DNA of 64,000 bases from assembly GCF_001942335.1 (NCBI RefSeq), contig NZ_MKKH01000022.1:115625-179624 (forward strand). Reading direction: 5' to 3'. The translations under genes and the position numbers were made by a program. The stretch is from Cellulosimicrobium sp. CUA-896 (GTDB lineage Bacteria; Actinomycetota; Actinomycetes; Actinomycetales; Cellulomonadaceae). Below the pieces are notes generated by a model. That model did not search any database and was not told where the DNA came from. It was given only the letters and a program-made list of their open reading frames with translations. Numbering within the stretch: the first letter of the stretch is position 1; the number at the start of each line of letters is the position of its first letter. Shown here in pieces: positions 1 to 64,000 of the stretch.

Positions 1-846
<846 letters not shown>

Positions 847-1002
847 TCGTGGCTCCTTCGTGGCGAGACGGTGGCACGGATGCCATGGTTCAGGGGGCTT
901 TCGCCCAGCGTACGCCGGGCAGGCGCGGGAGCCGACGAGGTCGGGCCCGGGCGGCGGGCCGCGGGGCGCGCCCGCCGTGACCAGCGCCGCCGCCCAGCAT
1001 AC

Positions 1003-1032
1003 CCCACATATCTTGACGTCAAGATATATGGG
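1003..1032. promoter_or_regulatory. Perfect 20-bp palindrome inside a 30-bp dyad, candidate operator of acnA
   Basis: Positions 1008-1027 read ATATCTTGACGTCAAGATAT, a perfect palindrome. After one mismatched pair it continues with CCCA/TGGG arms out to 1003 and 1032. It is AT-rich in GC-rich DNA and sits between the small gene at 1057-1266 and acnA. That geometry suits a homodimeric repressor. I cannot name the regulator: it is not a LexA, HrcA or DtxR/IdeR box as I know them. Confidence 0.75.
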
Positions 1033-1056
1033 TCCCACCCCCGGTGCGCCGGACCG

Positions 1057-1266
1057 TCACATGTCGCAGTCGCACAGCAGGTTGAGCTCGACCACCCGCT
1101 CGCCCTCGTCCGGGCGTGCCCACGCCTCGGCCTCCGCGCGCGAGGCGAACCGTCGGGGCGCGAGCCGCCCGTTCGCCATGAGCACGCTGACGCCGACGAT
1201 GTCCCGCACGTCCTCGACCTCGGCCGTCCCGTCTGGCCCCGGCGCGTCGTGCGCCCGCTCGTCCAT
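1057..1266 (-). CDS. Small conserved-type protein, 69 aa, unknown function
   Basis: An ATG at 1264-1266 is preceded by a GAGGGG ribosome site. The product is a compact acidic protein of 69 residues that ends with a Cys-Asp-Cys-Asp-Met tail. A segment VSVLMANGRLAPRRF followed by an Ala/Glu helix suggests a small folded domain, but I recognise no family. It lies between an RNA methyltransferase and acnA on the same strand, 124 bases after the methyltransferase stop. The CxC tail could bind metal, which is a guess. Coding is supported by the start context and a sensible composition. Confidence 0.6.
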   Translation of the reverse strand: MDERAHDAPGPDGTAEVEDVRDIVGVSVLMANGRLAPRRFASRAEAEAWARPDEGERVVELNLLCDCDM

Positions 1267-1367
1267 CGCTCGCCCCTCGCCGCCGGACCGTGCTCCGCGT
1301 CCCTCTCGTGCCCCTCGCCCCATCGTCGCCGCCGGCCCCGCGCGGCGCACGCGCTCGGCGCCCCGTC

Positions 1368-1399
1368 CAGCGCTCCGGTCAGCGCTCCGGTCAGCGCTC
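1368..1399. repeat. 12-bp tandem repeat over the methyltransferase stop codon
   Basis: The unit CAGCGCTCCGGT occurs twice in full (1368-1379, 1380-1391) and is followed by eight matching bases. The TGA stop of the methyltransferase (1391-1393) lies within it. It is probably a slippage product and I see no function. Confidence 0.7.
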
Positions 1400-2724
1400 G
1401 AGGACGGCGACGGCCTCCACGTGGTGCGTGTGCGGGAAGAGGTCGAGCCCGCGGACGTCGCGCAGCGCGTACCCGTGCCCGCCGAGGTAGCCGACGTCGC
1501 GCGCGAGGGCCGCCGGGTCGCACGCCACGTAGACGACGCGGGCCGGCGACGCGGCGGCGATCGCGTCCACCACCGCGCGACCGGCGCCCACCCGGGGCGG
1601 GTCGAGCACGACGACGTCCGCTCCCCCGCGCGCCACCGCCGCGGCGCCCTCCCCGCGGCCGGCGAGGACGTGCTCCACGGCGCCGTGGTGGAGCTCCACG
1701 GTCCCGAGCCCGTGGGCGTTGCGCCGCGCGTCGCGCACCGCGCGCTCGTCGCCCTCGACGGCGACCACGCGGCCGGAACCCCCGACCGCCGCGGCGAGCG
1801 GCAGCGTGAACAGTCCCGCGCCGCGTACAGGTCAAGCACGCGGGCGCCGTCGAGGTCGCCGGCCGCGGCGAGGACGGCCTCCGCGAGCGCCGTCGGCGCG
1901 CCGCGGTGCACCTGCCAGAAGCCCGCCGCCGCGACGCGGAAGGCGTGCTCGGCGCCGGCGACCTCGACCCGCTCGGCGACGCCGCGCCGTGCGTTGGGAC
2001 GGCGGTCGACCGATCCGCCGCGCCACGGCTCGCCGTCGACGAGGAGCAGGGGCGCGGACGCGCTCGGCGCCACGAGCTCGAGGCGCGTCCCCGCGCGCCA
2101 CCGCCGGGTCCAGACGCGCTCGCGCTCGGCCAGCGCGGCGACGTCGTCGGTCGCGAGCGGCATCGCGTCGAGCGGCACGACGTCGTGCGAGCGGTACCGG
2201 TGCATCCCGGCGCGGCCGGCGTCGTCGGCCACGAGGTCGATGCGCGTGCGGTAGCCGAGGCCGCCGCGCTCGTCGTCACCGGCGAGTCCGGCGACCTCGA
2301 GCCGCAGGCCCGGCTCGCCCGCGACGTCGACGCCGGCGAGGCGGCGCAGCTGCTCGGCGAGCACGTCGCGCTTCCACGTCCGCTGCGCGGGCAGCGCGAC
2401 GTGCGCCAGCTCGCCCCCGCCGACGCCCCCGGGTCCGGCCGCGGGCCACGCGCTCGGCACCCGGTCGGCGGACGCCTCGAGCACCTCGACGGCGTCGGCG
2501 CGCCAGAACTTCGCGCCCTCCGCACCCTCGGTGACGCGCGCGCGCACGCGCTCGCCGGGGAGCGCGTGCCGGACGAACACGACGCGCCCCTCGTGCCGCG
2601 CGACGCAGTGCCCGCCGTGGGCGACGGGACCGACCTCGAGCTCGATCTCGGCGTGGTCCGTGGCGTCGGGCCGCGGGGCGCGGCGGGCGGGGGCGGCGGA
2701 CCGGTCCTGCGGGGTGGAGGGCAT
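1391..2724 (-). CDS. Class I SAM-dependent RNA methyltransferase, TrmA/RlmD family (one frameshift)
   Basis: This family makes 5-methyluridine in tRNA or 23S rRNA. The N-terminus carries a TRAM-like RNA-binding region (EIELEVGPVAHGG to RARV). The catalytic half carries VLDLYA (SAM motif I), VVVLDPPR (motif IV) and YVACDPAALARD, which contains the catalytic cysteine. The reading frame breaks near 1821, where one G/C is missing inside the glycine-rich SAM motif. The product is about 444 aa after repair. No cluster-type cysteine set is visible in the N-terminal half, unlike Fe-S members such as E. coli RlmD. The start is ATG 2722-2724; a GTG 21 bases upstream is also possible. It follows the potassium transporter gene closely on the same strand. 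Confidence 0.88.
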
Positions 2725-2753
2725 GGTCCCCAGTATCGCGGACACGCCGCCCG

Positions 2754-4757
2754 TCAGGTCCCGGGGTAGCGCGGGCGGAAGCCCTCGCCCTCGAGCCCGG
2801 TGTGGCCCTGCGACGAGGAGAGCTGCCAGGGCACGGAGGCGACGACGACGCCGGGCGTGAACAGCAGGCGCCCCTTGAGCCGCAGCGCGCTCTGGTTGTG
2901 CAGGAGCTGCTCCCACCAGTGGCCCACGACGTACTCGGGGATGTACACGACGACGAGGTCGCGCGGGGACTCGCGGCGCACGGAGCGCACGTACTGCAGC
3001 ACGGGCCGCGTGATCTCGCGGAACGGCGAGTCCAGGACGCGCAGCGGGACGGGCAGGTCGAGGGCCTCCCACTCGCGCATGAGCTCGGTGACGTCCTCCG
3101 GGTCGACGCCGACGGTGACGGCCTCGATGACCGACGGGCGCGAGGCGCGGGCGTAGGCGAGGGCGCGCAGCGTCGGCTTGTGGATCTTCGACACGAGGAC
3201 CACGGCGTGCACGCGGCTCGGCAGGGCGCGCGCCTGCGCGACGTCGTCCCCGAGCGCGAGCTCCTCGCGCACCGTGTCGTAGTGGGTGCGCACGGCACGC
3301 ATGAGCACGAAGACGACGCCCATCGCGAGCAGCGCGATCCAGGCGCCGTGCGTGAACTTCGTGACGAGGACGATGACGAGCACCGATCCGGTCATCGCGA
3401 GGCCGACGGCGTTGACGACGCGCGAGCGCCGCATGCGCGCCCGTTCGCGGGGCTGGTGCTCGCGGCGCAGCGCGCGCGTCCAGTGCCGCACCATGCCCAG
3501 CTGCGAGAGCGTGAACGAGACGAACACGCCGACGATGTACAGCTGGATGAGGCGGGTGACCTCGGCGTCGAAGGCCCAGATGAGGACGATCGCCGCGACC
3601 GCGAGCGTGAGGATGCCGTTGGAGAACGCGAGCCGGTCCCCGCGCGTGTGGAGCTGGCGCGGCAGGTAGCCGTCCTTGGCGAGGATCGACCCGAGCACCG
3701 GGAAGCCGTTGAACGCCGTGTTGGCCGCGAGCACGAGGATGATGCCCGTGACGGCCGAGACGACGTAGAACGCGAGCGGGAAGCCGCTGAACACCGCCTC
3801 CGCGAGCTGGCCGATGACGGGGTGCTGCACGTAGTCCTCGGGCAGCGGCTCGCCGCCGGACGACAGCTGCAGGTGCGGGTCCTCGGCGTAGTGCACGCCG
3901 GTGGCCCGCGCCAGCAGCAGGATCGACAGGATCATCACGGCGGAGATGCCGCCGAGCAGGGCGAGCGTGGTGGCCGCGTTGCGCGACTTCGGCTTGCGGA
4001 AGGCGGGGACGCCGTTGCTGATCGCCTCGACGCCGGTGAGCGCCGCGCAGCCCGAGGCGAACGCCCGCGCGACGAGGAAGGCGCCGGCGATGCCCATGAG
4101 CCCCTGGTCGAACCCGTCCTGGGCGACGAGCTCGAAGTCGGCGCTCTCGGCCTGGGGCAGCGTGCCGGTGAGGTAGCGGAAGAAGCCCACGACCGCCGTC
4201 GTGCCGATGGCGAGCATGAACAGGTAGACGGGGACCGCGAAGAAGGTCCCGGACTCCTTCACCCCGCGCAGGTTCACGAGCGTGAGCAGCACGACGAGGG
4301 CGATGGCGAACGCCGCCTCGTGCCCGCGCAGCGCCGGGATCGCGCTGGCCGCGTACTGGGCGCCGGACGAGATCGACACGGCCACGGTGAGGACGTAGTC
4401 GACGAGCAGCGCGGAAGCCACCCCCACGCCCGCGCTCGGGCCGAGGTTGACCGTCGCGACCTCGTAGTCGCCCCCGCCCGACGGGTACGCGCGGACGTTC
4501 TGCCGGTAGGACGCCACGACGGTCAGCAGCACGACGACGACCGCGAGGCCCACCCACGGGGAGATCGTCGTCGCCGTCAGGCCCGCGATCGCGAGGGTGA
4601 GGAGGATCTCGTCCGGGGCGTAGGCGACCGACGAGAGCGCGTCCGAGGCGAACACCGGCAGCGCGAGGCGCTTGGGCAGCAGCGTGTGCCCCAGACGTTC
4701 GCTGCGGACCGGCCGCCCGACGAGCAGCCGCTTGGCGGCATCCGCGATCTCCGACAC
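2754..4757 (-). CDS. kimA: KimA-like potassium importer (APC/KUP superfamily), 667 aa
   Basis: The sequence matches the KimA type of high-affinity K+ importer closely along its length. It has SDALSSVAYAPDEI near residue 40, RAYPSGGGDYEVA, LLVDYVLTVAVSIS, ALTGVEAISN, LAANTAFNGFPVLG and TRGDRLAFSNG. About twelve membrane spans are followed by a cytoplasmic USP-like domain containing LLHNQSALRLKG. In Bacillus, KimA is shut by c-di-AMP bound to that domain. The start is GTG 4755-4757. A TAGCAT -10 box (4766-4771) only eight bases upstream suggests a leaderless message. It is divergent from two TrkA-type regulators, which supports a potassium role. Automatic annotation would likely call it a generic amino acid permease. 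Confidence 0.85.
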   Translation of the reverse strand: MSEIADAAKRLLVGRPVRSERLGHTLLPKRLALPVFASDALSSVAYAPDEILLTLAIAGLTATTISPWVGLAVVVVLLTVVASYRQNVRAYPSGGGDYEVATVNLGPSAGVGVASALLVDYVLTVAVSISSGAQYAASAIPALRGHEAAFAIALVVLLTLVNLRGVKESGTFFAVPVYLFMLAIGTTAVVGFFRYLTGTLPQAESADFELVAQDGFDQGLMGIAGAFLVARAFASGCAALTGVEAISNGVPAFRKPKSRNAATTLALLGGISAVMILSILLLARATGVHYAEDPHLQLSSGGEPLPEDYVQHPVIGQLAEAVFSGFPLAFYVVSAVTGIILVLAANTAFNGFPVLGSILAKDGYLPRQLHTRGDRLAFSNGILTLAVAAIVLIWAFDAEVTRLIQLYIVGVFVSFTLSQLGMVRHWTRALRREHQPRERARMRRSRVVNAVGLAMTGSVLVIVLVTKFTHGAWIALLAMGVVFVLMRAVRTHYDTVREELALGDDVAQARALPSRVHAVVLVSKIHKPTLRALAYARASRPSVIEAVTVGVDPEDVTELMREWEALDLPVPLRVLDSPFREITRPVLQYVRSVRRESPRDLVVVYIPEYVVGHWWEQLLHNQSALRLKGRLLFTPGVVVASVPWQLSSSQGHTGLEGEGFRPRYPGT

Positions 4758-4765
4758 GAGGCCTC

Positions 4766-4771
4766 ATGCTA
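4766..4771 (-). promoter_or_regulatory. Predicted -10 box of the KimA-like gene
   Basis: The minus strand reads TAGCAT and ends eight bases before the GTG at 4757, the spacing expected of a leaderless actinobacterial transcript. A weak GAGG lies between them, so ordinary initiation is not excluded. Confidence 0.45.
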
Positions 4772-4833
4772 TGCCCGCCGCGCCGCGTCCGCGCCGGGGC
4801 GCGCGGTCCTTCGGCGCGGAGGCCGGGATGCGG

Positions 4834-4839
4834 TATAGC
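4834..4839 (+). promoter_or_regulatory. Predicted -10 box of ceoB (leaderless start)
   Basis: TATAGC lies nine bases before the GTG at 4849 and there is no ribosome site between them. The transcript would begin at or near the start codon. Confidence 0.5.
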
Positions 4840-4848
4840 GTTCGGTGC

Positions 4849-5516
4849 GTGCACTTCGTGATCATGGGCTGCGGCCGCGTCGGGGCCACGCTCGCCCAGT
4901 CGCTCGAGGGCAGCGGCCACTCGGTGGCGGTCGTCGACCAGAACCCGGACGCGTTCCGGCGCCTGCCCGGGGAGTTCACGGGCAAGAAGGTGACCGGCGT
5001 CGGCTTCGACCGGGACACGCTCGTGCAGGCCGGCATCGAGGACGCCTACGCGTTCGCGGCGGTGTCGGACGGCGACAACTCGAACATCCTCTCCGCCCGC
5101 GTGGTGCGCGAGACGTACGGGGTCGAGAAGGTGGTGGCGCGCATCTACGACCCGCAGCGCGCGGAGATCTACCAGCGGCTCGGCATCCCGACCGTCGCCA
5201 CGGTGCGCTGGACGGCGGACCAGGTGCTGCGCCGCATGCTGCCGCTCGGCGCGACGGACGAGTACCGGGACCCGTCCGGGCGGGTCCGTCTCGCCCAGGT
5301 CGACTTCCACCCCGGCTGGGTGGGGCGCACGGTGCGCGCGATCGAGCAGGCGACCGGCGCCCGGGTGGCGTTCGTCAGCCGGTTCGGCGACGGCACGCTG
5401 GTCACGGACCGCACGGTGCTGCAGGAGAACGACGTGCTCCACGTGCTCATGGGGTCCGAGGAGGCGCCCGCGGTCGAGCGGCTCCTCACGCGGGCGCCCG
5501 GACGGAGGCGGACTGA
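4849..5516 (+). CDS. ceoB: TrkA/CeoB-type potassium channel regulator (C-terminal frameshift)
   Basis: A cytoplasmic NAD-binding RCK protein. FVIMGCGRVGATLA at the N-terminus is the Rossmann nucleotide loop. A TrkA-C domain follows from about residue 135 (RLAQVDFHPGWVGRTV to NDVLHVLMG). The GTG at 4849 is chosen because the Rossmann strand begins there. The frame that encodes the whole protein lacks a stop and would run over ceoC. Adding one base near 5502 gives a normal ending (Thr-Glu-Ala-Asp, TGA at 5514-5516) that overlaps the ceoC ATG as TGATG. The product is about 222 aa. The neighbouring KimA-like gene suggests it gates K+ uptake. Confidence 0.85.
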
Positions 5517-6298
5517 TGCGGGTCGTCATCGCCGGGGCCGGCTCCGTCGGCCGGTCCATCGCGCGCGAGCTGCTCAGCCACGACCACGAGGTCATGCTCA
5601 TCGACAAGCAGCCCGCGGCCATGCGCGTGGCGCAGGTCGCCGACGCCGACTGGCTGCTCGCCGACGCGTGCGAGCTGTCCTCGCTCGGGGAGGCGAAGGT
5701 CGACGAGTGCGACGTCATCGTCGCCGCGACCGGCGACGACAAGGTGAACCTCGTGGTCTCGCTGCTCGCGAAGACCGAGTTCGGGGTGCCGCGCACGGTG
5801 GCGCGGGTGAACAACCCGAAGAACGAGTGGATGTTCGACGAGTCGTGGGGCGTCGACGTCGCGGTGTCCACCCCGCGGATCATGACCGCGATGGTCGAGG
5901 AGGCCGTCGCCGTCGGCGACCTCGTGCGGATCTTCACGTTCCACCAGTCGGGTGCCGACATCCTGGAGGTCACCCTGCCCGCGTCCTCGCCCCTCGTCGG
6001 GCGCCGCGTCGGCGCGGTGGAGTGGCCGGCGGACACGGTGCTGGCGGCCGTCGTGCGCGGCACGCGACCCATGGCGCCCACCGGGGACGACACGCTCGAG
6101 GCGGGCGACGAGCTGCTGCTCGTGACGGGCAACGAGGCCGACGAGGAGGCGCTGGCGCGCCTGCTCGTCACGCCGCCGGACGGCGACGTCGACGCGCGCG
6201 GCGTCGCGACCGTGCTGCCTCCCGCCGACGACGGCGGTGTCCCGCTGCCGCCCGCGTTCGACGAGGCCGTCGACGGTCCGGAGGAGGACGAGCGCTGA
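5516..6298 (+). CDS. ceoC: TrkA/CeoC-type potassium regulator, 260 aa
   Basis: The second RCK protein of the pair. MRVVIAGAGSVGRSIA is the dinucleotide-binding loop, VIVAATGDDKVNLV is the second half of the fold, and a TrkA-C domain spans roughly residues 140-220 (ADILEVTLPASSPLVGRRV). An acidic tail of about 35 residues follows. The gene overlaps ceoB by one base, so the two are almost surely translated together. CeoB/CeoC pairs occur in actinobacteria without an adjacent TrkH-type channel. Here the only nearby candidate for the membrane part is the divergent KimA-like protein. Confidence 0.9.
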   Translation: MRVVIAGAGSVGRSIARELLSHDHEVMLIDKQPAAMRVAQVADADWLLADACELSSLGEAKVDECDVIVAATGDDKVNLVVSLLAKTEFGVPRTVARVNNPKNEWMFDESWGVDVAVSTPRIMTAMVEEAVAVGDLVRIFTFHQSGADILEVTLPASSPLVGRRVGAVEWPADTVLAAVVRGTRPMAPTGDDTLEAGDELLLVTGNEADEEALARLLVTPPDGDVDARGVATVLPPADDGGVPLPPAFDEAVDGPEEDER

Positions 6299-6301
6299 CG
6301 G

Positions 6302-7123
6302 TCAGGCGTGGCGGCGCCGCACCAGCACCCACGTGAGCCACAGCACGAGCGCCCACAGCGGCAGGCCCATGACGAGGCGTGCGGTGCCGAGCCACCCCAC
6401 GGACCCCTCGAGGTAGAGGGGCACCTGCACGGCCAGGCGCGCGGCGAACAGCCCCACCCACAGCCAGGTCGCGGCGGCGTAGCGGCGCAGGAGCGTCCGG
6501 TCGGAGCGCCACGCGCGCGCCCACCGCGCGAACGCCCCCGGCTCCGGGGACCGTGCCGCCGCGTCCTCGGAGGACGCCGTGCCGACGCCGAACCCGCTGC
6601 GCAGGCCCTCGACGACCAGGCCCACGAGCGGCCAGCGCACGGCGAGCGAGACGAGCAGCGCGACGAGGTAGGCGGCGTTGGTCCACAGGCCCCACGCGAA
6701 GTAGTCCTGCGCCTCGCCCGAGCGCCACGCCCACACGACGCCGATCGCCACGCCGAGCAGGCCGCCGAGCGCCTGGGTGAGCGGGGTGCGCTGCACGAGA
6801 CGGGCCGCGACCGCGACGAGCGCGACGGCGACCGACGCCACGAGCGACCACGTCAGGTCGGTCGTCGCGACGAAGGCGACGACGAACACCAGGCCCGGGG
6901 CCACCGACTCGACCAGGCCGCGGACACCGCCCACGGCCTCGGCGACGGAGAACTGCTCCCCGGCGAGCGCACGCACGCCCCGCGCGGTGCCGTTCTCGGG
7001 CGCCGCGACGTCGTCGACCGCCGTCTCCACGCCCTCGACCTCGGGCCGCGCGTCGTGCGCGCCGCCGTCACGGGGCGCGCCGTGCGCCCCGTCGCCGGTG
7101 CCGGGCGTCGTGCTGCTCGTCAT
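6302..7123 (-). CDS. DUF3159 membrane protein, 273 aa
   Basis: A predicted membrane protein of the actinobacterial DUF3159 family. About 65 hydrophilic residues precede some six transmembrane helices (residues 70 to 268). The recognisable features are FSVAEAVGGVRGLVES just before the first helix, RTPLTQALGG, and YFAWGLWTNAAYL. It ends with a basic Arg-Arg-Arg-His-Ala tail. The function is unknown. It is convergent with ceoC, with only a few bases between the stops. It probably follows the OB-fold gene in one transcript, because the order DUF3710, OB-fold, DUF3159 recurs in related genomes (from memory). Confidence 0.85.
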   Translation of the reverse strand: MTSSTTPGTGDGAHGAPRDGGAHDARPEVEGVETAVDDVAAPENGTARGVRALAGEQFSVAEAVGGVRGLVESVAPGLVFVVAFVATTDLTWSLVASVAVALVAVAARLVQRTPLTQALGGLLGVAIGVVWAWRSGEAQDYFAWGLWTNAAYLVALLVSLAVRWPLVGLVVEGLRSGFGVGTASSEDAAARSPEPGAFARWARAWRSDRTLLRRYAAATWLWVGLFAARLAVQVPLYLEGSVGWLGTARLVMGLPLWALVLWLTWVLVRRRHA

Positions 7124-7209
7124 GGTGCGGTGTCCTCGCAGGGGTCAGGGAGCGGGTCGAGGGGCGGCCCGGCGGCACCGCCGCCGGGGCGCCCGCAGGG
7201 ACGGACGCG

Positions 7210-7584
7210 TCACTCGCCGGGGCGCGGGAGCAGCTCGTAGCGCGGGTTGAACATGGTGCGCCGGCCGTCCACGTCGCACACCAGGCCCTCGACGAGGGCT
7301 CGTCGCCCCGGCTCGACGCCCGCGATGCGCCGGCGACCCAGCCACACGAGGTCGATCGTGCCCGAGCCGTCGAACAGCTCCACCTCGACGGTGGGGACGC
7401 CCTCGCGCGGCCGCAGCACCACGGAGCGCAGCACGCCCGTCACGCGGGCGCGGCGACGGTTCGGCAGCTCCGAGACCGCACGGCAGCCGGCCTGACGGGC
7501 CGCCTCCGTCCGTTCCTCGACGGCGGCGACCTCGTCCTGGGACGCGAGCGCCGCGTGCCAGGCGTCGCGCAGGGTAGGGCTCAC
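7210..7584 (-). CDS. OB-fold nucleic-acid-binding protein, 124 aa
   Basis: A single OB-fold (tRNA-anticodon type) occupies residues 45 to 115: RARVTGVLRSVVLRP, then VEVELFDGSGTIDLVWLGRR, then VEGLVCDVDGRRTMFNPRYEL. The partner nucleic acid is unknown. The GTG at 7582-7584 overlaps the end of the DUF3710 gene by a base or two, so the genes are coupled. Actinobacteria keep this small gene between DUF3710 and DUF3159. Confidence 0.85.
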   Translation of the reverse strand: MSPTLRDAWHAALASQDEVAAVEERTEAARQAGCRAVSELPNRRRARVTGVLRSVVLRPREGVPTVEVELFDGSGTIDLVWLGRRRIAGVEPGRRALVEGLVCDVDGRRTMFNPRYELLPRPGE

Positions 7585-7585
7585 G

Positions 7586-8322
7586 TCAGCGGATCTCCGT
7601 GATCTCGGGCCCGCGGGTGAGCGGGTCGAACGACGGTGTCTCGGGGCCGGTCGGCGCGGCGGCCGCCGGCGCCGGTGCCTTGCCCGGCAGGTGCAGCGTG
7701 AGCAGGTCGCGGGGCGGACGGGGGCTCTGGTCGCGCACCACGACGATGTTGGCGAACACCGACTCGAGCAGGCGCGCCTCCTGCGGGTCCACGGCCGCCT
7801 TGCCGGTCAGCACGCCGCGCAGGAACCAGCGCGGTCCGTCGACCCCGACGAAGCGCGCGGGGCGCACGCCGGTCCGGCCGTCGGGCGCCTGCGCGGGGAT
7901 GCGGGCGATGAGCTCGCGCCCGAACGTGCCCGGCACGTCGTCCACGGTGCCGCCCTGCTTGGTGACGGACGCCGCGATCTCGCCCCGGATCTCGTCCCAG
8001 ATGCCGTCGGTGCGCGGCGCGGCGAAGGCCTGCACCTGCAGGCCCGAGCCCGCGACGGCGCACGCGACACCGGTGATCCGCTGCGTCTTCTTGTCGACCT
8101 CCATGCGCAGCTCCATCCCGGGGACGCCGGGCAGCCACACGGCACCGAGGTCAAGACGGGGACCGCGCTCGGGGACCTGCGACGAGTCGTACGGCCCCCG
8201 CGCAGCACCGGACGCGCCGTCCTGCGCTGCCGCGGCCGCCTCGGGCGTCGTGGTCCCCTCGGCGTCGGGCGCGGCGAGGACTCGTCCGGCTGCGACGACC
8301 TGGAGCGACGGAACAGACCCAC
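7586..8322 (-). CDS. DUF3710 domain protein, about 245 aa (one frameshift)
   Basis: A family of unknown function. The N-terminus begins [14 protein letters not shown], the usual basic opening. It then passes through an Ala/Asp-rich linker into the domain ([68 protein letters not shown]). The start is GTG 8320-8322 behind GAAGGAG. The frame of the first 17 residues and that of the domain differ by one base; a missing base near 8278 explains it. Without that correction the domain frame runs without a stop back into dut. The C-terminal 35 residues are a Pro/Ala/Thr tail. Confidence 0.85.
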
Positions 8323-8462
8323 GAAAGAGCTCCTTCACCTGCCCGAGCGGCTGCCCGGGACTCCTGCCGGGGCGCTCGCCCCGTCCTTCCACACTAGCCC
8401 CCGCGCGGCGTGACGAGCGCCACGTGCTCAGCGCGCCCGGCGGCCGGGCGCGACCACGCCCG

Positions 8463-8938
8463 TCAGGGTGCGGCGGACCAGCCGCCGCTGGACCCGAACC
8501 CGCCCTCCCCGCGGCCGGAGCCGGCAGACGCTCCGCCTGCAGGAACCGCGCCCGCTCCACCTTCTGCACCACGAGCTGCGCGACGCGGTCGCCGCGGCGC
8601 AGGGCCACCGGCTGCGTCGCGTCCGTGTTGAGCAGCGTCACCTTGATCTCGCCCCGGTAGCCCGCGTCGACGGTGCCGGGGGCGTTGACGACCGTGAGGC
8701 CGTGCCGCGCCGCGAGCCCCGAGCGCGGGTGGACGAACGCGGCGTAGCCGTCCGGCAGCGCGATCGCGACGCCCGTCGGCACGACGGCGCGCTCCCCGGG
8801 GGCCAGTTCGACGTCGACGGTGGTCACCAGGTCGGCGCCGGCGTCGCCGGGGTGGGCGTACGCCGGGAGGGGCACGTCGTCGAGGAGGGTGATGAGGACG
8901 TCGACGTCCCCGGCCGGGGGCTGCTGGTCGGTGGGCAC
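8463..8938 (-). CDS. dut: dUTP diphosphatase (frameshift near C-terminus)
   Basis: Trimeric dUTPase hydrolyses dUTP to dUMP, keeping uracil out of DNA and supplying thymidylate synthesis. The motifs are in order: [10 protein letters not shown] (motif 1), [11 protein letters not shown] (2), [16 protein letters not shown] (3) and [15 protein letters not shown] (4). The glycine-rich motif 5 ([12 protein letters not shown]), which closes over the active site, lies in another frame. One base missing near 8515 restores it, giving about 158 aa ending at TGA 8463-8465. The start is GTG 8936-8938 with no ribosome site, so it is probably leaderless. It is divergent from the DUF3093 gene. Confidence 0.92.
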
Positions 8939-9062
8939 CGGTCGAGCCTAGTCGGCGCCCCGACCCGGAGCGAGCAGCCTCCGCGCCGGGCGGGCGCGGA
9001 CGGGCGACCGCGGACGGGCGCACCCCGGCGAGCGGTCCCGCGCGGGCTGGGATGATGGAGCC

Positions 9063-9554
9063 ATGACCGACGCCGCCGACCCGTCCCCGCGTCCGAGCGC
9101 CCCGACCGACCCCACGGGCGCCTCGTTCTCCGAGCGCGTCCTGCCCGGCCCGGGCGGCTGGCTCGCCGCGCTCGCCTTCGCCGCGGTGCTCGCCGTCGCC
9201 GTCTGGCCGGCGAGCCCCCCGGTCGGCGTCGCGGTGGGCGTCGTGGCCGCCGCCGCGGGCCTGGCCGCGCTGTGGTGGACGTCGCCCGTGGTCGCGGTCC
9301 ACGACGGCACCTTCCGCGCCGGGCGCGCCGTCGTGCCCGTCCCGCTGCTGGGCGCGGCGACGGCGCTCGATGCCGAGGCCATGCGCGGGGAGCTCGGCCC
9401 CCGCCTGGACGCCCGCGCCTACGTGTGCCTGCGCGCGTGGGCGCGCACGGGCGTGCTCGTGCCGCTCGAGGACCCGCAGGACCCCACGCCCTACTGGCTC
9501 GTGTCGACGCGCCGGCCGCACGACCTCGTCGACGCCCTGCGCGCCGGACGCTGA
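9063..9554 (+). CDS. DUF3093 membrane protein, 163 aa
   Basis: A small actinobacterial membrane protein. About 28 polar residues are followed by two hydrophobic helices (residues 32-48 and 52-71) and a cytoplasmic domain that includes VHDGTFRAGRAVVPV and ARAYVCLRAWARTGVLVPL. The function is unknown. It is divergent from dut across a 124-base gap and convergent with the DUF4193 gene. Confidence 0.85.
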   Translation: MTDAADPSPRPSAPTDPTGASFSERVLPGPGGWLAALAFAAVLAVAVWPASPPVGVAVGVVAAAAGLAALWWTSPVVAVHDGTFRAGRAVVPVPLLGAATALDAEAMRGELGPRLDARAYVCLRAWARTGVLVPLEDPQDPTPYWLVSTRRPHDLVDALRAGR

Positions 9555-9602
9555 CCCGGGGGCCGGCCGGACCGGGCGCTGCACTCCCCCGGGACGACGT
9601 CG

Positions 9603-9628
9603 GCCGCCGCCCTGGGCGGGGCGGCGGC
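9603..9628. terminator. Hairpin between the convergent DUF3093 and DUF4193 genes
   Basis: A 10-bp perfect GC stem (9603-9612 with 9619-9628) with a six-base loop sits between two converging genes. There is no U-rich tail. The placement suggests bidirectional termination. Confidence 0.55.
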
Positions 9629-9653
9629 GACGTGCGGGCGTGCGGGACGCGGG

Positions 9654-9953
9654 TCAGGCGGCGCACTCCGTGCAGATCTGCTGGCCGTTCTTCTCGTAAG
9701 CGAGCTGGCTGCGGTGGTGCACGAGGAAGCAGCTCGCGCACGTGAACTCGTCCGCCTGACGCGGCAGCACGCGGACCGAGAGCTCCTCGCCGGACAGGTC
9801 CGCGCCCGGGAGCTCGAACCCTTCCGCCGCCTCGGTCTCGTCCTCGTCCACGACGCCCGAGCTCTTGTCGGAGCGACGAGCCTGCAGCTCCTGGATCGAG
9901 TCCTCGCTGAGCTCCTCTTCGCTCTTGCGCGGCGCGTCGTAGTCTGTTGCCAT
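9654..9953 (-). CDS. DUF4193 zinc-ribbon protein, 99 aa
   Basis: A small acidic actinobacterial protein that begins MATDYDAPRKSEEELSED. It ends in a four-cysteine ribbon: CASC at residues 72-75 and CTEC at 94-97, with LVHHRSQLAYEKNG between. That layout resembles DksA-like or RbpA-like RNA polymerase accessory proteins, but no role is established. The ATG at 9951-9953 is used because the family always begins this way; longer upstream extension looks non-coding. It is preceded by an unusually long gap with a strong hairpin (10074-10095). Confidence 0.88.
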   Translation of the reverse strand: MATDYDAPRKSEEELSEDSIQELQARRSDKSSGVVDEDETEAAEGFELPGADLSGEELSVRVLPRQADEFTCASCFLVHHRSQLAYEKNGQQICTECAA

Positions 9954-10342
9954 CTGTGGGGTCACTCTCCGAAAGCTCGTCGATAGCGACCGTGCACGGC
10001 CGAGGGGCCGGACGGTGCCGGTGGTGCCGGACGGCACGGGTACGGGGACGCGGGGGACGTCCCGTGACGTGTCGTGCCCCGGGATCTCGGGGCACGTGCA
10101 CGCTGATCAATGCACGCCGCACCGGAATTGTTCCCGGCGGGCCCCCGGATTCTGCACCATTTCCCTGAGGGATGCACCTCGTGGCGCACGGCGCGCCGCG
10201 CGTGTCCTTCGTCACGCTCCCGGCAGGGCCGTCCGCGGCCTGGACGGGTGCCGGCCGTGCCCCTCCGGCCGGGCCCCACCGGACGTGCCGGCGGTCCCCC
10301 GGCGGGCGTCCCGCCGGGCCTGCGGCACGCGCCGGGACACCG
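9954..10342. other. 389-base gap upstream of DUF4193, no gene seen
   Basis: No convincing reading frame occurs here. The gap holds the end of the suhB transcript, a relatively AT-rich patch near 10105-10165 that could carry the DUF4193 promoter, and a hairpin at 10074-10095. I could not pick a clear -35/-10 pair. Confidence 0.5.
10074..10095 (-). promoter_or_regulatory. Perfect 8-bp stem-loop in the DUF4193 leader
   Basis: GTGCCCCG pairs with CGGGGCAC across a six-base loop, about 120 bases before the DUF4193 start. It could be a terminator for suhB, an attenuator, or a chance GC stem. Confidence 0.4.
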
Positions 10343-11194
10343 TCAGTCGTCGGTGTCGGCGCCGGTCCCCTCGAGCAGCTCGACGAGCTCGGCGACGCGC
10401 GACGAGCCCCCCGCGACCGTCATGTCGTGCCCGGCGGCCCGGCCGTGCAGCCCGGTCACGCGGGCCCCCGCCTCCTGGGCGACGAGCGCACCGGCCGCCA
10501 TGTCCCACGGGTTGAGGCCGCGCTCGTAGTACAGGTCGAGCTCCCCGCTCGCCACGAGGCACAGGTCGATCGCCGCGGAGCCGAGCCGGCGGATGTCGCG
10601 CACGCGCGGCAGCACCTCGACCAGCACGCGGGCCTGGGCTCCGCGCCGCCCGGCGTCGTAGCCGAACCCCGTGCCCACGAGGCACTGCGCGAGCTCGGCG
10701 GGCTCGGAGACCTGCAGCGCGACGCCGTCGAGCGTCGCGCCGGCACCGGCACCGGCCGTCCAGGTGCGTCCGTCCACGACGGAGTGCACGGCCCCGGCGA
10801 GCACGGTCCAACGCGCGGGGTCCGGCGGGCCGACCACGGCCGCGACCGACACCGCGTACGACGCCACCCCGTACAGGTAGTTGACGGTGCCGTCGATCGG
10901 GTCGACCACCCACGTGATCCCGGACGTGCCCCCGGTGGAGCCCTCCTCCTCGCCGAGGACGGCGTCGTCGGGGCGCGCCGCCGCGATCTCCCGGCGCAGC
11001 AGCGCCTCGGAGTCCGCGTCCATGCGCGTCACGACGTCCGTCGCCGTCGACTTGGTCGACGCCACCTCCACCCGGTCCGGGCGACCGGTGCGCACGAGCT
11101 CGCCGGCGGAGCGCGCCAGGCGCTCGGCGAGCTCGCGCAGCGCGGTTACGGTGACGTCGTCGGGCAGGTGGGTCTCGTCGATGAACGCGTGCAC
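10343..11194 (-). CDS. suhB: Inositol monophosphatase family protein, 283 aa
   Basis: A Mg2+-dependent sugar/inositol phosphatase. The metal and phosphate motifs are all visible: GEEEG at about residues 80-84, WVVDPIDGTVNY at 94-105 and NPWDMAAGALVAQEAG at about 225-240. The substrate could be inositol-1-phosphate (needed for mycothiol and phosphatidylinositol), histidinol phosphate or another sugar phosphate; the sequence does not decide. The start is GTG 11192-11194, three bases after the TRIC channel stop, so these two genes are cotranscribed. Confidence 0.9.
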   Translation of the reverse strand: MHAFIDETHLPDDVTVTALRELAERLARSAGELVRTGRPDRVEVASTKSTATDVVTRMDADSEALLRREIAAARPDDAVLGEEEGSTGGTSGITWVVDPIDGTVNYLYGVASYAVSVAAVVGPPDPARWTVLAGAVHSVVDGRTWTAGAGAGATLDGVALQVSEPAELAQCLVGTGFGYDAGRRGAQARVLVEVLPRVRDIRRLGSAAIDLCLVASGELDLYYERGLNPWDMAAGALVAQEAGARVTGLHGRAAGHDMTVAGGSSRVAELVELLEGTGADTDD

Positions 11195-11197
11195 GGC

Positions 11198-11851
11198 TCA
11201 CATCCTGCCCGACCCCGGGCCGGGACGACGACCTTCCCACGGGCCGGGCGCGGACCACCCGAGGCGCAGCGAGACCAGGCGGAACCCGAGCACGAGCGCG
11301 AGGACGCCCGCCTGCGAGAGCGGCCCGAGCGCGCCCGCCTCCCACAGCACCGCCGTCAGGACGGCGCCCGCGAGCGCCGGCACGGCGTACAGCTGCTGGT
11401 CCTGGAACAGCAGCGGCGCCTCGCTCGTGAGCACGTCGCGCAGGATCCCGCCGCCGACGCCCGTGAGCACGCCCACGAAGACCGCGGCGAGCGGCCCGAC
11501 GTCGTACTCCAGGCCCTTCATGGTGCCGGACAGCACGAACAGGGCGAGCGCGCCGGCGTCGAGCACGACGATGCTGCGCCGGAGCCGCTCGAGCCGTGGG
11601 TGCCAGAAGAACGTGACGACGCCGGCGGCGGCCGCGACGGCGACCAGGCGCCAGTCCGAGATGCCCACGGGCGGCACGGCGCCGATGAGGACGTCGCGCA
11701 GCATGCCGCCGCCGAGGCCCGCCGCCCACGCGAGCACGAGCACGCCCACGAGGTCGAACCGCTTGCGGACCGCGGCGAGGCCGCCGGACAGCGCCGCGCA
11801 GAAGACCCCGCCGAGCTCGAGGGCGTCACCGGGGACGAGGTCGAGGATCAC
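11198..11851 (-). CDS. Trimeric intracellular cation channel family protein (UPF0126), 217 aa
   Basis: A membrane protein made of two homologous three-helix halves. Each has a glycine/arginine signature: GLGGGMLRDVLIG in the first half and GVGGGILRDVLTS in the second. Prokaryotic TRIC proteins of this type form trimeric K+-permeable channels. The GTG at 11849-11851 is chosen because GGGAGG lies nine bases upstream; the next GTG upstream is only three bases from it. It is followed directly by suhB and is divergent from sepH. Confidence 0.85.
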   Translation of the reverse strand: MILDLVPGDALELGGVFCAALSGGLAAVRKRFDLVGVLVLAWAAGLGGGMLRDVLIGAVPPVGISDWRLVAVAAAAGVVTFFWHPRLERLRRSIVVLDAGALALFVLSGTMKGLEYDVGPLAAVFVGVLTGVGGGILRDVLTSEAPLLFQDQQLYAVPALAGAVLTAVLWEAGALGPLSQAGVLALVLGFRLVSLRLGWSAPGPWEGRRPGPGSGRM

Positions 11852-11974
11852 GGGCACGATCCTCCCAGGAGCCGGTCCCGCCCGTGTCCAGTCCGCGGCA
11901 CACCGGGCGTGGTGCACCCGGCGCGGGCGGGAGGATGGCACCCTCGAGACAGCGACGGCGACACGGGAGGACCG

Positions 11975-13201
11975 ATGGACGAGCTCCAGCTGGTGAGGCT
12001 GCACGAGGACGGGGAGCACCTCGTCCTCGGCGGCGAGGGCGGTGCCCGCTTCGTGCTGCCCATCTCCGAGGCGCTGCGGGCCGCGGTCCGTCGGGACCGC
12101 CCTCACCTCGAGCACCTGCGCGCGGAGGACTCGCGACGCCTGTCGCCGCGCGAGATCCAGTCCCGGCTGCGCGCCGGCGAGGGCGTGGAGGAGGTCGCCG
12201 AGGCCGCCGGGCTCGCCGTCGAGCAGGTGCGCCGCTTCGCGGGCCCGGTCCTCGCCGAGCAGGAGTACGTCGTCGAGCGCGTGCGCGCCTCGCGGCCGGG
12301 GCACGAGGACGACGCCCCGACGGTCGAGGAGCTGACCGCGCGCCGCCTGGCCTCCCGTGACGTCGACCTCGCGGGGGTCGAGTGGTCGGCGGCGCGCCAG
12401 CCCGGTGCACCGTGGGTCGTCACGGTCGCGTTCACCGTCGCCTCCGGCCGGAGCACGGCGCGGTGGTCCTACGACGCGTCGTCGCGCGCGCTGCACGCGC
12501 TCGACGACGAGGCGCGCTGGATCTCCCAGCCGGAGCCCGCCCCGCAGCCCGCGGCCGTCGGCGCCGACGTGTTCGACGTCGACTCCGCCGCGCCCCGGCG
12601 TCACGCGCCGCGCCGCGCGGCCGAGGCCGACGGCACGGCCGACCTGCTCGACGACCTCGGCCGGCGGCGCGGCGTGCGCCCGCGGTCCGAGCCCGCGCGC
12701 TCCCCGGCCGGTCCGGACCTCGACGGGCAGGAGCCGTTCGAGGGGTTCGGCCCGCTGGCGATGCTCGACGGTGCCGACGACCACGACCACCGCGAACACC
12801 ACGACCACCGCGACGACCACGACCATGAGGACGACGACCGCGACGGCGACCACGAGGACGACCACGACGGCGGCCCAGGGGGCGGCGCGACCGTCGTCCG
12901 CCTCCCGTCGGTGCGTCCCGCGTCGCGCCCGCCCGCTCCCGCCGAGCGGGACGGGGCGGACCGGTCCCTCGCGGCACGCCGCGCCGAGGACGTGGACGCG
13001 GACGTGCCGTCGCGCACGGTGCGCGCGCCGGCCTCGACCCGCCGTGCGACCGCGCCGGAGGAGCCGGCCGACGGCGGCCCGTCGGACGCACCGGCCGCGA
13101 CGCGCGCCGGGTCGCGCGAGACCCGCAAGGGCAGGGGCCGGTCGCGGGCGAAGGTCCCCAGCTGGGACGAGATCGTCTTCGGGGCACGCCCCGAGCACTG
13201 A
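11975..13201 (+). CDS. sepH: SepH-type cell division regulator, 408 aa, with His/Asp-rich linker
   Basis: SepH binds FtsZ and promotes Z-ring assembly in actinobacteria. The N-terminal DUF3071 domain (residues 1-165) begins MDELQLVRLHEDGEHLVL. It contains the helix-turn-helix-like stretch LSPREIQSRLRAGEGVEEVAEA and the conserved WSAARQPGAPWVVTVAF. A long disordered linker follows, ending in the conserved C-terminal SWDEIVFGARPE peptide. Residues 268-299 of the linker are almost purely Asp and His (nine His in about 31 residues), which is odd for the family as I know it. The ATG at 11975 has GGGAGG in front. The gene is divergent from the TRIC channel and convergent with tdk. Confidence 0.92.
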   Translation: MDELQLVRLHEDGEHLVLGGEGGARFVLPISEALRAAVRRDRPHLEHLRAEDSRRLSPREIQSRLRAGEGVEEVAEAAGLAVEQVRRFAGPVLAEQEYVVERVRASRPGHEDDAPTVEELTARRLASRDVDLAGVEWSAARQPGAPWVVTVAFTVASGRSTARWSYDASSRALHALDDEARWISQPEPAPQPAAVGADVFDVDSAAPRRHAPRRAAEADGTADLLDDLGRRRGVRPRSEPARSPAGPDLDGQEPFEGFGPLAMLDGADDHDHREHHDHRDDHDHEDDDRDGDHEDDHDGGPGGGATVVRLPSVRPASRPPAPAERDGADRSLAARRAEDVDADVPSRTVRAPASTRRATAPEEPADGGPSDAPAATRAGSRETRKGRGRSRAKVPSWDEIVFGARPEH

Positions 13202-13214
13202 GCCCGGTCGATCG

Positions 13215-13239
13215 GGCGCACCGGGGCACCCGGTGCGCC
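13215..13239. terminator. Bidirectional terminator between sepH and tdk
   Basis: A perfect 11-bp stem (13215-13225 with 13229-13239) with a GCA loop sits 14 bases after the sepH stop and 18 bases beyond the tdk stop, between converging genes. Confidence 0.7.
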
Positions 13240-13256
13240 GAGCCGTCGTGGCGGGC

Positions 13257-13898
13257 TCAGCCGGGCAGGTCGAACGAGAGGCCGTCGGCGGGTGCCAGGG
13301 CGCGTGCCGCGGCGGTGGTCATCCGCCGCATGTGGTGCCGCCGGCACAGGACCTCGTAGGCCACCTCGCCCGGCCCGGTGCCGACGTCGCCGACGACGAC
13401 CTGCTCCCCCTCGACGACCATGCGCCCGTCCACGGTGCGCGCGTTGTGCGTCGCGCGTGCCCCGCACCAGCACAGGGACTGCACCTGCAGCACCTCGACC
13501 CGGTCGGCGAGCTCGATGAACCGCGCCGAGCCCGGGAACAGGCGCGTGCGGAAGTCGGCGGTGATGCCGAACGCGAAGACGTCGACCTCGGTCTCGTCGA
13601 CGAGCCGGGCGAGCTGCTCGACCTGCGCCGGGGAGTAGAACTGCGCCTCGTCGCACACCAGGTAGTCCACGGGGTCCGGCTGGCCGGTCACGAACGCCCA
13701 GAAGTCGGTGTCGTCGCGCACCTCGTGCGCGGTCACCTCGAGCCCGAGCCGGGACGAGAGGCGGTCCGTCCCCGCCCGGTCGTCGCGGGAGAAGATCAGG
13801 CCGCGCCGCCCCCGGGCGGCGTGGTTGTGGTCCAGCTGGAGGGCGAGCGTGGACTTGCCGCAGTCCATCGTGCCGGAGAAGAAGACGAGCTCGGCCAT
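13257..13898 (-). CDS. tdk: Thymidine kinase (type II), 213 aa
   Basis: Phosphorylates thymidine to dTMP in nucleoside salvage. The P-loop GTMDCGKST (residues 9-17) opens the protein. DEAQFYSPAQVEQLA holds the Walker B Asp and catalytic Glu. The zinc-binding lasso cysteines are CWCGARATHNAR and CRRHH. The length is typical of the TK1-like family. An ATG at 13896-13898 has GAAAGGG upstream. It stands alone between convergent sepH and the phosphatase gene. Confidence 0.93.
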   Translation of the reverse strand: MAELVFFSGTMDCGKSTLALQLDHNHAARGRRGLIFSRDDRAGTDRLSSRLGLEVTAHEVRDDTDFWAFVTGQPDPVDYLVCDEAQFYSPAQVEQLARLVDETEVDVFAFGITADFRTRLFPGSARFIELADRVEVLQVQSLCWCGARATHNARTVDGRMVVEGEQVVVGDVGTGPGEVAYEVLCRRHHMRRMTTAAARALAPADGLSFDLPG

Positions 13899-13967
13899 GC
13901 GGGCCCTTTCTCGGTCGGTCGCGGTCCGTCGCGTCGGCGGGTCGAGGGGTCGGCGGGAGGGGCCGCG

Positions 13968-15167
13968 TCAGCGGGCGGTCACGAGCAGGGGGACGCGCAT
14001 CTCGCGCTCGGTGAGCGAGCCGTGCACGCCGACGAGCGCGAGCGAGGCCGCCGTCTGGGTGCGCGAGTCGACCACGGTCGCGCGGCCGCGCATCGCGACG
14101 ACGACGTCACCGGTGGCGGCCACCGCCTCCGGGCGCGGGTCCGGGCCGAGCAGGCCGCGGGCGAACGCGTCGTCGCGCTCGAGCACGAGGGCGTCGTCGC
14201 CGAGCGCCTCCCGCCAGCGGGCCGCGACCTCGCCCGCCCGCCCGGGCTCGGCGTACACGTGCACCGCCCGCGGCTCGCCGCCGACGAGGGCGACGCCGCG
14301 CGAGAGCACCGGGTCGTGCGCGACGTCGCGCCGCAGGGTCGGGTCGACGTCCACCATGCCGTGGTCGGCGGTGACGAGCAGGAGCGCGCCCGCGGGCAGC
14401 GAGCGCGCGAGGCGCGCGAGCTCGCGGTCGAGCGCCTCGAGCTCGTCGCCCCACTGCCACGAGCCGGAGCCGTGGTGGTGCCCCGTCTTGTCGACCTCGC
14501 CCCAGTAGACGTAGACGAGCCCCGGGCGTCGCAGGGCGCGCAGGGCCGCGTCCACGCGGTCGCCGAGACGCTCGGCCGCCGCGTACGACCCGCCGCGCAG
14601 CGCGGCGAGCGTCATGCCGGAGCCCGCGAACCGTCCCGGCCCGGTCGAGGTGACGGTCAGCCCCGCGTCGGCGGCCACGCCCAGCAGCGTCGGCTCCCGC
14701 TGGACCTCGTCCGGCGGCGGCGCACCGTCCCACGACACCATGTTCGCGAGGCCGCCGGTCGCCGGGTTGCGCTGGGTGTACCCGAGCATGCCGGTGCGCC
14801 CGGGCGCCGTGCCCGTCCCGAAGGCCCCCACGGCGGCGGCCGTGGTGCTCGGGAACGTCGACGTGAGCGGGCGCGCGTCGGGCAGGAGGGAGCGCAGGAA
14901 CGGGGCGTGCCCGGCGCGCTCGGCGAGGTTGAGGTGGCCGAGGCCGTCGACGAGCACGACGCACACGCGCTCGGCCGCCGGCAGCCGCAGGTCGGCGCGC
15001 GCCGCGCCGCCGTCGAGTCCCGTGGTCGTGGTCACGGGGACGCCGAGCGCGTCGAGGGCGGCGGGGAGGACGGCCGCGAGCCCGCCCGTGCCCGGCCGGG
15101 GGGCGAGCAGGTCCGCGGGCAGGTCGACGGCCGGGCCCGCCGCCGGCCCCGACGGCGGCACGCTCAC
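13968..15167 (-). CDS. Alkaline-phosphatase-superfamily phosphodiesterase/nucleotide pyrophosphatase, 399 aa
   Basis: A metal-dependent phosphoester hydrolase (PF01663-like). The first metal Asp is in VCVVLVDGLGHLN and the nucleophile Thr is in TSTFPSTTAAAVGAFGTG. Metal His/Asp residues are seen in YWGEVDKTGHHHG and VTADHGMVDVD. No signal peptide is present, so it is probably cytoplasmic; the substrate is unknown. The GTG start at 15165-15167 overlaps the DUF5998 stop as GTGA, so both are read from one message. Confidence 0.88.
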   Translation of the reverse strand: MSVPPSGPAAGPAVDLPADLLAPRPGTGGLAAVLPAALDALGVPVTTTTGLDGGAARADLRLPAAERVCVVLVDGLGHLNLAERAGHAPFLRSLLPDARPLTSTFPSTTAAAVGAFGTGTAPGRTGMLGYTQRNPATGGLANMVSWDGAPPPDEVQREPTLLGVAADAGLTVTSTGPGRFAGSGMTLAALRGGSYAAAERLGDRVDAALRALRRPGLVYVYWGEVDKTGHHHGSGSWQWGDELEALDRELARLARSLPAGALLLVTADHGMVDVDPTLRRDVAHDPVLSRGVALVGGEPRAVHVYAEPGRAGEVAARWREALGDDALVLERDDAFARGLLGPDPRPEAVAATGDVVVAMRGRATVVDSRTQTAASLALVGVHGSLTEREMRVPLLVTAR

Positions 15168-15763
15168 GGGAGACGCTGCGCCGTCGCCCGGGACAGGGCC
15201 GTGGCGAAGTCGACGGCGGCGGCGACCGCGGCGCGGCCCTCGGCCTCGGCGCTGACCCGGACCACGACGTCGTCCGGGAGGATCTGCCCCGTCATGCCGT
15301 GGTCGGCCTCGCAGGCCGGGTCGTCGCAGCCCGCGGGCGCGAGGTCGACGCGGGAGACGGCGCCCCAGCCGAGGGCGAGCGTCACCTCGAGCGGCGGCGT
15401 GCCGGTGCGGTGCTTCTGCGGGTCCGCGACCACGTGGGTGAGCGAGACGGACCGGATCTCGGCGAGGGGGACGGACTCCGTCGTCGCGGCGGCCGAGGCC
15501 GACGGGTTCTCGCTGTCCGCCGGGTGGTCGTCCACGTGCGCCGTGACGAGCCGGGTCGGGGTGAGGACGAGCACCGTGAGGTGGCGCCGGACCTCGGAGG
15601 CGTCGAACGTCGTCTCGGGCAGCACGAGGTGGGACACGATCTCCTCGCGCGCCACCGCGACGTCGAGCACGTCCGCGACCAGCTCCGGGTAGTAGCCGGC
15701 ACGGTGGAGCTGGTCGGTCAGGTCGGTCCAGGCGGCGGAGGCGTCGGAGGTCGTGGAGGGCAC
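15164..15763 (-). CDS. DUF5998 family protein, 199 aa
   Basis: An actinobacterial family of unknown function. The protein opens with a helical segment (LTDQLHRAGYYPELVADVLDV). It contains a beta-rich domain with LVTAHVDDHP and SVSLTHVVADPQKHR, then a pair of cysteines in GCDDPACEADH that may bind metal. The start is GTG 15761-15763 behind GGGAGA. It lies just downstream of the large acyl-CoA synthetase-like gene and overlaps the phosphatase gene. Confidence 0.8.
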   Translation of the reverse strand: MPSTTSDASAAWTDLTDQLHRAGYYPELVADVLDVAVAREEIVSHLVLPETTFDASEVRRHLTVLVLTPTRLVTAHVDDHPADSENPSASAAATTESVPLAEIRSVSLTHVVADPQKHRTGTPPLEVTLALGWGAVSRVDLAPAGCDDPACEADHGMTGQILPDDVVVRVSAEAEGRAAVAAAVDFATALSRATAQRLP

Positions 15764-15834
15764 CCGCGCATTCTCCCACCTGCCGCCGCGCGCGGGCCAG
15801 CCCGCGACACGCGCCGTGGACGGCGCCCGCGCCC

Positions 15835-18700
15835 TCAGCCCGGCAGGGCGCGGCGCAGCGTGTCGGCGCGCTGGGCGTCGCCCAGGCGCACCCGCGCGCT
15901 CAGCACCGCCGCGCCGTGCTCGGAGACCACCACGGGGTGCAGCTCCAGGCTGCGCACCTCCGGCAGGTCGTCGGCGAGCACGGACACGCGCGCGAGGACG
16001 TCCTCGAGCGCGGCCGTCGCGACGGCCGGCGCCCCCATGTACCCGAACAGGCGCGGCGCGGCGCGCACCGAGCGGACCATCGCCGCGACGTCCACGTCGG
16101 TGAGCGGCGGTACGCCGTACGCCACGTCGCCGAGGAGGTCGACGGCGTCCCCGGCCAGCCCGAAGGAGACGACCGGCCCGAAGAGCTGGTCCTCGGTGGA
16201 GCGGACCACGCACGCCACCCCCGCGTCGGCCATGGCCTGCACCTCGAAGGGGGCGTCGGCCGCGCTCGGCACGACGGCCGCGAGCCCGGCCCGCATCTGC
16301 TCGACGTCGGCGCGCAGCTCCGCCTCGTCCGCGATGCGCAGGCGCACCCCTCCGAGGTCGGCGCGGTGGCGCAGCGCCGACGCGGTGCTCTTGAGGGCCA
16401 CCGGCCAGCCGATCTCGTCCGCCGCCGCGACGGCCTCGTCGGCGGTGCGCACCCGCCGCGCGGGCCACACGCGCACGCCGTAGCACGCGAGGAGCTCCTC
16501 GGCGGTCGCCGGGTCGAGCTCCGCCTCGGTGGTCCCGGCGAGCGCCCGGTCGACGAGCCCGCGCGCCCGCGCCGTGTCGACCCCGTCCGGCCGGACGGGC
16601 GCGCCGTGGTCGGTCTCGCGCCACGCGGCGTAGCGCACGACGGCGCCGAGCGCCGCGACGGCGTCCTCCGGCGTGGAGTACGCCGGCACGCGGCACGGCT
16701 CGCCGTCGGCGGACGGGCCGTCGGAGGGGGCGGGAGCGCGCGGCTCGGGCGCCGACAGCTCGTCCGTCAGCCCGTGCAGCCCGAGCATGCTGGCCACCGT
16801 CGTGCGCCGCGTGCGCGCCGCGGCGTGCGCGACCGCGTGCGAGACGTCGGCGCGACGCGGCCGCACGGTCGGCACCTGCACCGCGACCACGACGTCGCAC
16901 GCCTCGGGGCGTAGACGGCGTCGACCGCCTCGGCCACCCGCTCGGCGGAGGCGTCCTGGGCAGGAAGTCGGTGTGGGAGACGAGCCCGGCGGAGACGGCG
17001 GCCTCGGCCACCAGGGCCGCGAGCGACGCCGAGCTCGCGAGGACGCCGACGCGCCGGCCGCCGGGCAGCGGCTGGTGCGCGAGGAGCTGGGCGATGTCGA
17101 TCATGTGGTGCGTGTTCTCGGCCCGGATCACGCCCGACTGCCGCAGCATCTCCTCGAGGGTGCGGCGCGGTGCACGGGTCGAGCGCACCGCGTGCCCCGG
17201 CGGCACGACGTGCCCGGACCGGCCCGCGGTGACCACGACGACCGGCTTGACGGAGGCGAGGCGGCGCGCGATGCGCGTGAACTTGCGGGGGTTGCCGATG
17301 GACTCGAGGTACAGGCACACGACCTGCGTGGCCGGGTCGTCCTGCCAGTACTGCATGAGGTCGTTGCCGGACACGTCGGCGCGGTGGCCCGCCGACAGGA
17401 ACGTCGAGACGCCGAGCCCGCGGCGCGCCGTCGTCGCGAGCAGGGTCACGGCCATCGGCGCCGACTGGCAGAACAGCCCGACGACGCCCGGCGCGGGCAG
17501 GTCCTCCGCGAGCGTGGCCGCGAGCCGGGGACGGTCGGCGCCCGTCCCCGTCGCGACGAGTCCGTAGCTGGCCGGGCCGACGACGCGCAGCCCGGCGGTG
17601 TGCGCGGCGCGCAGCAGCTCCCGGCGCAGCGCGAGGCCCGCCTCGCCGGTCTCGGCGTAGCCGGCCGAGAGCACGACGACGCCCCGCACCCCGAGGCGGT
17701 CGAGGCGGCGGACGGCCTCGATCGCCTCGGGCGGTCGCAGGGCCAGGACGGCGAGCTCGACCGGGCCCGGCACCTCGGCGAGCGACGCGTGCGGGACGAG
17801 CCGCGCGTCCGAGGACGCCCGCGACGGCAGGGACGGACCGACCACGTGGACCGCGGTCCGCTCGCCGCGCGCGAGCGCCGCGAGCGCCGGTGCGCGAGGA
17901 TCCCCTCGAGCGAGGGGGTGCCTCCGTCGGCCGGGTCCGGGGGGCCCACGAGGACCACGCTCGTCGCGCCGAGCAGGCCCTGCATGCTCCGCGCCTCGGC
18001 GCGGTGCTCGCGGTCGGCCATGACGGCCCGGGAGCGCTCCGTCGGGTCGAGGTCGACGCTGACCACCACGAGGCCGTCGTCCATCTGCTGCTGCACGTCG
18101 TAGCCGGCCTCGCGGAAGACGGCGAGCATGCGGCCGTTCTGGGGCAGCACGTCGGCCGTGAACCGCCGCACGCCGCGCTCGCGCGCCGCGGCGGCGAGGT
18201 GCTCGAGCAGGACCGAGCCGAGGCCCCGTCCCTGCGCGGCGTCGGCGATGTTGAACGCGACCTCCGCCTCGTGCGCGGCGTCCGGTCGAACCGGGCGACG
18301 CCGATGATGTCGACGCGTCGTGGTCCGTGCCGGCCGTGCTCGTACCGCCCGTCTCGTCCGCGGCGCGCTCGGCGACGGCGGCGTCGGTGGCGTCGGAGGC
18401 GTCGGTGGCGTCGGAGGCGTCGGTGCGGCGGCGGACCGCGACGAGCGCGACGCGGTCCCGGTGGTCGACGTGCGTGAAGCGGGCGAGGTCGCGCTCGGGC
18501 AGGCGCTGCAGGGGCGCGAAGAACCGCAGGTACGTCGACCGCTCGGACTGGCCCACGTGGAACCGCTGGAGCGCGTCGGCGTCCCCGGGCCGGATGGGTC
18601 GTACGTGCGTGGTCGTCCCGTCGCGCAGGACGACGTCCGCCTCCCACTCCACCGGGTACGTGTCCACCGGGTCCGTGCCGGCGGCGCCGTCGTCGCTCAC
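15835..18700 (-). CDS. GNAT acetyltransferase fused to ADP-forming acyl-CoA synthetase (five frameshifts)
   Basis: A multidomain protein of about 956 aa after repair. The N-terminal GNAT domain runs from [20 protein letters not shown] to [21 protein letters not shown]. Next come the CoA-binding and ligase-like domains ([64 protein letters not shown]). An ATP-grasp domain closes it ([16 protein letters not shown] to [18 protein letters not shown]). Proteins with these domains include Pat-type protein lysine acetyltransferases that modify acetyl-CoA synthetase. The frame breaks near 18316, 18280, 17890, 16960 and 16907; the last two are clear one-base losses in C/G runs. The start is GTG 18698-18700. 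An 18-bp repeat adds a Thr-Asp-Ala-rich insert inside the GNAT domain. Confidence 0.85.
18381..18424. repeat. 18-bp tandem repeat inside the GNAT coding region
   Basis: GCGTCGGTGGCGTCGGAG occurs twice in a row (18381-18398 and 18399-18416) and is followed by eight more matching bases. On the coding strand it yields a repeating Thr-Asp-Ala-Ser-Asp-Ala pattern, an insertion between two strands of the acetyltransferase fold. Confidence 0.8.
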
Positions 18701-18932
18701 GCCCCCAGGCTATGCACCCGGGCCCCGGTGCGCCTGCGCCGGCGGCGCGGACCCGGGGAGGATGATCGTCCCGGGCGCGCGCCCGCCGGCCGGCGGCGGT
18801 GCTGTCGTGGGCGTGGGCTACCCTCACGTGCGGCGGCACGACGGTCCGCCCCGGTCCGTCCGCCCGACGGCAGGTCCGCCCGACGAGCAGCGCGTCCCCG
18901 CGACGCACCGACCCCCAGGAGCCCGCACGACC

Positions 18933-21383
18933 ATGGCGCGCAAGCCCTCGACCCCCTCGCCCGACGCGGGCGCGGTGAACGAGACGATCGTCGACGTCGA
19001 CGTCGCGACGGAGATGGAGGGCTCGTTCCTCGAGTACGCCTACTCCGTCATCTACTCCCGCGCGCTGCCCGACGCGCGCGACGGCCTCAAGCCGGTCCAG
19101 CGGCGCATCCTGTACATGATGGCGGACATGGGCCTGCGGCCCGACCGCGCGCACGTGAAGTCCGCGCGCGTCGTGGGCGAGGTCATGGGCAAGCTGCACC
19201 CGCACGGCGACGGCGCGATCTACGACGCGCTCGTGCGCCTGGCGCAGGACTTCTCGCTGCGGCTGCCGCTCGTCGACGGGCACGGCAACTTCGGCTCGCT
19301 CGACGACGGGCCGGCCGCGTCCCGGTACACCGAGGCCCGGCTCGCGCCGCCCGCGCTCGCGATGACCACGGACCTCGACGAGGACGTCGTCGACTTCGTC
19401 CCGAACTACGACAACAAGCTCACGCAGCCGGGCGTCCTGCCCGCCGCGATCCCCAACCTGCTCGTCAACGGGGCGTCCGGCATCGCCGTGGGCATGGCGA
19501 CGAACATGCCGCCGCACAACCTCGTCGAGGTGGTCGCGGCCGCGCGGCACCTGGTGAAGAACCCGGACGCCGACCTCGAGGCGCTCCTGCGCTTCGTCCC
19601 GGGGCCGGACCTGCCGTCGGGCGGCAAGATCGTCGGGCTCGCCGGGGTGCGCGACGCCTACCGCACGGGGCGCGGGTCGTTCCGCACGCGCGCGACGGCG
19701 CGGGTCGAGAACCTCACGCCGCGCCGCAAGGGCATCGTCATCACCGAGCTGCCGTACGTCGTCGGGCCGGAGAAGGTGATCGAGAAGATCGCCGAGGGCG
19801 TCAAGGCCAAGAAGATCCAGGGCGTCACCGCCGCGACGGACCTCACCGACCGCGAGCACGGCCTGCGCATCGTCGTCGAGGTCAAGACGGGCTTCAACCC
19901 CGAGGCCGTGCTCGAGCAGCTGTACAAGTTCACGCCGCTCGAGGACTCGTTCGGCATCAACAACGTCGCCCTCGTCGGCGGCCAGCCGCGCACGCTCGGG
20001 CTGCGCGAGCTCCTCGCCGTGTGGGTCGACCACCGCATCGACGTCGTGCGCCGCCGGTCGGCGTACCGGCTGCGCAAGCGCTCCGAGCGCCTGCATCTCG
20101 TCGACGGCCTGCTCATCGCCATCGTCGACATCGACGAGGTCATCCAGGTCGTCCGGTCCTCCGACGACGCCCGCACGGCGCGCGAGCGGCTGCGCACCGT
20201 GTTCGACCTCTCCGAGCCGCAGGCCGAGTACATCCTCGAGCTCCAGCTGCGCCGCCTGACGAAGTTCTCGCGCATCGAGCTCGAGAAGGAGCAGGAGCAG
20301 CTGCGGCGCGAGATCGCCGAGCTCGAGGAGATCCTCGGCGACGACGCGCGGCTGCGCGCCGTCGTCTCCGCCGAGATGGCGGACGTGGCCAAGACCTACG
20401 GCACTCCGCGGCGCACGGTCCTGCTCGAGTCCGCGGGCGCGGCGCCCACGACGACGGCGGCCGTCCCGCTCGAGGTCGCCGACTCGCCGTGCTGGGTGCT
20501 GTACTCCGCGACCGGCCTGCTCGCCCGCACGAGCGACGAGACGGAGCCGGCCCGGACCGGGTCGCGGTCGGCGCACGACGTCCTGCGCGCCCGCGTCCCC
20601 GCCACCGCGCGCGGGACCGTCGGCCTCGTGACGAGCCGCGGCCGGGTCGTGCGCCTGTCGGTGCTCGACCTGCCCGCCCTGCCCCCGACCGACGGCGCGC
20701 CGAGCCTGTCCGGCGGTGTGCCGCTCAGCGAGGTCGTCGCGCTCGAGCCCGGCGAGGAGGCCGTGACGGTCGTCTCCCTGGAGGCCGACGCCCCCCCGCT
20801 CGCCCTCGGCACGGCGCAGGGCGTGGTCAAGCGCGTCGCCCCGGGCGACGCGCCGAGCAACCGCGACGACTGGGAGGTCATCGGCCTCCGGGACGGCGAC
20901 GTCGTCGTCGGCGCCGCGCCGGCGACGGACGCCGACGAGGTCGTGTTCGTCACCACCGACGCGAGCCTGCTGCACTTCGAGGCCGCGGCCGTGCGACCGC
21001 AGGGCCGGCCCGCGGGCGGCATGGCGGGCGTCCGCCTGGCCGAGGGGCAGCGTGTCGCGTTCTTCGGGGTCGTCCCGGCCGACGTGCGCGACCTCGCGAC
21101 CGTCGTCACGGTCTCCGGCTCGTCGGACGTGCTGGCCGGGACGCAGACCGGTTCGGCCAAGGTCACGCCGTACGAGCTCTACCCGGGCAAGGGTCGCGCG
21201 ACCGGCGGGGTGCGGGCCCACCGCTTCCTCAAGGGCGAGGACGCGCTGATCCTCGCGTGGGTGGGCCAGGGCCCGGCGCGCGCGACGGGCGCTGGCGGCC
21301 AGGCCGTCGACCTGCCCGAGCCCGACCAGCGCCGCGACGGCTCCGGCACGCCGCTCGCGTCGCCGGTGACCGCCGTCGGCTGA
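18933..21383 (+). CDS. parC: DNA topoisomerase IV subunit A (ParC), 816 aa
   Basis: The breakage-reunion subunit of a type IIA topoisomerase. The active-site pair is Arg131-Tyr132 in ASRYTEARL. The quinolone-facing helix reads [17 protein letters not shown] (residues 89-105). The tower/coiled coil and the exit gate ([21 protein letters not shown]) follow, then a beta-pinwheel from about residue 500. There is no canonical GyrA box; instead [11 protein letters not shown] appears near the end, which fits ParC better than GyrA. The residue equal to E. coli GyrA Ser83 is Gly94, while the Asp87 equivalent is kept (Asp98). The ATG at 18933 follows an AGGAG at about 14 bases. No parE lies in the window. 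Confidence 0.9.
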
Positions 21384-21566
21384 CGCCGCGCGCCCGGACG
21401 CCCTCCCTCGCGGCCGAGCCGCCACGGCCGTTCCTGCTGCGCCCCGGCGCGGACAGGGGCACGCTGGTGGAGGTGGAGGCCGCACAGGGGCGGGGCGACG
21501 GGCCGGCGACCGCCCGTCGGGCCGGGCGCGCCGAGGGGGTCGAGGGGCGAGGTCGACTACCACGCC

Positions 21567-22805
21567 GTGTTCGCCGCGCTCACGGCCCCGAAGATCGTGC
21601 TGTCGCCCGAGCTCATGATCCTCGACGCGAACGACGCGTTCCTGCGCACCATCGACGCGCCGGCGACCGCCGTCGTCGGCCGGCACTACCTCGACGTCTT
21701 CGCGCCGCGCGAGGACGTCGGTCCCCTGGTCCGCCAGGTCGCCGAGTCGTTCGACCGGGTGCTCGCCACGGGCCGCCTGGAGATGATCGGCCCCCAGCGC
21801 TACGACATGCGCGACGCCGAGGGCCGGTGGATCGAGCGGTGGTGGGTCATGACCAACGTGCCCGTCCTCGACCCGGCGGGCCGCGTGTCCGTGCTCGTGC
21901 ACCGGGCCGAGGACGTGACGGACATCGTCCACGCACGGCGCCGGGCCCGCGACGACGCGCCCAACGGCGGGACGTCCTCCCCCGACGCGCGGCCCGAGGC
22001 CGCGCTCGACCCGTCCGTCCTCGGGCACGTCCTCGCCGTCGGCTCGACCGTGCGGCGCTACGCCGACGTCCTGGTCCGCGAGCGCCGCGCCGCGCTCGAG
22101 CTCCAGGACTCGACCCTCACGCCCCCGCCGTCCCCGCCCGGTCTGCGCATCGACGCGCGGTACCGCCCGGCGGTCCCCGAGGTGCACGTCGGCGGCGACT
22201 GGTACGACGCGTTCGTCCAGCGCGACGGCCGCACGGTCGCCCTGGTGGGCGACGTCACCGGGCACGACGTCTCCGCGGCCGCCCGCATGGGGCACCTGCG
22301 CGGCGTCGTCCGGGCCGTCGGCTGGAGCACGGGCGGCACGCCCGCCCAGGTGCTCGACGAGGCGGAGCGGACCGCGGCAGGCCTCGGGCTCGACGTCACG
22401 GCCACGGCGGTCGCGGCGTGCCTCGACCCCGCGGGACCGGACGGCACCCGGGCGGCGCGGCTGTCCCGAGCCGGGCACCCGCCGCCGGTGCTGCTGTCCG
22501 CCGACGGGTCCGCGCGCCTCCTCCCGGCCCGGCCGGACCCGCCGCTGGGGCTCGGGCTCGGCGGCGACCGTCACGACACCGAGGTGGCCTTGTCGCCCGG
22601 CGACACGCTCCTGCTCTACACGGACGGGCTCGTCGAGCGCCGCGACCGTCGGCTGCGCGAGAGCGTCGCGGCGCTGCCCGACCGGGTGTCCGCGCTGGCG
22701 GACGTGGGGCCGGGCCACCTGCTCGACGCGCTGCTGACCGACCTCGTCCCCGACGGTGCGGAGGACGACGTCGCGCTGCTGACGGTGCACGTGGAGGGCG
22801 CGTGA
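21567..22805 (+). CDS. PAS-domain PP2C/SpoIIE-type serine phosphatase, 412 aa
   Basis: The N-terminal PAS domain runs from ALTAPKIVLSPELMILDANDAF to VLVHRAEDVTDIV, a sensor fold that may bind a ligand or cofactor. A short linker leads to a SpoIIE-like PP2C domain with the metal aspartates in VGGDWYDAF and VALVGDVTGHDVSAAA, plus LLLYTDGLVERRDR and EDDVALLTVHV. Such proteins dephosphorylate anti-sigma-factor antagonists. The GTG at 21567 is only the first in-frame start. The in-frame codons just before it (Val-Asp-Tyr-His-Ala) look like the normal beginning of this PAS family, so the true start is probably further upstream and may be hidden by an indel near 21545. Confidence 0.85.
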   Translation: MFAALTAPKIVLSPELMILDANDAFLRTIDAPATAVVGRHYLDVFAPREDVGPLVRQVAESFDRVLATGRLEMIGPQRYDMRDAEGRWIERWWVMTNVPVLDPAGRVSVLVHRAEDVTDIVHARRRARDDAPNGGTSSPDARPEAALDPSVLGHVLAVGSTVRRYADVLVRERRAALELQDSTLTPPPSPPGLRIDARYRPAVPEVHVGGDWYDAFVQRDGRTVALVGDVTGHDVSAAARMGHLRGVVRAVGWSTGGTPAQVLDEAERTAAGLGLDVTATAVAACLDPAGPDGTRAARLSRAGHPPPVLLSADGSARLLPARPDPPLGLGLGGDRHDTEVALSPGDTLLLYTDGLVERRDRRLRESVAALPDRVSALADVGPGHLLDALLTDLVPDGAEDDVALLTVHVEGA

Positions 22806-22887
22806 CGGCGCCCTGGTCATGCGCAGCCGGCGGGCGGCACGCTCGTCGATCGGCCGGCGGGGTGGTGCACCGCGGCCGCGGGAGCAC

Positions 22888-24516
22888 CTAGCGGCCCGAG
22901 CCGTCAGAGCCGGGGCTCGGCGATGCGGCGTCCTCCTGGTGGTAGTCCGCCAGCCGCTCGAGCTCTGCGTCGTGGCGAGGGAAGAGGCCGAGCACGATCA
23001 CCGCGCCGACGACGACCGCCGCGATCCCCGCCGTGTACGCCCAGTCGGCTCCCGAGAGGAAGGACTCCCGCGCGCCGGCGACGATCTCCGACGCGTACTG
23101 CGGGTACCGCTCGGCGACCGACTCCGCGCCGGCGAACGACTTCGTCAGCTGGCCCTGCACGCTGCTCGTGATCTCGTCGGCGCGGGACGAGCTCGCGATG
23201 GTCGCCCCGACCGCCGCGCCGTACCCGGCCGTGAGCAGGGCGCCGAAGACCGACTGCATGATCGCGCCACCCAGGTCGCGCTGCAGGTCGGCGGTGCCGG
23301 ACGCCATCCCGGCGCGCTGCACCGGCACGGATCCGGTCAGCGAGTGCGAGGCCGGCGTGCCGGCCAGTCCGACGCCGATCCCGATGAACGCGTAGGCGAG
23401 GGCGATCTGCCAGTAGGCGCTGTCCTCGGTCCACAGGACCAGCATCCAGACGAACGCGGCGAGCAGGAAGACGTAGCCGGCCAGCAGGGTGAACCTCGAC
23501 CCTCTGGACTCGACGAGCTTCGCCGACCGTGGAGCCACGAGGACCATGAGGACCACCGCGGGCAGGAAAGCGGCTCCTGCCTCGAAGGTCGTGTACCCGA
23601 GGACGTTCTGCAGGTACTGCTGACTGACGAACGCGGCCGCCATGAGGGACCCGAAGACGATGATCCCGGCGCAGGCCGCCACCCAGAAGATGCGGCGTCC
23701 CGCGACGTGCAGGTCGTAGAGCGGCACGTCGGCCCGGCGCTGTCGGACGACGAACGCGACGAGCGCGGCCGCCGCGACCACGGCGAACCCGGCGGCGAGC
23801 GCCCCCTGCTGCGGCACGGGCGCGAAGTTGATCGCCAGGATCAGCGCCCCGACGAGCACCACCGAGAGGACTCCGCCGAGGTTGTCCACGCGGTCCGAGG
23901 TCTCGTTCACGTGCGCGGGCACGAGCAGGACGGCCATGAGCAGAGCGACCGCGACCAGCGGGAGCGTGACGAGGAAGACCGAGCCCCACCACGCCCGCTC
24001 CAGGAGGAACCCCGCCACGAGCGGTCCCAGCGCCGCGATCCCGCCCCCGACGGCCGACCACAGCGCGATCGAGCGGGTCCGTCGCGGCCCGGACCACAGG
24101 GCGGTGATCAGCGCGAGCGTCGTCGGGTAGGCCATGCCGGCCGACACGCCCCCCAGCACCCGTGCCGCGAACAGGACGTCGTCGCTGGGCGCGTACGCCG
24201 CGAGGAGCGAGGCGGGGACCGACAGCAGCAGGCCGAGGACGAGCATGAGCTTGCGCCCGTGACGGTCGCCCACCGCGCCGAGGTAGAGCACGGACGCCGC
24301 GAGGCCGAGCGAGTACCCGACCGCGACGAGGTCGAGCGCGGTCTGCGACGAGTCGAAAGCCTGCCCGATCGACGGCAGCGCGACGTTCGCCACGGACAGG
24401 TTGAGGTTGGCGACCGCGGCGACCGCGATGAGCGCGGCGAGGACGAGCCCCGCACGCCGCGGCGCCGTCGTGCCCGTCGCCGGAGCCTCGCCCCGAGCCG
24501 TCGGCCGCTCGACCAT
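22888..24516 (-). CDS. MFS drug exporter, DHA2 (EmrB/QacA) type, 542 aa
   Basis: A proton-coupled exporter with about 14 predicted membrane helices. Helix 1 contains NLNLSVANVALPSIG, the usual DHA2 opening. The loop 2-3 motif A is LGAVGDRHGRKLML. Motif C-like ALGPLVAGFLLERAWWGSVFLV follows, as is usual for antiporters. An extracellular loop of about 70 residues comes before the last helix (DEITSSVQGQLTKSFAGAE). The start is ATG 24514-24516. It is divergent from the G6PDH-like gene, with a palindrome between them (24607-24623). The substrate is unknown. Confidence 0.88.
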   Translation of the reverse strand: MVERPTARGEAPATGTTAPRRAGLVLAALIAVAAVANLNLSVANVALPSIGQAFDSSQTALDLVAVGYSLGLAASVLYLGAVGDRHGRKLMLVLGLLLSVPASLLAAYAPSDDVLFAARVLGGVSAGMAYPTTLALITALWSGPRRTRSIALWSAVGGGIAALGPLVAGFLLERAWWGSVFLVTLPLVAVALLMAVLLVPAHVNETSDRVDNLGGVLSVVLVGALILAINFAPVPQQGALAAGFAVVAAAALVAFVVRQRRADVPLYDLHVAGRRIFWVAACAGIIVFGSLMAAAFVSQQYLQNVLGYTTFEAGAAFLPAVVLMVLVAPRSAKLVESRGSRFTLLAGYVFLLAAFVWMLVLWTEDSAYWQIALAYAFIGIGVGLAGTPASHSLTGSVPVQRAGMASGTADLQRDLGGAIMQSVFGALLTAGYGAAVGATIASSSRADEITSSVQGQLTKSFAGAESVAERYPQYASEIVAGARESFLSGADWAYTAGIAAVVVGAVIVLGLFPRHDAELERLADYHQEDAASPSPGSDGSGR

Positions 24517-24606
24517 GCCGCTCCCCCGTCGTCACGGTGGGTCCCCTCGTCGGACCCCCTCGTCGCGTCCCGTCCTCGATTCTCGACCGCTTGGCGCCGA
24601 GTGGAA

Positions 24607-24623
24607 TCATCCGGAACGGATGA
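24607..24623. promoter_or_regulatory. Dyad between divergent MFS and zwf-like genes
   Basis: TCATCC and GGATGA form a perfect inverted repeat around GGAAC. A second, partly overlapping inverted pair (CGGAAC at 24612-24617, GTTCCG at 24631-24636) lies beside it. The 199-base divergent region is otherwise plain. The position suits a shared operator. Confidence 0.45.
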
Positions 24624-24715
24624 CGCACCGGTTCCGAGCGTGGGACATCGTCGGAGGACACGAGGCGGGCGCCGGGACAGTGCGCGCCCCCGGCACGCGA
24701 CAGGAGATGGGACGG

Positions 24716-26119
24716 ATGGCGTCGACACCTTCCCCCGAGCAGAAGCACGCCGACGTGCTCGTGGTCTTCGGCATCACGGGTGACCTCGCCCGTGTCATGA
24801 CGTTCAGGTCGCTGTACCGGCTCGAGCGGCGCGGACTGCTCGCGTGCCCGGTCGTCGGTGTGGCGGTGGACGACTGGACCGTCGACCAGCTCGTCGAACG
24901 AGCGCGCAGCTCGATCGTGGGCAGCGGCGAGCCCCTCGACGAGCCGGTCTTCGCCCGGTTCGCGTCGCGCTTGTCCTATGTCAAGGGCGACTTCACCTCC
25001 CCCGACACGTACGCCGCCGTGGGCAAGGCGATCGTCGGCGCGACGACGCCGGTGTTCTACCTGGAGATCCCGCCCTTCCTCTTTGGGCGCGTGGTGCAGG
25101 GGCTGGCCGAGGCAGGACTGACCGACGGGGCGCGGATCGTCGTGGAGAAGCCCTTCGGGCACGATCGCGCGTCCGCGCGGGCCCTCGCGGACGAGCTGCA
25201 CACGTACATCGACGAGTCGCAGCTGTTCCGGATCGATCACTACCTCGGGAAGATGGGGCTCGGCGAGATCCTGCAGCTGCGCTTTGCCAACGCGATCCTC
25301 GAGCCGATCTGGAGCCGGCAGTACGTCGACTGCGTCCAGGTCACCATGGCCGAGGACTTCGGGGTGGAGGACCGCGGACACTTCTACGACCCGGTCGGCG
25401 CCCTGCGTGACGTCGTGGTCAACCACCTCATGCAGGTCGTCGCCGCGACCGCCGCCGAACCCCCGTCCCGGGGGGACCCGCTGACCCTCAAGGAGACGCA
25501 GGTCGCGCTGTTCCGCGCGATCGAGCCGGCCGACCCGGCGCACTTCGTGCGGGGGCAGTACGAGGGGTACCGCGACATCGCCGGCGTCGCGCCGGACTCG
25601 CAGACGGAGACCTTCGCCGCCCTCCGCCTCGACATCGAGAACTGGCGGTGGGCGGGGGTGCCGTTCTACGTCCGCACCGGCAAGCGGCTGCCCGTCACCC
25701 AGACCGAGGTGAGGCTGGTCTTCCGGCGCCCGCCACGCCTCGGATTCGGCGGTGCGGCCTCCGACCTCGAGCCGAACATGCTCGTCGTCCGGCTCGACCC
25801 GTCGACGGGCATCCGCATCCAGGTCGACGCGCACCGGGCGGACCAGGCGAGGGTCGCCCCGATCACCCTCAACATGGAGTTCACCGACGAGGGCGGCGAG
25901 GGCCCCACGCCGTACGAGGTGCTGCTCCGGGCCGCGATCGACGGAGACACCGTCCGGTTCACGCGCCAGGACGCCGTCGAGGAGACGTGGCGCGTCATGC
26001 AGCCCCTGCTCGACGCGCCGCCACCCGTGCACCCGTACGCCCCGGGGAGCTGGGGACCTGCCGAGGCCGATGTCGTCACCGCTGGTTCCGGCGGATGGCG
26101 CACCCCGTGGACCGCGTGA
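24716..26119 (+). CDS. zwf: Glucose-6-phosphate dehydrogenase family protein, divergent paralogue, 467 aa
   Basis: Oxidises glucose-6-phosphate with NAD(P)+ in the oxidative pentose phosphate pathway. The nucleotide loop is VFGITGDLARVMTFRSLY (residues 18-35) and the phosphate-binding block is RIVVEKPFGHD. The active site is R172-IDHYLGK, with catalytic His175 in the family position. The nucleotide loop lacks the Arg-Lys-Leu that usually follows GDL, so this is probably a second, specialised G6PDH. The second ATG (24716) is preferred because GGAG lies nine bases before it. It ends eight bases from the oppositely directed GMC gene. Confidence 0.85.
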   Translation: MASTPSPEQKHADVLVVFGITGDLARVMTFRSLYRLERRGLLACPVVGVAVDDWTVDQLVERARSSIVGSGEPLDEPVFARFASRLSYVKGDFTSPDTYAAVGKAIVGATTPVFYLEIPPFLFGRVVQGLAEAGLTDGARIVVEKPFGHDRASARALADELHTYIDESQLFRIDHYLGKMGLGEILQLRFANAILEPIWSRQYVDCVQVTMAEDFGVEDRGHFYDPVGALRDVVVNHLMQVVAATAAEPPSRGDPLTLKETQVALFRAIEPADPAHFVRGQYEGYRDIAGVAPDSQTETFAALRLDIENWRWAGVPFYVRTGKRLPVTQTEVRLVFRRPPRLGFGGAASDLEPNMLVVRLDPSTGIRIQVDAHRADQARVAPITLNMEFTDEGGEGPTPYEVLLRAAIDGDTVRFTRQDAVEETWRVMQPLLDAPPPVHPYAPGSWGPAEADVVTAGSGGWRTPWTA

Positions 26120-26127
26120 ACCCGGCG

Positions 26128-27681
26128 TCAGGAGAGCCGCGCGAGCAGGTGGTCCCCGACGCGTAGGGCGTTCGCCATCACGGTGAGCGCCGGGTTGACC
26201 GCGCCGATGCTGGGGAAGAAGCTCGCGTCGACGACGTACAGGTTGTCCAGCTCGTGGGCCTTGCAGTCGGTGTCGAGCACCGACGTAGCGGGGTCGGTCC
26301 CGAACCGCACGGTCCCCGCCTGGTGGGCGCAGCCCGCGACCGGCACGTCGTTCTTCATGTAGACGTCCCGCGGGACCAGGTGGTGGGGGTGCATGCCCAG
26401 CCGGCTCAGGTGCTTCTTCACCCGGTGGTAGAGCTGCTGCATGGGCACCTGGTTGTTCGGCTCATAGTGCAGGTGGACGTTCCCGTCCCGGTCGAGCGTC
26501 ACCCGGTTGTCGGGGTCGGGCAGGTCCTCGACGGACAGCCAGAAGTCGACGGCGTGCTCGGCGACGTCGCGCAGGGCGAAGGTCGGGGCGAACGCCGCCT
26601 CGAGCGGCTTCTCACCGCGGTACATCGGCGCCGAGGACTTGCCGACCATCTGGAGGTTGCCCATCGGGTAGCCGAAGTCGGCGTCCCCGAAGTAGAAGTC
26701 GTTGAGCCCGAGCGTCTTCTGGAACCGGGTGTCGTTCCGCTCGGTCGACACCGCCAGGAACGCCCGGCTGTTGTGGAACACGTAGTTGCGCCCGACCTGG
26801 TCCGACCCGTTGGCCAGACCGTTCGGGTGGTGGTCGTTCGCGCTCGCAAGGAGGATCTTCGCGGAGTTGACGGCGCCGGCCGACACGACGACGACGTCCG
26901 CGGTGAACCGCTCCTGCGCCCCGTCGACGTCGGCGACGACCGAGGTGACCGTGCGGCCGGACCCGTCGGTCTCGAGCCTGCGCACCCGGGCGTTGCGGAC
27001 CAGGGTGACGTTGTCGTGCTCGATCGCCGGGCGCACCGCGACGACGTCCGCGTCCGACTTGGCGTGCACGAGGCACGGGAACCCGTCGCACGTCGCGCAG
27101 CGGATGCAGGCACTGCGCTCCGGGCGGCTCTCGTCGAGCATGACCCCGCACGGCGCATGGAAAGGATGCAGCCCCACTGCCGTCATGTCGTCGAACAGCC
27201 TCTGGATACGCGATTCGTGCGAGACGGGCGGGTAGGGGTACGGCCCGGTCGCAGGAGGCTCGGTGGGGTCCTCGCCTCGGGCGCCGTGCACCTGGTACAG
27301 CTCCTCGGCCTGCGTGTAGTACGGCTCCATGACGTCGTAGCCGACGGCCCACGCCGGGGAGATGCCGTCGTGGTGCCTCAGCTCCTCGAAGTCGGCCTCG
27401 CGGAGCCGGTAGAGCGCCGCTCCGTAGAACTTCGTGGCTCCGCCGACGACGTAGTGCACCTGCGGCTGGAACGCCTTCCCGTCACCGTCGTACCACTGGT
27501 CGCTCGACACGTAGCGGTTGTCGACGAAGACGGCCGTGGCGTCCCAGTTCTGCGGCTCGCGCGGCAGCCAGTCGCCGCGCTCGAGGATGAGCACCCGTCT
27601 GCCGGACGGCGCGAGGCGGTACGCGAGCGTGCCGCCGCCCGCGCCAGAGCCGACGATGATCACGTCGTAGTGCTCGGGCAT
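26128..27681 (-). CDS. GMC-family FAD dehydrogenase with a four-Cys cluster motif, 517 aa
   Basis: Flavin-dependent alcohol/sugar oxidoreductase. The FAD-binding loop is VIIVGSGAGGGTLAYRLA (residues 8-25). VVVVSAGAVNSAKILLAS is the second GMC signature. The catalytic region is near CAHQAGTVRFG and VNPALTVMANALR. Residues 192-203 read CIRCATCDGFPC (Cys192, 195, 198, 203), an iron-sulfur-like spacing. Bacterial FAD-glucose dehydrogenases hold a 3Fe-4S cluster near the flavin that passes electrons to the respiratory chain; the same could hold here. There is no signal peptide, so it is cytoplasmic. GAAGGAG precedes the ATG. It begins 39 bases after the NDH-2-like gene and closes the operon. Confidence 0.85.
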   Translation of the reverse strand: MPEHYDVIIVGSGAGGGTLAYRLAPSGRRVLILERGDWLPREPQNWDATAVFVDNRYVSSDQWYDGDGKAFQPQVHYVVGGATKFYGAALYRLREADFEELRHHDGISPAWAVGYDVMEPYYTQAEELYQVHGARGEDPTEPPATGPYPYPPVSHESRIQRLFDDMTAVGLHPFHAPCGVMLDESRPERSACIRCATCDGFPCLVHAKSDADVVAVRPAIEHDNVTLVRNARVRRLETDGSGRTVTSVVADVDGAQERFTADVVVVSAGAVNSAKILLASANDHHPNGLANGSDQVGRNYVFHNSRAFLAVSTERNDTRFQKTLGLNDFYFGDADFGYPMGNLQMVGKSSAPMYRGEKPLEAAFAPTFALRDVAEHAVDFWLSVEDLPDPDNRVTLDRDGNVHLHYEPNNQVPMQQLYHRVKKHLSRLGMHPHHLVPRDVYMKNDVPVAGCAHQAGTVRFGTDPATSVLDTDCKAHELDNLYVVDASFFPSIGAVNPALTVMANALRVGDHLLARLS

Positions 27682-27720
27682 GGTGCCACTCCTTCGCCGG
27701 GTCGAGGCCTGGGGTCGATC

Positions 27721-29041
27721 TCAGGATGTCGGGCCGCTCGGCTCGACCGAGATGGTGGGGACGTCGTCGGCGTCGTCGCCCCAGGCGATGCGTCGGGGCG
27801 CTGACGACTCCTCGACAAGGGCAGCGTGGTCGCGGTCGAAGTAGTCCCACGCCCAGGACAGGAACGCGTCGGTCCTGCTGTGGGCGCCGCTGAGCAACAT
27901 GGCGTGGACGCCGAGCCAGGCGGCGAAGGCGACCGGGCCCTCGACCTGGTGGCGGTGCGGTCCCACCTCGCGACTGCCGCATTGCGGCCGATCATCGCCA
28001 TGATCCCCTTGTCCTTGTACCGGAACGCGGTCTTCTCGTGGCCGTGCAGCTCCCGCAGGATGTTGTCCGCGGCCCAGCGGCCCGACTGCTGGGCGACCGA
28101 CCCGAGCTGCGGCAGCGTGCCCGAACCCTTCGCCGGGATCTCGGCGGCGTCGCCGACCGCGTACACCTGGGGGTGGCCGGGCACGGTGAGGTCGGGTCGG
28201 ACCTCCACCTGCCGCCGCGGCCGGTGCCGACTCCGCTGGACCGCACGACCGGCGCGGCGGACTCGCCACCGCCCCAGACGACGGTGCGGGTGGGCAGCGT
28301 CGTCCCGTCGACGAGATCCACGCCGTGCTCCCGCACTGCTGCGACCCCGGTCCTGAGCCGCAGGACGGCGCCCTGGCGGGTGAGCCGCTCGTGGGCGTAC
28401 TCGTGCGACGCCTCGGAGAAGGCACCGAGGAGCGCCCCGCCGCGGTCGACGACGGTCACACGTCCGGCGTGCGGGATCGTACCGGTCCCGGCCAGGGCAG
28501 CCATGAGCTCCGCGAGCGCTCCGGCCACCTCGACACCGGTGGGCCGCCGGCGACCACGACGACGTCGAGCGCGCCCGTGTCCTCGCCGTCGCGGGACGCC
28601 GCGTCCAGCTGCGCCCGGACGTGCCGGCGGAGCTCTCCGCGTCGGCGACCGAGTAGAGCGGGAAGGCGTGCTCCGCGGCGCCCGGCACGCCGAAGAACTC
28701 CGCCCGGCCGCCCGCCGCGAGGACCAGGTGGCTCCCCGTGATCGTCTCACCGCCGGCGAGAGTCGCGCTCGGCACGTCGACGTCGACCGACACGACCTCC
28801 TCGGTGCGGACCTCCACGCTCGGGAAGTCGCGGAAGATGACGCGGTGGGGCCGCGCGATGTCCTCCGCGGGCAGCTGGGAGGTGGCGACCTGGTAGAGCA
28901 GGGGCTGGAACTGGTGGTAGTCGTTGCGGTCGACCAGGGTCACGCGCACGCCCTCGTCGCCGAGCCGGTGGGCGCAGGCGACCCCGGCCAGCCCTCCGCC
29001 GACGACGACCACGTGGCGGCCTTCCCCGGCCTCTCGGTCAC
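27721..29041 (-). CDS. NDH-2-like NAD(P)/FAD oxidoreductase (five frameshifts)
   Basis: A type II NADH dehydrogenase-like flavoprotein, about 441 aa after repair, which would pass electrons from NADH to quinone. HVVVVGGGLAGVACAHRLG is the FAD loop and VVVVAGGPTGVEVAGALAEL the NADH loop. VYAVGDAAEIP binds the flavin tail. A C-terminal part with AFAAWLGVHAMLLSG is the membrane-anchoring region of the family. The frame breaks near 29020, 28636, 28544, 28212 and 27970. The start is GTG 29039-29041, overlapping the GH15 stop as GTGA. This is the most disrupted gene in the window along with the GNAT fusion. Confidence 0.82.
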
Positions 29042-30900
29042 AGCGACAGCTCCTCGCGGAAGTCGGCGAGGACGATCCGGCCGGCGGCCTCGATGAGCGC
29101 CAGGTGCGAGAAGGCCTGGGGGAAGTTGCCGAGGTGCCGGGCGCGCTCGACCTCGAACTCCTCGGCGTAGAGGCCGAGCGGGGACGCGATCTTGAGCAGT
29201 CTCTCCATGACGTTGCGCGCCCGGTCCATCTCGCCGATCGCGGCGAACGCCGAGACCAGCCAGAACGAGCAGATGAGGAACGTCCCCTCCTTGCCCGACA
29301 TGCCGTCGTCGGTCTCGTCGGTGCGGTAGCGCAGGACGAAGCCGTTCTCGGTGAGCTCGCTGTCGATCGCCTCGACCGTGTTGCGGATCCGCTCGTCCGT
29401 GGCCGGAAGGAAGCCGAACAGCGGGGCCAGCAGCGTCGACGCGTCGAGCGCATCCGTGTCGTAGTGCTGGCGCAGGACGCCGCGGTCGCTGACCCCGTGG
29501 TCGAGGATGTCCGCACGGATCTCGTCCGCGGTCGCCCTCCACTTCGCGGACAGCTCCTCCTCGTCCCGGATGGCGGCGAGCTTGGCGGCGCGGTCGAGGG
29601 CCACCCAGCCCATCAGCTTGGACGAGACGTAGTGCCGCGGTTCGCCACGAGCCTCCCAGATCCCCTGGTCGGGCTGCCGCCAGACGGCGGTCGCGCAGGA
29701 GGCCTGGGACTCGACGAGCGGCCACAGCCGCATCGGCAGGTGCTTGCTCCGCGTCGTGTGCAGCAGCAGCGAGTCCAGCACCGCCCCGAACACGTCGTTC
29801 TGGCGCTGGTCGAACGCGCCGTTGCCCACGCGCACGGGTCGGGCGCCCTCGTACCCGCCGAGGTCGTCGCGGGTCGTCTCGGTGAGGTCCCGTCGCCCGT
29901 CGATGCCGTACATGATCTGCAGCGCGCCGTCGGCGTTCGGCTCGAGGTCGGCGACGAACTGCATGAACTCGTCCGCCTCCCAGTCGAGGTTGAGGTAGTG
30001 CAGCGCCTGGAGGGTGAACGTCGTGTCGCGGATCCACGTGTAGCGGTAGTCCCAGTTGCGCTCGCCCCCGGGCGTCTCGGGCAGCGACGTCGTCAGGGCC
30101 GCGACGGTAGCCCCGGTCGGCATGTAAGTCAGGCCCTTGATGGTCAGGGCGGACCGTTCGAGCGAGTGCCGGAGCGGGTGGTCGGGGATCCGGGCCCTCG
30201 ACAACCACTCCCGCCAGAACTGGACGGTGCTCGCGATCCGCGCGGTGGCGTCCGCGGCGTCAGCCGGCGACACGAGCCCGTCGGCCCACGACAGCGCGCA
30301 GAACGCGGTCTCCCCCTTGCGGAGCACGTGCCGGGCGCGCGCCGCGCCGCCCTCGATGCCGACGAGCATGTCGGTGCTGAGGCGCAGGCGCTGGCCTGCG
30401 CCGGACGCGTCGGCGACGTGGTCGTCGTCGCCCACGACGGTCCACCGCGCGGGCTCGCGGCCGTAGTCGAACGCCGGCTCGCAGACGAGCTCCACCTCGA
30501 CGGCCCCCTCGATGCACTCGACCGTGCGCACGAGCAGGTGGTCGGCGTCGGCGTCGGCCGGCGGCCTGGTGTGGGGCGTCACCGTGTCGTGGCCCCTGCG
30601 CGGTCCCATCGTCAGCGCGTCGTGGACGACGAGCCAGCCGGCAGGCGTGTGCCACGTGGTGGTCAGGACGTTCGTCCCGGGGACGTAGGAGCGCGCGTTC
30701 GGCACGTTGATGCCGTACGGCCCGAAGCGGAACGAGCCCGCGCCGCGGTCGAGCAGGTTGCCGAAGGAGCTGGGGGCGTCGAAGGCCGGGACACAGAGCC
30801 AGTCCAGGGAGCCGTCAGGGGCGACGAGCGCGCCGGTGTGGCAGTCGGACAGGAACGCGTAGTCGGCGATCGGAGGGAAGGATGACGTCGTCGCGCTCAT
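29038..30900 (-). CDS. Glycoside hydrolase family 15 protein (glucoamylase/trehalase type), 620 aa
   Basis: Inverting alpha-glucosidase. An N-terminal super-sandwich domain (from FPPIADYAFLSDCHTGALV) is followed by the (alpha/alpha)6 barrel. The catalytic acid region is NWDYRYTWIRD (residues 282-292) and the second catalytic Glu is in KEGTFLICSFWL (about 537-548). Actinobacterial members of this architecture include trehalases as well as glucoamylase-like enzymes, so trehalose or a maltodextrin are both possible substrates. No signal peptide is seen, so it acts inside the cell. The ATG overlaps the cydB stop as ATGA, an unusual partner for cytochrome bd genes. Confidence 0.88.
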   Translation of the reverse strand: MSATTSSFPPIADYAFLSDCHTGALVAPDGSLDWLCVPAFDAPSSFGNLLDRGAGSFRFGPYGINVPNARSYVPGTNVLTTTWHTPAGWLVVHDALTMGPRRGHDTVTPHTRPPADADADHLLVRTVECIEGAVEVELVCEPAFDYGREPARWTVVGDDDHVADASGAGQRLRLSTDMLVGIEGGAARARHVLRKGETAFCALSWADGLVSPADAADATARIASTVQFWREWLSRARIPDHPLRHSLERSALTIKGLTYMPTGATVAALTTSLPETPGGERNWDYRYTWIRDTTFTLQALHYLNLDWEADEFMQFVADLEPNADGALQIMYGIDGRRDLTETTRDDLGGYEGARPVRVGNGAFDQRQNDVFGAVLDSLLLHTTRSKHLPMRLWPLVESQASCATAVWRQPDQGIWEARGEPRHYVSSKLMGWVALDRAAKLAAIRDEEELSAKWRATADEIRADILDHGVSDRGVLRQHYDTDALDASTLLAPLFGFLPATDERIRNTVEAIDSELTENGFVLRYRTDETDDGMSGKEGTFLICSFWLVSAFAAIGEMDRARNVMERLLKIASPLGLYAEEFEVERARHLGNFPQAFSHLALIEAAGRIVLADFREELSL

Positions 30901-32048
30901 GTGGAGTTCTCCTCGCTCGCTTCGTCCAGAAAGGATTCTCGGCCTCCACCATCGACGGTCGTCCCGCGGGCGCCCTCCCCCGCCGCGGATGATTCGACGG
31001 TCGTCGTCGAGCCGCCGAGAGGTCCGTGAGGCGCTCCCTCGTCCTCGACGCCCTCGTCGGGCAAGAGCCCTCGCTGGTCCAGGACGTACAGCACGACGAA
31101 GCCCGGTACCACCAGGAGCACGGCGCAGGCCGTGGCGACGGCCAGGGCCGTGAGCGTGCCGCTCGGGGCGGCGGCATCCGCGAAGGTCAGCGTCTCGGGG
31201 AGGATGTACGGCCACTGGGCGACGCCCCAGGCGACGACCATGCTCGCGACGGCGAGCGCGGCGAGCACGCGCGTCGCTCGGACGAGCCGCCGGCCGAGGA
31301 GGACGAGCGCCGCCGCCCCGCAGACGACGGAGAGGAGCGTCAGCGGGAGCGCCCGGGAGGTCAGGCCCTCGCCGACGTGCGGCGCCCGGGTGCGCAGGAC
31401 CAGCGCCCCGGCGACGGCGAACGCCGCCGCCACGACCGCAGCGAGCACGGCACGCCGGCGGAAGTGCTCGACGAGACCGCGGTCGTCGGCGCGCCGTGCC
31501 TCCCGGACGAGGTAGACCGCGGCGAGGTACGCCGCGAGCACGACCGCGAGCGCACCCGTGAGCAGGGACGTGGGGTTGAGCCAGCTCTGCACCGGGTCGC
31601 CGGCGCGTCCCCCGGCCGGGACCTCCCCGGAGGCGATACCGCCGGCCATCGCGCCCATGCAGAACGGCACGAGCACGGACGACAGGGCGAACCCGCCACC
31701 GAAGACGCGCCGGTAGCGGGTCGACGCGACGGCCTTGCGGAAGGCGAAGCTCGCGCCGCGCAGCACGATCCCGAGCGCGGCGATCGTCAGCGGCACGAAC
31801 ATGGTGAGCACGATCGACTGGTAGGCCTCGGGGAAGCCCGACCAGGTGATGACGAGGATGAAGACGAGCCACACGTGGTTGGCCTCCCACACCGGCCCGA
31901 TGGACCGCTCGACGAGCGCCCGTGGACGCTCGCCCCGCCGCGCGCCGCCGGCGGTGAGGTCCCAGAAGCCGGCGCCGAAGTCCGCGCCCCCGAGCACGGC
32001 GTACGCGACGACGGCCAGCAGCAGGATGATCGCGACGGCGGTGATCAT
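30897..32048 (-). CDS. cydB: Cytochrome bd ubiquinol/menaquinol oxidase subunit II, 383 aa
   Basis: The membrane subunit that pairs with CydA. It starts with a helix containing YAVLGGADFGAGFWDL, the family's most conserved block. IGPVWEANHVWLVFILVITWSGFP and FRKAVASTRYRRVFGGGFALSS follow. Some eight or nine helices are visible, then a hydrophilic C-terminal tail of about 60 residues rich in Gly, Ser and Glu. The ATG at 32046-32048 overlaps the cydA stop and the TGA overlaps the GH15 ATG. The usual partner genes cydC/cydD are not next to it. Confidence 0.93.
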   Translation of the reverse strand: MITAVAIILLLAVVAYAVLGGADFGAGFWDLTAGGARRGERPRALVERSIGPVWEANHVWLVFILVITWSGFPEAYQSIVLTMFVPLTIAALGIVLRGASFAFRKAVASTRYRRVFGGGFALSSVLVPFCMGAMAGGIASGEVPAGGRAGDPVQSWLNPTSLLTGALAVVLAAYLAAVYLVREARRADDRGLVEHFRRRAVLAAVVAAAFAVAGALVLRTRAPHVGEGLTSRALPLTLLSVVCGAAALVLLGRRLVRATRVLAALAVASMVVAWGVAQWPYILPETLTFADAAAPSGTLTALAVATACAVLLVVPGFVVLYVLDQRGLLPDEGVEDEGAPHGPLGGSTTTVESSAAGEGARGTTVDGGGRESFLDEASEENST

Positions 32049-33552
32049 GGCCGCGTCTCCGGCTCGGACCGCTGCTGCCGCGGGCGCGCGGGCTGAGGGC
32101 CCGGCGTGTGGTCGGGCTGGTGGTCGGGCCCGTCGTCAGCGCGCAGGACGGCGCTGCCCTGGGCCCGTACGGCGTGTCGAGCTCGATGAACTCTCCGGCG
32201 CGACGGAACCGCCGGCTCATGGCGCGCAGCACAAGGACCGTCGTCGTGCCCAGTGCCGCGTAGAGGACGACGATGACGACGAACGTCAGCCACACCCCCG
32301 TGTTCTCCGTGGCGGCATCCTCGACCTTCATGAGCCCGTAGACGATCCACGGCTGCCGGCCCACCTCGGTGACGATCCAGCCCGCCTCCATGGCGACGAC
32401 GGACAGCACCCCCGACGACGCCGCGAGCCACAGGAACACCCTGCTCCGCGGCATGCGTCGTCGGAAGAGCCAGGTCGCGCCGTACCAGGCGGACAGCAGG
32501 AACAGCAGCGTCCCGATCCCGACCATGACGTCCCAGGCGAGGTGCACAATGTTTACCTCGCGGACCGTCGGGCGCTCGTCGGGCGGGACGCTGTCGAGCC
32601 CCTCGACGACGGTCGACCGGCCCGTGCTCGGGTCGGACAGCCACGACGCGAGGCCCGGGATCGGGAGTCCGCCCGACACCGTGCCGTCCTCGTTCAGACG
32701 ACCCAGCAGCGTCTCCGGAACGTCGGAGCTCGTCGTCGGGACGAGCTCGATGGCGGCGAACTTGACCGGCTGGTTCTCGTAGACCCACCGCGCCAGGGCG
32801 TCACCGACGCCCATCTGCACGGGGGTCGCGACGGCCCCGACGGTGAACGCGATGAGGAAGCCGAGCCGGTGGTAGCGGTCGTCACGGCCGCGCAGCATCG
32901 CGGTCGCATAGACGGACGCCACCAGGAACCCGCCGACGAGGTAGGCGGCGATGAGCATGTGGGCCGCCTGGAGCGGCATCGAGTCGTTGAAGATGACGCC
33001 GATCGGGTCGACGTCGACCACGTTGCCGGCGTCGTCGAGGGTGAAGCCGGCCGGCGCGTTCATCCACGCGTTCGCCGCGACGACGGAGACCGAGCCGGCG
33101 ATGCCGGCGAGCACGATGGGTACCCCGGTCCAGAAGTGCGTCCACGGCCTCAGGCGGCGCCAGCCGAAGATGTACACCGCGACGAAGATCGCCTCGGTGA
33201 AGAAGAACAGGCCTTCGAAGGCGAAGGGCACCCCGAACGCCTCTCCCCACAGGCCCATGAAGCGGGGCCACAGCAGACCGAACTCGAAGCTCAGCACGGT
33301 GCCTGTCACCGCACCGACCGCGAAGGTCACCGCCATGTACTTCGACCAGCGCTGCGCGAGCACGAGCGCTGCCCTGTCGTCGTGCCGTAGGGCGCGGTAG
33401 TTGGCGACCAGCGTCATGAACGCCCACGAGATCCCGAGCGGGACGAGGACGATGTGGAACATCAGCGTGAACGCCATCTGCCCGCGTGCCCAGGGCACGG
33501 GGTCGACGGCAGCGGCGAGGTCGGCGGTCAGGAGCGCGGCGTCCGAGATCAT
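32045..33552 (-). CDS. cydA: Cytochrome bd oxidase subunit I (frameshift near C-terminus)
   Basis: The haem-bearing subunit of the high-affinity quinol oxidase, about 502 aa. His33 in FTLMFHIVLVP matches the haem b595/d-side ligand of the family's first helix. The quinol loop is seen with ENQPVKFAAIE, GRQPWIVYG is the classic signature, and AAHMLIAAYLVGG carries the haem b558 His. One base is missing near 32161 in a C run (Gly-Pro codons). After it the product ends in an acidic/polar tail and a TGA that overlaps cydB. The start is ATG 33550-33552 with GGGAGG upstream, 25 bases after the LuxR-type regulator. Confidence 0.92.
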
Positions 33553-33577
33553 GGAGGCCTCCCGTCGGGAGTCGTCG

Positions 33578-36136
33578 TCAGCTCAGGTGGAGCTCGCGTG
33601 CCCGCCGGACGGCCTCGTGGCGGCGGGAGACGACGAGCTTGCCGAGGATTCGCCGCACGTGGGTCCGGACGGTGTTCGCCGAGATGAACATCTCCGCGGC
33701 GATCTCCTCGGTGGTGAGCAGCGCCGACAGGTGCTGCAGGACTTCGAGCTCACGCTCCGAGAGCCGCTCGACGACAGGAGCGTCCCCGGCCCGACGCGGC
33801 TCGTGCTGCCGCGTCGGGCGACGGTCAGGGCGCAACCAGTCGGCCCGCGAACGCAGCTCCGGGTCGGTGCGGATCATCGACCGGACCTCGGGGACGGCGC
33901 GCGCGAAGGGACGACGCAGGCCTTCGCCCTCCGCGAGCGTCAACGCCCGCGCGACGGCCTCCCGGCTCGCCCGGTGCTCGCCGCGGATCCCGTGGCGGTG
34001 CGCGTCCTCCAGCAACGCCTGGACCGTCGTCGCCGTGGCGGTGCCCGCCGGCGGGGCGGCGCGCGGTCGGCGCCCCGCGTGTCGGTGGCCGTCGAGCTGC
34101 GCGGCGGACGCGAGCAGTCCGACTGCCGCGACGTCGTCCTCGAACCGTGCGCGCAACCACTCGGCGGGGGCCGCCGACCGCCGCAGCAGCCGTCGCGCTC
34201 CGGCCGCGTCACCGTGGTCCAGCTTGAGCCGCGCCCGAAGGAGGAGGGCGACCTGTCCCAGCAGGGGCGCGTCGCGCGGCCCCGCCGAGCGCCCCGCGAC
34301 GGCGAGCGCGGACCCCGCACCAGACAGGTCCTGCCGGTCGAGCGCGACCCACGCCCGTGCCAGCCCGAGGGCCGGCGGCGGGGGGACCGCTTCCACGACG
34401 AGTCCCGCGGCGGAGTCGACGGCCTCCTGGGCCCGGGTCAGACGACCCCGGCACGCCTCGGCGAGCGCGAGGACGGACAGGCAGCCCAGCACGACCTCGT
34501 CGCGCCCGCTCGCGACGGCCACCGACACGGCGTCCACGAGCGCCGCCCACGCGACGTCCAGCTCCCGGCTCCGAGGTACGCCATGCCCTCGGAGCGGCGC
34601 ACGAGCGCCGTCGCGGCCGCGTGCGCCGCGTCCGTTGCCTCGAGAGCGGCGAGCGCCGCGCGGGCCCGTGCGGCCACGTCCAGCGTGCCCGCGACGTCTC
34701 CGGACAGCTCGCGCGCCCGCACCTCGAGGACCGCCGCCCACGCGAGAGAGCGACCGTCGGGCGCCGCGGCGCGGTCCGCGGCCCACGATCCGGCATCCCC
34801 CGTCGACGCGAGATGCCGCTCGGCCACCTCGGGGACCCCTCGCCCGAGGGCGAGCGCAGCCCGGACGAGCCGGACGTCCGCGTGCCCGTGCGCCGGTGCA
34901 CCCCGGAGCATGTCGGCGAGTCGGGGGCCACCGGGACCCGGCTCCAGGAGGTCCACGAGCCGCCGAGACGGACCGTCCACCCGGCGGCCCGCTCCCAGTC
35001 GGCGGCCGCGACCGCGTGCTCGACCGCCGGCATCAGCTGCCCCGCGGTGCCGAACCGGTCCGACGCGAGGCGAGACCGTTCGAGCTCGGAGCCCTCCGGG
35101 CGCACCGCCCGCTGGGCGAGGAGAGCGTCGCGGAGGAGCGGATGGAGGCGGTACGACCCGAGCCTGCCGGGCACCGCCCGCACGAACGCGTTCCGCCGTT
35201 CCAGCTCCCACAACCGCAGTCCGGCGTCGCTCCGCCCGCTCAGGGCCGTCGCGAGCCGGGCGAGACCTCGTCGAGGATGCTCACCCGCAGGAGGAGGTCG
35301 CGCTCCGCCTCGGGGAGCGGGGCGAGCACCTCCACGGCGAGGTAGTCGGATGCCGAGCGTTCGAGCGTCGTCCCCGTGGCGCCCGGTCGCAGGGCGAGCG
35401 CGGCCATCCGTGCACCGGCCACCCAGCCCTCGGTGCGATCGACCAGCGTCGCCACGGAGCCCGCGGGGAGCCGCACCCCGTACGCCTCCAGCAGTGCGTG
35501 GAGCTCGGCCGGCGTGAGCGCCAGCTCCGTGGGCGAGAGCTCGGCCAACGTGCCGTCGAGGCGGTAGCGGTGCAGCGGCAGCGGCGGGTCCTCCCGGGTC
35601 GCCAGGACGAGGCGGAGCAGTCCGTGGGTGCGATCGACCAGAGCCGCCAGCCCGTCGAAGATCTCCTGCCGCCCGATCCGCTCCACCGCGTCGAGGACGA
35701 GGACCACGGGTGAGCCCGTGCGCGGCAGACGGCACGCGAGCAGGTCCACGTCGTCGCCCCCGAGGACGAGCTCGCTGCGCGGGCGAGCGGACAGGGCACC
35801 GGCGTCGGACAGTGCCGAGCGGACGTGCCGCCAGAAGACGTGCGGATCGTCGTCGCGCGACGTCACCGTCAGCCATCCCACGGGGTCCCGTGCGCCGTCC
35901 GCCCAGCATGACACCAGGACCGTCTTGCCCGAACCGGCCGGCGCGCACACGAGCGTCACGACGGCCTCGTCGACGGCGCGCGCGAGGGCGCTCACCAGTC
36001 GACGCCGCTCCACCACGGGACCGGAGAAGGTCCGACCGGGCCTCGCCGGACCGCGGTGCCGGTGCTCGCGCTCGGGCGCGCTCCTTCGCGGTCCGTCCGT
36101 CGTCGTCGGCCGCTGCGTGCTCAGCCCGACGTCCAT
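33578..36136 (-). CDS. LuxR-family regulator of LAL/MalT type, about 853 aa (three frameshifts)
   Basis: A large ATP-binding transcription regulator. The P-loop is CAPAGSGKT at residues 64-72, Walker B is VVLVLDAVER, and the helical ATPase region is YLAVEVLAPLPEAERDLLL. A long TPR-like middle section follows. The C-terminal LuxR HTH is LSERELEVLQHLSALLTTEE to ISANTVRTHVRRILGKL. Frame breaks fall near 35260, 34962 and 34572. The ATG at 36134-36136 has AGGTGG six bases upstream. The inducer is unknown; MalT of E. coli senses maltotriose, which is suggestive beside a GH15 gene but does not prove it. It probably controls the operon that it heads. Confidence 0.82.
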
Positions 36137-36354
36137 GGCACCACCTGCCGTCGCGAGCGTGCGGGAGCCTCGCGCGCACACCGCGAGACACGACGTGGCG
36201 GGGCTCGAGACTCGACACTCGCGCGGCGGCGGTGCCGCGGTCATCGTCCAGATCGCGTGAAAGCGCGTCCACGTGCCGCGCGAGGCGCCGGCGACGGTGC
36301 GCCGTGCCCGGTCGGGTCGGGAGAGCCGGCGGCGCCGTGCGCGCCGGTCTCGTC

Positions 36355-37707
36355 TCAGGCGTTCGCGAGCTCGCGGTCGTCGTCCGCCACGAGCTTCTGG
36401 TCCTCGTAGCGGCGCACGACGCGGCTGACCGTCGACTGCGACGCGGAGACCTGGTCGGCGATCTCCCGCTGGTTCAGGCCCTGACGGGCGAGCTCGACGA
36501 TGCGGCGGTCGCGCGAGGCGGTGGGGTCCTCGTCGAGGGCGCCCTCGCCGGTCTCGGCCGCCGCAGCCTGGACGCCGGTGCTCGGACGGGCCAGGTCGAA
36601 GACCTCGACGCGCCGGGTGTGACCCGTCACGGCCGGGGGCTCCACGCCCTGCGGCGCGTCGGCGGTCTCCGGGAGGGGCTGCTCCCAGGGAAGCGGTCGG
36701 GCACCCGCGAACACGTCCTTGACGCGCGCCTCGAGGTCGGGGAGCGCCTCGAACGCGGTCTCGGGCACGTAGGGCTCCTCGTCCGGCTCCCGGACGGCGG
36801 CGGCGCCCCCTGCTGCGACGGTCGGGCCGTCCTGCACCGGCGCGGCGACCGGTACGGTCTCGACCCCGGCGACCGGCCCCTCGCGCGTCGGCTCGCGCAC
36901 GAGAGCCTCCGGGCCGCGCACCTCGGCGGACGCCGCGGCCCGGGCGGGCACGACGGCGGCGGTCGCGACCGGCCCGCGGGCGGTGCCGCGCTTGACGGAG
37001 CTCGCCCCGATGAGGTCGAGCCGGGTGCCGTGGCGTTCCGCGGCCTCCAGGCGGTCGACCCAGACCTGCATGCGGCGCTCGAAGTCCTCGACCGTCAGGA
37101 GCTTGAGGGCACCGTCACGGGCGGCACGCTGACGCTGGTGGGCGGCGCGGACCTTGCGCAGGTCCGCCGACGAGCCCGAGCTGTCGACGCGTGCGTCGCG
37201 CCACTGCTCCAGGGCGGTGACGTACGCGTGGACCCGCGTCTCCCGACGCCGCTCGTCGAGGGTGTGGCCCGTCACCATGTGCCGCTCCCCCACGAGCGCC
37301 AGGTGCCACATGAGCGCGGCGACCAGCGGCGGCACGAACCGGAACACCACCATGTACGGGGTGCTCTCGGTCGGGACGGCGACCTCGTGGAGCGCCGCGA
37401 ACACGCCCGAGGTGCCCGAGAGCACCCAGGTGAGCGTGAGGAGGACGCCGTACGGCCGCCCCTCGAGCGCCGCGTTGCGCGCCATGAGGGCCACCGCGAC
37501 GAGGCTCACCTCGAGGAAGCCCGCCAGGCCGTACGCCTCGAGCGGCGACATGTGCGCGACCTCGAGGCCGAACAGCACCATGCCGCTGTAGGCCAGTGCG
37601 GTGGCGATCGTCGCGGCGACGATCACCGCGACCATCGGGAGGTGCCTGCCGCGGTAGCGCACCTGCCGCGGCGCACCGCCCGCGCCGGTCTGGTCCTGCT
37701 GAGTCAC
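36355..37707 (-). CDS. DUF2637 membrane protein with C-terminal HTH, 450 aa
   Basis: The N-terminal part (residues 20-130) has four hydrophobic helices, including LAYSGMVLFGLEVAHMSPLEAYG and VVFRFVPPLVAALMWHLALVGE, typical of DUF2637. A charged helix-rich middle follows, then a disordered stretch. The C-terminal HTH is RIVELARQGLNQREIADQ with SASQSTVSRVVRRYE, like the resolvase/sigma-type helix-turn-helix. DUF2637 proteins are often carried by actinobacterial plasmids and integrative elements (Spd-like), but no transfer genes lie here. The start is GTG 37705-37707 behind GGAGGACGAC; an upstream TTG is less likely. A promoter with a dyad over its -10 suggests self-regulation. Confidence 0.78.
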   Translation of the reverse strand: MTQQDQTGAGGAPRQVRYRGRHLPMVAVIVAATIATALAYSGMVLFGLEVAHMSPLEAYGLAGFLEVSLVAVALMARNAALEGRPYGVLLTLTWVLSGTSGVFAALHEVAVPTESTPYMVVFRFVPPLVAALMWHLALVGERHMVTGHTLDERRRETRVHAYVTALEQWRDARVDSSGSSADLRKVRAAHQRQRAARDGALKLLTVEDFERRMQVWVDRLEAAERHGTRLDLIGASSVKRGTARGPVATAAVVPARAAASAEVRGPEALVREPTREGPVAGVETVPVAAPVQDGPTVAAGGAAAVREPDEEPYVPETAFEALPDLEARVKDVFAGARPLPWEQPLPETADAPQGVEPPAVTGHTRRVEVFDLARPSTGVQAAAAETGEGALDEDPTASRDRRIVELARQGLNQREIADQVSASQSTVSRVVRRYEDQKLVADDDRELANA

Positions 37708-37717
37708 GTCGTCCTCC

Positions 37718-37768
37718 GATATGTGGTCCGAGCACCCATATCCCAACAGTCAGGACACTCCTCGTCAA
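37718..37768 (-). promoter_or_regulatory. Promoter and dyad operator of the DUF2637-HTH gene
   Basis: On the minus strand TTGACG (37763-37768) is followed after 17 bases by TGGGAT (37740-37745). An inverted repeat GATATG/CATATC (37718-37723 and 37737-37742, 13 bases apart) overlaps the -10 and runs to the ribosome site. That is where a repressor would sit. Confidence 0.55.
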
Positions 37769-37869
37769 CGCACGCGAAGCATCGCAATCAGATCGTGAGG
37801 CGCGACGCCAGGAGGCCGATGCGCCCTGCCTGCCCCTGACGCGGACCGGACGGCTCCGGACAGCACGAC

Positions 37870-37893
37870 GCCGCGCCCCCGAGGGGACGCGGC
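37870..37893 (-). terminator. Probable terminator of the suf operon
   Basis: GCCGCG pairs with CGCGGC, and CCC with GGG after one mismatch, around a four-base loop. It lies about 25 bases after the sufT stop. It lacks a U-tract, as many actinobacterial terminators do. Confidence 0.5.
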
Positions 37894-37918
37894 GCCGGTC
37901 GACAAGCCGTGGCTCTCC

Positions 37919-38272
37919 TCAGACGTTGAAGCCCAGCGCGCGCAGCTGGTCCTTGCCGTCGTCGGTGATCTTCTCCGGGCCCCACGGCGGCATCCAGACC
38001 CAGTTGACGCGGAAGCCGTCGACGAGACCGTCGAGCGCCTGGGCGGACTGGTCCTCGATGACGTCGGTCAGGGGGCACGCCGCGGACGTGAGCGTCATGT
38101 CGATGACGGCGTGGTTGTTCTGGTCGATCTGCACCCCGTACACCAGGCCCAGGTCGACGACGTTGATGCCGAGCTCGGGGTCGATGACGTCGCGCATCGC
38201 CTCCTCGACGTCGGCGACGGTGGGCGGGCTGGGCGCGACGCCCTCGGCGGGCGCGCCGGTCTCGGTGCTCAT
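37919..38272 (-). CDS. sufT: Metal-sulfur cluster assembly factor (DUF59/SufT-like), 117 aa
   Basis: An iron-sulfur cluster maturation accessory. The MIP18/DUF59 fold shows as VEEAMRDVIDPELGINVVDLGLVYGV, then VIDMTLTSAACPLTDVIEDQ with the conserved cysteine, and NWVWMPPWGPEKITDDGKDQLRALGFNV. The start is ATG 38270-38272 with GGAGGAG. It overlaps sufU as ATGA and is the last gene of the suf operon. Confidence 0.93.
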   Translation of the reverse strand: MSTETGAPAEGVAPSPPTVADVEEAMRDVIDPELGINVVDLGLVYGVQIDQNNHAVIDMTLTSAACPLTDVIEDQSAQALDGLVDGFRVNWVWMPPWGPEKITDDGKDQLRALGFNV

Positions 38273-38826
38273 CGGTTCTCCTCCGTCGTTGCGTGCGCGG
38301 CGCGCGCCGCGCCGGTCTGGTCCGTGGTCGTCCCGTCCAGGGCGCCCGACGTGACGAGCGAGTCCCGCAGCGCCGCCCAGCCGAGCAGGGCGCACTTGAT
38401 GCGGGCAGGGTACTGCGAGACGCCGGTGAACGCCGTGGCGTCGCCGAGCTCGTCCTCCGCGGCGTCGTCGAGGCCCTTGCCGCGCGACGACATCAGCTCC
38501 CGGAACACCTCGCCGAGGTGCTCGGCCTCCGTCACCGGGCGGCCGGTCACGAGGTCGGTGAGCACGGACAGGGACGCCTGCGAGATGCTGCAGCCCTGCC
38601 CCTCCCAGCTCACGCGGCCGACGGTCGGCTCCGCGGGGCCGCCTGCCTCAGCGCCTGCCGCTCCCCCGATCTCCACGCGCAACGTCACCTCGTCGCCGCA
38701 CGTCGGGTTGACCTGGTGGGACTGGCCGTGGGCCGCGCCGTCGGCCGCCTCGACCAGACCTCGCCCGTGCGGGCTCCTCGCGTGGTCGAGGATGACCTGC
38801 TGGTACATCTGCTCGAGCGAGCTCAT
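38269..38826 (-). CDS. sufU: SufU-type cluster assembly/sulfur transfer protein, 185 aa
   Basis: A zinc-containing sulfur acceptor for SufS. The three ligand cysteines stand in VNPTCGDEV (Cys43), EGQGCSISQAS (Cys79) and ARIKCALLGW (Cys145), and the Asp in the first motif is also kept. The N-terminus (LEQMYQQVILDHARSPHGRG) is typical of the family. The start is ATG 38824-38826 after GGAGG, 10 bases from the end of sufS. A polar tail of about 25 residues extends beyond the family core. Confidence 0.94.
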   Translation of the reverse strand: MSSLEQMYQQVILDHARSPHGRGLVEAADGAAHGQSHQVNPTCGDEVTLRVEIGGAAGAEAGGPAEPTVGRVSWEGQGCSISQASLSVLTDLVTGRPVTEAEHLGEVFRELMSSRGKGLDDAAEDELGDATAFTGVSQYPARIKCALLGWAALRDSLVTSGALDGTTTDQTGAARAAHATTEENR

Positions 38827-38836
38827 CGCGCCTCCC

Positions 38837-41407
<2,571 letters not shown>

Positions 41408-41411
<4 letters not shown>

Positions 41412-42676
41412 GCCACGCCCTCGGCGCCGGCCGTGCCCTCGATGACGCTCATCGACTTGCTCAGCTCGCGCTCGATGGCGTCGAGCAGGCGCTCCTCGAC
41501 CGACTCGACGCCGATCTCGGCGATGAGCTCTGCGAAGAAGCCGCGCACGACGAGCCGGCGCGCGTCGACCTCGGGGATGCCGCGGGCCTGCAGGTAGAAG
41601 AGCTGCTCGTCGTCGAACCGGCCGGTCGCCGACGCGTGGCCCGCGCCCTCGATCTCGCCGGTCTCGATCTCGAGGTTCGGCACGGAGTCCGCGCGCGCCC
41701 CGTCGGTGAGGACCAGGTTGCGGTTGAGCTCGTACGTGTCGGTGCCCTCGGCCTCGGCGCGGATGAGCACGTCGCCCACCCACACCGCGTGCGCGCCCTC
41801 GCCCTGCAGCGCGCCCTTGTACGTGACGCGGGACTTGCAGCGCGGGACCGCGTGGTCGACGAAGAGCCGGTGCTCCTGGTGCTGGTCCGCGTCCGCGAAG
41901 TACAGGCCGACCATCTCGACCTCGCCGCCCTCGGCCGTGAACTCGGCGTCGGGCGTGACGCGCACGACGTCGCCCCCGAGCGTCACGACGACGTGCTTGA
42001 GGCGCGCGTCGCGGCCGATGCGGGCACGGTGCGAGGACGCGTGCACGGCGCCCTCCGCCCAGTCCTGGACCGACACGACCGTCAGGTGCGCGCCGTCCTC
42101 GACGACGATCTCGACCGTCTCGGTGAGCGTCGCGGCACCGACGTGGTCGAGCACGACGACGGCCTCGGAGTGGCGCTCCGCGTGCACGAGGACGTGGCTC
42201 GCGGTCGGCGTGGGCCCGTGGCCCTCGATGCGCACCGACGTGACGTCGGACGCGACGGCCTCCTTCGGCACGGTGATGACCGTCGCCTGCTCGAACTCGT
42301 TCCACGCGGTGACGGCGGTGCGGTCGCCGGGCCTGCCGGCGGTGCCGAGGCGCTCGTCGCCGCGGCCGACGATCGACACCTGCACCTCGGGGGCCTCGAC
42401 GACGGTGACGCGCACGTCGCCGCCCCCGGACTGCCCGACGAGCGAGGTCTCGAACAGCGGCGCGAGGCGCGCGACGGGCGAGAAGCGCCACTCCTCCTCG
42501 CGCCCGGAGGGCACGGGGATGTCGGCGAGGTCGAACGAGGTCAGGCGCTCCGCGCGCGAGCCCTGCGGGACGACGCCGTGCGAGTGCGCGCCGTCGGCCG
42601 TCGCGCGCGAGTGGTCGGTGCTCAGGCCCGCCGCGGCGTTCGCGGCGGACTCTTCCGTGGTCACTGGGGTGGTCAT
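41408..42676 (-). CDS. sufD: SufD, Fe-S scaffold subunit, 422 aa
   Basis: Beta-helix partner of SufB. The core holds VSVQDWAEGAVHASSHRARIGRDARLKHV, split by repeats of short strands. The C-terminal part has GALQGEGAHAVWVGDV, GHASATGRFDDEQLFYLQARGIPEVDARRL and the helix ELIAEIGVESVEERLLDAIERE, as in other SufD proteins. The His of the GHASATGR block, near the cluster site, is present. An ATG at 42674-42676 lies one base after the sufB stop. Confidence 0.95.
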
Positions 42677-42677
42677 A

Positions 42678-44138
42678 TCAGCCGACGGACCCTTCCATCT
42701 GCAGCTCGATGAGGCGGTTGAGCTCGAGCGCGTACTCCATGGGCAGCTCGCGCGCGATGGGCTCGACGAACCCGCGCACGATCATGGCCATCGCCTCGGT
42801 CTCCTCCATGCCCCGGGACATGAGGTAGAACAGCTGGTCCTCGCTCACGCGCGAGACCGTCGCCTCGTGCCCCATGGACACGTCGTCCTCGCGGACGTCG
42901 ACGTACGGGTAGGTGTCGGAGCGCGAGACCTGGTCGACGAGCAGCGCGTCGCACAGCACGGTCGAGGCGGAGTGCGAGGCGCCCTCGAGCACCTGCACGA
43001 GCCCGCGGTAGGACGTGCGCCCGCCGCCGCGTGCCACCGACTTCGACACGATCGACGACGACGTGTGCGGCGCGGCGTGCACCATCTTGGCGCCGGCGTC
43101 CTGGTGCTGCCCCTCGCCCGCGAACGCGATCGAGAGCGTCTCGCCGCGCGCGTGCTCGCCGAGGAGGTAGATCGCCGGGTACTTCATGGTGACCTTGGAG
43201 CCGATGTTGCCGTCGACCCACTCCATCGTCGCGCCCTCGGCCGCGGTCGCCCGCTTGGTGACGAGGTTGTACACGTTGTTCGACCAGTTCTGGATGGTCG
43301 TGTAGCGCACGCGGGCGTTCTTCTTGACGACGATCTCGACGACCGCGGAGTGCAGCGAGTCGCTCGAGTAGATCGGCGCGGTGCAGCCCTCGACGTAGTG
43401 CACGTACGAGCCCTCGTCCGCGATGATCAGCGTCCGCTCGAACTGGCCCATGTTCTCCGTGTTGATGCGGAAGTAGGCCTGCAGCGGGATCTCGACGTGC
43501 ACGCCCGGCGGCACGTAGACGAACGACCCGCCCGACCACACGGCGGAGTTGAGCGCCGCGAACTTGTTGTCGCCCGCGGGGATGACGGTGCCGAAGTACT
43601 CCTGGAAGAGCTCCGGGTGCTCGCGCAGACCGGTGTCGGTGTCGACGAAGATGACGCCCTGCGCCTCGAGGTCCTCGCGGATCTGGTGGTAGACGACCTC
43701 GGACTCGTACTGGGCGGCGACGCCCGCGACGAGGCGCTGCTTCTCCGCCTCCGGGATGCCGAGCTTGTCGTACGTGGCGCGGATGTCCTCCGGCAGGTCC
43801 TCCCAGCTGGTGGCCTGCTTCTCCGTCGAGCGCACGAAGTACTTGATCTTGTCGAAGTCGATGCCCGTGAGGTCCGAGCCCCAGCTCGGCATGGGCTTCT
43901 TGTCGAAGAGGCGCAGCGCCTTCAGGCGCGCCTTGAGCATCCACTCGGGCTCGTTCTTGAGCGCCGAGATGTTGCGCACGACGTCCTCGGACAGACCGCG
44001 CTGCGCGATCGCGCCGGCCTCGTCGCTGTCGTGCCAGCCGTACTCGTAGGCACCGATCGAGGCGATGATCTCCTCGTCGCTGCGCTTGTCGTCGACGGGC
44101 TGTGCCACGCCGGCGGCGTCCTGGGTGGGAGCGCTCAT
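42678..44138 (-). CDS. sufB: SufB, Fe-S scaffold subunit, 486 aa
   Basis: The main scaffold of the SUF machine. Conserved blocks in order: [94 protein letters not shown], and the cysteine in [10 protein letters not shown] near the cluster-forming site. There is no intein, unlike the mycobacterial sufB genes that carry one. The start is ATG 44136-44138 with AAGGA. It follows sufR by about 56 bases. Confidence 0.96.
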
Positions 44139-44194
44139 GGTTGTCCTTCCACTGTCCGTCGATGCGGAGGGGGCGGTCAGTATCGGTCGGGGGG

Positions 44195-44932
44195 TCATCG
44201 GTCGGGTATCGGGGCCGGGGGCCGCAGCGGGACGTTGGTCGTGCAGGCGTGCCCGCCCCCGGCGAGGGTGGCGAGACGCTGCACGTGCGAGCCGAGGAGC
44301 CGGGCGAACACCTGCGCCTCCGCCTCGCACAGCTGCGGGAACTCCTCGGCGACGTGCTGGACCGGGCAGTGGCCCTGGCACAGCTGCACGGCGCTCGCAC
44401 CGGCGACCGGCCGCACGCTCGCCGCGTAGCCGTCGTCCGCGAGCGCCTGGGCGAGCTGGGAGGCGCGCCCCTCCACGTCGCCCGCGTCGAGCCGGGAGGC
44501 GTACCGCTCGGCGAGCCCGCCGAGGCGGTCGCGGGCGAAGCGTTCCACGGCCTCGGGGCCGGCGACGTCGCGCAGGAACCGCAACGCGTCGGTGGCGAGG
44601 TCGGCGTAGGTGCCGGAGAGCTCTCCCTGGCCGGTCGCGGTCGCGACGTAGCGGCGCGCGGGCCGGCCGCGCATGCCGGTGGCGTGCCCGGCGTCGTGCA
44701 CGGCGACGAGGTCGTCGTCCTCGAGCAGCGCGAGGTGGCGGCGGACGGCGGCCGGGGTGAGGCCGAGCGTCGAGGCGAGGTCGGCGGCGCTCACGGGGCC
44801 TGCGGTGGCGACGAGCTCGAGGACGCGCTCGCGCGTGCGACCGTCGGCGTCGGCGGAGGGACGCGCGGGCGTGGTCCCGGCTCGGGGCGCGGCGGCGCGC
44901 GGTGCGTGCGGCTGGGCGGTCCCTGCGGCCAT
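44195..44932 (-). CDS. sufR: SufR-type Fe-S-sensing repressor, 245 aa
   Basis: A winged-helix regulator heading the suf operon. The HTH lies at about residues 45-75 ([27 protein letters not shown]) and [11 protein letters not shown] is the wing. The C-terminal ligand domain has Cys in LCQGHC (two), QLCEAEAQ and HACTTN. Four such cysteines bind a 4Fe-4S cluster in known SufR proteins; holo-SufR represses suf. A dyad over the predicted promoter (45025-45046) is a likely operator. The start is ATG 44930-44932. Confidence 0.92.
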
Positions 44933-45024
44933 GCTTCACCTCCTGCGGAGCTCCGGCGTCGGACGGTGCCACGGGCCGTGCGCACGGCGCCTGGTGCGGG
45001 CGCTCACGGGCACGGCGCGGCCCG

Positions 45025-45046
45025 GATATAGACAACATCCTTGTTG
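45025..45046 (-). promoter_or_regulatory. Predicted sufR promoter -10 box with SufR operator candidate
   Basis: The minus strand has TATATC at 45025-45030. Immediately upstream of it an inverted repeat, CAACA-4 bases-TGTTG (45033-45046), fills the -10/-35 spacer. The patch is AT-rich against GC-rich surroundings. A repressor bound there would block sufR and the whole operon. Confidence 0.5.
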
Positions 45047-45145
45047 CCTAATTGTTCCCGCGCAAGCAAGGCCAGCCTCACGGCACGTCGCTGTGACGCG
45101 CACGACAGCCCGTGCCCGGCCGACGGACCCCGCGCCCGCGGGCAC

Positions 45146-45151
45146 TAGGAT
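45146..45151 (+). promoter_or_regulatory. Predicted -10 box of the ABC ATPase gene
   Basis: TAGGAT ends seven bases before the GTG at 45159 and there is no ribosome site between them, again the leaderless arrangement. Confidence 0.45.
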
Positions 45152-45158
45152 CGGCCGG

Positions 45159-46109
45159 GTGCCCGCCCCCGCCGTGCTCGTGCGCGACCTCGTCAAGCGC
45201 TACGACGGTCGCCCCGTCGTGGACGGCGTGGGCCTCGTCGCCGAGCGTGGCGCGATCACGGCCGTCCTCGGGCCGAACGGCGCGGGCAAGACGACCACGG
45301 TCGAGTGCTGCGAGGGCCTGCGGTCGCCCGACGCGGGCGACGTGCGCGTGCTGGGCCTGGACCCGGTGGCCGACGCGCACGAGCTGCGCCCGCGCGTCGG
45401 CGTCATGCTCCAGGACGGCGGGCTGCCCACGGGCGTGCGCGCGCTCGAGATGCTGCGGCACGTCGCGTCGATGTACGCCCGGCCGCGCGACGTCGGCGAG
45501 CTCTCCGAGCGCCTGGGCCTCGGCGCGTTCGCGCGCACGACGGTGCGCCGCCTGTCGGGCGGGCAGCGCCAGCGCCTGGCCCTCGCCGCCGCGGTGGTCG
45601 GGCGCCCCGAGGTGCTGTTCCTCGACGAGCCCAGCGCCGGCATGGACCCGCAGAGCCGGCACGCGGTCTGGGAGCTGGTGCGCGAGCTGCGCGCCGACGG
45701 GGTCGGCATCGTGCTCACGACCCACCTCATGGACGAGGCCGAGGACCTCGCCGACCAGGTGTACGTCGTCGACCACGGGCGCGTCATCGCGGCGGGCACC
45801 ACGCGCGCCCTCCTCGAGTCCGAGCACGGCGTCACGGCACCCGGGGACGGCGCGGTGGACCGCACCGTCCGGTTCGAGGCCGCGGCCGGGCTCGACCTGG
45901 AGGACCTGCGCGGGTCGCTGCCCGGGTCCTGGACGCTCGTCGAGGCCCGCCCCGGGTCGTACTCGCTCACCGGCCCGGCCGACCCCGGCGCCCTCGTCGC
46001 GCTCACGACGTGGCTCGCCGCGCACGACGTCCTCGCCACGCGCGTCAGCGTCGGCCGGCGCACGCTCGAGGACGTCTTCCTCGACCTGACGGGACGGCAC
46101 CTGCGATGA
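45159..46109 (+). CDS. ABC transporter ATP-binding protein, 316 aa
   Basis: ATPase of an ABC-2 type exporter. Walker A is LGPNGAGKTTT (about residues 34-44), signature RLSGGQRQRLALA, Walker B VLFLDEPSAGMDP, switch TTHLMDEAEDLADQV. A C-terminal regulatory domain follows with LEDVFLDLTGRHLR at the end. The exported substrate is unknown. It overlaps the permease gene as ATGA. In related genomes such a pair stands upstream of haem A synthase, as it does here, and may relate to respiratory-chain assembly; that is association only. Confidence 0.93.
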   Translation: MPAPAVLVRDLVKRYDGRPVVDGVGLVAERGAITAVLGPNGAGKTTTVECCEGLRSPDAGDVRVLGLDPVADAHELRPRVGVMLQDGGLPTGVRALEMLRHVASMYARPRDVGELSERLGLGAFARTTVRRLSGGQRQRLALAAAVVGRPEVLFLDEPSAGMDPQSRHAVWELVRELRADGVGIVLTTHLMDEAEDLADQVYVVDHGRVIAAGTTRALLESEHGVTAPGDGAVDRTVRFEAAAGLDLEDLRGSLPGSWTLVEARPGSYSLTGPADPGALVALTTWLAAHDVLATRVSVGRRTLEDVFLDLTGRHLR

Positions 46110-46918
46110 CCGAGCAGCACGGCCGCCGCGCGGCCGCACCGACGACGCCGACCACGCCGACGCCCGGTCTCCCGGCCGCAGCGCCCGCCTGGCGCCGCGT
46201 GGCGTCCCAGACCGCGTTCGAGACCCGCATGATCCTGCGCAACGGCGAGCAGCTGCTCGTCACGGTCGTGCTGCCCGTCCTCCTGCTGCTCAGCCTCGTC
46301 CTGACGTCGTTCGTCGAGCTCGACACCGGCGGCGCGTCCCGGGTCGACTTCGTCACGCCCGGCGTGCTCGCCCTCGCCGTCATGTCGACCGCGTTCACGT
46401 CGCAGGCGATCGCGACCGCGTTCGACCGCCGCAACGGGGTGCTGCGGCTCATGGCGACGACACCGCTCGGCCGCGGAGGCCTCCTCGCGGGCAAGGTGCT
46501 CGGCGTGCTCGCGGTCGAGGTCGTCCAGGTCGTCGTGATCACGGCAGTCGCCCTGGCGCTCGGCTGGGACCCCGACCTCGCCGGGGTCCCCGCCGCGCTG
46601 CTCGCCGTGCTGCTCGGCACGGCCGCGTTCACGTCCCTCGCCATGCTCCTCGCGGGCACGCTGCGCGCCGAGGGCGTGCTCGCGGTCGCGAACCTCGTCC
46701 TCGTGCTGCTCGCCGTCGGCGGCGGCGTGCTCGTCCCGGCCGAGCAGCTGCCGGGCCCGCTCCAGCACGTGGCGCTGCTCCTGCCGTCCGGCGCGCTCGG
46801 CGCCGCGATGCGGGGGGCGCTGGTCGACGGGTCGCTACCGGCGTTCTCCGTCGTCGTCCTCCTCGGCTGGACCGCGGCCCTCGGCTGGGGCGCGAGCCGG
46901 CTCTTCCGCTGGCACTAG
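46106..46918 (+). CDS. ABC-2 type transporter permease, 270 aa
   Basis: Membrane partner of the preceding ATPase. A short coupling segment (RRVASQTAFETRMILRNGEQ) precedes six predicted helices, from LLVTVVLPVLLLLSLVLTS to FSVVVLLGWTAALGWGASRLF. The loop AFDRRNGVLRLMATTPLGR is the ABC-2 signature region. The gene ends at TAG 46916-46918. If the BCCT gene really ends at 46835, the two coding regions overlap tail to tail by 84 bases. Confidence 0.9.
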   Translation: MTEQHGRRAAAPTTPTTPTPGLPAAAPAWRRVASQTAFETRMILRNGEQLLVTVVLPVLLLLSLVLTSFVELDTGGASRVDFVTPGVLALAVMSTAFTSQAIATAFDRRNGVLRLMATTPLGRGGLLAGKVLGVLAVEVVQVVVITAVALALGWDPDLAGVPAALLAVLLGTAAFTSLAMLLAGTLRAEGVLAVANLVLVLLAVGGGVLVPAEQLPGPLQHVALLLPSGALGAAMRGALVDGSLPAFSVVVLLGWTAALGWGASRLFRWH

Positions 46919-48867
46919 CACGGCGTCGTCGTCCGCGACGGCTCCTGCGCCGTCGGTGCCCGCCACCGGCGCACCGTCCTGGTCGTGCTCGGCGTACCAC
47001 TGCGTGAGCGCGGGGTCGTCCGTGTCCAGCCAGTCCCCGGCCGAGCTGGTGCGGCTCCGTGGCCCCCGCGGCGAACACGAAGTCGTCCCCGTGGTCCTCG
47101 ATCGCCTGCGCGACCCCGAGCCGGATCGCCTCGCGCGCGTAGCGGCGTCGCAGCACCAGCGGGTCGCGCGCGAGGTCCCTCGACCACGCGACCATGACGA
47201 GCACGAGCACGAACGCGAACGGCAGCGCGGTGACGATCACGAGGGACTGCAGCCCGTCCAGCGCCTGGCGGCCGCCCACGAGGAGCATGACGACGGCGAT
47301 CCCCGCCAGCGCCACGCCCCAGACGATCGTCACCCAGGAGGACGGCTCCGGGCGCCCGCGCTGGCTCAGGCTGCCCATGACGAGAGCCGCGCTGTCCGCG
47401 CTCGTCACGAAGTAGATGACGATCGCCACCATGGCGATCACGGCGGTGACGCCGCTCAGCGGCAGCGCGTCCAGGAGGCCGAAGAGCATGTCCTGCGGGG
47501 AGTCGCGCTCGCTGATCGCCGCGCCGCCCTGCTCGAGGCGCATCGTCGTGCCGCCCACGACGCCGAACCACACCATCGTGACCAGGCTGGGCGCGAGGAT
47601 GACCGTCGTGACGAACTCGCGCAGCGTCCGCCCCCGGCTGATCTTCGCGACGAAGATGCCCACGAACGGCGTCCACGCGACCCACCACGCCCAGTAGTAC
47701 GTCGTCCACGCGTTCATGACGCCGACGCGTCGTCGCTGGTCGCGGCGCTCTGCGCGGCCAGGGTGAACGTGTCGCCGACGAACGACGCGAGCGCGCTCGG
47801 GACGAACGCGAGGACGAACGCCGTCGGGCCCACGACGAGCACGAAGAGACCGAGCAGCCCGGTGAGCACCATGGCGGTGTTCGACAGGGCCCGGATGCCG
47901 CGCTTGATCCCCGACACCGCGGACACGATGAAGGCGATCGTCAGCACGCAGATGATCGCGACGACGGCCCCGTTGCCGAGCGGACCGATGCCGGCGACGA
48001 GCTCGAGCCCGCGCCCGATCTGCAGCGCGCCGATGCCGAGCGTGACCGCCGTGCCGAAGAGCGTGACGACGATGGCGGCCACGTCGATCACCGCACCCGC
48101 CCAGCCGTGCGTGCGGGCGCCGAAGATCGGCTCCAGCAGCGAGGACATGAGCGGGCTGCGGCCCTTGCGGTACGCGGCGTACGCGATGGCTCCGCCCACG
48201 AGCGCGTAGTACGACCACGCCATGGGGCCCCAGTGGAACATCGCCTGCGACGTCGCGGCGAGCATGGCCGGGTTGGAGCCGGGTGCCAGGTCCTCGAACG
48301 CCGGCGGGAGGTCGAGGAAGTACGTGAGCGGCTCGTACGGGCCGAAGAACAGCAGGCCGATGCCCATGCCCGCCGCGAAGAGCATCGCGATCCACGACGT
48401 GCGCGAGAACTCGGGCTCCTCGTCGTCGCGGCCGAGCCGGATCGCCCCGTACGGCCCGAGCCCGAGCCACAGCATGTAGCCGAAGACCACGAGCGTGAGC
48501 ACGGAGAACATCCACCCGAACGAGCTCGAGACCCAGCCGAGCGCGACGGCGGAGGCGACGGTGAGCGAGTCGGTCGCGACCACGCCCCACACGATGAACG
48601 CGCCCGTGAGCGCCGCCGCCACGACGAACACCGCTCGGTTGGTCCGGAAGTCCTTGTCCGTGCTCTCCACCCCGATGCCCGGCAGCAGCGCGGGGTGCGC
48701 GAGCGAGGGGCGCGTCGTCTCGCGCATGACACGCCGGGGCGGGTCGGTCACGCGCCGCACGAGGCGACGCGCGCGCGAGCGTCCGGGGTGTGGGCGCCGT
48801 GCAGCGGCCGGTCGTGCTCGCGCGGGTAGGGCGTCCCCGCGCCGGGACGGGTGCGTTCGTCGTCCAT
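46835..48867 (-). CDS. BCCT-family betaine/choline transporter, about 678 aa (three frame breaks)
   Basis: Sodium-coupled uptake of a trimethylammonium osmolyte such as glycine betaine. The BCCT core shows as FGPYEPLTYFLDLPP, SQAMFHWGPMAWSYYALVGGAIAYAAYR, WTTYYWAWWVAWTPFVGIFVAKISRGRTLREF and YFVTSADSAALVMGSLSQRG, with twelve helices. Breaks lie near 48772 (N-terminal tail), 47725 (after the helix ending in Ser-Asp-Asp) and 47052 (cytoplasmic tail). The best C-terminus, with WLDTDDPALTQWYAEHDQDG and an acidic end, stops at TAG 46835-46837. The start ATG 48867 is preferred for its leaderless -10 (TAGCGT); Met residues near 48730 are alternatives. Confidence 0.8.
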
Positions 48868-48993
48868 CCGTCGAACGCTACCGGCCGCCCGCACGCTCGC
48901 TCGCGGTCCGGACCTCGGCCGGCGTCGCGCACGTCACGCCCGCGGTGCACCGGAGCGGACCGGTGGCGCGACGGGGACGGATACCGTAGTGGG

Positions 48994-49994
48994 GTGACGA
49001 GCACGAGCCCGACGATCCCTCCCGGCGGCGCGGACCGGACCGGTGACGCCACCGCCCCCGGCGGTCCCCCGCCGCGACCGAACCGCCTCGCGGCGGGGCG
49101 GCGCTGGACGCGTCCGGTGCTCGTCGCGAACCTCGTCGCGCAGATCGGCATCATCGTCACCGGCGGCGCCGTCCGCCTCACGGGCTCGGGCCTCGGCTGC
49201 TCGACGTGGCCGCAGTGCCACCCCGGCCAGTTCACGGCCGAGTTCCACCCGGCGACGACGTACCACGAGTTCGTCGAGTTCGGGAACCGGACGCTCACCG
49301 GCATCCTCGGTGTCGTGGCGCTCCTGACGCTCGTGCTCGTGTGGACCGACCGCTCGCGCGTCCTGTCCTACCGCCTCCTCGGCGTGGTCCCGCTCCTCGG
49401 TGTCGCGGCGCAGGCGGTCATCGGCGGCGTCATCGTCCTCCTGCACCTCCACCCGGGCTGGGTCTCGCTCCACTTCCTCGTGTCGGCGTCGCTGGTCGCC
49501 GTGTCGCTCCTGCTGCTGCACCGCGCGGGCGAGGGCGACGGAGCGCCCGTGCCGACCGTGGACGGCTCGACGCGGGCGACGGCGTGGGTGCTCGCCGCCC
49601 TCACCGCGGTCGTCGTGACGCTCGGCGTCGTCACCACCGGCGCGGCCCGCACAGCGGCGACGACGAGGTCGGCTACCGCCTCGCCGTCGACCCGGCGCTC
49701 ATGAGCAAGCTCCACGCCTGGGCCGTGTGGGTCTTCGTCGCCGCGCTCGTCACGTACCTCGTGCGCGTGCGGCGCGCGCCGGCCGTCGTGCGCCGTGCCG
49801 CGTGGCTGCTCCTCGCGATCACGCTCGCCCAGGGCGCGATCGGCTACGTGCAGTACTTCACGGGACTGCCCGCGCTGCTCGTCGGGCTGCACATGCTCGG
49901 CTCGGCCCTGCTCGTGGCCGGCACGACACGCGTCGTCCTCACCACGCGCACGCGCGCGGGCCTGCCCGCGAGGACCACGACGCCCGCCGCCTGA
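48994..49994 (+). CDS. ctaA: Haem A synthase, COX15/CtaA family (one frameshift)
   Basis: A membrane enzyme that oxidises haem O to haem A for aa3-type cytochrome oxidase. After repair it has about 333 aa and eight helices. The first half has GGAVRLTGSGLGCSTWPQC with the paired cysteine, then TYHEFVEFGNRTLTG and LHLHPGWVSLHFLVS, which carry the haem-ligating histidines. The second half has LMSKLHAWAVWVF and LLVGLHMLGSALLVAG. One base is missing near 49647 in a G/C run. The start is GTG 48994-48996, divergent from the BCCT gene. The usual neighbour ctaB is not in this window. Confidence 0.9.
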
Positions 49995-50007
49995 CGCCCT
50001 CCTGGCA

Positions 50008-50023
50008 CCGGGCCGGCGCCCGG
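50008..50023. terminator. Hairpin between ctaA and NUDIX genes
   Basis: CCGGGC and GCCCGG pair around a four-base loop, 14 bases after the ctaA stop, between converging genes. It is short but well placed. Confidence 0.4.
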
Positions 50024-50042
50024 CCGGCGGGCCCTGCCGCGA

Positions 50043-50684
50043 TCAGCCGCCGCGGCGCTCGGGCCAGGGCGTGCCGGCCGGCCGCAGCGACGCCCATCCG
50101 CCGGCGCGCGACGTCGCGGCGGCGAGGATGCCCACGACGGCCGACGGGTTGTGGACCCGGCCCGCGAGGACCGCGGCGACGGCGTCGTCCAGCGCCACCC
50201 AGCGGACCTCCATGTCGGCCTCCTCGGCCTCCCGCACGTGCCGTTCGTCGTCGGGCACGGGCGACAGGTCGCGCGCCAGGTAGACGCGCAGCGCCTCGTT
50301 CGAGCCGCCCGGCGACGTGTAGTAGTCGACGAGGACGTCCCAGCGCGCCGCGCGCAGGTCGGCCTCCTCGGCCAGCTCGCGCGCCGCCGCGTCGCGCGCG
50401 TCCTCGCCCTCGACGTCGAGCAGGCCGGCGGGCGGCTCCCACAGCTCGCGGCGCACGGGGTGGCGGTACTGGCGCAGGAGCAGGACGCGTTCGTCGTCGT
50501 CCAGCGCGATCACGGCGACGGCACCGGGGTGGTCGAGGTACTCCCGCGTCACGCGCCCGCCCTCGCCGAGGTCGACCTTGTCGGCGCGGAGGTCGAAGAC
50601 GCGGCCCTCGTGCACGAGCCCCGTGGACAGCACCGGCCGAGGAGCCGGCACGTCCGCGACCACGGGCGCCGTCGCGGCGCCCAC
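50043..50684 (-). CDS. NUDIX hydrolase, ADP-ribose pyrophosphatase type, 213 aa
   Basis: Hydrolyses a nucleoside diphosphate derivative, most likely ADP-ribose. The Nudix box is GLLDVEGEDARDAA followed by ARELAEEADL, matching GX5EX7REUXEEXG with one changed end residue. WEPPAG just ahead and YYTSPGGSNE after it are typical of the ADP-ribose group. The GTG start immediately follows the pyrG TGA with no spacing, so translation is probably coupled. Confidence 0.9.
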   Translation of the reverse strand: MGAATAPVVADVPAPRPVLSTGLVHEGRVFDLRADKVDLGEGGRVTREYLDHPGAVAVIALDDDERVLLLRQYRHPVRRELWEPPAGLLDVEGEDARDAAARELAEEADLRAARWDVLVDYYTSPGGSNEALRVYLARDLSPVPDDERHVREAEEADMEVRWVALDDAVAAVLAGRVHNPSAVVGILAAATSRAGGWASLRPAGTPWPERRGG

Positions 50685-52370
50685 TCAGGCCGCCTGGATC
50701 TCGAGCGCCGCCGCCACGAGGCCGGCGAAGAGCGGGTGCGCGCGCGTGGGACGGGACTTGAACTCGGGGTGCGCCTGCGTGCTCACGTAGTACGGGTGCA
50801 CGTCCGCGGGCAGCTCGACGAACTCCACGAGCGCGGTGTCGGGGGACGTGCCCGAGACGACGAGGCCGGAGGCCTCCAGCTGCTCCCGGAAGAGGTTGTT
50901 CACCTCGTAGCGGTGACGGTGGCGCTCGGTGACGTGCTCGGACCCGTACGTCTTCGCGACGACCGACCCGGGGACGAGCGCGGCCGGGTAGGACCCGAGG
51001 CGCATCGTGCCGCCGAGGTCGCCCTCGCCGCCGACGATCTCGAGCTGCTCCTCCATCGTCGCGATGACCGGGTTCTGCGTGTCCGGGTGGAACTCCGTGG
51101 ACGAGGCGTCCTCGATCCCGAGCACGTTGCGCGCGTACTCGATGACCATGGACTGCAGCCCGAGGCAGATGCCGAGCGTCGGGACCCGCTTCTCGCGCGC
51201 CCAGCGCAGCGCGCCGAGCTTGCCCTCGATGCCGCGGACCCCGAACCCGCCGGGCACGAGCACGGCGTCGACGCCGCCGAGCGCGTCCTCGGCGCCCTCG
51301 GGCGTCTGGCAGTCGTCGGACGTGACCCAGCGGATCGACACCTTCGCGTCGTTGGCGAAGCCGCCGGCCCGCAGGGCCTCCGTGACCGACAGGTAGGCGT
51401 CCGGCAGGTCGATGTACTTGCCGACGAGCGCGACCTCGACCTGGTGGGCGGGCTCGTGCACGCGCTCCAAGAGCTGGCTCCAGCCGTCCCACTCGACGTC
51501 GTGGAACGGCAGTCCCAGGCGGCGCACGACGTAGGCGTCGAGGCCCTCCGAGTGCAGCACGCGCGGGATGTCGTAGATGCTCGGCGCGTCCACCGCGTTG
51601 ACGACGGCCTCGTTGTCGACGTCGCACATGAGCGCGATCTTGCGCTTCACGGGCTCGGGCACGACGCGGTCCGCGCGCAGCACGATCGCGTCCGGCTGGA
51701 TGCCGATCGAGCGCAGGGCGGCCACCGAGTGCTGCGTCGGCTTCGTCTTCAGCTCTCCGGACGGGCCGATGTAGGGCACGAGCGAGACGTGGAGGAAGAA
51801 CACGTCGTCGCGGCCGAGCTCGTGGCGCACCTGGCGCGCGGCCTCGAGGAACGGCTGGGACTCGATGTCGCCCACCGTGCCGCCGACCTCGGTGATGATG
51901 ACGTCGACGTCCTCGCCGGCCTGGGCGCGCATGCGCGTCTTGATCTCGTCGGTGATGTGCGGGATCACCTGGACGGTGTCGCCGAGGTACTCCCCGCGGC
52001 GCTCGCGCGCGATGACCTGCGAGTAGACCTGGCCGGTCGTGACGTTCGCGGACGCCTCGAGGTCCACGTCGAGGAAGCGCTCGTAGTGGCCGATGTCGAG
52101 GTCGGTCTCGGCACCGTCCTCGGTGACGAAGACCTCGCCGTGCTGGAACGGGTTCATCGTCCCGGGGTCGACGTTGAGGTACGGGTCGAGCTTCTGCATC
52201 GTGACGCGCAGGCCGCGCGAGCGGAGCAGACGACCGAGGCTCGAGGCGGTCAGGCCCTTGCCGAGCGAGGACGCGACGCCGCCGGTGACGAAGACGTGCG
52301 CGGTGCGGTGCTCGGAACGAGCGCCGGAGGCGTTGAGGCGGGAGGAGGGCCGGTTCAGGAGGTCTGCCAC
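50685..52370 (-). CDS. pyrG: CTP synthase, 561 aa
   Basis: Makes CTP from UTP and glutamine. The amidoligase domain begins with [24 protein letters not shown], containing the P-loop. [21 protein letters not shown] and [14 protein letters not shown] follow. The glutaminase domain has GGFGVRG, the nucleophile Cys in LGICLGLQ, and the His/Glu of the triad in [10 protein letters not shown]. The start is GTG 52368-52370 with a TGGAG site, and TAGGAT lies eight to nine bases further up as a likely -10. The upstream murJ frame has no stop before it, which needs an indel explanation. Confidence 0.96.
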
Positions 52371-52462
52371 GGAACTCCATCCTAACAGCGGGCACGGCCG
52401 AGGCACCCGGGCTCGCGGGGTGGGCCGCCTCAACGCCCCGCGCGTCTCCCTCGGCGCCGGCG

Positions 52463-54137
52463 TCAGGCGTGCGGTGGGTCGGGGGCGCCGCCGGCGCCGT
52501 CGCCGCCCGGCCGCCGCCGCCGCAGGCGCCCGGCCGCGCCGGACGACGCCGAGGAGCGCGGTGCGGTCTCCCAGGAGCGTGGTGGCGACGACCACCACGC
52601 CCGCGACCACGGCGCCCAGCATGCCGACGCCGACGGCCACCGGCACGCCCGCGTCGTCGGGCAGGAGCGCGCGCGTGAGCACGGCGCCGAGCGCCGCGCC
52701 CGCCGTCGTCCCGAGCCCGACGACGAGCAGGGTCCGTGGGACCTCCCGGGTCGCGTCGGACCCCCCGAGCCGGTGCACGCCGACGAGCAGGGCCGCGCCG
52801 GCGACCGTCATGCCCAGGGTCGTCGCGAGCCCGAGCATCGACAGCACGCCCGCCTGGTCCCGCACGCCGGTGACCGCCGGCAGCGCGAAGGCCGCGGCGG
52901 CCACGACGCCCCAGCCCGCGACGGTCGCCACGACCGCGGCCCGCTGGCGGTCGATCGTGTAGAGCGCGCGCGACAGGTGCAGGACCAGCGCGTAGCCGAC
53001 GATCCCCGGCGCCATCCATGCGATCCCGGCGCCCAGTCCCTCGACGGACGAGCGCGCGACGACCGCGAACACCACCTCCACGGCCTCCGACGCCGCGACG
53101 AGCGCGGCGACGCCGAGCCCCGAGACGACCAGCAGGGCGCGCGTCGTCGCCGCGAGCAGGCTGCGGAACGTGTCGAGCCTGGCGTGCGCGACGTGCTCGG
53201 CGAGGCGCGGGAACGCGCTCGTCGCGAGCGGGAACGCGAGCACGGCGTACGGGAGCAGGTACACCTGCTGCACGAACGTGTACGTGGGGAACGTCGCCTG
53301 CGGCCCGAACTGCAGCGACGCCCCCATCGCGGCGAGCACCGAGACCTGCTGCGCCACGAGCGCCCCGATCCCGGCGAGCGCGAGGTTGCGCGCGCGCACG
53401 CCCTCGCCGTGCGGGAAGCGCAGGCGCGGACGCAGCCGGGTCCCGGTGCGCAGGACCGGGCCGACGAGCGGGAGCGCGAGGACCGCGACCCCGGCGGTGG
53501 TCCCCCAGCCGAGCCACGCGATCGCCCGGCCGGACAGCTCGGCGACATCGGCCTGTTTGCCGTCCGCGAGGCCGACGAACACGAGGTAGACCGCGATGAC
53601 GGCGAGGCTCGACAGCAGCGGCGAGAGCGCCTGCCAGAAGAAGCGCTTGTGCGCCTGCAGGATGCCGCCGAGCACGACCGCGACGCCGTAGAGCGGGACC
53701 TGGAGCGCGAAGACGCGGACGAACGTGGCCGTGACGTCGACGAGCTCGGGGTACCGCACCATGAGCACCGACGCGATCGGCCCCGCGAGGAGGGCGAGCA
53801 GCGCGCCGAGCGGGACGAGCACGAGCAGCGTCCACCCGAGGATCGCGGAGGCGACGCGCGAGACGTCCTCGCGCGCGCGGCGCGCGATCGGCCCGGCCAG
53901 GAGCGGCACGACGGCACCTGCGAGCGCACCGCCGGCGGCGACCTCGAAGAGCACGTTCGGCAGGATGTTCGCCGAGGTGTACGCGGTGCCGACGCCCACG
54001 GTGCCGAGGGTCGAGGAGAGCACGAGCGAGCGCGCGAAGCCGACGAGCCGGCTCGCGACGGTCACGACCGTGATCATCACCGCCGCACCGGCGAGCGTCT
54101 GGGTCGCCGCGCGCAGGCGACCGGCGCGCGCGGTCAC
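52463..54137 (-). CDS. murJ: MurJ/MviN-family lipid II flippase (frame break near C-terminus)
   Basis: A multidrug/oligosaccharidyl-lipid exporter fold with about 14 helices that moves the lipid-linked peptidoglycan precursor across the membrane. N-terminal [21 protein letters not shown], then [40 protein letters not shown] and [26 protein letters not shown] are conserved. The GTG at 54135-54137 overlaps the preceding gene's TGA. The main frame continues into pyrG with no stop. A two-base loss (or one extra base) near 52545 instead gives a basic tail [11 protein letters not shown] and TGA 52463-52465. About 558 aa. Confidence 0.87.
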
Positions 54138-54973
54138 GCGGGGCGCCGCCCCCACGCGTCGACGCGCCGCAGCACGTCATTGCCCTCGATGACGCGCGAG
54201 AAGCTCACCTTCTCGCTCGCGAGGGTGAGCCCGACCACGCCGGCGAGCGCCAGCCAGCGCACCGGACGCGGCGCGGCGAGGGCGACCTGGCTGCCGAGCA
54301 CGGCGCCCAGGGCGTTCGCCCCGCAGTCGCCGAGCATGTCGCGCTCGCCGAGGTCGCCCGGCGCCGCCGCCGCGGCCGCGCCGAGCACGCTGCCCGTCGT
54401 CGGCGCCGCCGAGGACGCGAGGAACGGCGCGGAGACCGCCGCAGCCGACTTCAGTGCGCGCCCGGGGCGCAGGTCCAGCAGGTTGAGCAGGTTCGCGGTC
54501 CCGGCGACCAGCGCACCGTCGACCGCGACGTCCATCAGGTGGACCGCGAGGGACGCGCGGCGGGGGCGGGCGAGCGCGGCCGCGACGAGCGACGTCGCGC
54601 CGATGCCCAGCACCTTCAACCCGCCCGTGGTGAGCTCGCCGCGCGCGAGCGCGCCCAGGTGACCCCGGAGGCCCTTGGTGCGCGTCGTGGTGTCCTCCGC
54701 GAGGTCGTCGACGAGCCCGAACGCCCCGCCGCCGGCGGCGGCGAGCGCCGTCGCCGTCCGCGCGCGGCGTCCGCCGCCGCCCGCGAGCGCCCCCGCGACG
54801 AGCCCGGCGGCCACGGCCGGTCCCTCGAGCAGGCTGATCGGCTCCCCGCGGTGGTTCGTCCTCGTCCACCGCGCCGCGCCGCCCGGCGGCCGGCCGCCGA
54901 GCCCGCGCCGCACCGCCACGGTGGCCGCGGCGGAGACCGTCGCCGCGAGGACGGTCGTCCCTGCCCGCCCCAC
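54134..54973 (-). CDS. MraY/WecA-like glycosyl-1-phosphate transferase family protein, 279 aa
   Basis: A membrane protein related to UDP-sugar:polyprenyl-phosphate transferases. The hallmark acidic motifs are degenerate but ordered: [21 protein letters not shown] (Asp pair), [15 protein letters not shown] (the NLxD block) and [14 protein letters not shown]. Fewer hydrophobic segments are seen than in MraY, and the usual His loop is not evident, so it may be a divergent or non-enzymatic relative. It is coupled to murJ by a GTGA overlap and follows mctB by two bases, in the envelope/division cluster. Confidence 0.78.
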
Positions 54974-54975
54974 GG

Positions 54976-56033
54976 TCAGCCCTCGCCCTCGGCGTCGCCG
55001 CTCGCGCCGGTGTCGGCGACGCCCTCGGCGTCGCCGACACCGGCCGGCGTGCGGTCCACCGGGGGCAGCTCGACGGCGGGGGGCAGCACGGCCGTCGCGC
55101 TCTCCTCGAACCCGTAGTGGCCGACCTGGTCGGCGACGCGCGCGGCGAGGCCCAGGGGGACGTTGATCTGCCCCGCTCGTCCTCGATCCCGCTCACCGTC
55201 GAGACGGTCGACGCGAGCTCGTCCGAGCCGCGGATCGTCGACACGAGGTCGCCGGGGACCGTGGTGGGACCGGCGACCAGCGCGGCCTGGGCGACGTCCT
55301 GCGCGGCGACGGCGAGGTTCGCCTCGATGTCGACGACGTACGTGGAGGGCGCCTCGCCCTCCGCCGTCCCGCCGTCCTCCTGCGGTGCCTGCTCCGGTCC
55401 GGGACCGGCCAGGAGCAGCACGACGTCGGCCGGGGCGACCTGCTCCTGCACGAGCTCGACCAGGGCGAAGCGCTCGAGCTGCGTCTCCAGCTCGACCGCC
55501 TCGGGGCTCCGCGTCTGCGGGTCCTCGGCCGACGCTCCGGTGAGGGACAGCGCGAGCGCCCGGGCGAGGCGCTGGTCCGCCGACGCGTCCTCCGGCACGT
55601 CGCCGACCTTGTCCCCGAGACCGTCCGCGATGGTGGTGCGCGCGCTCTCGTCGCCCTCGCTCGTCCAGGAGTCGGTGAGCCGGACGTGCGCGACGACGCT
55701 CGCGCCCGCCGCGTCGAGCTGGGCGACGACCTCCTCGTCGCGCTCCCCCGCGGCGTCGTCGAGGTCCACGACGGCCACGCGCCGCTCGGGCAGCGAGTCC
55801 GCGACGAGCTGCGGCCCGGCCGCGTCGATGTACCGCGTCGCCTCCTCGACGGTCACGTTCGCCCGGTCCAGCTCGTCGCGCAGCTCGTTGCGCTCCGTGC
55901 GCAGCTGCTCCACCTGGCCGGTGAGCTGCTCGCCGATCGCGCCCTGGAGCGGTCCCGCGCCGAGGATGATCCCGACGGCCAGCGCGAGGAAGACCGAGAT
56001 CAACGAGACGATGTGGTACCTGAAGTCGATCAC
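54976..56033 (-). CDS. mctB: MctB-like copper transport/outer-envelope protein (one frameshift)
   Basis: Family DUF3186, named for the mycobacterial copper-resistance protein MctB (Rv1698). One membrane helix starts at residue 6 (FRYHIVSLISVFLALAVGIILGAGP), so the rest is outside the membrane. A coiled coil (residues 33-70) follows with GEQLTGQVEQLRTERNELRDELDRA. A periplasmic-type domain comes next. The frame breaks near 55173, where one base is missing from a run of Cs, and continues with QINVPLGLAARVADQVGHYGF. About 352 aa. The start is GTG 56031-56033. No copper-binding Cys/Met cluster is visible. Confidence 0.85.
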
Positions 56034-56175
56034 TGTGCGGCGGTGTCCTTCGGTGTGTGCTGCTGACGGGTGTGCGGACGTGGCGACGGTCGTCGCGACA
56101 GGGGCGGCGGGCGTTCGCGTGCCGGGGGCCGGCGTCGCCGTCGGCGGGCGCCCACGGGGCCGGCCGACGGCGCGC

Positions 56176-57360
56176 TCAGCCGCCCGAGAAGAGGGCGCCG
56201 ACCCAGGAGGTGAAGTCGTCCACCCGCGCCCCGACGAGGCCGAAGAACGTCTGACCCGCGGACGTCGACCACAGGGCCATCACGACGGCGAAGAGCCCGG
56301 CGAGCGACAGCAGCGCGAGCTGCAGGTTGGAGATCCGTTGCCGGTACAGGCGCGAGACGCCCTTCGCGTCGACGAGCTTGCCGCCGACCCGCAGCCGCGT
56401 GAGGAACGTGCTCGCCATGCCGGCCCGGCCCTTGTCGAGGAACTCGACGAGCGTCGCGTGCGTGCCCACCGCCACGATCACCTCCGCGCCCTTGTCGTCC
56501 GCGAGGAGCATGGCGATGTCCTCGCTCGTGCCCGTCGCCGGGAACACCACCGGGTCCACCCCGAGCTCACGCACCCGCTCCAGCCCCGGCGCCTTGCCGT
56601 CGCGGTACGCGTGCACGACGATCTCCGCGCCGCTGCTCAGCGCCCGGTCCGACACGGAGTCCATGTCGCCGACGATCATGTCGGGCTTCCAGCCGGCGTC
56701 GATGATGGCGTCCGCGCCGCCGTCGACGCCGATGAGCACCGGGCGGTACTCCGTGATGTACGGGCGCAGCGTCGCGAGGTCCTCGCGGTAGTGGTAGCCC
56801 CGCACGACGATGAGCACCTGCTTGCCCTCGATGGGCGTGCTGATGTCCGGGACGCCGACACCGTCGAGCAGCAGGTCGCGCTCGCGCCGCAGGTAGTCCA
56901 TCGTGTTCTCGGCGAAGGACTCGATCTCGACCGACAGGTTGGCGCGCGCCTCCTCGAGGCTGCGCGCGACGGTCGCCGGGGTCTGCACGACGCCCTCCGC
57001 GACGACGTCGTCGCCGAGGAGCACCGCCCCGCCCTCCAGGCGCAGCACGCTGCCGTCCGGGACCGCCATGATCCCCGGGCCGAGGTCGTCGACGAGCACG
57101 ATGCCGGCCTCGACGAGGATCTCCGGGCCCAGGTTCGGGTAGCGGCCCGAGACCGACCGTGCGGCGTTGAGCACGGCGGCCGGCCGGGCGGCGACGAGCG
57201 CGTCGGCGGCCACGCGGTCGATGTCGACGTGGTCGATGACCGCGACGTCCCCCGGCTGGAGGCGCTTGGTCAGCGCCTTGGTGCGCGTGTCGACCTTCAC
57301 CGGCCCGAGCGTGTCGGGGCCGGGCGGGGGCGGCGTGCTCTTGCGCAGGGTGAGTCTCAT
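56176..57360 (-). CDS. steA: SteA-type septation protein, 394 aa
   Basis: Homologue of corynebacterial SteA, a factor tied to septal peptidoglycan separation. A cytoplasmic TPK-like domain runs from about residue 25 to 335 (VAVIDHVDIDRVAADALVAA, IGVDGGADAIIDAGWKPDMIVGDMDSVSD, VVFPATGTSEDIAMLLA). A single C-terminal helix follows (LALLSLAGLFAVVMALWS). The GDMDSVSD motif recalls thiamin pyrophosphokinase, but the family is not known to make TPP. It follows recN by six bases and precedes mctB, as in mycobacteria. Confidence 0.88.
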   Translation of the reverse strand: MRLTLRKSTPPPPGPDTLGPVKVDTRTKALTKRLQPGDVAVIDHVDIDRVAADALVAARPAAVLNAARSVSGRYPNLGPEILVEAGIVLVDDLGPGIMAVPDGSVLRLEGGAVLLGDDVVAEGVVQTPATVARSLEEARANLSVEIESFAENTMDYLRRERDLLLDGVGVPDISTPIEGKQVLIVVRGYHYREDLATLRPYITEYRPVLIGVDGGADAIIDAGWKPDMIVGDMDSVSDRALSSGAEIVVHAYRDGKAPGLERVRELGVDPVVFPATGTSEDIAMLLADDKGAEVIVAVGTHATLVEFLDKGRAGMASTFLTRLRVGGKLVDAKGVSRLYRQRISNLQLALLSLAGLFAVVMALWSTSAGQTFFGLVGARVDDFTSWVGALFSGG

Positions 57361-57366
57361 CGTCGC

Positions 57367-59104
57367 CTATCGTCCCACGACCGAGGACTCGAGAAGCTCG
57401 TGCGCGTGCGTCAGGGCCGCCTCCGAGTCCTCCTGGCCGGAGAGCATGCGCGCGAGCTCGCGCACCCGGTCCTCGCCGGCGACCTCCTGCACCCCGGTCA
57501 CGGTGATCCCGCCCTCGCCGTCCTGCGCCGCGCCGGACGACTTGGTGACGACGAGCTGCGCGTCGGCGAACGCGGCGACCTGGGCGAGGTGGGTGACGAC
57601 GACGACCTGCGCGCTGCGCGCGAGGGAGGCCAGCCGGCGGCCGACCTCGACGGCCGCGCGGCCACCGACGCCGGCGTCGACCTCGTCGAAGAGAACGTCG
57701 GCAGCGGGGGGCCGTCGACGTCCGTGGCCACCGCCGCGGTCGCCAGCGCGACCTCGATCGCGAGCATGACGCGGGAGAGCTCGCCGCCCGAGGCCCCCTT
57801 GCCGAGCGGCCGCGGCGGCGCCCCGGCGTGGGCCGCGAGGAGAACGTCACGACGTCCGCGCCCCACGGGCCGGGCTCGTCGGCGGGTGCGACGTCGACGA
57901 CGAGGCTCGCGCCGCTCATCGCGAGCCCGCGCAGCTCGTCGGTCACCGCGCCCGCGAGCCGCGCGGCCGCCTCCTCGCGCGAGGCGGTGATCTGGCCCGC
58001 CGCCTGCCCGAGCTCGTCGTCGAGCGCGTCGCGCCGCTCGGTCGTCCCGCGCAGGCGCTCCCCGCCGTCGTCGAGGTCGAGCAGGCGCAGGCCCGCGTCG
58101 CTCGCCCAGGCGAGGACGTCGTCGATCGTCTCCCCGTAGCTGCGCGTGAGGGTGCCGAGCTCGGCGAGCCGCGCGTGCGCGGTCTCCAGGCCTGCCGGGT
58201 CTGCCGCGAGGTCCTCGACGTACCCGGAGATCTCCGTGGCGACGTCGGCGAGCACGTAGCCGACCTCCGCGAGACGTTCGGCGAAGCGCCCGAGCGCGGG
58301 GTCGGTGGGGGCGGCCGACTCGAGCGCGCGCCGTGCCCGGTCGACCGCGACCACGGCCGTCTCCTGCGGCTCGGCCGCGTCGTCGCCCGCGACCGCGTCG
58401 TGCGCGAGCTGTGCCGCCACGCGCAGCTCCTCGACGTTCCCGAGCCGCGCCACGAGCGCCGTCAGCTCGGCGTCCTCACCCGGCTGCGGGTCGACGCGCT
58501 CGACCTCCGCGAGGCCGAGCCGCAGCAGCTCCGCCTCGCGCGCCCGCTCCCCCGCGCGGGCCGTGAGGTCGTCGATCTCCGCCTGCAGCGCCGTGCGCTC
58601 CGCCCACGCCGCGCGGTAGCGCTCGAGCAGCGCGCGGTGAGCGGGACCGGCGAAGGCGTCGAGCGCCGCGCGCTGGTGGCTGGGGGTGCGCAGCCGGAGC
58701 TGGTCGGACTGCCCGTGCACGGTGACGAGGTCGTCCGCGAGGTCGGCGAGCACGCCCTGCGGGACGCTGCGGCCCCCGAGGTGCGCCCGGGAACGCCCCT
58801 CGGCGGCCACGGTGCGCAGGACCAGCACGGTGCCGTCGTCGTCGACCTCCCCGCCCGCGTCGTCGACGCGCCGGAGCACCGCCGGCCGGTCGGCGACGCG
58901 GACGCGCCCCTCCACGACCGCGGACACCGCCCCCGGGCGCACGGTCGCCGGGTCGGCCTTGCCGCCCATGAGCAGGCCGAGCCCGGTGAGCACCATCGTC
59001 TTGCCGGCACCCGTCTCGCCGGTGATGACCGTCAGCCCGGGGCCGAGCGGCACCCGTGCGGACCGGATCACCCCGAGGTTCTCGATCGCGATCTCCTCGA
59101 GCAC
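57367..59104 (-). CDS. recN: DNA repair protein RecN (two frameshifts)
   Basis: SMC-like ATPase acting in double-strand break repair. Walker A GETGAGKT is at residues 29-36 after the standard start LEEIAIENLGVI. VTVHGQSDQLRL and a long coiled-coil middle follow. The signature GKGASGGELSRVMLAIEVAL and Walker B TFVFDEVDAGVGGRAA are near the end. The frame breaks near 57843 and 57692, both within a TTC-TC context. About 579 aa. The start is GTG 59102-59104, with an ideal GGAGGAG five bases in front, only two bases after the nadK stop. Confidence 0.93.
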
Positions 59105-59106
59105 CT

Positions 59107-60050
59107 CTACTCCTCCTCTCGGGTCGTGGCGCGCGAGCGCTCGGCCGCGCGGCCGGAGACGTCCGCCGCGCGCTCGCGCCAGCCCACGACGGGCAACGAG
59201 AACTTCGACACCAGGCGGTCCGTGAAGGGCGCCGTGCTGAGCCGCGCCAGGCGCAACGGCGTGTCGCTGCGCCGCACCTCCACCCGCGAGCCGTTGGGCA
59301 GGTCGATCCGGCGGCGCCCGTCGCACGTCAGCACGCCGGACGACGCCGAGCGCGGCAGGACGTCCACGGTCACCGTGGAGCGCGGCCCGACGACGAGCGG
59401 GCGGGCGAACAGCGCGTGCGCGGCGAGCGGGACGACGAGGACCGCGTCGACCTCCGGCCACATGACCGGCCCCCCGGCCGAGAACGCGTGCGCGGTGGAC
59501 CCCGTCGCCGTCGCGGTCACCACGCCGTCGCACCCGAACGACGACACGGGCCGTCCGTCCACACCGACGACCACCTCGATCATCCGCTCGCGCTGGGCCT
59601 TCTCGACGGTCGCCTCGTTGAGCGCCCAGCCGCGGACCGGTTCCCCGCCGTCCGGCAGGTGCACGCGCACGTCGACCACGGTGCGCTCCTCGACCGTGTA
59701 GTCGCGTGCCGCGAGCCGCGCCACCGCGGCGTGCAGGTCCTCCCGCTCGCTCTCGGCGAGGAAACCCACGTGGCCCAGGTTGACCCCCAGCAGCGGGACG
59801 TCGGTCCCGTGGGTGAGCTCGGCGGCGCGCAGGATCGTGCCGTCGCCGCCCAGCACGACGACGACCTCCGACTCGGCGACGCCTCGCGCGCCCGCGCCCG
59901 TGCCATGTGGTCGCCGAAGCTCTCGGCGAGGTCGTCGTCGTGGAGGGTGACGGTGAAGCCGGCGCGCTCGAGCTCGCGCACCGCCTCACGCAGCGCGACG
60001 ACGGCCTCGGGACGGCCCCCGTGGGTGACGATCAGCGCGCGGCGGGTCAC
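59107..60050 (-). CDS. nadK: NAD kinase (one frameshift)
   Basis: Phosphorylates NAD to NADP. VLGGDGTILRAAEL is the GGDG motif and GVNLGHVGFLAES follows. ALNEATVEKAQRERM and VVTATATGSTAHAFSAGGPV form the rest of the active site. One base is missing near 59883, just before the GGDG strand. The product has about 314 aa. The GTG at 60048-60050 overlaps the tlyA stop as GTGA. Since the enzyme is normally essential, the break is almost certainly not real. Confidence 0.94.
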
Positions 60051-61005
60051 GACGCCGCCCCTGTCGTCGCGGCGTTCGCGGGCGCCGACCCCGCGCGCGG
60101 CGCGGCGGCTCCGCGGCGAACGCCGTCCTCGACCCGCACGACCGGCGGCGCCGCCTGTCCGGCGCCGGGCTCCCAGGCCACGGCGAGGCCGGCCGCGGCG
60201 TCGAGCGCCGCCCGGTCGACGCCGGACGTCTCGCCCGCGCGCAACCACCAGAAGTACTCGCGGTTCCCGCTCGGCCCCGGCAGCGGGCTGGGCACGACCG
60301 CCACGGGGCGCAGCCCCGCGCGCACCGCGTCCGCCCCGACGCGCGCGACCACCTCGGCGTGCAGCGCGGGGTCGCGGACGACGCCGCCGCTCCCGAGCCG
60401 TTCGCGCCCGACCTCGAACTGCGGCTTGACGAGCATTAGCAGGTCCGTGCCCGGCCGGACGACGGCGGCGACCGGGGGCAGCACGAGCGCGAGCGAGATG
60501 AACGACAGGTCGGCCACGACCACGTCGGGCGGGGGGCCGAGGTGCTCCGGGGCCAGCGCGCGCACGTTGACGCCTCGTGCACCTGCACGCGCGGGTCGGT
60601 GCGCAGCTCGGGCACGAGCTGGTCGTGCCCGACGTCGACGGCGACGACCTCACGGGCGCCTGCGCGCAGCAGTACGTCCGTGAACCCGCCGGTCGAGGCA
60701 CCGAGATCGAGGCACCGGGCATCGTCGACGACCGGCCCGCGGTCCCCGTCGGCCGGCAGCGCCGCCAGGGCCTCCAGCACGCCCGCGAGCTTGCCGCCGG
60801 CGCGCGACGCGTACCCCGGGTCGGCCGGGTCGGCCGTGACCTCGAGCACGCTCGACGGCGCGACGACCGCCGACACCTTCGTCGCCCGCGCACCGTCGCA
60901 CGTCACTCGCCCGGAGGAGACGAGCTCGGCCGCCCGGCGCCGCGAACGGGCGAGCCCTCGACGGACGAGCTCGCTGTCCAGGCGCGCACCGGCGCGCTCG
61001 GCCAT
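60047..61005 (-). CDS. tlyA: TlyA family rRNA methyltransferase/haemolysin (one frameshift)
   Basis: 2'-O-methylates cytidines in 16S and 23S rRNA in mycobacteria, where its loss gives capreomycin resistance. The N-terminal S4 RNA-binding domain ([21 protein letters not shown]) leads into the FtsJ-like fold with CLDLGASTGGFTDVLL, VAVDVGHDQLVPELR, VVADLSFISLALVL and MLVKPQFEVGRERLG. One base is missing near 60572. After EYFWWLRAG an Ala/Pro-rich tail of about 45 residues is added. The start is ATG 61003-61005. Confidence 0.92.
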
Positions 61006-61007
61006 CC

Positions 61008-61223
61008 TCAGTCCTCCGTGCTCGCCAGGTCGGCGACGAGCGCGGCGTGCACGGCCTCGAGGACCTCGACGTGCGTCGCCGTCGGCATCGCCTCGAGCCC
61101 GTCCAGCCGCCCCAGCGCGTCGTCGAGCGTCGTGCGCGGACGCGGCGGGCCCGGCAGGGGGACCGCACCGCCGCGGGGCTCGTCGACCGACGGCGCCCCG
61201 AGGAGGCCGTGCTCGTCCGCCAT
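61008..61223 (-). CDS. Small protein between HAD and tlyA genes, 71 aa
   Basis: An ATG at 61221-61223 begins a 71-residue acidic protein. A Pro/Arg-rich middle is followed by an amphipathic helix (TTLDDALGRLDGLEAMPTAT) and a second helix (VEVLEAVHAALVADL). I recognise no named family. Small proteins of this kind sit next to tlyA in related genomes from memory. It ends two bases from the tlyA ATG, so cotranscription is likely. Confidence 0.65.
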   Translation of the reverse strand: MADEHGLLGAPSVDEPRGGAVPLPGPPRPRTTLDDALGRLDGLEAMPTATHVEVLEAVHAALVADLASTED

Positions 61224-61413
61224 GTGTGCCTGCCTTCCGGATCGTTCGTCGGACGCGCCGGGCTCCGCGGCCGCGCGGTGCTCGCGCGCCGCCGGGCGGT
61301 CCGGGCCCACCGTACCCGTAGCGTCCCACGCGACACGCCGGGACGGCACGACGGACGACCGTCGTCCACAGGCCCGCCCGCCGCCACCACTCCCCCGGGC
61401 GGCACCAGCGAGC

Positions 61414-61438
61414 GCGCCCGGACGCGCCGTCCGGCGCG
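61414..61438 (-). terminator. Hairpin after the HAD phosphatase gene
   Basis: CCGGACG pairs with CGTCCGG around CGC, with three more pairs beyond one mismatch. It begins about seven bases after the stop at 61445 and no U-tract follows. Confidence 0.45.
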
Positions 61439-61444
61439 GGCGCC

Positions 61445-62466
61445 TCAGTGCCCGCCGACCGGCAGCGCGGGGACGCCGTCGTCGGCGAGGGGCCGCCCGT
61501 CGTCGGCCGCCGACCACGCCGCGGCCGCAGCCGCGCGCACCGTGTCGACCGTCGCGACGCCGCGCACGTCGAGCCGCAGCCTCCCGTCCTCGACGCGGGC
61601 CGCGCTCTCGCCGCACGCCCACCATCCGTCCGGACCCGGCGTGGGGGCGGGGTGCGGCTCGTGCAGGGACCGGAGGTCCTCGCCGATGTAGTCGGGCCGC
61701 AGACCCGGCTCGGCCAGCACGGCGTCGCGGGCCGTGCTCACGCCCGTCAGCACGTGCAGCCCGGGATAGCCGCCCGCGCGGGCGCCGCGAGGTCGGTGTC
61801 GAGCCGGTCGCCGATCACGAGGGGCGCCGTGGCGCCCGCCCGCTCGACGGCGAGCCGGTACATGGCCGGCGTCGGCTTCCCCGCGCTGTCGGGTGTGACG
61901 CCTGTCGCGGCCTGCACGGCCCCGACGAGCGCGCCGTTGCCCGGCGCGAAGCCGCGTTCCGTGGGCAGCGACATGTCGAGGTTGCTCGCGACGTGCCAGG
62001 CCCCCCGGCGGACGGCGTACGCCGCCTCGGCGAGCTGCTCCCAGCCCAGCTGGGGCGCGAAGCCCTGGGCGACGGCGACCGGCTCCGCGTCCGCCGTCCG
62101 GACGACCTCGAAGCCGGCCTCGCGCACGGCGGTGACCAGACCCGCGCCGCCGACGACGAGGACGCGCGCGCCGGGCTCCAGCCGCGTCCGCAGCAGCGCG
62201 GCGGCCGCCTGGGCCGCGGTCATGACCTCCTCCGCCGTCGCCGGGATGCTCAGCCCGGTGAGCTGCTGCGCCACCGAGCCGGGCTCGCGGGACGCGTTGT
62301 TGGTGACGAACACGAGGCGCATGCCCGCGGTGCGCGCACCGGTCAGGCTCTCCGCCGCGTGCGGGATCGGGTCGTGCCCGCGGTACGCGACGCCGTCCAG
62401 GTCGACGAGGGCCAGGTCGTAGCGCTGAGCGAGCGGCTCGGCGCTCGCGAGGAGCCCGGCGCTCAC
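61445..62466 (-). CDS. HAD-superfamily phosphatase, NagD/glycerol-phosphate type (one frameshift)
   Basis: A cytoplasmic sugar or glycerol phosphatase (HAD subfamily IIA). The nucleophile is in LVDLDGVAYRG, motif II in VFVTNNASREPG, the Lys in AGKPTPAMYRLA and the metal Asp in VIGDRLDTDL. One base is missing near 61786. The corrected frame continues with GGYPGLHVLTGVSTARDAVL and a C-terminal domain of about 90 residues, giving about 340 aa. The GTG at 62464-62466 overlaps the TPR gene stop as GTGA. Confidence 0.9.
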
Positions 62467-63751
62467 CGGTCCGCTCCTGCGTCGCGCGCCTCGTCACGAC
62501 CGTCGCTTGCGGGCGCGCCCTCGGCGTCGGGCTCGTCGGTCGGTGCGTGCTCGGGCGCCGGATCGCCGGAGGAGACGTCGCCGGTGGGAGCGTCGTCGAC
62601 GTCGTCGACACCCTCCGCGAGGTCGTCGGCGCCCTCCGCGAGGTCGTAGACGACGACGTCCTCGTCGTCCTCACCGAGGGCCGAGCCGAGCGCGGACGCG
62701 TCGACACGGGCCAGGAGCTCGGCGGCCTCGTCCGTCCGGCCGAGCAGCTCGAGCACCGCCGCCCTGGCCTGGAGCACACGCAGCCCGAGCTCTCCACGCG
62801 TCCCGGCCGCCGGAACGTGGCCGAGCGCGGCCAGCGCGGCGTCGAGCTCGCCGAGGTCGACGCGCGCACCACTGACGACGATCGCGAGCTCGGTGCGGGC
62901 GACGTCGTCGAGGGTGCGGGCCTCGTCGGACGCCGCGAGGGCGAGCGCGCGCTCCGGACGCCCGAGCCCGCGTTCGCAGTCCGCCATGATCGCGAGGTGC
63001 TCCGACGAGCCGTTCAGCCTGCGCACCGTCCGCAGCTCGCGCAGCGCCTCGGCGTAGCGGCCCGTGCGGTAGGCGGTCAGACCGGCCGCCTCACGGACGA
63101 CGTCGACGCGCCCCGCGCGCCGGACCGCCGCCTGGGCGTGCTCGTAGGCCAGCTCGGGCTCGGTGTCGATGAGGCGACCTGCCATGACGAGGTGCTTGCC
63201 CACGACCTCGGCCGTCTCCTTGCTCAGCGTACGCAGACGCCCGCGAGCGGCCCGGTCGAGCTGGGAGAACGTCACGTCCTCGGCGACCTCGGGACCGGCC
63301 CGGTGACGCGGCTCGGGGCGCCGGTCGCGCTGCTCCGTCCGGTCGCGGCCCGCGCGCGGCGCGTGACCGCGACGCTCGGCCCGGGCCGCGCCGGCCTGGT
63401 CCTGCCGACGGCGGTCTGCGGCGCCGGAGTCGGGTCGCCCCGGCCCGCCACGACGGTCGCGTCCCGGGATCCACGATCGGCGCTCGTGCGCGCGCCCCCA
63501 CCGCGCCCGGACGCACCACGGCGGTCCTCGCCCCACGAGCGCGAGCCCGAGCGGTCGCGCCCGGAGCCGTCGCGCTCGGGGCGTGCGCCCGCCGGTGCAG
63601 CGCCACGGCGGGAGGGGCCGTCGCGCCGTTCGCGCGCGGACCCGCGGTCCGCGCCGCGCCGGCGGTCGGCGCTGCCGCGCTCCGGGCGCTCCTCGCGGGA
63701 CGACGCCGGCTCCTGCCGGTCGCGCTCGGGGTCGTGGTGCGTGTCGTTCAC
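62463..63751 (-). CDS. TPR protein with basic, disordered N-terminus, about 429 aa (one frameshift)
   Basis: The first 170 or so residues are very rich in Arg, Asp, Gly and Ser (short Arg-Asp-Arg runs) and certainly disordered. From VTFSQLDRAARGRLRTLSKE a helical tetratricopeptide part follows (HAQAAVRRAGRVDVVREAAGL, RYAEALRELRTVRRLNG, HLAIMADCERGLGRPERAL). An acidic tail ends the protein. The frame changes near 63470 by one base. The start is GTG 63749-63751 after GAGGG. Actinobacteria keep this gene upstream of the HAD/tlyA genes. It may bind RNA or protein; the function is unknown. Confidence 0.75.
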
Positions 63752-63855
63752 AGATTCCCTCTTCCGTGCCAGATGCGCTGGCCATCTTTCCATGCCGCGC
63801 TCGCCCGCCCGTGCGGGGCGCCGCGTCCCGCCGCGGCGGCTGTGACGGGTAAACG

Positions 63856-63888
63856 CCGAAGGCCCACCCCGTGGGGGTGGGCCTTCGG
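63856..63888 (-). terminator. rrn operon terminator
   Basis: A perfect 15-bp stem (63856-63870 with 63874-63888) with a three-base loop lies just downstream of the 5S rRNA. On the minus strand it is followed by CGTTTACCC, only weakly U-rich. This is the strongest hairpin in the window. Confidence 0.88.
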
Positions 63889-63896
63889 TGAAGGGT

Positions 63897-64000
63897 TGTC
63901 CGGCGGCGTCCTACTCTCCCACCCCGTCTCCAGGGCAGTACCATCGGCGCTGAAGGCTTAGCTTCCGGGTTCGGTATGGGACCGGGCGTTTCCCCTTCGC
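63897..64000 (-). rRNA. rrf: 5S ribosomal RNA, 3' part (5' end beyond right edge)
   Basis: The minus strand shows the conserved 5S body: GAAACGCCCGGTCCCATACC, then GAACCCGGAAGCTAAGC, GCGCCGATGGTACTG, GGTGGGAGAGTAGGACGCCG and the closing stem to GGACAAC. About 15 bases of the 5' end are missing beyond 64000. The rest of the rRNA operon must lie to the right, transcribed toward this window. Confidence 0.93.

Follow-up and report, generated by a model that had tools for sequence, protein, structure and literature searches.

Organization of the locus

We analyzed a 64,000-nt stretch of Cellulosimicrobium sp. CUA-896 (NZ_MKKH01000022.1; hereafter the window), taken from a draft genome of 78 contigs that is 83% complete. 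Six genes follow each other on its minus strand, and their order, strand and contents agree with the original prediction: a LAL/MalT-like LuxR-family ATPase regulator (33578..36244), cydA (32163..33552), cydB (30897..32048), a GH15 trehalase-like glycosidase (29038..30900), an NDH-2-like NADH:quinone reductase (27721..29041) and a GMC flavoenzyme resembling FAD glucose/fructose dehydrogenases (26128..27681). The predicted spacings were found as well: 25 bases separate the LAL stop from the cydA start and 39 the NDH-2 stop from the GMC start, cydB and GH15 share four bases, and the overlap of GH15 with NDH-2 is GTGA. The expected convergent glucose-6-phosphate dehydrogenase gene of zwf type (G6PD; plus strand, 24716..26119; TIGR00871, 457 bits, cut-off 400.6) ends 8 bases from the GMC stop. 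Next to it is a DHA2-type MFS transporter gene (minus strand, 22888..24516; EmrB-like, below cut-off), homologues of which (70-79% identity) lie near the cassette in L010, L012, L015 and L099, making it a recurrent neighbour. Scanning for sigma-70 promoters and terminators was uninformative: no promoter was returned, and the single terminator-like site, located within cydA, compares with an expectation of 1.7.

Three operon genes have broken frames in this draft, namely LAL, NDH-2 and the tail of cydA. LAL and NDH-2 each align to their homologues as four pieces in three frames (for LAL, 36019-35255, 35492-34968, 34953-34843 and 34588-33584, against the homologues in L008 and L010), and the cydA frame meets no stop before cydB and reads into the cydB region. 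The frames of GMC, GH15, cydB, G6PD and the MFS gene are open throughout. Because otsA and gluconokinase, located elsewhere in the same genome, each align in two pieces too, the breaks likely stem from sequencing indels. Decay of the locus was rejected on the same grounds and by the intact operons of Kribbella and Jiangella (see below).

Predicted functions of the encoded proteins

The regulator carries a GerE domain above the Pfam cut-off and AAA_16 below it, and the model closest to its intact L010 counterpart is MalT (PRK04841, 180 bits, under the cut-off of 537). CydA belongs to a second lineage of bd subunit I (PF01654, 415 bits). Its nearest solved chain is the bd menaquinol oxidase 9r2g (383 bits), followed by 5doq (263) and bd-II 7ose (138). 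Aligned with 7ose and 5doq, it retains the residues which we take to be haem ligands and the quinol site. CydB was assigned to cytochrome bd by family only (PF02322, 225 bits). Judged from their sequences, the two subunits have the characteristics of a cytochrome bd oxidase, for which quinol oxidase activity is predicted. The reported absence of cydC and cydD applies to the operon, and for cydD it does not extend to the genome: contig C11 carries a second cydA and, 1.3 kb from it, a gene of the CydD family scoring over its cut-off, and we therefore rejected gene loss as the reason why cydD is missing from the operon.

As for NDH-2, Pyr_redox_2 was recognized on the first piece, and the assignment is supported by the kinship of the intact L010 homologue to solved NDH-2 chains, led by 9mqy (170 bits), with 5na1 at 138 bits. 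The glycosidase (PF00723 and TREH_N) is nearest to the TreH1 trehalase among NCBIfam models, at 376 bits and thus under the equivalog cut-off of 820. Its E416, E580 and E581, presumably the catalytic glutamates, are invariant in 16/16 sequences, and GH15 isomaltose glucohydrolase has a Glu at the position of E416. By eye, no signal peptide was evident in GH15.

The GMC protein (PF00732/PF05199) has the glucose dehydrogenase 6a2u as its best solved match by sequence (162 bits). In a Foldseek search with its model (mean pLDDT 72), the top nine structures were fructose and FAD-glucose dehydrogenases, with pyranose 2-oxidases coming next. Sequence and model together point to a catalytic subunit with the fold of the FAD glucose/fructose dehydrogenase type. 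The enzyme is probably cytoplasmic, because no signal peptide was evident by eye here either. It contains a cysteine-rich loop, C192-x2-C195-x2-C198-x4-C203, and at least three of these cysteines occur in 18/18 aligned GMCs of the phylum, though with a spacing unlike that of the Burkholderia cepacia enzyme (BcGDH). The clade comprising Roseomonas, Mesorhizobium INR15 and Aureimonas retains a single one of the four, in Roseomonas even though the gene lies in an oxidase operon; an Fe-S exit route for the electrons is therefore unlikely to be general. We recognized no subunit, whether of membrane or haem type, to which GMC would hand its electrons. The GMC tree leaves out L009 (GMC in three pieces) as well as L102 and L103 (full GMC gene not called).

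Recurrence of the cassette in other genomes

The original prediction hinged on conservation of the gene order elsewhere, and the order LAL-cydA-cydB-GH15-NDH2-GMC is indeed identical in Kribbella (K. pittospori) and Jiangella (J. endophytica), where all six genes are intact and either overlap or lie no more than 82 bases apart. At other loci, in several bacterial groups, the gene set recurs in rearranged form, for example as G6PD-GH15-GMC-NDH2-cydA-cydB in L100, and several different orders of the oxidase, GMC, GH15 and NDH-2 genes are joined by stop-start overlaps. The regulator does not follow: no LAL gene lies upstream in L009, L012, L014, L015, L021 or L100, so the proposal of a single inducer-sensing regulator over all parts was not supported. 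Searches of the open-licence PMC literature listed no description of the cassette.

We compared 80 GH15 loci, comprising 17 relatives at least 70% identical to the glycosidase and 63 more distant ones. GMC was present at 11/17 of the close loci, as were cydA of either lineage (11/17) and NDH-2 (11/17), with G6PD at 10/17, whereas neither GMC (0/63) nor cydA (0/63) occurred at the distant ones (Fisher p ~1e-9, relatedness ignored). Stretches reaching 12 kb were available for 51/63 distant and 14/17 close loci; among the six close relatives without GMC in the fetched stretch, two are contigs shorter than 4.5 kb. From these counts, chance adjacency of the cassette genes was rejected.

With GMC as the anchor, 11/396 genomes of a phylum sample were positive, the own genome included. 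Around the 11 GMC loci other than that of the window, cydAB was found at five, GH15 at six, and gluconokinase, aldose epimerase or gluconolactonase at seven. The recurrent neighbours also include a glucose-1-dehydrogenase-like SDR, which, like the gluconolactonase, accompanies GMC outside the phylum too. A fusion of gluconokinase with aldose 1-epimerase adjoins GMC and cydAB. The SDR beside GMC and cydAB scores above the cut-off of NF005559, a broad 'glucose 1-dehydrogenase' subfamily, and below that of NF006493. A GMC-SDR-cydAB cluster is also carried by a Streptomyces. Of 13 cassette genomes, 11 have a gluconokinase scoring above the family cut-off, the exceptions being Kribbella and G365, and the own genome contains both otsA-family and gluconokinase-family genes.

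The type of oxidase beside the cassette differs by lineage, being one of two bd lineages about 30% identical to each other, or a haem-copper oxidase. Two Cellulomonas genomes have a cydA of about 30% identity tightly packed with SDR-GMC-GH15-NDH2; in Roseomonas, haem-copper oxidase genes share a 4-base overlap with GMC, and in Lichenicola they lie immediately upstream of it. The module type of cydA (E up to 1e-90) was present in 37/396 genomes, just six of which belong to the 11 with GMC, and in 12 cydA flanks chosen from genomes lacking a GMC match, GMC was absent, as expected. Across 13 cassettes, pairwise identities of GMC are weakly correlated with those of GH15 (r 0.25), so that the components of the cassette do not always move as one.

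A proposed sugar-to-oxygen cassette

These genes form a recurring, shuffled cassette, and we consider it probable that glucose from an intracellular alpha-glucoside is oxidized to gluconolactone by its enzymes, the electrons passing via the quinone pool to the adjoining bd oxidase. According to the model, GH15 would split the alpha-glucoside, probably trehalose (or an alpha-glucan), and the FAD-dependent GMC would oxidize the glucose inside the cell, its electrons reaching oxygen through the quinone pool and the cytochrome bd encoded alongside. NADH gained from this sugar by G6PD or, in other lineages, by the glucose-1-dehydrogenase-like SDR would reach the same oxidase by way of NDH-2. The resulting gluconate would be a substrate for phosphorylation by gluconokinase, encoded within some cassettes and elsewhere in the own genome. 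The neighbouring gluconokinase, aldose 1-epimerase, gluconolactonase and SDR genes and the nearest structures of GMC support the sugar assignment, so that this part of the predicted module has gained support and its common regulator has not; co-transcription and co-regulation of the genes are putative. Several observations count against the model: the loop cysteines lost in one clade, the cassette genomes without gluconokinase above the cut-off, the loci lacking the regulator, the six close GH15 relatives without GMC, the weak correlation between GMC and GH15, and the many module-type cydA genes in genomes without GMC.

It is unlikely, though worth weighing, that GMC oxidizes another sugar, a cyclitol or a glycoside, with GH15 releasing that compound or cutting a different glucan, in which case the cassette would be respiratory but not glucose-specific. 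More distant relatives of GMC (42-47%), found in Ensifer, Arthrobacter and Rhizobium, have as neighbours Gfo/Idh/MocA or 1,5-anhydro-D-fructose reductases together with sugar ABC transporters, not oxidases; the glycosidase falls short of the trehalase cut-off (376 vs 820), and the fructose dehydrogenase fold is as close to GMC as that of glucose dehydrogenase. The close GMC group, however, has gluconokinase, gluconolactonase, aldose 1-epimerase and zwf recurrently alongside. Less likely still is a general stress or desiccation island, in which the oxidase gives protection from oxygen or from a shortage of energy, while trehalose recycling is all that the sugar genes do. CLC channels, DUF389, Na+/H+ antiporters, PRC-barrel proteins and Ku among the neighbours, and the frequent occurrence of module-type cydAB without sugar genes, would fit such an island, but the stop-start overlaps by which these genes are joined in various orders, as described above, and the unrelated oxidases adjoining the same GMC family, argue for one pathway. 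That GMC is a hydrogen-peroxide-forming sugar oxidase of the pyranose oxidase type, with bd lowering oxygen or handling peroxide, seems very improbable: pyranose 2-oxidases are next in its fold list and one clade manages without the full set of loop cysteines, yet the nine best structures are all dehydrogenases and no recurrent catalase or peroxidase was recognized by eye in the neighbourhoods inspected.

Returning to the glucose-oxidizing cassette, no ATP would be needed before the gluconate step, so the cassette could restart respiration from stored sugar in de-energized cells. More tentatively, it may be a horizontally moving, cross-phylum unit, whose soluble glucose dehydrogenase, linked to quinone, converts intracellular glucose from trehalose or glycogen straight into gluconate, while a private oxidase is exchanged among two bd lineages and haem-copper types, and dried, dormant or de-energized cells gain an ATP-free starter respiration. 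If true, cytoplasmic glucose oxidation would be combined with a dedicated glycosidase and a dedicated oxygen reductase, the latter replaced more than once, into a self-contained sugar-to-oxygen unit. This would provide a role for the second lineage of bd oxidases, carried by some Actinomycetota without an adjacent cydD, and a testable proposal for regaining a proton gradient from stored trehalose at no ATP cost.

Comparison with known systems

Direct glucose oxidation in bacteria is known from the periplasm, where PQQ glucose dehydrogenase forms gluconate with the quinone pool as acceptor, followed by gluconokinase, and where the oxidases are shared. The proposed cassette would follow the same sequence of glucose, gluconate and gluconokinase with the same acceptor, but with an enzyme of another family, predicted to be cytoplasmic, an intracellular GH15 feed and a terminal oxidase of its own. 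Its cydA resembles the second actinobacterial bd lineage, the nearest solved member of which is 9r2g (383 bits); here it lies in a sugar operon, whereas cydA of that lineage can also stand alone. In the other bd lineage, cydA lies beside cydD, which the operon cydA does not.

Among GMC flavoproteins of Actinomycetota, the passages of PMC11778925 on MftG, the mycofactocin dehydrogenase of mycobacteria, describe a transfer of electrons to the respiratory chain, as predicted here. The present GMC is linked to sugar genes, and we rejected its identity with MftG, since it reaches 74.8 bits with TIGR03970, far under the cut-off of 387.

The nearest relatives of the catalytic subunit, by sequence and fold, are the membrane-bound FAD glucose dehydrogenase of B. 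cepacia (gamma-alpha-beta) and the fructose dehydrogenase of Gluconobacter, with which it has in common a cysteine-rich loop at the same place and, as proposed, sugar oxidation into respiration. The spacing of the loop differs from that of the BcGDH 3Fe-4S cysteines (C212, C218 and C222), and the FAD-linking His105 of BcGDH is Phe85 in GMC, which thus lacks this mark of covalent FAD. Both known enzymes have hitchhiker and tri-haem cytochrome c subunits; the operon encodes neither, and among the genes of 22888-36244 none of this kind was found and no room is left for one. In contrast to both, GMC is likely cytoplasmic and shares its operon with a terminal oxidase and a glycosidase.

Organization and recurrence of the proposed respiratory cassette

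The operon lies on the minus strand between positions 36244 and 26128. First comes a LAL-type regulator gene, then cydA and cydB, and these are followed by genes for a GH15 glycosidase, an NDH-2-like flavoprotein and a GMC flavoenzyme. A convergent gene for a zwf-type G6PD (24716-26119) adjoins the operon, and a DHA2-type MFS gene lies beyond (22888-24516). Inspection of the junctions upheld the 25- and 39-base gaps and stop-start overlaps of the original prediction, and the gene order on which the proposed unit depends is conserved elsewhere: it is identical in Kribbella and Jiangella, where the junctions measure -4 to 82 bases. One further locus (L100) has the order G6PD-GH15-GMC-NDH2-cydA-cydB, its junctions measuring -11 to 56, and the set is rearranged in Cellulomonas alba and others.

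A GH15-anchored scan, in which the best 80 loci of at least 590 relatives were retained, yielded 17 loci with GH15 at least 70% identical. Within their fetched flanks, GMC, cydA of either lineage and NDH-2 were each present in 11 of the 17 and G6PD in ten. GMC was not seen in L011, L016, L017, L019, L020 and L074, of which L019 and L020 are contigs below 4.5 kb. The other 63 of these best 80 loci had neither GMC nor cydA in the flank (at least 12 kb in 51 of the 63); the Fisher p for the association ignores relatedness among loci. Over 13 cassettes, GMC and GH15 identities correlate weakly (r 0.25; 0.33 for GMC-G6PD and 0.60 for GH15-G6PD).

In the phylum sample of 396 genomes, 11 carried GMC, the host's own among them. 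At the 11 GMC loci besides that of the window (two of them contigs below 10 kb), cydAB was near in five, GH15 in six, and gluconokinase, aldose 1-epimerase or gluconolactonase in seven. L104-L107, which are like the Streptomyces canus cluster, combine GMC, a glucose-1-dehydrogenase-like gene (SDR), cydAB, GH15 (37-38% identity) and gluconokinase in variable order; L105 encodes a fusion of gluconokinase (170 bits, cut-off 113.75) with an aldose 1-epimerase. Aldose epimerases also lie near GMC in L018, L066 and L101. An inverting GH15 acting on trehalose would yield one beta- and one alpha-glucose (PMC10969515), and an epimerase beside such an enzyme makes sense. Gluconokinase exceeded its cut-off in 11 of the 13 cassette genomes and was not found above it in Kribbella or G365.

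Beyond the phylum, GMC occurred in 46 plasmid records, of which 22 were examined (L162 and L163, unannotated stretches, by tblastn). In the 16 with GMC at least 50% identical, terminal-oxidase genes lay within 12 kb in seven: cydAB in Streptomyces canus and Embleya, haem-copper in Paraburkholderia, Lichenicola, Caballeronia and Roseomonas, and both in Trichormus. GH15, glucoamylase or alpha-glucosidase-type genes were near in ten of the 16, and gluconolactonase in eight (one a fragment). In Roseomonas, GMC shares 4 bases with the first of four haem-copper oxidase genes; in Aureimonas, zwf alone is near, overlapped by GMC. The Trichormus GMC may have a different role, since it lacks the catalytic His/Asn pair. 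No oxidase, glycosidase or gluconolactonase was found near GMC in Priestia and the unannotated Paraburkholderia PREW-6R. The six loci below 50% identity had no oxidase or gluconolactonase nearby and an alpha-amylase or alpha-glucosidase in two. Pseudomonadota loci (L155, L157, L160, L165, L166) repeatedly have a gene annotated as a DoxX-family membrane protein near GMC, accompanied by cupin, gluconolactonase and VOC genes; the L165 DoxX had no Pfam match at 1e-8. DoxX might be a membrane entry point for electrons.

Differences in oxidase lineage

In a clade of twelve actinobacterial GMCs, ten have cydAB within the fetched stretch, and two cydA lineages of about 30% mutual identity, the module type of the window (bd2) and another (bd1), are interleaved. 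In the GMC tree, Cellulomonas Root485 and BIN39 (bd1) are nested in a bd2 group, and Hamadaea (bd1) has Catellatospora (bd2) as its sister (support 100/99). Our own parsimony count gives three bd1/bd2 changes, two from well-supported branches alone. Module-type cydA occurs in 37 of the 396 genomes, six of these being among the 11 with GMC. Contig C11 of the host genome carries another cydA, which adjoins a CydD-family gene. CydD exceeded its cut-off somewhere in 12 of the 13 cassette genomes; G365, with the module cydA only, had none above it.

In genome G374 (L140:8658-18183), the neighbours of module-type cydAB (cydA 74% identical) include genes for malic enzyme, for NDH-2-like and glutamate-synthase-like proteins, and for a TPP enzyme whose closest models, with scores under the cut-offs, are those of quinone-dependent pyruvate dehydrogenase. 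This is possibly another bd-linked substrate-to-oxygen set.

Probable horizontal transfer and the state of the genes

The protein at 18933-21383, assigned by eye as topoisomerase-A-like, is 76-77% identical to that of four Cellulomonas, 67% to Kribbella and 64% to Jiangella (nine genomes compared); judged by it, the host is a Cellulomonas relative. Identity to Kribbella is 84% for GMC and 83% for GH15, and the window and Kribbella GMCs pair in the tree (support 100/99). GH15 identity to Cellulomonas Root485 and BIN39 is only 74%; the values for Cellulomonas alba (GMC 82%, GH15 87%), whose gene order differs, are similar to those for Kribbella. Within the host's taxonomic order, GMC (E up to 1e-120) occurs in seven of 297 genomes, only two of which, own and G458, reach at least 60% identity. 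Combined, this kinship, closeness, tree and rarity point to horizontal transfer.

G458, of the host's own family, carries bd1 cydAB-SDR-GMC and then a LAL gene (L180:9063-15634); GH15 and NDH-2 are missing and GMC is shortened to 421 aa. This seems to be a cassette in decay. The protein encoded upstream of the operon at 36355-37746 combines hydrophobic helices with an HTH at its C-terminus (Pfam: HTH-type matches only) and presumably resembles the DUF2637/SpdB proteins found on mobile elements of actinobacteria. For most genes outside the cassette, names were assigned by eye from the first residues.

Three cassette genes are broken in the 78-contig, 83% complete draft: LAL and NDH-2 each align to homologues as four pieces in three frames, and the cydA frame lacks a stop codon before cydB. 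Sequence errors are the simplest cause, because gluconokinase (G000:C5:70687-71150 of the host genome) and otsA (C55:35297-36669) also match in two pieces each, which points to indel errors across the whole assembly.

Predicted functions and known systems

GH15 retains E416, E580 and E581 (16/16) and has archaeal trehalase TreH1 as its nearest family, with a score short of the cut-off. The structure predicted for GH15 (mean pLDDT 76) most resembles a GH15-type dextran dextrinase, followed by further (alpha/alpha)6 enzymes. Among solved chains, cydA scores 383 bits with 9r2g, 263 with 5doq (Geobacillus), 138 with 7ose (E. coli) and 131 with 7nkz (M. tuberculosis). The NDH-2 homologue is similar to solved NDH-2. 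At the site where the 9emm chain reads GFAR, the window G6PD and the 4lgv chain read GVAV/GVAS. The arginine of GFAR helps bind the NADP 2'-phosphate, so a preference for NAD is possible.

We infer the substrate, electron acceptor and co-transcription of the cassette. A description of its gene set was not found in open-licence literature, and reports elsewhere could exist. MftG sets a precedent, as a GMC flavoprotein that feeds respiration (PMC11778925); family-model comparison rejected the window GMC as MftG itself. The best PDB sequence matches of the window GMC, and the nine best structures to its model (mean pLDDT 72, below 50 in the cysteine loop), are FAD glucose and fructose dehydrogenases. 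The His/Asn pair and no fewer than three of the four loop cysteines are conserved in all 18 aligned phylum GMCs. In the FAD glucose dehydrogenase of Burkholderia cepacia, Cys212, Cys218 and Cys222 bind a 3Fe-4S cluster and His105 may bind FAD covalently (PMC6719666), whereas the window GMC differs in cysteine spacing and has Phe85 in place of His105.
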